Part shown: positions 1 through 40,006 of the stretch, piece after piece
Layout: the number at the start of each line of letters is the position of its first letter
How positions within the stretch are numbered: the first letter of the stretch is position 1
NCBI RefSeq assembly: GCF_004323185.1
Contig: NZ_NAPS01000003.1
Location: forward strand, 300,188-340,193
Length of the DNA stretch: 40,006 bases
Direction: 5' to 3'
From: Westiellopsis prolifica IICB1
GTDB taxonomy: Bacteria > Cyanobacteriota > Cyanobacteriia > Cyanobacteriales > Nostocaceae
Notes under the pieces: model-generated
What the model was told of the DNA's origin: nothing
Seen by the model: only the letters and a program-made list of their open reading frames with translations
The model's database searches: none
Position numbers and translations under genes: made by a program

Positions 1-1491
1 CCTGTATGTCAATTGTTGGTCTTCAAATACTACTGCTATTGCATCTGGTGTTTTTTCTACCTGTGCTTCTAATAACTCATGAATACACTTTTGAGTATAT
101 TCAGTCTGAGTCTGGTTCCACTCCACAAGCAACTGATGTCGCTCAATTTCCGTTAACAGCGACAATTCACAAAGACGCTGCTGTGGATTATTTACCATAC
201 CCTCTAGTAAAGTCTGCAAATGTCCCAGCATCCGAGTGAGAGTATCAATGTTAAAGCGATCGCCATCATCGGAAGTAATCTTGAGCAAGAATTCTTCACC
301 AGGAATCACAGTCAGGGTAATCGGATAGTTAGTCTTTTCAAACCCATGAAAATCCTTGATCTGCAAATCTATATCGCTCTGTTGCAAGGAAGCATCTATG
401 GGATAATTCTCAAAAACCACAATACTCTCAAACAAGGATAGACTTTTGGGAACTTCACTCCATCCTTGGATTTTTACTAATGGACAATACTCGTATTGGC
501 GTACCTCTACTAGCTGATCTTTAATTTTTTCTAGCCAAGGCAAAATAAATTCTTCAGGTGATACTTTTACTCTAATCGGCAATGTGTTGATTAACAGCCC
601 TACCATCGACTCGATTTTAGCTAAAGTTGCAGAACGACCAGAAGTTACAGTCCCAAAAACTACATCTTTCTGGCCACTATAGCGGCTTAATAGCAAAGCC
701 CAAGCACCCTGTACCAGAGTATTGAGTGTTAATTGGTGTTGCATTGCGAACTGTCGCAGTGCTGCTGTTGTGACTACAGAAAGCTTTACTTGTTGCTCAT
801 GATAGCTATCGGTTTGAGTCAGTACTTTTCTAGTTAGTTTATTTACTGATATCTGTGTTGGAGTAGTAAAGCCTCTAAGCGTCTCTCGCCAGAAAGCCTC
901 AGCTTCAGATAGGCTTTGTTGCTGTAGCCAGACAATATAACCTCGATATGGGCGAATAGGTTCTAAGCATATATCCTGATTATTGCTAAAAGCTTTGTAA
1001 CAATCAATTACTTCCTTAAAAACTAAGGCAGTAGACCAGCCATCTAACAACAGATGATGATTACTCCAGGTAAAGTTATAGGAGTTTTCCGAAAGTTGAA
1101 TCAGTGTTAGACGCATCAATGGTGGGTGCGTCAATTTAAAGCCAGCAGAGCGATCGCTTTCCCAAAAAAGTTCTAATTTTTGTTGTTGTTCTTCTAAGGA
1201 TAAATGTTGCCAGTTATACTCTTGCCACGGTAGAGATACCTGTCGATGAACAATTTGTACCGGTTCTTTTAAGCCTTCCCAAATAAAGCAGGTTCGTAGA
1301 ATTGCATGTCGTTCTACAATATGTTGCCATGCCCGACGGAATGCTGTAGTGTTGAGTTTTCCTTCGAGAGTCCAGCTTAGTTGTTCAAAATAAACACTAG
1401 ATTTGGTGTCTGCAAGACTATGGAAGAGAATACCCTGCTGCATAGGTGAGAGGGGATAAAAGTCTTCAATGTTTTTGTTTTTCACACCCAT
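1..1491 (-). CDS. Nonribosomal peptide synthetase, second gene of the assembly line (partial: C domain and start of A domain)
   Basis: The minus frame is open from the ATG at 1491 to the left edge (497 codons), so the gene is cut by the window. The N-terminus FYPLSPMQQGILFHSL is the first core motif of a condensation domain. The catalytic motif HHLLLDGW lies near residue 149, and about 440 residues of C domain are followed by the start of an adenylation domain (CIHELLEAQVEKTPDAIAVV). The preceding enzyme ends in an epimerase, so this C domain is expected to be of the DCL type, joining a D-configured donor to the next L-amino acid. Its start is 1 nt after the stop of the upstream NRPS (TAACATG), with GGGAG 9-10 nt upstream, so the two are co-transcribed and probably translationally coupled. 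The specificity of its A domain lies outside the window. Confidence 0.93.
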   Translation of the reverse strand, partial: MGVKNKNIEDFYPLSPMQQGILFHSLADTKSSVYFEQLSWTLEGKLNTTAFRRAWQHIVERHAILRTCFIWEGLKEPVQIVHRQVSLPWQEYNWQHLSLEEQQQKLELFWESDRSAGFKLTHPPLMRLTLIQLSENSYNFTWSNHHLLLDGWSTALVFKEVIDCYKAFSNNQDICLEPIRPYRGYIVWLQQQSLSEAEAFWRETLRGFTTPTQISVNKLTRKVLTQTDSYHEQQVKLSVVTTAALRQFAMQHQLTLNTLVQGAWALLLSRYSGQKDVVFGTVTSGRSATLAKIESMVGLLINTLPIRVKVSPEEFILPWLEKIKDQLVEVRQYEYCPLVKIQGWSEVPKSLSLFESIVVFENYPIDASLQQSDIDLQIKDFHGFEKTNYPITLTVIPGEEFLLKITSDDGDRFNIDTLTRMLGHLQTLLEGMVNNPQQRLCELSLLTEIERHQLLVEWNQTQTEYTQKCIHELLEAQVEKTPDAIAVVFEDQQLTYR

Positions 1492-1492
1492 G

Positions 1493-4400
1493 TTACATAT
1501 CTCCCATAGCTGCTGTAATAGCATCGAGATCGGTTTGATCCCATTGACTTTGCTTAAACTCAGCGAAATCGGAAGGGGTAAAACTACCTGTATCCTGAGA
1601 CTGACAATGAGCAATAAGCGATCGCAGTGCTTTAATAAAGTTTTGAGCAAGTACTTCAATCGTGGTTTGTCGATGGACTTTATTGCTGTAAGACCAGTTT
1701 ACTTTCAGATTTCCCTGATAAATACCACTATTAATTTCCAGTAAGTAAGTTCTTTTACTTCTCAAACTGCGAGTAGAACCACTGGTTCCCTGCACTAAGT
1801 TGAACAAAGATGATTCTGGTAAAAGTTGATCGAATTGTCCCAAATAATTAAAAATTACTTCAGCCTTTGACAAAGAAAATTGCTCGCTTATTCTTTGATC
1901 CCGATTTAGATAGCGCAGTAATCCATAGCCTACACCTCGATTCGGAATTGCTCGTAGCTGCTCTTTAATCGACTTTAGAGCTGTTCCTTGATCTCTGGTA
2001 TTTGCAAGATTTAGATGTACAGGAAATATAGTTGTGAACCAACCCACAGTCCTTGATAAATCCACATCATCGAAGATTTCTTCTCGTCCATGTCCTTCTA
2101 AATCAATGATAAGAGAACTTTCCCCCGTCCATTGGTTAAATGTTTGTATAAGTGCTGTTAATAATACATCATTAATTTGTGTTCGGTAAGCTGCTGGTAC
2201 TTGTTGCAATAAAGTTTGAGTTTCTTCGACAGACAGCGATACCGATACAACAGAACTAGTTTCTTCTAAATTATGTTCACCAGGAAAATCTCTTGGTATA
2301 GGCGAAACCAATTGATGTTGTGTTGTCAGCCAAAAGTCTAGCTCTGAAAGTAGTGTTGAAGATTGTGCATATTTTTGTAGACAGCTAGACCATTGTTTAT
2401 AAGATGTTGTTTTGGGTGGCAAGTTTATAGCTTTACCTTGACTAATTTGCTGATAAGCTGTTTGAAAATCTTCAATTAAAATTCGCCAAGAAACACCATC
2501 AACAACTAAATGGTGAATAATCCAAAGCAAGCGGTTAGGTTGATTTTCACCCAAATTGAACAGCGCAACCCAAAATAACGGCCCTTGTGAGAGATTTAAG
2601 CTAGCTTGTAGTTTATCAGCCGCTGCTTCTATTGCTTGTGCTTGTTTATCTTTTGGTAATGCTGAAAAATCGAAGCGTGTCAATGGTATGAGATCATTAG
2701 GACCAGTGATTAGTGCTTGAGTACTAGATTCCTCCTGGATAAATTGTAAACGTAGAACATCATGATGTTTTTGTAGGGATTCTAGGATTTTCTCTAACAG
2801 TTCTGGGTCAAGATTCTGCTTACTTTCTAACAACACTGATTGATTCCAGTGGTGTGGTTCTGGTTGGTTTTGTTCAAAAAACCAATGCTGAATAGGGGTT
2901 AATTCTAACAAACCAGTTACTATCATCTGCTCGGCTGAGATTTTTTTGGTTGTTCCAGCAACAACCGCTAGTTGAGCAATTGTTTGATATTGAAACAATT
3001 GTTTAGTAGTCAGATTTAACCCAACTTGGTTAGCTTTAAATATTACTTGCAAGCTCAGGATAGAATCTCCGCCTAACGTAAAAAAGTTATCATTTATACC
3101 TATTTTTTCTAAACCTAATACCTCTGTCCAGATAGCAGATAACTGTTTTTCAACATTTGTTCTTGGTTCAACAAAGGTTTCTTTGAGTTCTAAATGTACT
3201 GTATCAGGTGCTTTTAATGCCTTGCGATCAACCTTACCATTCGGTGTGAGTGGTAATGAATCTAATATTACAAAAGCTACTGGAATCATGTAGCTTGGTA
3301 ACTTTGATTCTAGAAAATCACGTAGTTCAGGAATTATAAGTGTTTGTGCTTTTTGCGGAACTATATAGGCGACTAAACGTTTAGAATCTGCTGAATCTTC
3401 ACGTACTACAGCTACAGTTTCTCGGACTGCTGAGTGTTGATTGATAACTGCTTCAATTTCTCCGAGTTCAATACGGAAACCTCGTAGCTTGATTTGGTTA
3501 TCAATCCGACCAATGTACTCTATTTCTCCATTTGGTAGATAGCGGGCTAAATCTCCTGTTTTGTACAACCGTTCCCCTGTCTGATTTGTGTAGGGATTGG
3601 GAATAAATTTATCCGCAGTCAGTTCTGCTTTATTTAAATAACCCCTAGCTAATCCAATTCCACCAATGTGCAATTCACCCACTACACCTGTTGGTACTGG
3701 TTGTAAATATTGGTCTAGAATGTATAACTGAGTATTAGCAATTGGTCTACCAATAGGTATAGAACCCGAATCATGCTTTCCAATTGGTACTTGATAAACA
3801 CAACAGCCTACTACTGTTTCTGTTGGACCGTATTCGTTGACTAATATCGTATCTGGAGCTATATCTTGCCAGAAGGTAATACTTTCAGCTAATAAATTTT
3901 CTCCACCAATAATAAACGCTCTAGTTTTATTTGCGATCTCTTCTTGGGATAACTGTTGCTTCAGCAAATCTAAATGAGCGGGGGTGATTTTCACTAAACT
4001 TAAATTAGAGCTTTTCTTTAAAGCTTGAGAAAGGGTTTCAATACCTTGTTCTTCTGATAGTAATTCTACTGTGCGACCAACTAATAAAGGAGAAAAAAGA
4101 CTAGTGATTGTTAAATCAAAACCTAAAGGAGAGTGAACTAAAGTTCCGACTCCTTGTTCTACTGCATATCTTTGGGTACACCAACTTAGGTAGTTAACTA
4201 ATCCTTGATGAGGAATTAACGTTCCTTTGGGTTTACCAGTGGAACCAGAGGTGTAAATAACGTAGGCTAAATTTAAGGTAGTTGTCGTAGTAATTAAATT
4301 CTCATTTTTTTGTTGATTGATAATTTCCCAATCACTATCTATACAAATAACTTGAATTTGATTTGTAGAAAAATCTGTCATTAAATGCTGTTGCGTCACC

Positions 4401-7400
4401 AGCACAGACATTTGAGAGTCATTTAGTATAAAGCTTCTTCTTGCTAAGGGGTAGTTAGGCTCAATCGGTACATAAGCACCACCTGCTTTGAGAATGCCTA
4501 ATAGTCCAATGACCATATCGAGCTTACGCTCTAGACAAATCCCGACCAATACTTCTGGTTTGACTCCCAGCTGTTGCAAATAATGTGCTAGTTGATTTGC
4601 TCTGGCGTTGAGTTCACAATATGTCAATTTTTGGTCTTCAAATACTACTGCAACTGCATCTGGTGTTTTGTCTACCTGGGCTTCAAATAACTCATGAATG
4701 CACTTATCTTGAGGATAGTCTGTTTTGGTATTATTCCACTCAACTAATAACTGTCGTAATTCAGATGATGTAAGTAATTGTAAGTCTGAGATGCGCTGTT
4801 GAGAATTCCTAACTATGCTTTCTAGTAAAGTCTGAAAATGTCCCAGCATCCGGGTAATAGTATCTGCATTAAATAAATCCGTGTTGTACTCGCAAGTAGC
4901 AATTAATCCTTGCTCGGAGTCCTCCATAAACAAGGTCAAATCAAACTTAGATGTGCCGTTGTACACTTCCTCATAACTAACCGATATATCCGCTAGATTG
5001 AGATTGGGTTTTGGCACATTTTGCAGAACAAACATCACCTGAAAGAGTGGGTTGTAGCTCAAGTCTCTGTTTGGCTGTAGTTCTTCTACTAACTTTTCAA
5101 AAGGTAAGTCTTGATGAACATAAGCTTCTAAAGCAGTTGACTTCACCCGCGCTAACAACTCCTGAAAACTCAGGTCGTTAGAAAGGTTTGTACGCAAAAC
5201 TAAAACATTGACAAAAAATCCTATTAATGATTCAATTTCTGCTCTGTTACGATTGGCAATTGGTGAACCAACTAAAATATCAGTCTGACCTGTGTAGCGA
5301 TACAGCAAGATTTTGAAAGCTGTAAGCAAGGTCATAAATAGAGTTACTCCCTGGTGACGGCTCAATTTCTTGAGTTCTTTTGTCAAGTTTGGCGAAAGAA
5401 CTGATTTCGCTTGAGCGCCTTTGAAGGTTTGAACTGCTGATCGCGGACGATCAGTTGGTAAATTCAGTACAGGAAGTTCACCACTCAACTTTTGCTTCCA
5501 ATAAATCAATAATGCTTGAATGCGATCGCTCTCACAATTCAGCCATTGTTGTTGCCAATTGACAAAATCTCTATACTGGATAGGTAATTCCGCAAGTGGT
5601 GAAAGTTCACCACCGGAAAATGCTTTATAAAGCGCAGTTAGTTCTTTGATGAAAACACCGATAGACCAGCCATCTGCAATTATATGATGAAAACTCACAA
5701 TTAAATGATAATTTTTATCATTTAATTGTAAAATTTTAGCACGTAGAAGTGATTGAGCAGATAAATCAAAGGGCTGCTGTGCTAATTCCCTAGCCAAACG
5801 TTGTGCTGTGCTATTGCGTTCATTTTCTGATAGTGATCGTAAGTCTTGAACTGCCAAGGTTAAGGGTACAGCTTGATTGGTGACTTGGACAGGTTGTCCA
5901 TCTACCACTGTAAAGCTTGTACGTAATACTTCGTGTCGTCTAATAATTTCGTTCAGACTATCTTCTAAGACAGCTAGGTTAACGCAACCTGTGAACTGAA
6001 TAACTATAGGAATATTATATGTAGGAGCATCGGGATTTAGCTGGTTGATAAACCATAATCCCTGCTGGTCAAAAGATAGAGGATAAATAGATGTATATGT
6101 ATTTTGTTGTTGAGTATGTTGAGTCAGAGATAGTGACGGTAGTCCATCTGTCGTCATTTGAGCAAGGATTTTAGTGACGAGCGATCGCGTACTCATCCCT
6201 GCAAAAAAGTCTGCTACCGATACTTCTACTTCAAATTCAACTTCAATCCGATTTTTCAACTCAAATACTTTTAAAGAGTCAAGTCCGAGAGTGCTTAATG
6301 GTTCTTGAGGATTAATATCATCTGCTGTAATTGCCAGTACTCCTGCTAAGAGTTCAATGAGATATGATTCTAAAAGTGGTTGACATTCTCTGGGGGAAAG
6401 CGCCAAAAGTTCCGAACGCTGTAATTGACTTTCTTTTCTGGCAATATTACTAATTTTGAGAATGTTACTTGCAACTACATTGAGTTCACCTTTCTCAAAC
6501 TGAGTCCGAGTAGCACGTCTTTGAATCTTACCACTGGAAGTTTTGGGAATACTACCTGGTTTAATCAAGACTACAGCATAAACTTGTATCTCATGCTCTT
6601 CAGTAACTGCTTGGCGAATAGCAGAGATTACTTCTTCTAAATTTGGCTTGGCGCGAAACTCTAATTCTTGTACGACTACTAGCCGTTCTTCATGATTAAC
6701 TTCGATTGTAAATGCTGCACCAGCACCAGAACGCAATGATGGATGACTGCGTTCTGCGGTCGATTCTATATCCTGCGGATAAAGATTTCGACCACGAGTA
6801 ATAATTAAATCTTTGGCTCTTCCTGTAATGAAAAGCTCGCCATTGTGCAAAAATCCTAAATCTCCCGTCCGCAAGAATGGCCCGTTACCTGTGTCTGATA
6901 GATAAGCGTGGAAGGTTTCTTTTGTCTGTTGAGGACGATTCCAATAACCTTGACCAACACTCGGCCCAGATACCCAGATTTCTCCGATTTCATCTACTTT
7001 ACAACTACTGAGTGTTTCTGAATTGGCAATGACTACCTCTTGTTCTGGTATAACTCGACCACAACTGACAAAATGATAAGCATCTTCATCTTGAGCAGAT
7101 GATTCTACCACGCGATGGGATTCTAATGCAGATTTTGCAACTGTTTTGATAGTTGGTACTGTCAGCTTCTCCACGCCAGAAACCATTAGAGTTGTTTCAG
7201 CCATTCCGTAACAAGGGTAGAAGGCTTGTTTACGAAAACCACACTCAGCAAAAGCTTCTGCAAACCGTTCTAAAGTATCATACCGAATCGGTTCAGCACC
7301 GTTAAATGCCACACTCCAACTACTCAAGTCAAGAGTTTGTTTTTGTTCAGGAGTAATTTTTTGAGTACATAATTCATAGGCAAAATTAGGGGCGCCACTC

Positions 7401-8209
7401 GTTGTACCTTTATATTGGGAAATAGCTTGCAACCAACGATAAGGACGTTGAAGAAAAGAAGCTGGAGGCATTAAGATACAAGGGAAACCTCCATACAAAG
7501 GTTGCAATATTCCACCAATCAGACCCATATCATGGTAAGTTGGCAACCATGAGACAAACTTACTCTCGGTTGAATGCTCCATGAATTGGTAAGTCGTAGC
7601 AGCATTATGTATTAAATTTCCATGACTTATCATTACACCCTTGGGTGTGCCTGTAGAACCAGAGGTATATTGCAGAAAAGCTAGAGTGTTTTGATCAATA
7701 GAAGGTTCTTGCCAAGTGTCTTCTATTCCTAGAGCAAGATTATCAGTAGTTAACCATTGCAAAGATTCTACATCAGTCTTTTGTGTCATTAAAGACTGCA
7801 CTGTAGATATAATTTCTGTTGTTGTCAGAGCGATCGCTGCTTGTGCATCTGTGGAAATTGCTTTGATTCTTGGTATATTGCGCTCATTTCGAGGCGGATA
7901 TGCTGTTACAGCTACGACTCCCGCGTATAAGCAACCAAAAAAAGCGACTAAAAAATCTAGCCCTGGGGGATAAAGTAGTAAAGCTCGTTCCCCAGTCAAA
8001 CCCAATGCTTGTAACTGAGCAGCTACTCGACGCGATCGCCTATCTAGTTCTTGATAGGTTAATGTTGCTTTTTCTATTTCCCCATCTAATAAAAAGGTAA
8101 AAGCATCTGTATATGGCTGCGTAGAGCTTCTGAGACGCAGTAATTCGACGACTGTAGAAAAATCATCCAAATGATCAGAGGAGCTATGAGAAAATTTACT
8201 CATTTTCAT
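1493..8209 (-). CDS. Lipopeptide-initiating NRPS: FAAL - carrier - C - A(Asn-like) - carrier - E
   Basis: This 2238-aa enzyme starts a lipopeptide. A fatty-acyl-AMP ligase domain (about residues 15-600, ATP motif YTSGSTGTPKG near 181) loads a fatty acid on a carrier domain (GLDSLKVFEL, Ser near 645). A starter-type condensation domain follows (HHIIADGWS near 843), then an adenylation domain (YTSGSTGKPKG near 1321; NGKVDRKAL at its end), a second carrier (LGGDSILSL near 1715) and an epimerisation domain (HHLVVDGVSW near 1903, NYLGQFD near 2125). Aligning the A domain with the GrsA numbering by eye gives the code D-L-T-K-I-G-E-V-G-K, one residue from the classical Asn code DLTKLGEVGK. The predicted product of this module is N-acyl-D-Asn. 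There is no thioesterase, so the chain passes to the next NRPS. In-frame ATGs lie at 8209 and 8203; neither has a strong ribosome-binding site. Domain order is sure; the amino acid is inferred. Confidence 0.95.
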   Translation of the reverse strand: MKMSKFSHSSSDHLDDFSTVVELLRLRSSTQPYTDAFTFLLDGEIEKATLTYQELDRRSRRVAAQLQALGLTGERALLLYPPGLDFLVAFFGCLYAGVVAVTAYPPRNERNIPRIKAISTDAQAAIALTTTEIISTVQSLMTQKTDVESLQWLTTDNLALGIEDTWQEPSIDQNTLAFLQYTSGSTGTPKGVMISHGNLIHNAATTYQFMEHSTESKFVSWLPTYHDMGLIGGILQPLYGGFPCILMPPASFLQRPYRWLQAISQYKGTTSGAPNFAYELCTQKITPEQKQTLDLSSWSVAFNGAEPIRYDTLERFAEAFAECGFRKQAFYPCYGMAETTLMVSGVEKLTVPTIKTVAKSALESHRVVESSAQDEDAYHFVSCGRVIPEQEVVIANSETLSSCKVDEIGEIWVSGPSVGQGYWNRPQQTKETFHAYLSDTGNGPFLRTGDLGFLHNGELFITGRAKDLIITRGRNLYPQDIESTAERSHPSLRSGAGAAFTIEVNHEERLVVVQELEFRAKPNLEEVISAIRQAVTEEHEIQVYAVVLIKPGSIPKTSSGKIQRRATRTQFEKGELNVVASNILKISNIARKESQLQRSELLALSPRECQPLLESYLIELLAGVLAITADDINPQEPLSTLGLDSLKVFELKNRIEVEFEVEVSVADFFAGMSTRSLVTKILAQMTTDGLPSLSLTQHTQQQNTYTSIYPLSFDQQGLWFINQLNPDAPTYNIPIVIQFTGCVNLAVLEDSLNEIIRRHEVLRTSFTVVDGQPVQVTNQAVPLTLAVQDLRSLSENERNSTAQRLARELAQQPFDLSAQSLLRAKILQLNDKNYHLIVSFHHIIADGWSIGVFIKELTALYKAFSGGELSPLAELPIQYRDFVNWQQQWLNCESDRIQALLIYWKQKLSGELPVLNLPTDRPRSAVQTFKGAQAKSVLSPNLTKELKKLSRHQGVTLFMTLLTAFKILLYRYTGQTDILVGSPIANRNRAEIESLIGFFVNVLVLRTNLSNDLSFQELLARVKSTALEAYVHQDLPFEKLVEELQPNRDLSYNPLFQVMFVLQNVPKPNLNLADISVSYEEVYNGTSKFDLTLFMEDSEQGLIATCEYNTDLFNADTITRMLGHFQTLLESIVRNSQQRISDLQLLTSSELRQLLVEWNNTKTDYPQDKCIHELFEAQVDKTPDAVAVVFEDQKLTYCELNARANQLAHYLQQLGVKPEVLVGICLERKLDMVIGLLGILKAGGAYVPIEPNYPLARRSFILNDSQMSVLVTQQHLMTDFSTNQIQVICIDSDWEIINQQKNENLITTTTTLNLAYVIYTSGSTGKPKGTLIPHQGLVNYLSWCTQRYAVEQGVGTLVHSPLGFDLTITSLFSPLLVGRTVELLSEEQGIETLSQALKKSSNLSLVKITPAHLDLLKQQLSQEEIANKTRAFIIGGENLLAESITFWQDIAPDTILVNEYGPTETVVGCCVYQVPIGKHDSGSIPIGRPIANTQLYILDQYLQPVPTGVVGELHIGGIGLARGYLNKAELTADKFIPNPYTNQTGERLYKTGDLARYLPNGEIEYIGRIDNQIKLRGFRIELGEIEAVINQHSAVRETVAVVREDSADSKRLVAYIVPQKAQTLIIPELRDFLESKLPSYMIPVAFVILDSLPLTPNGKVDRKALKAPDTVHLELKETFVEPRTNVEKQLSAIWTEVLGLEKIGINDNFFTLGGDSILSLQVIFKANQVGLNLTTKQLFQYQTIAQLAVVAGTTKKISAEQMIVTGLLELTPIQHWFFEQNQPEPHHWNQSVLLESKQNLDPELLEKILESLQKHHDVLRLQFIQEESSTQALITGPNDLIPLTRFDFSALPKDKQAQAIEAAADKLQASLNLSQGPLFWVALFNLGENQPNRLLWIIHHLVVDGVSWRILIEDFQTAYQQISQGKAINLPPKTTSYKQWSSCLQKYAQSSTLLSELDFWLTTQHQLVSPIPRDFPGEHNLEETSSVVSVSLSVEETQTLLQQVPAAYRTQINDVLLTALIQTFNQWTGESSLIIDLEGHGREEIFDDVDLSRTVGWFTTIFPVHLNLANTRDQGTALKSIKEQLRAIPNRGVGYGLLRYLNRDQRISEQFSLSKAEVIFNYLGQFDQLLPESSLFNLVQGTSGSTRSLRSKRTYLLEINSGIYQGNLKVNWSYSNKVHRQTTIEVLAQNFIKALRSLIAHCQSQDTGSFTPSDFAEFKQSQWDQTDLDAITAAMGDM

Positions 8210-8251
8210 TCCAACTCAACACCATATATAAATTATTTTCTCATCAGAGTA

Positions 8252-8470
8252 TCAATGAAACATTGTTTTCAAAAATCCCATCAATTCCTTGATTTTTCCC
8301 GAAGAAATTGCATAAGAGAGATAAGGAGGCACAATATTCAAAAAATTCCAATGGTTAGCAACATCTTCAATCACAAAAGGCTGATGTTGTTTCCAAATCT
8401 CTAAAAATTGCTTGGTGCTAGGTTTTTTAATTCTTAAAATAGATGCACTCATTTGAAGTTCGATTGTCAT
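8252..8470 (-). pseudogene. N-terminal remnant of a cupin-like (JmjC/Cupin_8-type) protein
   Basis: A 72-codon frame starts at an ATG with a good ribosome-binding site (GGAG about 5 nt upstream) and ends 42 nt before the NRPS start. Residues such as KPSTKQFLEIWKQHQPFVIE resemble the N-terminal strand of cupin-like Fe(II)/2-oxoglutarate hydroxylase relatives, where a phrase of the type 'F..W...QPFVI.....W' is common. Those proteins are usually 250-350 residues and carry an HxD...H iron site, which is absent here, so this looks truncated after its first domain segment. It lies in the same orientation as the NRPS and may share its transcript. A real small protein cannot be excluded. Family assignment is by eye and is tentative. 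Confidence 0.45.
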
Positions 8471-8606
8471 AAAAACTCCAACATTCTCATTTACTTTTAC
8501 TGGAAGTTTTATGCTATTTTCTAGCCATTGCTATTTATTACTTTTATAAATAATTTATTGGGTGTACGTCCTGCTTTTGATTCAGAGCAAATATTCCGGA
8601 CGTGTC

Positions 8607-8670
8607 TAAGTAAGTCGGCGGGAATAAACGTAATTATGTTATGGAAAGTAAACAAGCCTAAAATTCTTAC
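8607..8670 (+). repeat. 64-nt dispersed repeat, copy 1
   Basis: TAAGTAAGTCGGCGGGAATA at its left end and AAACAAGCCTAAAATTCTTAC at its right end recur in the same order and spacing at 18291-18354, with a few mismatches in the middle. No coding content is seen. Confidence 0.8.
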
Positions 8671-9154
8671 TAAGAACATAATAAGGTTTTATTTTTAGTC
8701 AAACCCAATCTTTATAATTGAGCAACTATTTAACGCGATCGCTTATCTAAATTCTTGAGCGGAATTCAGAAGTCAGGAGTAAGCAAGAATTTTTATCGGG
8801 GTTGTAGACCAAAATACTGAACCTCACTAACTTGCAATCCACTGTAACTAGTTCAGCCAACCACTTAGATTGTCTAAACGTTGATATACGGTGATTTACT
8901 TGGATAAATATTTAGGTTAATGCAAGTAATTTTTATTTATCTTTGATTACACTAACGATAATTAATTGCTTTAGCAAGAGACTATATATAGACATTAATT
9001 ATCATGTTTTTTTTGATCATCAGCTTTACTTATTAATATAAAATGATTGACATTTTTTAGCACAAGACAGTTCTGGCTTTTGATGCTATTTGGAAGCGCC
9101 TACACAGATCGATTATAGGTTTAATACGAGGAGCAGTCTGTTTCATTGTGGTGA

Positions 9155-9331
9155 GATCCCCGACTTAAAGGATACAGCTGGCGAATCAGGGGTGACACCC
9201 CTCACCGACGATTTTTCGTCATTCCACCAGATGTAGAGACGCGCCATGGCGCGTCTCTACAACCAATTTGTGGGCGAACGAGGGGTTTGACCCCCTATTC
9301 GCCAGCTGCATCCTTTAAGAAGTCGGGGATC
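9155..9331. repeat. Nested palindromic element (MITE-like)
   Basis: The outer arms GATCCCCGACTT...GGATACAGCTGGCGAAT and their near-complement ATTCGCCAGCTGCATCC...AAGTCGGGGATC pair over about 45 nt. At the centre, 9233-9260 is a perfect 28-nt palindrome, GTAGAGACGCGCCA followed by its complement. The inner palindrome belongs to a motif seen elsewhere in the window (14058, 35785, 35994). It looks like a small non-autonomous element into which a second repeat has inserted. Confidence 0.8.
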
Positions 9332-9475
9332 TTGTCAATCCCTAATCTCTCTTTACCAAGCAAGTATCTGGCTTAGGAGTAATTATTATTTATGATTTAT
9401 ACCTAAATAAAAAATATTATTAATTGTCTTGTGTGTTGTGTCGCTCTGTAATATGATTCAATTAACTTAAACTAA

Positions 9476-9502
9476 ATGACAATTATTTGCAAATTTTGTC
9501 AT
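9476..9502. promoter_or_regulatory. 27-nt palindrome upstream of the TonB receptor, candidate operator
   Basis: ATGACAA (9476-9482) and TTGTCAT (9496-9502) are perfect inverted arms, and the centre ATTTGCAAAT is itself a palindrome. Only one stretch of three bases breaks full symmetry. It ends about 48 nt before the receptor ATG. Because siderophore receptors are usually iron-repressed, Fur is the natural candidate, but the match to a Fur box is not convincing enough to name it. Confidence 0.5.
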
Positions 9503-9550
9503 GATGTTTTCAGGTACAGGCAAGTAGTGTGATTGAGTGAAAGCGGATAA

Positions 9551-12346
9551 ATGAAGTTAGATAGATTTTTTCAAAGCCTGCTGCTAACAGGTGTGGTTGT
9601 TGTTTTTATAAGCACTCCTGTTAAAGGTCAGGAAGCAACGGAGGATATTCAAGGTGAATCTTCTATCCAGACGTCAGGGAAATCTACACTGGTTAAAAAG
9701 ATTGCATCCACAGAAAAATCTTCGATATTAGCGTCTAATACCAGAAAAAACCGACTCCAAAAATCTCAGATTGCAAGTTCACAGCAAAGAGCAAAATCGG
9801 ATAAAACAACTAAAAATATTCCTCAACTTAGAGAAATCCAACTTCCCGCTACTAACGCCCAAAGGTTAGTACAGTCACCAACACCAACTAACCCTGCTAA
9901 CCCACAACAAAAAGATGGAGAGCAAGTTGTACCAATCACGGGGGTTAAGGCGAATTCCACACAGACAGGTGTGGAGGTAATTTTAGAAACACCCCTTGGG
10001 GAACAACTGCAAGTTACGAATCGCAGTACAGGTAATAGTTTCATTGCAGATGTATCCGGTGGACAATTGCGTTTACCTTCGGGTGAAGCATTTGTATTTC
10101 GTTCCGAAAAACCGCTTACGGGAATTACTGAAATTACAGTTACAAATATTGATGCCAATACCGTGCGAATCACGGTAGTAGGTGAAAACGCTTTACCAAA
10201 TGTTGAATTATTTGATGATAGTGTAGGGTTGGTTTTTGGTATAAATTCGGCTACAACAGCAACGCAGCCACCACAGCAACCTGAAACACCACAAGCCCAA
10301 GAACCACAAAATCAGACACCAGAAGAAGAACCAGCAGCACAACAGGATGAGCCGATAGAATTAGTAGTGACGGGAGAGCAAGATGAATATAGCGTAACGA
10401 ATACTACCACTGGAACAAAAACTGATACACCTTTGCGTGATATTCCCCAATCAATTCAGGTGGTTCCACAACAAGTGTTGCGTGATCAGCAAGTTACCCG
10501 CCTAGAAGATGCACTTAGAAATGTTACTGGTGTTAATCAGTCTTTTAACTTTGGTCCACTTAACTTTTTTACAATTCGTGGATTTGATGCAGCAGCGACG
10601 AATCTTCTCAGGGATGGGCTAGTTGATCCTCTAGCTGGAGAAGTGACTGAACTCTCCGGTGTTGAACAAGTTGAAGTTCTCAAAGGGCCTGCATCAGTGT
10701 TATTTGGTTTGGGTAATCCTGGAGGAGTCATCAATATAGTATCTAAACGTCCATTAAGCGATCGCTTTGAATCCATTGATGCAACGGTTGGCAGTTATAG
10801 TTACTATCGAGGTGCAATTGATTTATCGGGACCATTAAATGACTCGAAGACAGTCTTGTATCGTTTCAATACAGCCTACAGAAATTCAGGTAGTTTTATG
10901 GATTTCTATAATGGTGAAAACTTTAATATATCGCCTGTAGTCAGTGTAGCTATTGGCGATAAAACTAACCTAACTTTAGAGGGAGAATACATTACTACAA
11001 GAGATTCTTACGCATCTGGTGTACCTGTTGTGGGGAGTGTACGATCCAATCCCAATGGTGAAGTATCCCGTCATCGCAACTTTGGTGAACCTTCTGATGA
11101 ATTTGAACAAATAATTACAAGAGCTGGATACAAACTAGAACACAAATTTAGCGAGAATTGGTCGTTAAGCAATGCTTTTCGATTCAGCTATCGTGATTAC
11201 AGCGACCAACTGACGATTCCCTCAACCTTGGATGCAGATAATCGAACTTTTAATCGTAGATACCGAGAATTCGATCTGGAAAATGAGAATTATGCTTTGA
11301 CAACAAATTTAATTGGTAAATTCTCCACAGGTTCGATTCAGCATCAGCTTTTATTTGGAATTGATTTGAATCGTTTTGAAAACTTCACACCAAGATACAT
11401 CGAACGCCAAGGAGCATCAATTGATATCTTTGATCCTATATATGGTCAAGCGCCGGGTGATGAGATTACTTTTGAAAGTAGCGATCGCTATACTACAAAC
11501 TCCTTAGGAATTTATCTGCAAGACCAAATTGCATTGACGGACGGTTTGAAGGTGTTGGTAGGTGGGCGGTTTGATACTTTCGACCAGAAATATGAAGATT
11601 TGCTCAATGATACAGAAAGTAGTGGATCAGATAGTGCATTCAGTCCCCGCTTCGGGATTGTCTATCAACCCATCCCCGCTATTTCGCTATATGCAAGTTA
11701 TACACGTTCGTTTACTCCACCAAATGGTACATTCTTTTCTGGTGACTCTTCCTTCGAGCCAGAAGAAGGTACTCAGTACGAAGTTGGAGTAAAGGCTGAT
11801 TTGAATAATCGCCTTTCAGCAACACTAGCATTCTTTGATTTGAACCGTACTAATGTTTCAACAGAAGACCCCAATAATCCGGGTTTTTCCATCCAAGTAG
11901 GTGAGCAGAATAGCCGAGGTATTGAACTGAATCTTGCAGGCGAAATTTTGCCGGGATGGAATATTTATGCAGGCTATGCTTATACCGATGCACGGATCAC
12001 TGAAGATAATACCTATGATGTTGGCAACCGATTACCAAATACCGCGGAGCATTCTGCCAATTTATGGACAACCTATCAAATTCAAGCAGGAAATTTACAA
12101 GGTTTAGGGTTTGGTTTAGGTTTGTTTTTTGTAAGCGATCGCGCTGGAGATTTGGAAAATAGTTACGATGTACCTAGTTATGTTCGGACTGATGCAAGTA
12201 TTTTCTATAACCGAGATAGATTTAGAGTTGCACTCAACTTCAAAAATCTATTTGATGTAGATTATTTTGAAAGTGCGATTAATTCTAATCGTGTTTACTA
12301 CGGACAGCCATTTACAGTACAAGGAACTGTTTCTTGGCAGTTTTAA
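9551..12346 (+). CDS. TonB-dependent siderophore receptor with N-terminal AMIN domain
   Basis: The 931-aa outer-membrane protein has a signal peptide (residues 1-26, cut near VKG-QEA) and a Gln/Lys-rich linker. An AMIN-like domain lies at about 127-235 (ITGVKANSTQTGVEVILETP), followed by a Pro/Gln-rich stretch. A TonB-box-like segment (PIELVVTG near 270) precedes the plug (LRDIPQSIQVVPQQVL; the motif EQVEVLKGPASVLFGLGNPGG is typical of siderophore receptors). The rest is a 22-stranded-barrel-type region ending in a C-terminal Phe (TVSWQF). The AMIN-plus-receptor arrangement is common in cyanobacterial siderophore receptors. It lies divergent from the NRPS operon and upstream of substrate-binding-protein genes, so it probably imports the ferric form of a siderophore, perhaps the one made by the neighbouring NRPS. 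Substrate cannot be read from sequence. Confidence 0.95.
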   Translation: MKLDRFFQSLLLTGVVVVFISTPVKGQEATEDIQGESSIQTSGKSTLVKKIASTEKSSILASNTRKNRLQKSQIASSQQRAKSDKTTKNIPQLREIQLPATNAQRLVQSPTPTNPANPQQKDGEQVVPITGVKANSTQTGVEVILETPLGEQLQVTNRSTGNSFIADVSGGQLRLPSGEAFVFRSEKPLTGITEITVTNIDANTVRITVVGENALPNVELFDDSVGLVFGINSATTATQPPQQPETPQAQEPQNQTPEEEPAAQQDEPIELVVTGEQDEYSVTNTTTGTKTDTPLRDIPQSIQVVPQQVLRDQQVTRLEDALRNVTGVNQSFNFGPLNFFTIRGFDAAATNLLRDGLVDPLAGEVTELSGVEQVEVLKGPASVLFGLGNPGGVINIVSKRPLSDRFESIDATVGSYSYYRGAIDLSGPLNDSKTVLYRFNTAYRNSGSFMDFYNGENFNISPVVSVAIGDKTNLTLEGEYITTRDSYASGVPVVGSVRSNPNGEVSRHRNFGEPSDEFEQIITRAGYKLEHKFSENWSLSNAFRFSYRDYSDQLTIPSTLDADNRTFNRRYREFDLENENYALTTNLIGKFSTGSIQHQLLFGIDLNRFENFTPRYIERQGASIDIFDPIYGQAPGDEITFESSDRYTTNSLGIYLQDQIALTDGLKVLVGGRFDTFDQKYEDLLNDTESSGSDSAFSPRFGIVYQPIPAISLYASYTRSFTPPNGTFFSGDSSFEPEEGTQYEVGVKADLNNRLSATLAFFDLNRTNVSTEDPNNPGFSIQVGEQNSRGIELNLAGEILPGWNIYAGYAYTDARITEDNTYDVGNRLPNTAEHSANLWTTYQIQAGNLQGLGFGLGLFFVSDRAGDLENSYDVPSYVRTDASIFYNRDRFRVALNFKNLFDVDYFESAINSNRVYYGQPFTVQGTVSWQF

Positions 12347-12370
12347 AGGTCGATTGAAATAATTTCAATG

Positions 12371-12394
12371 GGGCAAATTATTCAAAGTTTGCCC
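12371..12394 (+). terminator. Stem-loop after the TonB receptor gene
   Basis: GGGCAAA and TTTGCCC form a perfect 7-bp stem with a 10-nt loop, 24 nt after the receptor stop. No strong T-run follows, so it may attenuate rather than stop transcription into the downstream genes. Confidence 0.45.
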
Positions 12395-12418
12395 TTATTG
12401 CTAAAAGGAGATTAAAAT

Positions 12419-12661
12419 ATTTTTATAAAGAACAACTATCTCAAATTATTTATATTAGGAAAAGCTATTTTCATTTTGCTGGGCGCTTGTTATGATTGCT
12501 TATCTCATATTATTTTAAATAAATATAATCAGACTTTATCTATTTCCCAGTCACCTATTACCACAAGAATTTTTAAACACTCTTTAGGCAGAACTGTTAT
12601 TCCAACTAAACCGCAGCGAATTATTGCGCTAGATGATTCAGTAATTCTAGATCCATTATGA
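12419..12661 (+). pseudogene. Broken siderophore-binding lipoprotein (start codon lost, C-terminus missing)
   Basis: The frame reads as a lipoprotein signal (FIKNNYLKLFILGKAIFILLGAC, lipobox LLGAC; given here only as landmarks) followed by FKHSLGRTVIPTKPQRIIAL. That is the same opening as the intact neighbour (IEHLLGKTCVPQNPQRIISL). It then hits a stop after about 80 codons, where the family has roughly 320 residues. A perfect AAGGAG lies at 12405-12410. At ideal spacing the codon is ATT (12419), where an ATG would be expected, so initiation has probably been lost too. A TTG at 12476 would give 61 residues without the signal. This is a decayed tandem paralogue. Confidence 0.7.
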
Positions 12662-12683
12662 CTAAACACATCCGATTTCTGTG

Positions 12684-13661
12684 ATGAAAAAAGTAAGTCG
12701 TATAATAATCATATTTATTCTTGCTAGTCTAACAACTTTTCTGTTTTCTGCTTGTAGTCAAAAGTTAACAGAGTATCGAAGTCATTTAGGTGACTTATCT
12801 CATCAGACTGACTGTCGAATAATTGAGCATTTATTAGGAAAAACTTGTGTTCCTCAAAATCCTCAGCGTATTATTAGCTTGCATTTAGCTACTTTGGGAA
12901 ACCTATTGAGTCTTGGGGTTAAACCAATAGGAAGTGCAACTGAATTTGACAAAACTGAATTTCCTAAATATCTTGAAAGTAAGATCGATGGAATCGAATG
13001 GGTTGGAAGTACCAATCAAGCTAATCTAGAAAAAATATTAAAACTCAAACCGGATTTAATTATCAATTTGAGTGATGATCAAAGTATTTATCCTCTACTC
13101 TCAAAAATAGCTCCAACTGTACAAACTGGTTGGGAAGGTCCCAATGAATGGAAGGAACATTTTAGTTTTGTTGCTAAAGTCTTAGGAAGAGAAGATACTT
13201 ATCAACAGGCGTGGGATCATTATAATCAGCGAATTAAAGAACTTAAAGCGGCTTTAGGTGATCGCTATCAAAATAAAAAATTTTCTTATGTCTATCTTGA
13301 AAATAGTAGTAACCCTATATTTATTAGTGAACTCAAAAATGTATTTGCTGGCTCAATACTAAATGATGCTGGTTTGCAACGTACAGAAGTACAAAATACT
13401 ATTAGTTCAAATGGCTATCTTTTTATTCCTGAAGAAGAATTATCGAAGATAGATGGTGATGTTGTATTTATAGGAATTGATGAGGACAGTGATATGAAAT
13501 CATTTAACAAAATCAAACAAAAGCCACTATGGAAGACACTTAAAGCTGTTCAAAGAAATAATGTATATGTTGTTAACAAATCAAATTGGAGAGAGTCAAA
13601 CTTAATTGCAGCTGATACAGTAATTGATGATTTATTCAAATACCTCGTCAATACTCCTTAA
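12684..13661 (+). CDS. Ferric-siderophore ABC transporter substrate-binding lipoprotein (FecB/FhuD-like)
   Basis: A 325-aa periplasmic binding protein of the iron-siderophore/B12 class. It has a lipoprotein signal (MKKVSRIIIIFILASL...FSAC, Cys24 lipidated). Next come the family opening KTCVPQNPQRIISL, the LGVKPIGSA segment and KPDLIINLSDD, then a long connecting helix and a C-terminal lobe ending LFKYLVNTP. It should receive a ferric siderophore from the TonB receptor upstream and deliver it to an inner-membrane FecCD-type permease, but no permease or ATPase gene for import is in the window. An in-frame GTG at 12681 precedes the ATG at 12684. Neither has a clear ribosome-binding site. The DUF1636 gene follows after 4 nt, so the two form an operon. 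Confidence 0.9.
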   Translation: MKKVSRIIIIFILASLTTFLFSACSQKLTEYRSHLGDLSHQTDCRIIEHLLGKTCVPQNPQRIISLHLATLGNLLSLGVKPIGSATEFDKTEFPKYLESKIDGIEWVGSTNQANLEKILKLKPDLIINLSDDQSIYPLLSKIAPTVQTGWEGPNEWKEHFSFVAKVLGREDTYQQAWDHYNQRIKELKAALGDRYQNKKFSYVYLENSSNPIFISELKNVFAGSILNDAGLQRTEVQNTISSNGYLFIPEEELSKIDGDVVFIGIDEDSDMKSFNKIKQKPLWKTLKAVQRNNVYVVNKSNWRESNLIAADTVIDDLFKYLVNTP

Positions 13662-13665
13662 CTCT

Positions 13666-14043
13666 ATGTCAAAACATACCCTATTCGTCTGCAAATCCTG
13701 TCACCGTTCATCCAGAAGACGACCCAAAAATCCACCTTTTGATGGCGATCTTTTAATTGATCAACTAAATAATTTATGTGCTGAAAAATTTTCTTCTGAT
13801 GAAATTGAAATTCAGCCTGTTGAGTGTTTATGGGCTTGCAAGCAAGGCTGCGTTGTAGCTGTATCGAGCCATGATAAGTCCACCTATCTATTTGTCAATC
13901 TTTCTCCAGAAAAAAGTACAGCAGCATTAATGGAATTTATGCAAATGTATATCAAAAGTTGTCAAGGAGCTTTTACTTGGGAACAGCTTCCTAAACTTTT
14001 AAAGTCTGCTATTTTTACGCAAATTCCACCGATGAAATCATAG
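13666..14043 (+). CDS. DUF1636 family cysteine-rich metal-binding protein
   Basis: A 125-aa soluble protein. Cysteines lie at 9 and 12 (FVCKSCHRSS) and at 54, 58 and 62 (ECLWACKQGC), a pattern matching DUF1636 proteins, which resemble thioredoxin-fold [2Fe-2S] ferredoxins and are often found beside metal-uptake genes. The ATG at 13666 is chosen because homologous proteins start just before the first CxxC and because it leaves a 4-nt gap after the binding-protein gene. The longer frame from 13624 would overlap that gene. A role in reductive release or handling of iron from a siderophore fits the context but is inferred. Confidence 0.8.
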   Translation: MSKHTLFVCKSCHRSSRRRPKNPPFDGDLLIDQLNNLCAEKFSSDEIEIQPVECLWACKQGCVVAVSSHDKSTYLFVNLSPEKSTAALMEFMQMYIKSCQGAFTWEQLPKLLKSAIFTQIPPMKS

Positions 14044-14057
14044 TATAAATCTAAATG

Positions 14058-14079
14058 GAGACGTGATATATCGCGTCTC
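14058..14079. terminator. Palindrome between convergent genes, likely bidirectional terminator/repeat
   Basis: GAGACGTGATATATCGCGTCTC forms a near-perfect stem. It sits in the 51-nt gap between the convergent DUF1636 and ABC exporter genes and belongs to the same motif family (GTAGAGACG...CGTCTCTAC) as the repeat at 9233-9260. Confidence 0.55.
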
Positions 14080-14094
14080 TACAAGGGTTAAATT

Positions 14095-15909
14095 TTATTT
14101 CACCCCTGATTGTACCCGCCATAAATTACTATAAATTCCATTCTTCTCCAACAATTTATCATGAGTTCCCGACTCAACCAATTTTCCATATTCCATTACA
14201 TAAATGCAATCAGCATTGCGGATAGTAGAAAGACGATGAGCGATCGCGATCGTTGTTCGATTCACAGTAATCCGCTCTAGAGAACGTTGAATAGCAGCTT
14301 CTGTTTCATTATCCACTGCTGATGTGGCTTCATCTAAAACTAATATAGGCGGATTTTTTACAACCGCTCTGGCGATCGCAATTCTTTGGCGTTGTCCACC
14401 AGATAATTTTTGTCCGCGTTCACCAACTATTGTTTCATAACCTTGAGGTAGCTGCATAATAAAATCATGAGCTTCGGCAATTTTTGCAGCTGCAATTATT
14501 TGTTCATCACTAGCATCAAAAGTTCCATAGGCGATGTTTTCAGCAACAGTACCATGAAATAAGAATACATCCTGACTGACTAAGCCGACACTACGACGCA
14601 AATCACCTAAATTTGATTCTTGGATATCAATACCATCAATAATAATTCTTCCTGAAGATATATCATAAAATCGCAATAATAATTTCACTAAAGTACTTTT
14701 ACCTGAACCTGTAGAACCAACAATTGCCGTAGTTTTACCTGCGGGTATATGTAAGGACAAATTTTTAATTATTGGCTCTCTATCGTGATAAGCAAAAGTG
14801 ACTTGCTGAAACTCAATTTCTCCCCGTACCTGCTCAATAGGTAAGTATTTTTTTCCTGGAATAATATTAATGGGAGCATCTAATAAATCCATGATGCGAT
14901 TGGTAGAAGCCATTGATCTTTGATATTTATCAAATATTTCTCCTAATGTTACTAATGGCCACAGTAATCTCTGTACTAAAACGAGTAAAACACTGAAACT
15001 ACCAATAGATAATTCACCAGCATAGGTCGCCATACCTCCCCAAAATAGTAAGGCTGTAAAGCCTACTAAAATTAACATTCTGATTAAAGGATTAAATGCG
15101 GCAGAAAGTCTAATAGCTTTAGTGTTACTTTTTCTGTATGCTTCGCTTTCTGCTGCAAATCTAGCACTTTCATAAGCTTCAGCAGTGAAACTTTTAATTG
15201 TATTAATTCCACTGAGGTTATTAGCTAATCTTGAATTCAGAAAACCTACCCTTTCTCGGACTTCTGCGTAACGGTCTTCCAACAGCTTTTGATAAGTAAA
15301 AGAACCCCAAAGAATAAACGGCATCGGTAATAATGTTGCCAAGGTAATCGCAGGAGGTAAAATCCAAAAAGCACCACAAGTTAAAATAATCACTGAGGTA
15401 GTAATTTGGATAATTTCATTAGCAACAAAATTTAAGAAATCTTCCAATCGGTTGATATCATCATTTAAAATCGACATCAAACCGCCAGTACTACTTTCTT
15501 CAAAGTAAGCTGAATCTAATTCTTGTACATGATTATAGGCGTTCAAGCGTAAATCATGCTGTATATTTTGGGCTAAATTACGCCAAAGAGTACTGTATGC
15601 GTACTCCGAAGCAGATTCTAGTATCCAAATAATTATAGTGACAACTGAAAGCAAGAAAAATTGCCAAAATATATCTTTTACACTCAACTTTGCAATTACA
15701 GAATCTTGCTGTTTGACTAAAATATCTACCGCCACACCAATTAACCAAGGTGGTGCTAAATCCAAAATTGTATTAATGATAGAAAATAATGTGGCTTGCC
15801 AAATTTGCTGGCGATATTGGCTTCCATAGTTTAGTAAGCGTTGTAAAGGATAGGCTGAATTCTTACGCTTATTAGATACTCTGGGAGTTTTTTTTGATGT
15901 TATTGCCAC
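14095..15909 (-). CDS. ABC exporter half-transporter (fused permease and ATPase)
   Basis: A 604-aa protein with an N-terminal exporter-type membrane domain (about residues 35-340, six predicted spans). A nucleotide-binding domain follows (Walker A GSTGSGKST at 398-406, signature LSGGQRQRIAIARA near 505, Walker B ILVLDEATSA near 525, switch His in AIAHRLSTI). This is the MsbA/lipid- and peptide-exporter class and would act as a homodimer in the inner membrane. It converges with the siderophore-uptake genes and shares its strand with the NRPS, 6 kb away. Export of the lipopeptide or siderophore is a reasonable guess, but such transporters are numerous in cyanobacteria and the substrate is not readable. 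Confidence 0.93.
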   Translation of the reverse strand: MAITSKKTPRVSNKRKNSAYPLQRLLNYGSQYRQQIWQATLFSIINTILDLAPPWLIGVAVDILVKQQDSVIAKLSVKDIFWQFFLLSVVTIIIWILESASEYAYSTLWRNLAQNIQHDLRLNAYNHVQELDSAYFEESSTGGLMSILNDDINRLEDFLNFVANEIIQITTSVIILTCGAFWILPPAITLATLLPMPFILWGSFTYQKLLEDRYAEVRERVGFLNSRLANNLSGINTIKSFTAEAYESARFAAESEAYRKSNTKAIRLSAAFNPLIRMLILVGFTALLFWGGMATYAGELSIGSFSVLLVLVQRLLWPLVTLGEIFDKYQRSMASTNRIMDLLDAPINIIPGKKYLPIEQVRGEIEFQQVTFAYHDREPIIKNLSLHIPAGKTTAIVGSTGSGKSTLVKLLLRFYDISSGRIIIDGIDIQESNLGDLRRSVGLVSQDVFLFHGTVAENIAYGTFDASDEQIIAAAKIAEAHDFIMQLPQGYETIVGERGQKLSGGQRQRIAIARAVVKNPPILVLDEATSAVDNETEAAIQRSLERITVNRTTIAIAHRLSTIRNADCIYVMEYGKLVESGTHDKLLEKNGIYSNLWRVQSGVK

Positions 15910-16558
15910 GACTGTTTATTGTTTATAGTTACGTGATTGATACGCTACTTAAAATGAACGCCTCAATAATGAACCAAATAAAAAATCTTAAAAATATTAA
16001 CAGGGGTTACGTAAGTAGATCGCTACTGGAAAAAAGTTTATTGAGTATCATCTATACCTCTGAATTTATAAATTAATATTTTATAGAGTAGCAGCTTCTG
16101 TTGACAAATGATAGCAATTCTCAAAAATTAGAAAATAAAGGATAACAAATTAGAACTCACACAAAAAAAATCAAACAGATTATGATACATTAAAAGTAAC
16201 TCCCAGTCAATGCAGCGATTAGTTGGTCTAACCTATGAGCAACTAGAACAACTAATGAATCAGGTGATCGCCTGTTGAAAAGCAGTTATATAAAGGCATT
16301 GGTATTTTTCACCAAATGTCTAATCATTTGTGAAAGACAAAATCCCCCGCTTCTATTGAGAAGTCGGGGGTCTGGACTTTAGGATTTTCACAAATATAAG
16401 CATGGATTTTGATTGAAGACTATGTCATTAATTGTTTATACTTATAAATAATTAATGGCATTTTTTTAAAAGTTGATTGTTATGAATTGTAAACACAAGA
16501 GTGAATAAAAATGTAATCCCTTCTACACTGCTCAATCCTTATACTTCGATGCCTTGCT
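15910..16558. other. 649-nt gap with a small ORF remnant and a G/C hairpin
   Basis: No full gene is seen. A 22-codon frame at 16210-16278 (starting MQRLVGLTYEQLEQL) may be the start of a lost DDE transposase, though the match is only by impression. At 16344-16370 CCCCCGCTTCT and AGAAGTCGGGGG form a hairpin with one mismatch, similar to the GATCCCCGACTT arms of the repeat at 9155. Confidence 0.5.
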
Positions 16559-16999
16559 CTAAATATAATACATGGGTTCAGTTTGGTTTTGCTTTTCTCG
16601 TTGTTCACAAAGATCTTGAAGTGTATATTTATTCAAGACATCATTGACCCCTTGATAAGCTTCCAGGTAAAAAGTTTGAATGACTTTCCTGTCTTTAGAT
16701 GTTGCAACTGGAACATCAACAAATTTATTAATTCCATAACCTCCTTCGATACAATTAAATGCATCTAAAAGTGTAATTTTTGTAGGTTCTCGCGCTAGTA
16801 TATAGCCACCTTTAGAACCACGCGTGCTTTTAATTAAACCTCCATTCCTCAATGTTGCTAAAATTTGCTCTAAATAACGGCTAGGTATATTTTGAACTGC
16901 TGCTATGTGGCGAATATGCAAATATTCACCACTAGGATAAGCTTGTGTCAGTTCTAAGAGAGCTAAAAGTGTGTATTCATATTTGCTGGAGAATTGCAC
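16559..16999 (-). CDS. Rrf2 family transcriptional regulator lacking the Fe-S cysteine triad
   Basis: A 146-aa regulator whose N-terminus (SSKYEYTLLALLELTQAY) and winged helix (NIPSRYLEQILATLRNGGLI, KSTRGSKGGYILAR) are typical of Rrf2. IscR-type members carry three cysteines near residues 92-104. Here only Cys83 and Cys131 are present, so a [2Fe-2S] cluster of that kind is unlikely, and the protein resembles CymR-like members in this respect. Translation begins at a GTG (16999), chosen because family members start just before the SSK-EY segment and no ATG lies nearby. It stands alone between repeat-rich gaps, so its targets cannot be inferred. Confidence 0.88.
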   Translation of the reverse strand: MQFSSKYEYTLLALLELTQAYPSGEYLHIRHIAAVQNIPSRYLEQILATLRNGGLIKSTRGSKGGYILAREPTKITLLDAFNCIEGGYGINKFVDVPVATSKDRKVIQTFYLEAYQGVNDVLNKYTLQDLCEQREKQNQTEPMYYI

Positions 17000-17043
17000 A
17001 GGTATTAATGCTCTTGTTTATTACAAAGAAAGGCACTTATGCT

Positions 17044-17210
17044 GAAGGCAGAAGGCAGAAGGAAAGAAGTATTAATAAAAAATGCGCGTTGTGGGTCTAA
17101 AGCCCACTAGTATAAAAAGATTTGTGTCGAGATGCACAAGCCAAAGACACAAGGCGTCCTTGCTTCAATCCCACGTTTTTAAACGTGGGTTCCTTCTGCC
17201 TTCTGCCTTC
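17044..17210. repeat. Palindromic element with 20-nt perfect terminal arms
   Basis: GAAGGCAGAAGGCAGAAGGA (17044-17063) is exactly inverted at 17191-17210. Inside are two smaller hairpins, GTGGG...CCCAC near 17091-17106 and CCCACGTTT/AAACGTGGG at 17170-17189. It has no coding content and looks like a MITE or nested repeat. The rest of the 17000-17523 gap contains two HIP1-type sites and the likely promoter of the downstream membrane protein. Confidence 0.75.
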
Positions 17211-17523
17211 TGAATTATGAATGTTAAGTAATGGAACTGATTTAGTTTCGTTCAAACCAAGCCTCATTTGGCTTTGGAAGTGAGCGATCGCTAATTGATT
17301 TTACTCTAAACACTGTTTACCATAAAAGCAATTATTTTTATTTTTTATTTTCATAAATTAAAGTGATTATACCTGTTTTTCTCTTTGCGATCGCTCCAAC
17401 CAGGTACTCAGCATTTGGTTTGGATATTAGAAATTTATAAACACTCAAAGTTCGAGCGTGCTACCTCTTGTTAAATAAGATATAACGTGAAAGCACAGGA
17501 AATACAAGTTATCCAACTATCCC

Positions 17524-18297
17524 ATGCAGCAGTCAACTCAAGGAAACCACCGGGATTTTATTAGACAAACTGTAACATTAGCTACAATTATCAGTGCTTT
17601 TGTTGTCAATGTCGCATCGAACTTTTTTCCGTTGAATGGACTCAGCATAGGGGAAATATCCAACACTTTGTTCAAAAATGTCCTAATTATCCCTGCTAAC
17701 TATGCATTTGCTATTTGGGGACTAATTTACCTTGGGTTATTTGCTTTTGGAGTCTACCAATTTCTGCCAAACCAGAAACATGATTTAGATTTACGCAAGA
17801 GTGGATATCTGTTGGTGATTGCCTTAGTATCTCAAAGTATCTGGGTATACTTCTTCCTATCTAGGCTTTTTGTACTTTCTGTAGTAGCCATGCTCTTGAT
17901 TTTGTTACCTCTGATTGGTGTTTATTTGCAGTTAGGGATTGGTAACAAGAGCGTACCTCGGACTAAAAAGTGGTGTTTACATGCTCCGATCAGCATTTAT
18001 CTTAGTTGGATTAGTGTAGCAACCATTGTAAATGTTGCATGTGCTTTATATTTTCAGAATTGGAATGGTTGGGGCATTTCTGCTCAACTATGGGCTGTCA
18101 TCATGTTATTGGTAGCAACTGCAATTACTGTAGTCATTGTCGTTAAATGCCAAGATATCGCTTATGTAGGAGTAACTCTATGGGCAATCTTTGCGATCGC
18201 ACTTAAGCAATGGAATAATCCGATGCTTAGAAATGTGGCATTAGTTTTGGCAATTGCTCTTGTCGTGATCACCATAATTAAGACTTCACGTAAGTAA
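17524..18297 (+). CDS. TspO/MBR-related (tryptophan-rich sensory) multispan membrane protein
   Basis: A 257-aa inner-membrane protein with about seven hydrophobic helices. The segment ANYAFAIWGLIYLGLFAFGV and later Trp-bearing helices (SIWVYFF, YLSWISVATIVNV, YVGVTLWAIFAIALKQW) resemble the tryptophan-rich sensory protein family, of which TspO has five helices and about 160 residues. The present longer form is frequent in cyanobacteria. TspO proteins bind tetrapyrroles or similar ligands, but a role cannot be assigned here. The gene is single, with repeats on both sides. Its 3' end overlaps the start of a 64-nt dispersed repeat, which therefore supplies its last codons. Confidence 0.8.
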   Translation: MQQSTQGNHRDFIRQTVTLATIISAFVVNVASNFFPLNGLSIGEISNTLFKNVLIIPANYAFAIWGLIYLGLFAFGVYQFLPNQKHDLDLRKSGYLLVIALVSQSIWVYFFLSRLFVLSVVAMLLILLPLIGVYLQLGIGNKSVPRTKKWCLHAPISIYLSWISVATIVNVACALYFQNWNGWGISAQLWAVIMLLVATAITVVIVVKCQDIAYVGVTLWAIFAIALKQWNNPMLRNVALVLAIALVVITIIKTSRK

Positions 18298-18354
18298 GTC
18301 GGCGGGAATAAATCTAACCATGTTACGCAATGTAAACAAGCCTAAAATTCTTAC
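18291..18354 (+). repeat. 64-nt dispersed repeat, copy 2
   Basis: Same ends and length as 8607-8670. Its first bases contain the stop of the TspO-like gene. Confidence 0.8.
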
Positions 18355-18355
18355 T

Positions 18356-18408
18356 ACTGGAGTTTAGTGGGTACTGAACTACAAGTTCATGACCCACTAA
18401 ACTCCAGT
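18356..18408 (+). repeat. 17-bp perfect inverted repeat
   Basis: ACTGGAGTTTAGTGGGT (18356-18372) is exactly inverted at 18392-18408, with a 19-nt loop. It lies between the convergent TspO-like and DevA-like genes and could act as a terminator. A half-copy of the GTAGAGACGCG motif follows at about 18412. Confidence 0.7.
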
Positions 18409-18568
18409 TATGTAGAGACGCGAAATCAGAATATGGTGGTGGTGCGCCCCATAAACACAGGTTTGAACGCAAACGGACAAGAATATCTGCTTTGATGTTG
18501 GCTGTTTTCAAAACGAAAGGGGCGCACCCGTACTCACTATCCCAAACAGAAATTGGTCTAGTAGGTTT

Positions 18569-19315
18569 CTACTTAACCGTGTCATCTACATTGGGATTAT
18601 CTGCCAGACGACCGTCTTCCATATAGACGATACGATCAGCAATGTCAAGAATACGGTTATCATGAGTCACCAATAAAATGGTACAACCCTGTTGCTTGGC
18701 AAGCTGCTGCATCATCTCCACAACATCCCTCCCTGATTTTTTGTCAAGAGCAGCAGTTGGTTCATCTGCTAGGACAATTTTGGGATGGCTCACTAAGGCA
18801 CGAGCAATTGCCACTCGCTGCTTTTGTCCCCCAGAAAGACCATCTGCGTAATAGTCAACGCGATGTTCTAAGCCAACTGCTTTGAGAATATCAGTTGACA
18901 TCTTATCTATGTCCTGATTCAAGAGATCATCATGCAGTTCTAAGGACATTCGCACATTTTGTTTCGCCGTCAGGAAGCTCAAAAGATTATGTGCTTGGAA
19001 AATGTAACCGATTCGCTGTCGCACTTGTATCATTTGCTGCTGACTCGCACCACACATTTCTTGCCCCAAAATTTTTAGGCTACCTTCCTGTACCGAACGT
19101 AACCCTCCCATTAACGATAACAAAGTAGTTTTACCAGAGCCAGAAGGTCCGGTCATGATGACAATATCTCCAGCATAAATGTCGAGATTGATATCGAACA
19201 AAGCCTGTTTACGAAGTTCTCCTTGACCAAAGTAGTGGTTAAGGTGACGAACTGAAATAACAGGTTCAGTTGTTGTTTGCTGAGTCTGATCAGAAGCAGA
19301 GGTGATTGTTTGCAT
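18569..19315 (-). CDS. DevA-like ABC transporter ATPase (orphan)
   Basis: A 248-aa ATPase with Walker A GPSGSGKTT (56-64), Q-loop IFQAHNLL, signature LSGGQKQRVAIARA near 160, Walker B IVLADEPTAALD and switch His in LLVTHD. The phrases IVIMTGPSGSGKTTLL, GYIFQAHNLLSFLTA and VDYYADGLSGGQKQRVA resemble the DevA subunit of the DevBCA exporter family, which moves glycolipids or other substrates with a membrane-fusion subunit (DevB) and a permease (DevC). No devB- or devC-like gene is next to it. The upstream 850 nt hold only a transposase stub, then a TetR gene on the same strand. It may be a leftover of a broken operon or may serve permeases elsewhere. Confidence 0.9.
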   Translation of the reverse strand: MQTITSASDQTQQTTTEPVISVRHLNHYFGQGELRKQALFDINLDIYAGDIVIMTGPSGSGKTTLLSLMGGLRSVQEGSLKILGQEMCGASQQQMIQVRQRIGYIFQAHNLLSFLTAKQNVRMSLELHDDLLNQDIDKMSTDILKAVGLEHRVDYYADGLSGGQKQRVAIARALVSHPKIVLADEPTAALDKKSGRDVVEMMQQLAKQQGCTILLVTHDNRILDIADRIVYMEDGRLADNPNVDDTVK

Positions 19316-19714
19316 ACTAGAACAAATTGAACGCTAATATTGGTTATCGATTCAAATTAAACCTCGTCCACTTTGAAAGCTGGAGTTTTATATAAGGGCT
19401 TATAATTTGCTTGTAGCCTGAGTTATATGCTTTACCCTAATTACAAAAAAACTACGGTTCTCAACGTAGACGTAGTTTATTTATACAAAATTTAATTAGA
19501 CGAGTCATGTGATCACTTACTTTATCAAGATCTTTATTTATATTGAACGTTTGATATTATTATACCCTACTATAGTAACCAATTCAAGGTCTATAAGACA
19601 TATCTTTTACCTGCATCAATCACAAGTTTCACGCCTAATAGTTCTAATGATTGGATTGCACAAACTTTTTGAGACAGATAAATGCTCCCAAAAATAGTTT
19701 TTTATTTATATCTT

Positions 19715-19726
19715 TTGTTCGATATA
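19715..19726 (-). promoter_or_regulatory. Operator-like site matching the TetR gene promoter
   Basis: Read on the minus strand this is TATATCGAACAA, identical over 12 nt to 20787-20798 in front of the TetR gene. A weaker relative, TATATTGAACGT, is at 19539-19550. Shared sites of this kind would fit a TetR regulator controlling itself and the former operon. Confidence 0.45.
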
Positions 19727-19857
19727 ATTTGAGCCATAGTTTATAATTGAGTTATCTCATGACTGTGCTTTTGGTTTCCTTGTTTGCATGTGCTTTGATT
19801 GACAGCCTTAACCCCACATTCCGCAGGTGCGATCGCAAAATGCTGTATTTTTAAAGC

Positions 19858-19995
19858 ATGAGTATTTCAGCATCACAAATCAAAGTACAAGATATAGATC
19901 ACTTAGGCATAGTGGCAGAGATTATTGATGAAATAGGGTTGGTTGATTTCCAGTTCATATCAACTCCTACTTGTAGACAGTTATTGTTCAATTAG
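19858..19995 (+). pseudogene. N-terminal stub of an IS1634/DUF4277-type transposase
   Basis: 45 codons from an ATG, with the phrase QDIDHLGIVAEIIDEIGLVD, which is characteristic of the start of DUF4277 transposases of roughly 500-600 residues. The frame then loses similarity and stops. The catalytic domain is absent. Confidence 0.7.
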
Positions 19996-20169
19996 ATTTT
20001 CTTGCGTTGTATATTTGTGGAATGGATTTGGCTGACATCGGTATAACCCCGTTCTTAAGGTAGTATAGTAACAATTTAATACAGAGATTCAGCGCTCACA
20101 TACAAAAAACATTTCGAACAGTGGGTAGAGCGAAAAGTTTTCCAAAACTCTTAAGTGCTGATTCATCCG

Positions 20170-20763
20170 TTAATTATGCAATGCCGATTTTTCAACTCGT
20201 TTTTCCAAATATGCGGTTAACATCTTTCCAAGTAAAGAAACTTGCTCAGTGAAAGAAATTGATTTATCTCCCAATAAGTGATTCAGGATGATACCCGAGA
20301 GTAAGTTATCGCTAAACTGTATAAGATCTGGGTCTAAAACACCAAATAATTCAGAATAAGCCTGCCGATATCGTTCATTAGCTCGTTTAATTGCAGGGTT
20401 ATTGTGAACCGCTTCAACGCCATGATGCCGACAAAAATCCAGAAAGATAAAAGTTTCTTTGATAATGCTATCCGTATTTTCGTCGAGAAACCTGGCTAAA
20501 GCTTCCACGCGCTCTTGTTGTGTTTGTGCCCCATCTATTTTAGTCATAGCTGTCCGGACAGTGTGTTGACTTACCTCTTCTACTAGCTGCTCGAACAAAG
20601 CTTCTTTTGTAGGAAAGTAGTGATATAGTGTTCCAGTAGAAACCCCTATTCCTTGAGCAATCTCGCGCATAGTGATGAAGGCATAGCCCTTTTCAGCAAA
20701 TAGGTGGAAACATTTGCCAAGCAGTTCTTTACGGTACTGGTCATGGTTAACAATTTTAGGCAT
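20170..20763 (-). CDS. TetR/AcrR family transcriptional regulator
   Basis: A 197-aa regulator with the TetR DNA-binding helices at about residues 8-55 (LLGKCFHLFAEKGYAFITMREIAQGIGVSTGTLYHYFPTKEAL region; key parts TMREIA, GVSTGTLYHYF). An all-helical ligand-binding C-terminus follows. TetR genes of this type often precede DevBCA-like export operons in cyanobacteria, and here a DevA-like ATPase lies downstream on the same strand across an IS-damaged gap. The sequence TATATCGAACAA, 24-35 nt upstream of the start, recurs in that gap, suggesting autoregulation. The ligand is unknown. Confidence 0.9.
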   Translation of the reverse strand: MPKIVNHDQYRKELLGKCFHLFAEKGYAFITMREIAQGIGVSTGTLYHYFPTKEALFEQLVEEVSQHTVRTAMTKIDGAQTQQERVEALARFLDENTDSIIKETFIFLDFCRHHGVEAVHNNPAIKRANERYRQAYSELFGVLDPDLIQFSDNLLSGIILNHLLGDKSISFTEQVSLLGKMLTAYLEKRVEKSALHN

Positions 20764-20786
20764 AGATTGACTTTTGCAATTTTTTA

Positions 20787-20798
20787 TATATCGAACAA
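20787..20798 (+). promoter_or_regulatory. Operator-like site in the TetR promoter
   Basis: TATATCGAACAA lies immediately upstream of the TetR start (leftward gene). It recurs inverted at 19715-19726, and in weaker form at 19539-19550. Confidence 0.45.
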
Positions 20799-21081
20799 TT
20801 AATATAAAATAGCATAATTTTCTAAATTGAAGCGGTTGTGTTGCAAAAATAAGTAGTCAGACAAAAATATTTACACTCATTGCGAGCGAAGCGTAGACGC
20901 GGAGCGGCTTCAAAGCAGAGTAGCAATCCCAGCCCTTGCGATTGCTTCATTCCGCTTTTCTCCGTTCGCAATGACATTATGTAATTAATTCTGTCTGCAA
21001 TACCTTCGCCAAAATAAAGAGGGCTTTCCGTAGTAGAGTTATTGTTTACCACAACTACAACTCAACACTGACAGAAAGCCC

Positions 21082-22007
21082 ATGCCAGATATATTAGCAC
21101 TATTAGAATGCTTGCAGCGACATACGACAAGAACAACTCTAAGGCGTTGGAGTACGATCGTATACGCAATTTTAGGGATGAGTGGAAGAATTACAATGCT
21201 GGGTATATAACGTGGAACTTCTACGTATTCAAAAGCAAATTTTAGATTTGCTCAAAAAAATAAATAAGTTTTTACCATTGACTTATTTGGTTTTAGATGG
21301 TCATTTTGGCAACAATAGTGCTGTGGTGATGGCTCGGAGATTGGGTTTACAGCTAATTTGTAAAATACGTTGTGATTCAGCTTTGTACGTCCCTTATCAA
21401 AATCCTGACCCAAATGGTAAGAGTCGTCGTAAGTATGGAGATAGAATAAATTACTTAGATATACCAGAAAATTACCTGAAGAAAACAGAGACGATTGATA
21501 ACATTCAGACAAAATTTTATCAGGTTCAGCTTCTGCATAAAGAATTTTCTCAACCCTTAAATGTTGTAATTATTGTGCGGACAAATCTTGTAACTTCTAA
21601 TCGAAGCCATGCTGTGCTATTTTCAACAGATTTGAATTTAAGTTATGACAAGATTGTCGATTATTACAGCTTGAGATTTCACTCTCGTGTTTAATTTTCG
21701 TGACGCGAAACAATTTTGGGGACTAGAAGATTTTATGAATATTAGCAAAAATGCCGTGACAAATGCTGCTAATCTTGCTTTTTTTATGGTTAATGTTTCC
21801 CATATCTTGCTTTCCCACTTTCGCCAATTTAACCCCGATTTTAGCATTACAGACCTCAAGGCACTATTCCGGGGTTATCGGTATGTTGAGCAAACAATAA
21901 AATTACTTCCCCAAAAACCAGACCCTATTTTACTCGCGAATATTTTCCACACAGTTACCAATTTAGGGCGTATTCACCCTACCACTACTTGTTCTATTGG
22001 GTCATAA
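21082..22007 (+). pseudogene. Decayed IS4-like transposase
   Basis: Three pieces of one transposase can be read. The start is MPDILALLECLQRHTTRTTL, ending in a stop at MLGI. A middle part follows from about 21200 (LTYLVLDGHFGNNSAVVMARRLGLQLICKIR, containing the DG...FG.. segment near the second catalytic Asp). After a frame change near 21690 comes the end piece FNFRDAKQFWGLEDFMNISK with the catalytic Glu region. An internal deletion, a stop and a frameshift make it non-functional. Confidence 0.85.
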
Positions 22008-22046
22008 ATTTGGCGAAGGTCTTGATATGAAGAAATATAAATTAGC

Positions 22047-22125
22047 TGTAGGGTGCGTTGCGCTGCGCGACAACGCACCTTAAATTCTTGACCGTGCGTT
22101 AGCCTACGGCATAACGCACCCTACA
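22047..22125. repeat. Inverted repeat TGTAGGGTGCGTT...AACGCACCCTACA
   Basis: 13-nt perfect arms (22047-22059 and 22113-22125) enclose smaller GC-rich inverted segments (TGCGTTGCGCTGCGCGACAACGCA). It is a cyanobacterial dispersed palindromic repeat by appearance and has no coding content. Confidence 0.75.
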
Positions 22126-22183
22126 TTTAAATTTCTTAACATAGCTGTAAATATTAGCACCAACTTACTTATAGGACTCATAT

Positions 22184-22639
22184 TTGATTTCTGAAAAAAA
22201 CTCAGTACACTTTTATTCCCTGTTCCCTGTTCCCTGTTCCCTGTCTCTACGAGTAGTTCAGGAATCAAATCGGATTCCTATAGAAGAAATGTTTCGAGAT
22301 TTCAAAAAAGGTGGCTATAACTTAGAGGATACTAATGTCTCTGGCGAGCGGTTAATTACTCTAATTTTATTGATGGCTATCGCTTATACTTCCGCCACAA
22401 TTCATGGACAGCAAATTAAACACAAAGGTGTACAAAAGTACGTTGGTCGTCTTAAAGAAGCTGGTCGTATTGAAAGGCGTCATAGCAGCTTTTATATTGG
22501 ATTATATGGTGAAACTTGGGTTAATTTTATGGAGCAATGTAAAGATTTAGTCACCAATTTAATGCTATTAAATCGCAATAAGCGCCCCTTTTACCAACGA
22601 GGTCTTAGGGCGATGGAACTTATTCTAGCTCCATCCTAG
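22184..22639 (+). pseudogene. C-terminal fragment of a second IS4-like transposase
   Basis: From about 22264 the frame reads IPIEEMFRDFKKGGYNLEDT, the IEEMFRDFK motif bearing the catalytic Glu of IS4-type transposases. It continues through LITLILLMAIAYTSATIHGQ to the normal-looking C-terminus. The N-terminal two thirds, with both catalytic Asp residues, are missing. The first 25 codons of the open frame derive from a TTCCCTG tandem repeat and are not transposase. Confidence 0.85.
22216..22243 (+). repeat. Heptanucleotide tandem repeat (TTCCCTG x4)
   Basis: Four perfect head-to-tail copies of TTCCCTG, just in front of the transposase fragment. Short tandem repeats of this kind are common in Nostocales spacers. 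Confidence 0.9.
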
Positions 22640-22896
22640 CTCTTTTGTCGCCCCGTCAGTAGGATTATATTATGCCAATGTTCCACTTAAACTAGAAAGT
22701 CTAAACGAAGAACTCATTACCGCTACTAGTAAAAGTGGTGAAAAATATTATACAAAAGTAGTTTCAAATAAATCTGGGGACGTTGCGTGTCCCCAGTTAT
22801 CAAAAAAAAGAGGTGATGAAAATAACGAACAATGGTAACGGTGATCATATATGCCCGTTTAGTTGAGGTGTGACAGTTCTGGGTATGGAAAGTGGG

Positions 22897-24768
22897 CTAG
22901 AAAGAGAAGACTGTCCGCAAAGTACCCGTGATGATAGTTCCGTTTGTATCCTGATTGGCAGGATTGACTATTACTTGAACCAAAGGTGTAACTTGGATGT
23001 TGTTACTCACTGGAAAGTTGTAGAAAGCCTCAAAATTAGTTTGAGTCGTATTTCCAATCTCACTGGCAATAAAAGGCTGACCAGCAGCAATACCGGCCAA
23101 AGCGCCTCGGGTAAACAAATCTGGAAATGCTAATCCTGCCATCCAATAGTTGGGTTTGATGTCGTCAAATTCAGTGTCATTGTAACTACCATAGCCATAA
23201 CGAGCAAACATGGCAAATTTAGGTGAAAAAGCTAACTCTAAATTTGCACCGAATACATCAAACTGATTATCAAATAACTTCCCACCACTATATTGAAGAC
23301 GCAGAGCAAAAACTTTTGAGGGTGCATATTCCAGTTCAACCGTACCCTGATAGGTGTCACCAAATAAGCCTTGGTCGCCCCTACCAGTAGGATATAACAA
23401 TCGAGCAAACGGCGCAGTACCTCTAATAGGTCCTTGATTACCTGGATTAGCTGCTTCTGCTGCTGCATACAAAGCTCGTACTGAAAATGCTCCCCCTCCT
23501 GGCTTCCAGTCAATTGCTGCACCTGCACTTGGACCATTAATAGGGAAGAGAATATAGTTGTTGACAAATGCCAAGGTACTAAAGTCTCGAAAGCTCAGGT
23601 AAGCGTAACTGTTCCGGTCAACATAATCGGTAGTACGAATATCAGGTCCGACAGAAACAGCTAAGTCTTGGAATGGCTTAAAAGTGTAGTACAATCTTGC
23701 CAATCCGAAAGTATTATCTCTCGGTGGTTTCACAGAATAGTCTAGAACACTGCCTAAGGTCGGTTCTAAATATCCTCCAGTGTTGTCATTACCATTGTCA
23801 CTGCCAGTATCGATCCGAATTTTCAATTGGTCTGTGCCAAAGAAGCTTGTATTTAAGTCTATAGCAGCTCGATAAAGCACCGTAGGATTTGGGTCAGAAC
23901 GAGCAATTTCTTGACCTGTGGAATTGATGATGCGTTCTCCATCAAATCCTCCTGCGTTCACTGCCATAATGATTTGACCAGTTAGTTTGGTGGTTGTGGA
24001 GAACTGATTTGCTTCTAATTCTGCGGTGTGAGCTTCTAAAGTATCTACACGACCCCGGAGTGTTGTTAGTTCTGCCACAAATTCCTCTTGCAAGCGCTTA
24101 ACAACAGCTAAATCATCTGTGTTTACTAAGCCAGAAGTCGTCGTCTCAATCAGTTCGTTAATTCTCTCCAAACAAGCATTCAAACCTGCTGCAAACTCAT
24201 ACCTTGTCAAGGCTCGATTACCCTGGTAAACATTATCTGGATACCCTGCAATACAACCATATCGCTCAACCAACGATTGTAACGCTTGAAAAGCCCAGTC
24301 TGTAGGTTGCACATCTCTTAGTTGAGACACAGAAGTAACTTGTGCAATGTAGTTAGCTAGTTTGCTATTACTATGTTTATTTTCTTGCGCCTTTTGAACA
24401 AGAATAAAAGAAAACGGTGAAGTTTGACCACTATGAACAGCAGTTGTCGTCAGCTGAGAAAAAGAAGTCACCTGCTTATTATCAACAGCCGACAGAGGAG
24501 TCTGATTTTGAAGAATGTTAACTCGAACCGGCTGTAGAATTGGGGTAGCACTGAGTGAATTTGTTTGTAATGTCTTTACCGTGTTAGCTTTTACTATTGG
24601 AACAGCAGAACTAGCTGCAACAGAAATAACCTCATTAGTGATAACGTCTTCAGCGCTGATAATAGTATGTTCTGATGTTTCAGCTAAAGCAGGAACACTG
24701 AGGGTAACTAGACTGAGGATGCTTAAGCCGCTGATCAAATTTAAATCCATCTTCAAGGATTGCATCAT
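22897..24768 (-). CDS. Iron-uptake-type outer-membrane porin (SLH + OprB-like barrel)
   Basis: A 623-aa outer-membrane protein. A signal peptide (cut near PALA-ET) and a Ser/Thr/Gln-rich linker lead to an SLH domain (about 145-210: QLRDVQPTDWAFQALQSLVE, GCIAGYPDNVYQGNRALTRYE). A coiled coil follows (RLQEEFVAELTTLRGRVDTL, about 225-260), then an OprB-like beta-barrel that ends in Phe (TVFSF). This is the architecture of the abundant cyanobacterial porins described as iron-uptake porins, which are anchored to the peptidoglycan-linked polysaccharide by the SLH domain. It stands alone beside IS debris. Together with the siderophore genes it gives the window a second iron-linked outer-membrane protein. 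First ATG 24768; a second in-frame ATG immediately follows. Confidence 0.93.
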   Translation of the reverse strand: MMQSLKMDLNLISGLSILSLVTLSVPALAETSEHTIISAEDVITNEVISVAASSAVPIVKANTVKTLQTNSLSATPILQPVRVNILQNQTPLSAVDNKQVTSFSQLTTTAVHSGQTSPFSFILVQKAQENKHSNSKLANYIAQVTSVSQLRDVQPTDWAFQALQSLVERYGCIAGYPDNVYQGNRALTRYEFAAGLNACLERINELIETTTSGLVNTDDLAVVKRLQEEFVAELTTLRGRVDTLEAHTAELEANQFSTTTKLTGQIIMAVNAGGFDGERIINSTGQEIARSDPNPTVLYRAAIDLNTSFFGTDQLKIRIDTGSDNGNDNTGGYLEPTLGSVLDYSVKPPRDNTFGLARLYYTFKPFQDLAVSVGPDIRTTDYVDRNSYAYLSFRDFSTLAFVNNYILFPINGPSAGAAIDWKPGGGAFSVRALYAAAEAANPGNQGPIRGTAPFARLLYPTGRGDQGLFGDTYQGTVELEYAPSKVFALRLQYSGGKLFDNQFDVFGANLELAFSPKFAMFARYGYGSYNDTEFDDIKPNYWMAGLAFPDLFTRGALAGIAAGQPFIASEIGNTTQTNFEAFYNFPVSNNIQVTPLVQVIVNPANQDTNGTIITGTLRTVFSF

Positions 24769-24962
24769 GAGAGTTAATTCCGGAATAGCGCAAGTTATTG
24801 TCGTGTCTTGTAGAAAAGTACAAGATTTGAATTAATCCACTACCAGGACAATCTTACCTTTTGTTTGACACTCTGAATACTGACAAATAGTGCCTTGTCT
24901 GGAAATTTTAAGAAGGTAAAACTTTTAGCTAAACCGAAGTATTTAACCGCTTTTACTTTTCT

Positions 24963-25070
24963 GTTCGTAGCTATGGCTAGTAGTCCATCACACCAAGTTT
25001 GCGGAGTTTGTAGTAAGGGCTTTAGCCCTTAAAGTAGTTATAAAAGAGAACTTTAGTCTTCACTACGAAC
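24963..25070. repeat. Palindromic element in the gap downstream of the GlcG-VOC gene
   Basis: GTTCGTAG (24963-24970) pairs with CTACGAAC (25063-25070), and a 16-nt hairpin AAGGGCT-TT-AGCCCTT lies inside at 25015-25030. The remaining gap from 24769 to 25129 holds the porin promoter region and nothing else recognisable. Confidence 0.6.
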
Positions 25071-25129
25071 ATGGCTTTACTAAGTATACTTAGAAGGCTG
25101 GATAATAAGCTGATCTAATCCGTATTGAC

Positions 25130-26014
25130 CTATATGCTGCCTTCTAGCAGCTCCAATACAGTCCCATCTGGATCAGTGAAGCAAACAATAGTGGCATTTG
25201 TTCCGGGTAATTCTTGAGGCTCAGACAAGAAAGTTACGCCCTGTGTTTTTAAATTTTCGTATACCTGATAAATATTGTTGGTGAGCAGGCATATACGAGC
25301 TACCCCAGTATGGTTGAGATTAGAATAAGGTTTTCCTTCTGTTTTGGGATCAAGGAACTCCACAAGATCAATTCGAGTTGCTTTTGGAGTATTTTCTAGC
25401 ACTAAATGAACTCCCCGAAGTTTGGCGCTTGGTAATCCAAACGCTTTTGCCATAGCTGTGCTGCTCATCCCTTCTCTAAAATCAGTTACAACTCTAAAGC
25501 CAAGCTTTTCGTAGAACTCTAATGATTTGTCAAGATTAGTACAATTTATGTTGCAGTGAAAAATTCCTTCAATCATTGTCAATACATTTCCTAGTTCAGT
25601 AACTTGTTGATTTAACTCGCTCAAAGCAGCAGCTCCAGCTTCAGCAACTTCTTGGTCTTGGCTACCAGAACCACCACTGACCCCAATAGCTCCCACAACG
25701 ACACCGTTTTGCTTCAGGGGAATACCCCCAGCAAAAATCATGACTTTACCGTTGTTAGATACATGAATTCCAAAAAATTCTCCACCACATTGACTATGTT
25801 CTGCTAATTCTTTGGTGGAAATATTGAAAGCACGTGCAGTGTAAGCCTTCTTGATGGCAATGTCAACACTGCCAATCCAGGCTTCATCCATACGCACATG
25901 AGTAATTAAATTACCTCCAGCATCTACCACTGCTATATTCATGGGCTGACCAATTTCAATCGCCTTGTTTTCTGCGGCAACAATTAGCTTTTGTGCATCT
26001 TTGAGTGTAAGCAT
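25130..26014 (-). CDS. GlcG/HbpS-like domain fused to a VOC (glyoxalase-fold) domain
   Basis: A 294-aa soluble protein of two parts. Residues 1-140 are a GlcG/HbpS (DUF336) domain: LTLKDAQKLIVAAENKAIE, NIAVVDAGGNLITHVRMDEA, IFAGGIPLKQNGVVVGAIGVSGG are signature phrases. These proteins bind haem or cobalamin or accompany catabolic operons. Residues about 147-292 are a vicinal-oxygen-chelate domain (FHCNINCTNLDKSLEFYEKL; LGFRVV; CFTDPDGTVLELLE), with possible metal ligands in the first His and the final Glu. GlcG and VOC proteins are normally separate, so the fusion is unusual. It is the last gene of a three-gene minus-strand group with an SDR and a DUF4432 protein. Substrate unknown. Confidence 0.88.
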   Translation of the reverse strand: MLTLKDAQKLIVAAENKAIEIGQPMNIAVVDAGGNLITHVRMDEAWIGSVDIAIKKAYTARAFNISTKELAEHSQCGGEFFGIHVSNNGKVMIFAGGIPLKQNGVVVGAIGVSGGSGSQDQEVAEAGAAALSELNQQVTELGNVLTMIEGIFHCNINCTNLDKSLEFYEKLGFRVVTDFREGMSSTAMAKAFGLPSAKLRGVHLVLENTPKATRIDLVEFLDPKTEGKPYSNLNHTGVARICLLTNNIYQVYENLKTQGVTFLSEPQELPGTNATIVCFTDPDGTVLELLEGSI

Positions 26015-26114
26015 GATAATTAATTGTTGAAGTTTTGCTGTTTATTTTGTACCTATGCCCAGTAATATGTAGTAACAAATCGAACTTTGTTTTTAGCCTC
26101 TTCTCTTGTGTGAT

Positions 26115-26888
26115 CTACCAAGGTTCTTCAAGGACAGCTGTCATACCGCCATCTACAAACAGTTGCGTACCAGTAATGAAAGAAGCCTCATCGCTAGCGA
26201 GGAAAGCGGCTGCATAACCAATATCCTCAGGAGTACCGAGCCGTTTCATGACTTGCCTTTTTTCGACTAAATGTCTTTGCTCAACAGGGTTGTCATAGCT
26301 ACTGAAGAGGTTCTCAATCAGAGGCGTCCACACCCAACCAGGGGCGATCGCATTTACCCGAATGGTTGGACCATAGTCAATAGCCATATTACGTGTTAAA
26401 GCAGTAATTCCACCCTTAGAAGCTGTATAAGGTGCTACTCCATTTACTGTAGCGTGAGAGTGTACAGAAGACATATTAATAATTACGCCTTTCCCCACAG
26501 CTTGCATATGAGGAATAGTATATTTAGAGCAAAGAAATGCACCTTTGAGGTCAATAGCTAAACAACGATCCCATTCTGCACTGGTTGTTTCTAATACTGA
26601 CTTATAAGTTCCAACACCTGCATTATTGACTAAAATATCTACTTGACCATAAACATTAACCGCTGTTTGCACCATTGCTTTAACTTCATCTTCATTTGAA
26701 ATATCGCAAGAGATAAAGATAGCTTCACCACCTTTGTGGCGAATCTCCTCAGCAGTTTGCTCACCTGTTTTAACATCTCTAGCAACAACAACAAGTTTAG
26801 CTCCTTGTTGAGCAAAAATTGTCGAAATTCCCCAGCCAATTCCCTTTGACCCACCAGTCACAATCGCAACTCTATCTTTTAGCTTCAT
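26115..26888 (-). CDS. SDR family oxidoreductase (3-ketoacyl-reductase-like)
   Basis: A 257-aa classical short-chain dehydrogenase with the cofactor motif TGGSKGIG (11-18), the NNAG motif, the active-site YTASK (Tyr near 152), and the closing phrase TGTQLFVDGG. It oxidises or reduces a hydroxyl/carbonyl pair using NAD(P)(H). ATG 26888 is preferred over the upstream GTG at 26900, because GTGAGG acts as its ribosome-binding site 7 nt before ATG and the fold begins right there (MKLKDRVAIVTGG). It is the middle gene of the DUF4432-SDR-GlcG/VOC group, with about 100 nt on each side. Specificity is not readable. Confidence 0.92.
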   Translation of the reverse strand: MKLKDRVAIVTGGSKGIGWGISTIFAQQGAKLVVVARDVKTGEQTAEEIRHKGGEAIFISCDISNEDEVKAMVQTAVNVYGQVDILVNNAGVGTYKSVLETTSAEWDRCLAIDLKGAFLCSKYTIPHMQAVGKGVIINMSSVHSHATVNGVAPYTASKGGITALTRNMAIDYGPTIRVNAIAPGWVWTPLIENLFSSYDNPVEQRHLVEKRQVMKRLGTPEDIGYAAAFLASDEASFITGTQLFVDGGMTAVLEEPW

Positions 26889-26990
26889 GATTAGCCTCAC
26901 TAAATTAATAAAACTAGCTCTTCTATTTACAGAACAAAAAAGTTGAGTACTTCCGAAACTCTTGAGAATAATTTTTGTGTTTATGTATGA

Positions 26991-28058
26991 TCAATGCTCT
27001 ACAAGTCCATTAAGAGTAATACGATTTACACCTTCTCCTTGGTAAGCAACAGCAACTAATTCCGTTTCAATGACTTCACCAGGTTTCATGATTAATGCTG
27101 TACCATTTTTAACAGCATTATTGATTCCAGAAGGAGGAAAACTAGTGAATGGCTCAAGACCACAATTATATGTACGCCCGTACCAAGGGTAATTATCGTG
27201 ACCGCCATAGACCTGCCACATCCAAAGATATTTAAACAACTCTTTGTCCCAAGCCATTCCAAAACCTACATTTAACCTTTGATTGGTTATACCGTACCAA
27301 CCTTCAGTTAATTCTTTAAAAAAGACTATATCAACTGACTTAGTTTCCCTCGGTAGTACACGAGTAACATCTTGCATGACTCCAGTACGTCGGTTCTTAA
27401 CCTTGGGAAAATCATAATTCCCTCCTGGTTCCCACAAACCATTTTGATGATAAGCCATTACTTCAACTTTGGAAGCCGGCGTCTGAACTATGCAACTATC
27501 ATCAAGAAAAGGTTCTCCAATAGCAGGGTGATGACCCCACATTATGGCGAATTCACCCATTGAATCGTTAAAAACACGTTCCTGAATAAATAATGCAGCA
27601 ATACCGCGTTTGAGTGACATCTTGCGTTCAAGTCTTAATGGTGAACGATAAAGATGTACACGTGTGTGTAAGGTAACTTGCTCTTGACTATCTTCGGTAA
27701 TAGTAGCTTCAAAGGGTAAAAGTGCTACTTCTCCATGTAAACCTTGAGTAGCTCCCATGTACGGTTCCGCAGCCCATCCTGCTGATGGTAATATCTCTTG
27801 CCAACCACCATAATAGTCATCGTGAAAAGCTCCTTCGGGCAATGCACAAGTAGCAACAAATGGGCGTCGCATGGGAATTGGTGATTGCCATAAAAAATCT
27901 AAATCATAAGGTTTATAGGTGAACTCAAATATGTCTGCACCTTTGTCCAATAGTATTCCGACTCTTAATAACTCGTTTGCTAGGTATGCAATTCGCATAC
28001 CCTTGTAAGTGTAATCTAAACTAATGCGACAACCCTGTTTTCTTCCATACGTGTACAT
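26991..28058 (-). CDS. DUF4432 family aldose-1-epimerase-like protein
   Basis: A 355-aa protein of the galactose-mutarotase-like fold. The segments GILLDKGADIFEFTYKPYDLDFLW, FHDDYYGGWQEILPSAG, WGHHPAIGEPFLD and WMWQVYGGHDNYPWYGRTYN match the DUF4432 family, which has putative catalytic His and Glu residues in the WGHHPAIGEP segment. These proteins are thought to bind or epimerise sugars or related polyols, and some lie in catabolic operons. It is the first gene of a minus-strand group (SDR 102 nt downstream) and is divergent from the first hydrolase gene, so the 640-nt gap between them should hold promoters of both. Confidence 0.85.
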   Translation of the reverse strand: MYTYGRKQGCRISLDYTYKGMRIAYLANELLRVGILLDKGADIFEFTYKPYDLDFLWQSPIPMRRPFVATCALPEGAFHDDYYGGWQEILPSAGWAAEPYMGATQGLHGEVALLPFEATITEDSQEQVTLHTRVHLYRSPLRLERKMSLKRGIAALFIQERVFNDSMGEFAIMWGHHPAIGEPFLDDSCIVQTPASKVEVMAYHQNGLWEPGGNYDFPKVKNRRTGVMQDVTRVLPRETKSVDIVFFKELTEGWYGITNQRLNVGFGMAWDKELFKYLWMWQVYGGHDNYPWYGRTYNCGLEPFTSFPPSGINNAVKNGTALIMKPGEVIETELVAVAYQGEGVNRITLNGLVEH

Positions 28059-28700
28059 AAGTTACACTCTATACTATTTCTGAAATGCTACTACTTTGAA
28101 ATACTGTTCAGTTTCATTACATTAAGCTTGAGCGAGTTTCTTGATTCAATGAATAATAATCTTGTTCTATCTTTGCTACTTACAGAGAGTTTAACCAGTA
28201 AAGATTTGAAACTTAAGAGTGAACTTAGGATTTTGACATACCATAAATACCAAAACAAGTACTCATTATTAACTGCGTACACTAGAATAAATAAAAAATT
28301 GATTGGACATCTGCAAAAAAAAATATAAAAACTTATATAGATAGGCTTGAAACCTATTTTTTTAGATATTTATTCATTTTCTTTCTTCCGTTGCTTGGAC
28401 TGTATTACCTGACATCCAGGTTTTGCTTTTATTAGCAAAATTTAGTATCTAGTATTTAGGTCTGACTAAGTTATTCCTTAATTAACTGATGTTTCCTTGC
28501 TAAAAAGGACTTAAATTAGAAAGCTAAATAATTAGAATACCAGTATTGATTCATAAAAAAGTAATCTCAAAAACTTGGATTACTCTGTGGGCTATACCAA
28601 AATTTGGTTGGCGCACAAAGAGCAAAAGTGCCAACTTGAAATTTAAATTATACTGGTAGCTTTAAAAGTTTAACAATCAATAACCCAATGAGGTATAAAA
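28059..28700. other. 640-nt divergent promoter region
   Basis: AT-rich with no credible gene. It contains TTTTGCT/AGCAAAA arms at 28421-28440 and a short palindrome ACCAAAATTTGGT at 28596-28608. A good ribosome-binding site (GAGGT) sits just before the hydrolase ATG at 28701. Confidence 0.6.
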
Positions 28701-29594
28701 ATGGCAACTGATTTAACGACTTTCGACAAGATATTCACCCATGAAATGGCTGATGTCAATGGTGTACGTCTTCATTACGTAATAGGCGGTCAAGGAGATC
28801 CAATTGTTTTACTTAGTGGTTGGCCTAATACCTGGTATCAGTGGCGACGAGTTATGCCAGCATTAGCTGAACGCTACACAGTAATCGCAGTTGATATGCG
28901 GGGTCTCGGTGACTCTTCTAAACCAACCAGTGGCTATCGGAAAAAGAACGTAGCTGAAGATGTTTATCAGTTGGTAAGGAAACTTGGATTCCAACGTATT
29001 TTCCTAGTTGGAATAGATATGGGAGTAGCAGTCACCTATGCTTATGCAGCTGACCATCGTGAGGATGTGCGTCGGTTAGTACAAATGGAAGGGACTGTTC
29101 CAGGATTTGGTTTTGAACAACTCATGACATTCTCACCAGAAACTTCACGCGAAGGAGGGATCTGGCACATTCCATTTCACATGGTTCCTGACCTTTCAGA
29201 AGGGCTGATTGCAGGTAGAGAAAAGATGTATCTGACTTATTTCTTTACACGCTTTGCCTACAATACAACAGCGGTCAGCGAGGCTGAAATTGACGAGTAT
29301 GTTCGTACCTTTGCTTCTCCGGGTGGTATACGTGGCACTTGCGAGTATTACCGAACAATCTTTGAAGATGTAGAAGACAACAAGGAAAGTGCCAAGGTAA
29401 AACTTCAAATGCCCGTGTTAGCACTGGGAGGCAAATATGGTTTAGGAAAACGTCCTTGGAATTCTATGCAGGCGGTTGCTGAAGATGTCCGTGGTGATGT
29501 ACATGAATATTGTGGACACTATATGCCTGAAGAGCGTCCAGAATATGTTATTGAGCAGTTGCTAAACTTCTTTGGTGAGGAGTCACACTCCTAA
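28701..29594 (+). CDS. Epoxide-hydrolase-like alpha/beta hydrolase, copy 1 (altered oxyanion motif)
   Basis: A 297-aa alpha/beta-hydrolase close to copy 2 at 32926-32030. The nucleophile is Asp106 (LVGIDMGV), the catalytic His is near 273 (YCGHYMPEERPE), and the cap domain carries tyrosines (YFFTRFAYN). In epoxide hydrolases and haloalkane dehalogenases the oxyanion motif is HGxP. Here the His is replaced by Ser39 (LLSGWPNTW), and the nucleophile is followed by Met instead of the usual Trp. These changes suggest altered activity or substrate rather than a standard epoxide hydrolase. It is divergent from the DUF4432 operon and convergent with the EthD-SnoaL gene. Confidence 0.88.
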   Translation: MATDLTTFDKIFTHEMADVNGVRLHYVIGGQGDPIVLLSGWPNTWYQWRRVMPALAERYTVIAVDMRGLGDSSKPTSGYRKKNVAEDVYQLVRKLGFQRIFLVGIDMGVAVTYAYAADHREDVRRLVQMEGTVPGFGFEQLMTFSPETSREGGIWHIPFHMVPDLSEGLIAGREKMYLTYFFTRFAYNTTAVSEAEIDEYVRTFASPGGIRGTCEYYRTIFEDVEDNKESAKVKLQMPVLALGGKYGLGKRPWNSMQAVAEDVRGDVHEYCGHYMPEERPEYVIEQLLNFFGEESHS

Positions 29595-29631
29595 AAGTAA
29601 ACTAAAAATCAAAAAGTAGATTTAAGCATAG

Positions 29632-29663
29632 TAGCGGAAGTTCTCACAGGAAACCTTCCGCTA
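29632..29663. terminator. Stem-loop between convergent genes
   Basis: TAGCGGAAG and CTTCCGCTA form a perfect 9-bp stem with a 14-nt loop, 38 nt after the hydrolase stop. It could terminate the hydrolase transcript and the opposing EthD-SnoaL transcript. Confidence 0.55.
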
Positions 29664-29828
29664 TTATGTTGATAAGCGATCGCAACACAAGAAAGTACCC
29701 TCAGCAATAAAATCCCCCTCCACACAGACAATTGGAGAGGGATAGCAAGATGTCCAGACCACAAAAATTTATTGAGTACAGGTGAAAAGTAAAAATTTTC
29801 TAATCATTGAGATGAAATCGCAAAGATA

Positions 29829-31400
29829 TCATATCTTTATGAGTGACCATTTAGATAACACATCAGCCCATTTGGGGGCGAATCCTGTTGCTACTCGTTT
29901 TTTTCCTTCATCGTGTTCGTTAAAGTAATTCTTTAATACCCCTGGTGGAGTCAGTCTCCGTCCTTGGCTTATGGTTAATACAGATGATGTATTAGGTACA
30001 GGAATAGTTTGATCAGATACAGGATTCGCATCCATGAAAATCCGCAACTCTGAGAATTTGTTGCCCTCTAGTCGAAAAATATCACAGCAAGGTAGAGTTA
30101 CTATAGAACCATCCTTACGCCAATAAATCACATCCATTTCAACGAACACTACGTTACCAACTTCCCACATCATCTTGATTTCGTGGTAAAGTGCAGAAAC
30201 CTGGCTGAAAAAGGCATCTACAGATTGCTTGATGGCAGCTTTAGTGAAACATGGTGCATAGTTGCCAAACTGATAGACTGGTGTATCTGTAAAGAACTCA
30301 ATAAACCCCTCGGAATCAAATGCTTCGCCTCTAGCAAATAAGCGTGTCACAATCTCTGAGGCTGTTCCTGGCAGTCTTTCTAACGTATCGCTTTTCTCAA
30401 CTGTAGTTTGACTGACAACTGTATCATCTAAAACTGATTGTTCAGACTTAATATCATGCTTGCCGTTGGAGTGAGAAAATATACCATTCATAAGAGAAAC
30501 GATGTCCTTCTTAAGTTGATTGATTGCACCGATATTTGTAATTAGTTCCGCAACTGTGGAACTTCGTTGACCGGCTAAAGTCATCTGATTGTTGTAAACA
30601 AAGGTGTATGCTGTTCTTTCTGGAAAAGTACTAATTTGTTTAATGTACTGTGGCTGGGATTGAACTGTTGAGATGTACTCATCAGAAACAAAGAAGTTAG
30701 CCATATCAAGAGAATCAGAAAAAGCAATTTCAAAAGCAGCTTGATACTGATTTCTTGGAGGTTCAACATGAATAACTCCTGGTGCATCTGGTCTAGAATT
30801 GTCTACTTCTTCAAATAAATGTAGTCGAAATTTGAGAACAAAATTACTTTTGACAATTGCAGGAGCAAAACTGTCTTTCATATATTTGCGAAAGGCTTCT
30901 CTACTCACGCCATCTGCTTTCTTGACCATGACGTGAAATTTCCGAATCCCTAAATCTCCGTTGGGGTAGGCCGTAGAAATGCCATCCACATAAGTTTGAG
31001 AATTACCAAGACTAGTGTTATAGCCAATTGCCTTGCTGAAAATGTTGTATTCGTCATCCATTAAAATGCCAGAGGCATTAAACCAGGTTTGACGGTCGTT
31101 TTCAGTAGCAAAGGTTAATTCGGCAATCCCATCGAATTGTTCTGAATCTGGACAGCTGTAGTCTATGCCATCTAAAGTAGGCCAAATACTGCCTTGATTA
31201 TGAGCTACGTGGAATTGCCAGTATTGATATTGACCTGGTAGTCTAGCGCAGACTGGACCATGTACATTCCGCCAGTAGTCGTCAAACATCTCTAGGGTGA
31301 TGCTTTTTCTTTTCCAGAGAAGAACGTAGAAGACTACTTTGCCATTGCGATCGCGTTCTGCGTAGTTAGCTTTTACTATTTCTTGATTGAGAGTTTTCAT
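29829..31400 (-). CDS. EthD-domain protein (two EthD units) fused to a SnoaL-like domain
   Basis: A 523-aa soluble protein. Residues about 20-150 (VVFYVLLWKRKSITLEMFDD, YWRNVHGPVCARLPGQYQYW) and 155-290 (KFHVMVKKADGVSREAFRKYM) are two dimeric alpha/beta-barrel EthD-like units. A linker (about 295-345) leads to a SnoaL/NTF2-like domain (about 350-470: QVSALYHEIKMMWEVGNVVF, RKDGSIVTLPCCDIFRLEG) and a basic C-terminal tail. EthD-like enzymes include fungal aromatic-polyketide dehydratases/decarboxylases, and SnoaL proteins include polyketide cyclases, so a ring-modifying step is possible but inferred. The same two parts are separate neighbouring genes at 34292-35672. Its start is 9 nt after the cupin stop, so the two are one operon. 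Confidence 0.85.
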   Translation of the reverse strand: MKTLNQEIVKANYAERDRNGKVVFYVLLWKRKSITLEMFDDYWRNVHGPVCARLPGQYQYWQFHVAHNQGSIWPTLDGIDYSCPDSEQFDGIAELTFATENDRQTWFNASGILMDDEYNIFSKAIGYNTSLGNSQTYVDGISTAYPNGDLGIRKFHVMVKKADGVSREAFRKYMKDSFAPAIVKSNFVLKFRLHLFEEVDNSRPDAPGVIHVEPPRNQYQAAFEIAFSDSLDMANFFVSDEYISTVQSQPQYIKQISTFPERTAYTFVYNNQMTLAGQRSSTVAELITNIGAINQLKKDIVSLMNGIFSHSNGKHDIKSEQSVLDDTVVSQTTVEKSDTLERLPGTASEIVTRLFARGEAFDSEGFIEFFTDTPVYQFGNYAPCFTKAAIKQSVDAFFSQVSALYHEIKMMWEVGNVVFVEMDVIYWRKDGSIVTLPCCDIFRLEGNKFSELRIFMDANPVSDQTIPVPNTSSVLTISQGRRLTPPGVLKNYFNEHDEGKKRVATGFAPKWADVLSKWSLIKI

Positions 31401-31409
31401 AGGTAATAG

Positions 31410-31883
31410 CTATAGTATTTCTACTCCATATTTGGGACCAACTTCAAGCATTTTTTTGATTTGCTCTTCAGGTGTAACAGGTACAGGTGTATCCTGGTCT
31501 TTCACTAGATAACCCACTTCCTCAAAAAACTTTTCCAGTCCCGCAGGAACAGTTGTTGTCAAAGTTTTTGCGGGTGCTGTGCTTATATTTTGAAAGCAAT
31601 GACGTATACCTTTGGGAACATGGACAAAGTTGCCGGCAGATAAGACTATTTTTTCCTCTCCAACCTCGAAAAGCAACTCTCCTTCTAGGATGTAGAACGT
31701 TTCGTGTTCCCGATGATGAATGTGAGGTGGAGACCCGTTTTGAGGTGGAATGAAAAACTCAAATGTTGAATACGCACCCCCAGTATCTTCGCCTACTGCT
31801 TTAAAGGTATATGTATCGCCCACAACGGAGTAAGAACGACCTTTGCCTTTTGGCGTTATCACTGGATGATCATTGTGTGTCAA
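31410..31883 (-). CDS. Single-domain cupin
   Basis: A 157-aa cupin with metal-ligand motif His54-x-His56...Glu61 (PPHIHHREHETFYILEGE) and a second-motif His95 (VPKGIRHCF), so it should bind Fe, Mn or another divalent metal. It may be a dioxygenase, an isomerase or a binding protein. Translation starts at TTG (31881-31883). This is decided by a perfect AGGAG seven nt upstream; no ATG is suitably placed. It is the gene before the EthD-SnoaL fusion (9-nt gap). A 27-nt palindrome lies about 47 nt upstream of its start. Confidence 0.88.
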   Translation of the reverse strand: MTHNDHPVITPKGKGRSYSVVGDTYTFKAVGEDTGGAYSTFEFFIPPQNGSPPHIHHREHETFYILEGELLFEVGEEKIVLSAGNFVHVPKGIRHCFQNISTAPAKTLTTTVPAGLEKFFEEVGYLVKDQDTPVPVTPEEQIKKMLEVGPKYGVEIL

Positions 31884-31929
31884 TGTAGTTCTCCTGATAT
31901 CTGCAAAGATTTGAAAATATAAATTGCAA

Positions 31930-31956
31930 TTTAATACTACATTTTGTAGTATTAAA
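31930..31956. promoter_or_regulatory. 27-nt perfect palindrome upstream of the cupin gene, candidate operator
   Basis: TTTAATACTACA (31930-31941) and TGTAGTATTAAA (31945-31956) are perfect 12-nt inverted arms around TTT. It is too AT-rich to make a good terminator stem and sits in the promoter position of the cupin/EthD-SnoaL pair, so a regulator binding site is more likely. Confidence 0.55.
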
Positions 31957-32029
31957 TATGTAGATAAAATATAAACCGCTGCTGTGGGCTAAATTGTTAA
32001 TGCTTTTTACAACGATTTCAAAAGCAATC

Positions 32030-32926
32030 TTAGGATTTGTAATCTTCACCAAAAAACTGGAGCATCTGTTCAATCAGGTACTCTGGACGCTCTTGGGGAA
32101 TGAAATGTCCGCAGCCTTCAATAACAGTACCGCGAACGTCTTCAGCCACTGCTTGCATCGCCTTAATTGGGCGATCGCCTAAACCGTGAGAAGCTCCCAG
32201 TACCAGCACCGGCATTTTGAGTTTTGTCTTAGCGTTTTCTTTGTTTTGTCGTACTGACTCATGGATAGCGCGATAAAGTCCAAGAGAACCACGTACTGCA
32301 CCAGGAGCAGAATACCAACGAACATATTCGTCAATTTCAGCTTCAGATATTCCAGAGGGGTTATACGAATACTTATTGAAGAAGTAGGAAATAAATATCC
32401 GTTCTCTTCCTGCAATTAGTGCTTCTGGAAGGTCAGGTACTGCATTAAAGTTAAAATGCCAAATTCCGCCACCTAAGCGCGAAGTTTCCGATGAATATTC
32501 GGCTAGATCTTCCCAACCAAAACCAGGAAGTGTGGCATCAAGGCTTACAATTCTACGTACATCTTCTGGATAAGCACAAGCATATGCATAGTTAACTGGA
32601 GAACCCCAATCGGAGCCAGCCAAGAAAACACGGTCGAAACCAAGATGACGAACTAATTGGTAAATATCTTCAGCTTCGGTACGGCTATCATAGCCAACCG
32701 CTGGCTTTGAAGAGTCACCAAAGCCCCGCAAGTCCACTGCAACCACAGTATAGTGTTCAGCAAGAGCTGGCATAACTTTATGCCACTGATACCAAGTATG
32801 GGGCCAACCATGTAGTAAGATTACTGGATCACCTTGACCGCCAATTACATAGTGCAGACGTATGCCGTTGACAAAAGCATACTGATGAGTGAATTTTGTT
32901 TCGATATCTTTTAAGACGGTTGTCAT
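32030..32926 (-). CDS. Epoxide-hydrolase-like alpha/beta hydrolase, copy 2 (canonical motifs)
   Basis: A 298-aa alpha/beta-hydrolase paralogous to copy 1 over its full length. It has the canonical oxyanion motif HGWP (His39, LLHGWPHTWYQW), nucleophile Asp106 followed by Trp (AGSDWGS), cap-domain tyrosines (YFFNKYSYN) and the catalytic His near 273 (GCGHFIPQERPE). These are the residues of soluble epoxide hydrolases, which open epoxides to diols through an ester on the Asp. It lies between an SDR (124 nt upstream) and a cupin (146 nt downstream), all on the minus strand. Confidence 0.92.
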   Translation of the reverse strand: MTTVLKDIETKFTHQYAFVNGIRLHYVIGGQGDPVILLHGWPHTWYQWHKVMPALAEHYTVVAVDLRGFGDSSKPAVGYDSRTEAEDIYQLVRHLGFDRVFLAGSDWGSPVNYAYACAYPEDVRRIVSLDATLPGFGWEDLAEYSSETSRLGGGIWHFNFNAVPDLPEALIAGRERIFISYFFNKYSYNPSGISEAEIDEYVRWYSAPGAVRGSLGLYRAIHESVRQNKENAKTKLKMPVLVLGASHGLGDRPIKAMQAVAEDVRGTVIEGCGHFIPQERPEYLIEQMLQFFGEDYKS

Positions 32927-33050
32927 ACTTATATCTTTGTGTAGAAATGCATTGATTTTTTGTTAGCTACGCTAGATCTGGGCGCTTGTACCCTGCTCCA
33001 AATAATTGGTCACTTTTAAGTTTGTAATTTGTTGAATGTAGGTGAGCAAA

Positions 33051-33854
33051 TTAGTTAATTGCTCCTACACCTCCACCGTCTACCCGAATGTTTGCACCAT
33101 TAATGTAATCTGCGAGTGGACTTGCTAAATATGCAATTATATTTGCTACTTCTTCAGGGCGGCCAAGACGGCTGCTGGGGTTAGGCCAATCCTCTTGCAC
33201 CAAATGCTTTTCAATCTCTGTCCATTCGCTACCCCATCCTTTCGCTAAGGCAATCTGATGGAAAATACGCTTGGCTCCTTCTGTTGCAATCAGACCAGGG
33301 CTTACTGTGTTGACTGTAATACCTGTTTGTGCTAATTCTTTTGCTAAACTTACAGTCATATTCAAAGTTGCGGCTTTAGTGGCTTGATAATCAGGCCGAG
33401 CAGCGAAGGGTTGAATCGCTAATCCACTAGCAATTTGAATGATACGTCCCCAACCAAGCTGCTTCATATGAGGTACGAGAAGTTGAATCATTCGCACCAT
33501 AGAAATTACATTAGCATTATAAATCTCAGCCCATCCTTTTGGATTACTGTCCATCCAGGTACGGTCTTCATATATGCCGGCATTATTAACTAAAATGTCT
33601 ATACTCCCAACCAATGAAAGTACTTTAGTAGCTACTTGACGCGCACCTTCATCAGTTGAAATATCTCCGACAGCAACAAATGCTTTTCCACCATCTGCAC
33701 TAATCTTGTGAGCCATCCGATTTGCCTGCTCTTCCTTTCGTCCGTGTATGATAACGATCGCACCTTCTTGTGCTAGAGCTTTCGCGATGGCTGCACCAAT
33801 ACCACTGGTACTACCAGTGATTATAGCTCGCTTATCACGTAACTGTAAATCCAT
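33051..33854 (-). CDS. SDR family oxidoreductase
   Basis: A 267-aa short-chain dehydrogenase with TGSTSGIG (13-20), NNAG (VNNAGIYEDRTW), the active-site YQATK (Tyr near 155), and the closing INGANIRVDGG. The start ATG has TGAGGT 7 nt upstream. It is the first gene of the minus-strand set SDR-hydrolase-cupin-EthD/SnoaL and is divergent from the separate SnoaL and EthD genes. The cofactor-binding loop (HGRKEEQ after the second strand) has Arg and Lys, hinting at NADPH. It differs clearly from the SDR at 26888-26115, so it is not a recent duplicate. Substrate unknown. Confidence 0.92.
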   Translation of the reverse strand: MDLQLRDKRAIITGSTSGIGAAIAKALAQEGAIVIIHGRKEEQANRMAHKISADGGKAFVAVGDISTDEGARQVATKVLSLVGSIDILVNNAGIYEDRTWMDSNPKGWAEIYNANVISMVRMIQLLVPHMKQLGWGRIIQIASGLAIQPFAARPDYQATKAATLNMTVSLAKELAQTGITVNTVSPGLIATEGAKRIFHQIALAKGWGSEWTEIEKHLVQEDWPNPSSRLGRPEEVANIIAYLASPLADYINGANIRVDGGGVGAIN

Positions 33855-34291
33855 GAATTTACCTCATGGTTATATTTTTTGTAGTCTCTTTAAATTTGAT
33901 TCATACAGTTGAATCAAAACCAGTCTTAGCTTGACAAGTAGTTTGATAGATCGAGGTTTTTACCCAAAGTTGTGGTAAACCCCATGACTAAGAAGATAGT
34001 ATCAGTTTATCTATACTAAAAAGCTTTAACCAGGCAATTTCATTATTTTAAGAACAAATTTATTTTTGACCCAAAAAAATCAAATAATCTATATCAACTT
34101 TTTGAATATTGTAATTTAACCTAAAATAGCATTTTAGGTTAGAGTTGGCGATCGCATTTGTGGAAAAACTTGTACAAACGGGGAAGTTTTAATTTCTGAG
34201 TCAATTTCATAAGTTGATTTATAAAATTACGAACTTTACTGGTTAAAAATTTTGATAACAGACAAACTAGACTTATCTTTTTTATTTGATT
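33855..34291. promoter_or_regulatory. Divergent control region with a 10-bp-arm palindrome
   Basis: 437 nt between the leftward SDR set and the rightward SnoaL/EthD pair. AACCTAAAAT (34118-34127) and ATTTTAGGTT (34131-34140) are perfect arms around AGC, a candidate operator central to both transcripts. A HIP1-type site follows at about 34149. No gene is seen. Confidence 0.5.
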
Positions 34292-34702
34292 ATGAGATAC
34301 TCAATGTCAAATTTAGTAGCAACATCAGCTAAAACAGAAGTTATTAAGCGGTTATTTGAGGTATTTGAGTCGGGACCTGATGCTCCAATACAAGCTTCAG
34401 ACAAGTATGTTACATATCTAACTGAAGATGCACACTTTCGTTTAGGTAACTTAGAGATTATAGTTGGACATAAAGCCATCAGAGACTCTTTGATAGATTT
34501 TTATCAACAAGTAAAGAGTATATATCACGACATCAAGCAAAAGTGGGAAATTGGAGATGTAGTATTCTTAGATATGGAAGTTACTTATTACCGTCAAGAT
34601 GGCACTAATGTTATACTTCCCGTAGTGGATATCTTTCGATTTAAAGGTGAGTTAATCCAACAACTGCAAATTTTTATGGATATCAATCCGCTATTTGAGT
34701 AA
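34292..34702 (+). CDS. SnoaL/NTF2-like domain protein
   Basis: A 136-aa cone-fold protein with the segments VKSIYHDIKQKWEIGDVVFL and RQDGTNVILPVVDIFRFKGE. It is clearly homologous to the SnoaL part of the EthD-SnoaL fusion on the other side of the control region (shared IYH/LYH-IK...WE-G-VVF, YWRKDGS/YYRQDGT, DIFR, IFMD-NP). SnoaL-like proteins include cyclases, isomerases and hydratases. It is followed after 61 nt by the EthD gene in the same orientation. The ATG at 34292 is preferred; a second at 34304 is possible and a TTG at 34286 less so. No strong ribosome-binding site distinguishes them. Confidence 0.85.
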   Translation: MRYSMSNLVATSAKTEVIKRLFEVFESGPDAPIQASDKYVTYLTEDAHFRLGNLEIIVGHKAIRDSLIDFYQQVKSIYHDIKQKWEIGDVVFLDMEVTYYRQDGTNVILPVVDIFRFKGELIQQLQIFMDINPLFE

Positions 34703-34763
34703 GCGCAAGATGTAGCAATTTTTTGTACCAATAACAATTTTCACATTATACAGGAGAGGAACT

Positions 34764-35672
34764 ATGACAAAAGTTGATTACTCAACACGTGATCAAGACG
34801 TGAAAATAGTATTATACGTACTTATAAAGAAGAAAAAGGAAATTGATTTAGATACATTCTATAGTTACTGGAAAAATATTCATGGTCCAGTAAGTGCGCG
34901 ATTACCAGGTCAGTTCCAATATTGGCAATATCACCTTCCTTATAGTAGGGATAATATTTGGCCAAGTGTTGATGGAATAGAATACGAAATTCCTGAAGAA
35001 GATGAATTTGATGGAATAGCAGAATTGACATTTTTATCAGAAGAGCATTGCCAAATCTGGATTAATTCTGCTAATATTCTAGACTCTGATCAGCAAAATT
35101 TTGTAAGTAAAGCTGTTATATATCTAACTAATAATGGTAATTCTAAAACTTATATTGATACTATAGAAAATGGTACTCCCATTGGTAATTTAGATGTCAT
35201 AAAGTTCCATGTCATGCTCAGAAAAGCAGATGCAATCACTGTAAATGATTTTCGCAATTACATGGTTGATAAATTTACTAAATCTTTTATACAAAGCGAT
35301 TTAGTTCTTAAATTTAAACTGCATCTTCTTGAGGAACACGACAATTCCCTTCCACCAGCTCCTGGGGTTTCTCATTACGAACCACTAGAAAAGCAATATC
35401 AAGCAGCCTTTGAAATTGCCTTTAAAAGTTGGATAGACATGGAAAATTTCTTTGATTCACAGGCTTATACTGCTGTAGTACAAGACCAAAAAAACTATAT
35501 AAAGCAGTTTACTACTTTTCGAGAACAAGGTACTTACACTTTTGTGTACGATGGTAAACTGACTTTAGCTGGACAACGGACTTCCACTGTAGCAGAACTT
35601 ATCACCAATCTTGGTGCAACCAATCAAACAGAGGATAACATACTTAATCTTATGCTTGGCAATGTTGCTTAG
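34764..35672 (+). CDS. EthD-domain protein (two EthD units)
   Basis: A 302-aa protein matching the N-terminal 300 residues of the EthD-SnoaL fusion throughout (YWKNIHGPVSARLPGQFQYW; DEFDGIAELTFLSEE; VIKFHVMLRKADAITVNDFR; LTLAGQRTSTVAELITNLGA). It ends where the linker of the fused protein begins. It has two EthD-like units (about 15-150 and 155-285). A strong ribosome-binding site (AGGAGAGG) precedes the ATG. With the SnoaL gene upstream it reproduces the fused gene in split form and reversed order, so the two parts probably work together. Confidence 0.87.
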   Translation: MTKVDYSTRDQDVKIVLYVLIKKKKEIDLDTFYSYWKNIHGPVSARLPGQFQYWQYHLPYSRDNIWPSVDGIEYEIPEEDEFDGIAELTFLSEEHCQIWINSANILDSDQQNFVSKAVIYLTNNGNSKTYIDTIENGTPIGNLDVIKFHVMLRKADAITVNDFRNYMVDKFTKSFIQSDLVLKFKLHLLEEHDNSLPPAPGVSHYEPLEKQYQAAFEIAFKSWIDMENFFDSQAYTAVVQDQKNYIKQFTTFREQGTYTFVYDGKLTLAGQRTSTVAELITNLGATNQTEDNILNLMLGNVA

Positions 35673-35784
35673 CCTAGGGAAATCTCCCAAATGTTCAAAA
35701 AAGCGACCTGCGATTTGCATCACTGTCTTACAGATAAACTCTGCTGAAGCAAACTGTTTGATTTAAGTAAGTTAGCACAAATGT

Positions 35785-35808
35785 AGAGACGTGCTGTAGC
35801 ACGTCTCT
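35785..35808. repeat. AGAGACGTGCT/AGCACGTCTCT palindrome
   Basis: 11-bp perfect stem with a GT loop, preceded by GT to give GTAGAGACGTG. Same family as 9233-9260, 14058-14079 and 35994-36021. It could also terminate the EthD transcript, about 110 nt after its stop. Confidence 0.75.
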
Positions 35809-35862
35809 TTAGGTTTGTCAAAACTCATAAAATAATTATCTTAAGTTGGCATTATAGCATAG

Positions 35863-35959
35863 TCAGGACTTACGCAAAACATAACGCGCATTTGCGGTAA
35901 TTCATGAATTACCGCTACGCAAGAATAAGGTTTTCGTTCACATCTTGCGTAAGTCCTGA
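35863..35959. mobile_element. MITE-like element, family AGGACTTACGCA, copy 1
   Basis: TCAGGACTTACGCAA (35863-35877) is exactly inverted at 35945-35959. A smaller palindrome, GCGGTAATTCATGAATTACCGC, lies inside. TAG flanks both ends. The same termini bound the element at 37701-37792. Confidence 0.75.
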
Positions 35960-35993
35960 TAGTTTTTAGTCAAAAAATAGAATTTCCAATTGT

Positions 35994-36021
35994 GTAGAGA
36001 TGTGAAGATTCCCATCTCTAC
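35994..36021. repeat. GTAGAGAT...ATCTCTAC inverted repeat
   Basis: 8-nt perfect arms with a 12-nt loop. A degenerate member of the GTAGAGACG repeat family. Confidence 0.6.
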
Positions 36022-36531
36022 ATCTGTTTTAATACCAATTTTTTGTGAAAATGAGCTTAGTAATTACAGTAACTGTTTATGTTGATCTAACTCGAAGCTA
36101 GAGAATACAGCATCAATGATCAGCTAAAAGTTTATGTTATCAATTACACATTGGGTAAATGACAATACGACTCCTCTCACACGTTTAAACCCTTGAATCG
36201 CAACACCCACACATATACTTTCTGATATAGTCCATTAACTTTGTTCTTAAGTTATCGATCTTGATTAGACAATTTTTGCTTGATTCTTAGACAATCATTG
36301 ATGACAGTAAGTTAAAGTTAACTAATTTAACCAAGTTAGTTCCCCGATGTTCAAGAGTTACTGTCACACTGTCTCTAAAAGCACTTTAGTTTAACTTCAA
36401 CAATTTTCAACTTAACACTATGAGTTATCTAGCCACACTATCTTACTTATTTCAACTATTTTTTCTATCTCCTATTATATTTGCATTTCCGTGAGTTGAA
36501 TCCACTCTAGTCTGAGATAGTTTACAAATTA

Positions 36532-36562
36532 AAATATTTTTTTAATTTGTAATTCTAAATAT
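36532..36562. repeat. 12-bp-arm AT-rich inverted repeat
   Basis: TTACAAATTAAA (36532-36543) and TTTAATTTGTAA (36551-36562) are perfect arms around ATATTTT. Function unknown; too AT-rich for a strong terminator. Confidence 0.6.
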
Positions 36563-37562
36563 AAATTGATTTGACAGGGGTGATACTCCTCTAAAGGGTG
36601 AACTCTTGTACAAAAATCTAAAACAAGAACGAACTATGCGTAGCAATCTTAAGCATAGTTAAATAGAATGCGTGAAAATTGTTCTTATAAGCCACTTTTC
36701 GGCAATTTTTCAAGTAATATTGCTTCTTGAGCAATGCTACCTGACCTGAAACTCTGACAAATGATAGATGTCAAAATCGGAAAAATTGCTAAAGATAAAT
36801 TTAGTTAATATCAAGCAACAAAACTCAAAATAGTGTAAGATTAGTTATAAACAGATGAAAAACACAATGTTTAACACAGTTTTTTGTTCTGTTTCCCTAA
36901 CTATCTTGTTTTCGGTTAGTTTAGTTTATACTGGTTAGCTTATGAAGCATCTGTTACGCGTGTATCAATGTAACAATTAGCAAAATAATTAAATAAGATA
37001 GTAACTTTTGAATTAACAGTACTTGCTCCAGTCATCCGATTGTGGATATTAGATTTTGGATTGTTTTCCAGCTCCCATTTCCCCAAATTAGGGATTAAGT
37101 CGAGGAGTTTGCATGATCACATATATTATCGGATTTGAGATTTTGGATTGGTGTCATGAATAAACATAGGGGCTTGTACCATTAGAAATTATCGCTAAAA
37201 GAAATCTTGGATACAAAGACAAGGCTGACAGATAAAGTATCAAATCCATTCTAATACCAAATTTTGGAATGCAATATGCATGAGAGCATTAGCTAAATGC
37301 AGTTTTGAGAGCATTGGCTAATACTTCAAAAATTTATTAGCAAACTCTTACGGGTTGTGACATACCCTAATTAGTGCCATTCGACTCATAATAAGTGCTT
37401 TAATGCTTTTAGGCTAATAGTCTTTAGTAAAAAAGTTCTTTAGTGCTTATAAACTAATAAATCTTAAATGCATATATGCAAGTACAGCGTTGCTAGGAAT
37501 AAATTGCATATCAGGTTTGGGAGCAAAATATTAGCGAAGACCACTTTATTTTCTAAGTTGCC

Positions 37563-37817
37563 ATGAATACACAACATACAGTTGACAAAGATACGCCGCT
37601 TTTGGAGTTCCATATAGAAATCTTTGGCAATAAATCACCGATCCCAATATCTGAGGTGTTGAATGTAACTACTCATCGTGGTACTTACCCCAACTTAGTT
37701 AGGACTTACGCAAAAAACCGGCCAAACTCTTATTTTTCTGTGTCCTCTGCGTTCTCTGTGGTTTGTTTTTCCGTTACCCATGCGTAAGTCCTGTTAGTTA
37801 CGGATCAAGTTGAGTAG
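37563..37817 (+). pseudogene. Small ORF interrupted by a MITE
   Basis: From ATG 37563 the frame encodes MNTQHTVDKDTPLLEFHIEI and continues to TYPNLV at about 37700, where a repeat element begins. Beyond it, the sequence TTAGTTACGGATCAAGTTGAGTAG reads in the original frame as LVTDQVE-stop. Removing the element together with one copy of TTAGT restores a 51-codon ORF that ends 41 nt before the diiron-protein gene. As it stands, translation runs into the element and gives 74 residues. No family is recognised. The upstream ribosome-binding site is weak. It could be a former small peptide gene or the end of a larger lost gene. Confidence 0.45.
37701..37792. mobile_element. MITE-like element, family AGGACTTACGCA, copy 2, with target duplication
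   Basis: AGGACTTACGCA at 37701-37712 is exactly inverted at 37781-37792. TTAGT occurs directly at both outer flanks (CTTAGT before and GTTAGT after), consistent with a duplicated target. Internal sequence differs from copy 1 (TTCTGTGTCCTCTGCGTTCT...), so only the ends are shared. Confidence 0.75.
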
Positions 37818-37858
37818 TCAACTTATGACCAACAAATTTATTAGTAATGGGAGTGGTT

Positions 37859-38707
37859 ATGAAGTTTTCAATGAATCCTATTGCACCTTTTTTAATTGAT
37901 ATTAAATCAGGGCAGATTGCACATAAAAAGCTGGGTGTAGCAACTACCAAATCTATTTTCGATGCTGATCCCTATAGAGAAAATTTAGTTAGTGCATACA
38001 GCATAGCTCAAACTCAGAAGTTTTTAGATAAGGAAATAGTATTAGCCTGGAAGCATGTAAAGTCGAACCGCAGACCACCAGCCCTGACTCGTACACGTTG
38101 GGTATGGCGACTCGCAGGTGCATACCATTCCAGCCGCCATACCACACGACTGATGGAACAAGCCGCTCAAAACTTTGCTGCATCTGGTCGCAAGAGTTTA
38201 GCACAGTGGGCTACACAGAAAGCTAGAGAAGAAGCAGGTCACGACCGACTCGCTCTGCTCGATATTCAATCAATGGGATATGATGCAGAGGCTGTAGTGC
38301 AAATGCTGGTGCCATCTCCTATACAGGCTTTGATAGATTACTTTATCCAAACTGTCCAAACGAGTTATCCAATTGCTTGTGTTGGTTTTTTCTATACAGC
38401 CGAACGCTTAGGGACATTTCAAGGGGAGGAGTACATTCAGAGTGTACAAGCATTGCTAGCACCAGGTATCAATGCTACACGCTGGCTACGGATACACAGT
38501 GGTGTTGGTGCCGAAGTCAAGCATGTAGAGGAGACAATAAAGATTGTTGCAATGCTTACTCATCAGGAACGTAACCGTGTAGCAAAAGCTTGTTATGAAA
38601 CCTCATTGTTGCGCTTTACTCCACCCAAGGAAGACTACATATCAGACGAGGAGCTTCAGAACATATTGAAACCGCTACAGTTGAATACTTGCTACGAGTG
38701 TAACTAA
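37859..38707 (+). CDS. Putative ferritin-like diiron-carboxylate protein
   Basis: A 282-aa helical protein that I cannot assign to a named family with confidence. Its residues Glu100, Glu125-x-x-His128 (EEAGHDRLALLDI), Glu182 (YTAERLG) and Glu219-x-x-His222 (GAEVKHVEETIKI) have the order and spacing of a ferritin-like diiron site (E, ExxH, E, ExxH), as in diiron oxygenases. A haem-oxygenase-fold diiron oxidase is the main alternative. The C-terminus ends in a CxxC (NTCYECN). ATG 37859 is preferred because GGAG lies 6 nt upstream; ATG 37847 in the same frame is possible. It follows the split small ORF and precedes an 88-aa peptide gene, all on the plus strand, so a modifying role on a small peptide or metabolite is worth testing. 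Confidence 0.7.
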   Translation: MKFSMNPIAPFLIDIKSGQIAHKKLGVATTKSIFDADPYRENLVSAYSIAQTQKFLDKEIVLAWKHVKSNRRPPALTRTRWVWRLAGAYHSSRHTTRLMEQAAQNFAASGRKSLAQWATQKAREEAGHDRLALLDIQSMGYDAEAVVQMLVPSPIQALIDYFIQTVQTSYPIACVGFFYTAERLGTFQGEEYIQSVQALLAPGINATRWLRIHSGVGAEVKHVEETIKIVAMLTHQERNRVAKACYETSLLRFTPPKEDYISDEELQNILKPLQLNTCYECN

Positions 38708-38797
38708 TCTTCAGAAGCTCAAGAAATGACTAAGTGAGCAAGAAGGACTTTTTTCTGACACCCTTAACTGTACTGTTTATTATACAAGGAGATAAAA

Positions 38798-39064
38798 ATG
38801 TTATTTCGGATCTTAGATTTTGCATTTTCGATTTTAGTCTCACTAGGGTCGGGTTTTGCTAATGAAGCTGTTTATTCAAAGATCTTTCTCAATGGAATGA
38901 GGACTGCAAATATAGAGGTGCAGTCTTTGGAGCAGGAGTTCAACAGCAACCTCGTTGAGAAAAGTTTCGATGTATTGAATGACATTGAACTAGATGATTT
39001 GGAAAGTATGATAAATGAGTTAGCGCAAGGATTACCAAGCGATACCGAATTTGGTACTATGTAA
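38798..39064 (+). CDS. Small acidic protein of unknown function (88 aa)
   Basis: A strong ribosome-binding site (AAGGAG, 6 nt before ATG 38798) supports this gene. The first 25 residues are hydrophobic (MLFRILDFAFSILVSLGSG); their DNA resembles TTAGATTTTG-type spacer sequence, so they may not be ancestral. An internal ATG at 38897 would give 55 residues (MRTANIEVQSLEQEF...). The C-terminal half is strongly acidic and helical-looking (DVLNDIELDDLESMINELA), ending GLPSDTEFGTM. There are no cysteines, so no lanthionine- or sactipeptide-like core. It lies 90 nt after the diiron-protein gene in the same direction and is followed by a 27-bp hairpin. No family recognised. Confidence 0.6.
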   Translation: MLFRILDFAFSILVSLGSGFANEAVYSKIFLNGMRTANIEVQSLEQEFNSNLVEKSFDVLNDIELDDLESMINELAQGLPSDTEFGTM

Positions 39065-39082
39065 TTCCGGTTATAAAGCAAC

Positions 39083-39140
39083 ACGCTTCAGATAAACTCA
39101 TAATCCTTTATGAAAAGGATTATGAGTTTATCTGAAGCGT
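39083..39140 (+). terminator. Perfect 27-bp hairpin after the small acidic protein gene
   Basis: The arms 39083-39109 (beginning ACGCTTCAGATAAACTCATA) and 39114-39140 are exact complements with the 4-nt loop ATGA. It starts 19 nt after the stop codon. There is no T-run directly after, so it may be a repeat element or a stabilising 3' structure as well as a terminator. Confidence 0.7.
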
Positions 39141-39331
39141 ATTGGGATTTATTTTATCCCTTAGATATTACTCTCTGCATAAAAAAATCTTTCCTTGCCT
39201 TGGAAGCTACTTTTAATCTGGGCATTGGTGACAAGTTAAGGAAAAGGAGAAATTGTCAAGGGTGGTATTTGTAGTGGTCAAAAACATGGGAAACTCAGTC
39301 TAGATAAGTAATTGAGCGATTGTTAGCAGCC

Positions 39332-39952
39332 ATGACGACCAGCCGAAAAACTAATCGAGACCACGCGAAAAAGAAACAACGACCAATGGTGGAAGATGAA
39401 GTAATTGCGGAGCAACTGGAAAGATTACTGACACCAGCCATTACAAATCAAGAAAATTACTACCGTAAATTAGGACTCAGAGAACGGATACTGAATTTAC
39501 CGTTAATGATGGCGGCGGTGTTAACTTTGCTGTGGAGAGATGTAGCAGGAGTCAGAGAACTGACAAGAATGTTAGCCAGAGACGGTTTTCTGTGGTGTAA
39601 TCCTACAAAAGTTAGTCAACAAGCTGTATCACAGAGATTTTTGACATTTCCATCGGAATTATTTGAAAAAGTATTTAAAGATTTATTGCCTAATTTGAGA
39701 GCAGCTTGGCACAGTAGAAATAAACGTCCACTGCCAGAAAGTATTCAGTTTACCTTATTAAAATTTGAGAAGATTTGGATAGTAGACGGCTCAACATTGG
39801 AGGCATTATTTAAGAAATTACAAAGCTTAGAGTCGGCTCAAAGAGGGCAATTAGCAGGAAAAATGAGTACAGTCATTGATTTAATGACCAGATTACCTGT
39901 AGAAATTTGGTGGGAGCATCCCAATTTTGCAAAAATAGAGAGAGAAAAATAA
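39332..39952 (+). pseudogene. IS4-like transposase, truncated
   Basis: The frame from ATG 39332 (MTTSRKTNRDHAKKKQRP; a TTG at 39320 is also in frame) covers the N-terminal half of an IS4-type transposase. It includes the first catalytic Asp (KIWIVDGSTLEALFKKL) and the VIDLMTRLPVEIWW segment. It then ends in EHPNFAKIEREK-stop, before the region with the second Asp and the catalytic Glu, which normally follows for another 200 or so residues. The stop lies exactly where a short hairpin begins, suggesting disruption by a small insertion. The continuation may lie beyond the window. Confidence 0.8.
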
Positions 39953-39974
39953 TTCGCGAGATATCATCGCGAAT
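39952..39974. repeat. Short hairpin at the transposase break
   Basis: ATTCGCGA (39952-39959) and TCGCGAAT (39967-39974) are perfect arms with a 7-nt loop. It begins at the last base of the stop codon of the truncated transposase. Confidence 0.6.
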
Positions 39975-40006
39975 AAATAGGGAGTTTCAATCTTGCGGCT
40001 CTTCCT

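Follow-up and report, generated by a model that had tools for sequence, protein, structure and literature searches.

The window, that is, the whole stretch of 40,006 nucleotides from Westiellopsis prolifica IICB1 analysed here, carries one gene in which two EthD parts and a SnoaL part are fused, and two neighbouring genes in which these parts are separate. The coordinates, strands and lengths that the original prediction gave for the fused, SnoaL and EthD genes were found to be exact. The features of the locus, with the evidence used for each, are the following:

25130-26014, minus strand: HbpS-like and glyoxalase (VOC) fusion (Pfam)
26115-26900, minus strand: SDR oxidoreductase, recurs beside relatives (Pfam, neighbour survey)
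26991-28058, minus strand: DUF4432 protein, recurs beside relatives (Pfam, neighbour survey)
28701-29594, plus strand: second alpha/beta hydrolase, a paralogue with 62% identity to that at 32030-32926 (sequence comparison)
29829-31400, minus strand: fused protein of 523 aa, with tandem EthD (aa ~8-308), linker and a SnoaL/NTF2-like domain extended at its C-terminus (aa ~339-523) (ORF coordinates, Pfam, predicted structure)
29832-30386, minus strand: SnoaL half of the fused gene (Pfam, alignment, predicted structure, fold comparison)
30477-31400, minus strand: EthD-EthD half of the fused gene (Pfam, alignment, predicted structure, fold comparison)
31410-31883, minus strand: Cupin_2 protein, immediately upstream of the fused gene (coordinates, Pfam)
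32030-32926, minus strand: alpha/beta hydrolase (Abhydrolase_1), member of the minus-strand group (Pfam)
33051-33854, minus strand: SDR oxidoreductase, gene 1 of the minus-strand group (coordinates, Pfam)
33855-34285, no strand: divergent intergenic region between SDR (minus) and SnoaL (plus) (sequence scan, comparison with two relatives)
34286-34702, plus strand: split SnoaL_2 protein of 138 aa (coordinates, Pfam, comparison with the fused gene, tree)
34764-35672, plus strand: split tandem-EthD protein of 302 aa (coordinates, Pfam, comparison with the fused gene, tree)

A relative of the DUF4432 protein is annotated as aldose 1-epimerase in locus L104, and shorter relatives of the HbpS-like and VOC fusion adjoin some of the related clusters. 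The true start of the split SnoaL gene may be a nearby ATG, a few codons past the TTG at 34286.

Pfam searches identified EthD in two stretches both in the fused gene (E 3.5e-13) and in the split EthD gene (E 3.3e-14), and SnoaL_2 at aa 351-451 of the fused protein (E 7.6e-10) and in the split SnoaL gene (E 1.8e-8). All four matches pass the gathering cut-offs: EthD (PF07110) scores 50.9 bits in the fused and 54.2 bits in the split gene (cut-off 22), and SnoaL_2 (PF12680) 39.7 and 35.4 bits (cut-off 27). The NCBIfam model TIGR02118 (EthD family reductase), with a curated cut-off of 30.5, is exceeded by the split EthD gene (35.8 bits) and not reached by the fused gene (21.2 bits). The fused and split copies match at 54% over 299 aa for the EthD pair and at 38% over 123 aa for SnoaL, in agreement with the earlier description of an EthD-EthD-SnoaL protein with matching separate genes. 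SnoaL_2 has nine matches in the genome, eight of which pass the cut-off. The only EthD matches in the 7.3-Mb genome (E <= 0.001) are the fused gene and the split EthD gene, and the coincidence with SnoaL is for this reason not attributed to chance.

The minus-strand group runs in the order SDR, alpha/beta hydrolase, cupin and EthD-EthD-SnoaL, with gaps of 124, 146 and 9 bp. Between its SDR gene and the SnoaL gene on the plus strand lies a gap of 431 bp, blocks of which resemble the counterpart gaps in two relatives. It had been proposed that both copies are arranged around one divergent promoter; the divergent gap does exist, but it borders the SDR gene and not the fused gene. Because the fused gene is the fourth of its group, its transcription from a promoter in this gap can only be presumed. 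A scan of 33700-34400 gave two matches to the promoter consensus against a mean of 3.0 in shuffles, and thus no excess, and one terminator-like hairpin at 33851-33869 (shuffle mean 0.2).

Structure prediction and fold comparison showed the EthD pair as a tandem α/β barrel of the dimeric alpha/beta barrel type, with two ferredoxin-like halves per chain. Its fold neighbours include 4-methylmuconolactone methylisomerase, chalcone isomerase and an anthrone-oxidase-like protein; with the chalcone isomerase of Eubacterium ramulus and the anthrone-oxidase-like 5f9p, the fold alignments contain 4-8% identity. Comparison of the EthD-pair profile with PDB sequences gave no significant match, the single match being an antibody (E 0.91). 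The SnoaL half was modelled alone and predicted to adopt the NTF2 cone fold of the ketosteroid-isomerase/NTF2 type; in the whole-protein model, 162 of the 523 residues were under pLDDT 50, mostly in this half. Candidate key residues are the invariant His47 (numbering of the EthD alignment) and His68 or Asp102 (numbering of the SnoaL alignment). The suggested role as a cyclase/dehydratase pair is compatible with the predicted folds. Both types of fold also include oxygenases, isomerases and binding proteins.

The best matches of the SnoaL half, in sequence as well as in fold, are limonene-epoxide hydrolases (LEHs), ketosteroid isomerase being another fold neighbour. Limonene-1,2-epoxide hydrolase has an Asp-Arg-Asp catalytic triad. 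The Arg of its RxD motif falls in a gap in the three alignments of the SnoaL half with LEHs that were inspected, and the 29 aligned SnoaL rows have Glu or Asp, never Arg, two positions ahead of the Asp/Glu. Membership of the LEH family was rejected on account of this missing catalytic Arg. The NTF2 fold is shared with limonene-1,2-epoxide hydrolase and ketosteroid isomerase, beyond both of which the aligned long form of SnoaL carries a C-terminal segment of about 60 aa.

The original prediction called for a survey of the two domains across cyanobacteria, and co-occurrence was indeed found. In 386 cyanobacterial genomes, the EthD pair is present in 14, SnoaL of the window family in 13 and both in 11 (assessed by a Fisher test), and nine of these 11 genomes hold both parts within one open frame. 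Three EthD-pair genomes have no SnoaL match and two SnoaL genomes have no EthD pair. The carriers of the cluster include Nostoc, Trichodesmium and a family with genomes of 2.3-2.8 Mb, and the distribution in cyanobacteria is patchy. Proteins of about 1000-1340 aa built from cluster parts, mostly CMD-EthD-EthD-VOC-SRPBCC-SnoaL-SnoaL, occur at 16 of 56 loci. Loci retrieved with the fused protein as query are biased towards fusions. The domain order of EthD and SnoaL fusions differs between loci.

In the EthD and SnoaL trees, the fused and split copies fall into different, well-supported small clades, and the split SnoaL and EthD genes of the window have been passed on together as one unit; deeper joins of the SnoaL tree may reflect long-branch effects. 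The trees indicate two separately inherited pairs, and do not support the reading of the copies as recent part-for-part duplicates. The idea that the fused gene has recently been split in two was rejected because of the same separate clades. The nearest relative of the fused EthD half (83-84% identity) is a stand-alone gene at locus L035, in whose genome (G020) the 523-aa query finds nothing besides this EthD gene, and so no SnoaL match.

We consider it an even proposition that the fused gene and the split pair are two versions of one functional unit, in which a tandem-EthD chain, both halves contributing to one barrel, would be combined with an NTF2-fold SnoaL barrel. Both barrels would be putative acid/base enzymes working without a cofactor (in water elimination, isomerisation, ring closure or ring opening) on the same or consecutive intermediates of one small-molecule pathway. 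The SDRs, the cupin and the alpha/beta hydrolase could supply redox and hydrolytic steps, the fusion may hold an intermediate local, and the unit would form one module of a wider cyanobacterial cluster. What co-inheritance shows is that the parts serve one pathway, and not that they touch or act on one substrate. The earlier claim that the two parts act together is upheld as to their belonging to one system, by co-occurrence, fusion and joint inheritance of the split genes, but not as to an exclusive pair: 12 of 30 well-flanked EthD-pair loci are without SnoaL of the window family, and X188 is a further fusion partner of the EthD pair, in proteins of about 515 aa. One of the 12, on a Roseomonas plasmid, carries a remote SnoaL_2 gene.

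These X188 fusions also bear on a possible, though doubtful, alternative, namely that the real core around the EthD pair consists of CMD, X188, DJ-1 and AGE, with SnoaL an optional or lineage-specific add-on recruited by fusion. SnoaL is a less constant neighbour (18 of the 30 loci) than AGE-like proteins (24), GlgX (23), X188/Ct (23), CMD (21) and DJ-1 (21), and X188 is found in 13 of the 14 EthD-pair genomes against 11 for SnoaL. In the window genome, however, the stretch with CMD, X188, DJ-1, GlgX and AGE (G000:C12, about 366.5-373.4 kb) is some 31 kb away from the split EthD gene, while SnoaL is fused or adjacent, and SnoaL recurs 54 bp from an EthD pair (L093) in the distant small-genome family. 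X188 itself had no accepted Pfam match (16 members gave three families, each in one of the 16, best E 0.035), its profile matched no PDB sequence, and its comparison with the SnoaL profile gave a probability of 0.1. One of these three families was CGDB (E 0.14).

It is also conceivable, with similarly limited likelihood, that EthD, SnoaL, cupin, VOC, SDR and alpha/beta hydrolase form a catabolic or detoxification module for a scavenged or stress-generated compound, in which VOC or cupin proteins may cleave rings. On two alphaproteobacterial plasmids, SnoaL (37% identity) adjoins a cupin (34-37%) together with VOC, SDRs and an FAH-family hydrolase, with a TRAP transporter on one of them; the methylisomerase among the fold neighbours points the same way, and the CMD, DJ-1 and VOC families include enzymes of aromatic catabolism and dicarbonyl detoxification. 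Against this reading, no transporter is present among the 12 families found at >=6 of 21 loci, though porin-like genes lie near some, and the large multicopper oxidase with RTX/FG-GAP repeats at many loci suits extracellular chemistry. Epoxide detoxification by an active LEH-type SnoaL half with the alpha/beta hydrolase at 32030-32926, whose HGWP and GSDWG we take to resemble epoxide-hydrolase motifs, would agree with the best matches of that half but is improbable given the Glu or Asp in place of Arg. Least credible of all is a chance assembly of generic small-barrel domains with no functional link: both folds are common, as the nine SnoaL_2 matches illustrate, yet co-occurrence, fusion in differing orders and co-inheritance disfavour it.

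The literature search, mostly without subscription papers and preprints, found no description of a joint EthD and SnoaL system, none of which had been known to the original prediction either, or of the cyanobacterial cluster, which is apparently undescribed so far; none of the papers searched mentions EthD together with SnoaL. One of the closest known systems is the EthD-type 7beta-hydroxysteroid dehydratase Hsh3 of Sphingobium, predicted as a barrel with nearly mirror-symmetrical helices, alongside the NTF2-like dehydratases Hsh2 and BaiE, Hsh2 being called a 7alpha enzyme in the discussion (PMC12175502). It resembles the window pair in having an EthD domain beside NTF2-like enzymes, and differs in having separate proteins and a steroid substrate (PMC12175502). 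The fungal EthD proteins MdpH and ClaH (decarboxylases) and FwA act in polyketide-pigment pathways; the EthD domain is common to these and the cyanobacterial cluster, but their backbone is made by a polyketide synthase (PMC10890192), and Pfam found no PKS or NRPS domains among the 12 families at >=6 of 21 loci, rarer neighbours being partly scanned.

The commonest parts of the cluster are CMD, X188, DJ-1/PfpI, AGE-like, GlgX and STAS proteins, often with the multicopper oxidase. A speculative and rather unlikely extension would be a PKS-free pathway, controlled by a partner-switch regulator of the STAS/SpoIIE type, in which small barrels (CMD, tandem EthD, VOC, SRPBCC and SnoaL, joined in chains as long as about 1340 aa) turn a precursor drawn from glycogen or sugar (GlgX, AGE, DUF4432 and SDR neighbours) into a phenolic or quinonoid compound, to be polymerised outside the cell by an exported multicopper oxidase; the window would then contain a compact form of the EthD-SnoaL step. 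It is unusual to find proteins of up to seven small-molecule-binding barrels where the recurrent neighbours include no PKS. Through fusion and co-inheritance, two loosely defined domain annotations become a pair that can be tested, within a cluster shared by very different cyanobacteria, and the substrate, once known, would explain genes that are currently annotated as 'hypothetical', 'AtaL-like' or 'carboxymuconolactone decarboxylase family'.

The association between the EthD pair and SnoaL is real, lies beyond chance and is broader than was seen in the original prediction, which held that the two parts act together, perhaps as a cyclase/dehydratase pair, from fused and split copies placed around one divergent promoter. 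The three genes drawn there coincided exactly with the gene positions:

29829-31400, minus strand, fused gene for a 523-aa protein with two EthD domains and SnoaL_2 (Pfam)
34286-34702, plus strand, split SnoaL_2 gene (Pfam)
34764-35672, plus strand, split gene with two EthD domains (Pfam)

The fused and split parts share 54% identity over 299 aa for EthD and 38% over 123 aa for SnoaL; at E <= 0.001, these two genes were the only EthD matches in the genome of the window, which gave nine SnoaL_2 matches. The minus-strand group runs in the order SDR, alpha/beta hydrolase, cupin and EthD-EthD-SnoaL, and the SDR and SnoaL genes are divergent with 431 bp between them. The alpha/beta hydrolase gene is also duplicated, as the copies at 28701-29594 and 32030-32926 are 62% identical; at the same positions, one reads HGWP and GSDWG and the other SGWP and GIDMG. 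By eye, the stretches 1-8209, 9551-12346 and 12681-13661 look like NRPS-type genes (roughly 17 kb ahead of the cluster), a TonB-dependent receptor and a substrate-binding protein, the latter two resembling metal uptake; transposase-like gene fragments, also noted by eye, flank the region (21182-22639 and 39320-39952).

Two profiles, for the EthD pair (41 rows) and for SnoaL (29 rows), were run on 386 cyanobacterial genomes. The EthD pair was detected in 14 genomes (E 1e-20) and SnoaL in 13 (E 1e-10), with both present in 11, neither in 370, the EthD pair without SnoaL in three (G092, G270 and G380) and SnoaL without the EthD pair in two (G004 and G145), giving a Fisher p of 4.5e-17 for profiles that were partly built from the genomes searched. 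The partnership had been staked on co-occurrence elsewhere, and these 11 genomes display it. Among the EthD-pair genomes taken as unseen by the models, some of which have close relatives inside them, SnoaL was present in five of seven, with two SnoaL-only genomes and 370 having neither (p 6.9e-9). The EthD sequence of G380, one of the two misses, is the same as that of L082, a model member; the clean unseen count is therefore five of six, the p value being that for five of seven. Nine of the 11 shared genomes have the EthD pair and SnoaL within a single open frame, while the genes are 54 bp apart in G384 (locus L093) and about 11 kb apart in G320.

In the EthD tree, the split gene of the window forms a clade with the relatives' loci L039 and L096 (support 100/100), and the fused half a separate clade with L097 and L035 (99/99). 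In the SnoaL tree, in which deeper joins are unsure, the split gene again falls with L039 and L096 (100/99) in an unchanged inner order, and the fused half groups with L097 (99/82). Since the two trees give matching clades and one genome, G314, carries both kinds of pair (L096 and L097), each pair looks to have been inherited as a unit; the two pairs also appear to have separated before these genomes diverged. The divergent layout of SnoaL against SDR and hydrolase is kept in L039 and L096, and the intergenic DNA contains blocks that are alike in these loci and the window. In some genomes, the two EthD pairs of one cluster are nearest relatives in the EthD tree (L055, L070 and L076, starred; L047 and L069, weaker), pointing to recurrent duplication inside the locus.

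Sixty-four fetched loci had a long EthD-pair match, and after removal of eight with an EthD segment identical to another, 56 were left, window included. SnoaL, counted only if it matched the window family by BLAST at 1e-5, was fused in 28, separate and in view in five and not in view in 23, many of which have short flanks. For the 30 loci whose flanks each exceed 7 kb (window excluded), the counts were 13, five and 12; one of these 12, L106 from a Roseomonas plasmid, has a remote SnoaL_2 gene, which lies 3.7 kb from the EthD-pair relative (34% over query residues 2-305) on the same strand. Fusions are over-represented among the loci because most came from searches that used the fused protein as query, a bias that is absent from the 386-genome test. 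The 523-aa EthD-EthD-SnoaL order occurs in the window, L034 and L097, and EthD-EthD-SnoaL-SnoaL in L048, L049 and L095. Proteins of about 1000-1340 aa, with up to seven small barrel domains, were found in 16 of the 56 loci, the commonest order being CMD-EthD-EthD-VOC-SRPBCC-SnoaL-SnoaL (L042, L044, L047, L057-L059, L068, L069, L073 and others), and some have no CMD or SRPBCC match; the full order is confirmed by Pfam in L042 and elsewhere is based on BLAST searches using segments of L042 and of the window:

L042, 7422-10727, long multi-barrel protein (Pfam)
L047, 8695-12048, long multi-barrel protein (BLAST)
L073, long multi-barrel protein of 1189 aa (BLAST)
L080, longest protein, 1340 aa, two VOC matches, CMD missing (BLAST)

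The SnoaL pair is also found behind a Nif11-type leader (L043, L057, L070 and L098); in proteins of this kind (e.g. L043, 12444-13931), an ABM domain is sometimes seen at the rear. In G052 (L045), a stand-alone 185-aa SnoaL with 78% identity to the fused half adjoins relatives of the same DUF4432 and SDR.

Co-occurrence, fusion and joint inheritance give the partnership partial support, whereas its exclusivity did not hold. L035, from genome G020, has a stand-alone EthD gene (83-84% to the fused half of the window), which was the sole match when G020 was searched with the 523-aa query. SnoaL (18 of the 30 well-flanked loci) was a less common neighbor than AGE-like (24), GlgX (23), X188/Ct (23), CMD (21) and DJ-1 (21); STAS was present in 15 and VOC in 13. 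The claim is better put as follows: one cyanobacterial cluster has several barrel modules, variously combined, and the EthD pair and SnoaL are two of these. The literature searched gave no description of this cluster. X188 is a highly conserved family with a length near 188 aa (rows 66-81% identical to the first of the 16) that gave no Pfam hit for the scanned member and no PDB match. It is present in 25 of the 386 genomes and in 13 of the 14 EthD-pair genomes, and it also follows the EthD pair in fusion proteins of about 515 aa:

L048, 9174-9743, and relatives, X188 members
G000:C12 (contig of the window's own genome), 367094-367654, X188 member

A large multicopper oxidase with RTX/FG-GAP repeats matched in 22 of 77 sequence sets (window and L033-L108), a count that takes in duplicates, partial matches and the locus from which the query came; at E 1e-60, it was found in seven of the 386 genomes, six of them with the EthD pair. 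A search of the window's own genome found no long oxidase of that type. About 31 kb past the split EthD gene, the same contig carries CMD, X188, DJ-1, GlgX and AGE genes with no EthD of their own, 1.6 kb from a 574-aa multicopper oxidase. SpoIIE/PP2C-type phosphatase matches were noted near the cluster in L092, L104, L066, L067, L036 and L082; in L092 and L104, the phosphatase, an ATP-binding anti-sigma-like gene and STAS genes make up a partner-switch regulator set.

Among the literature consulted, the closest functional precedent is Hsh3, an EthD protein reported to eliminate the 7beta-hydroxyl of a bile salt; the further dehydratases mentioned with it, Hsh2 and BaiE, are NTF2-like (PMC12175502). 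MdpH and ClaH, two EthD proteins from fungi, are termed decarboxylases in another report (PMC10890192). By analogy with these dehydratases and decarboxylases, both barrels may carry out elimination or isomerization on one pathway. The SDR, DUF4432, VOC, DJ-1, AGE-like and GlgX neighbors point towards sugar- or dicarbonyl-like compounds and the multicopper oxidase towards phenolics, and these hints agree too poorly to name one substrate. A catabolic role for the module is a possible alternative; the explanations overlap, so their odds do not sum to one. Such a role would fit two alphaproteobacterial plasmid clusters in which SnoaL (37%) adjoins a cupin (34-37%) and an FAH-family hydrolase, VOC and SDRs are present.
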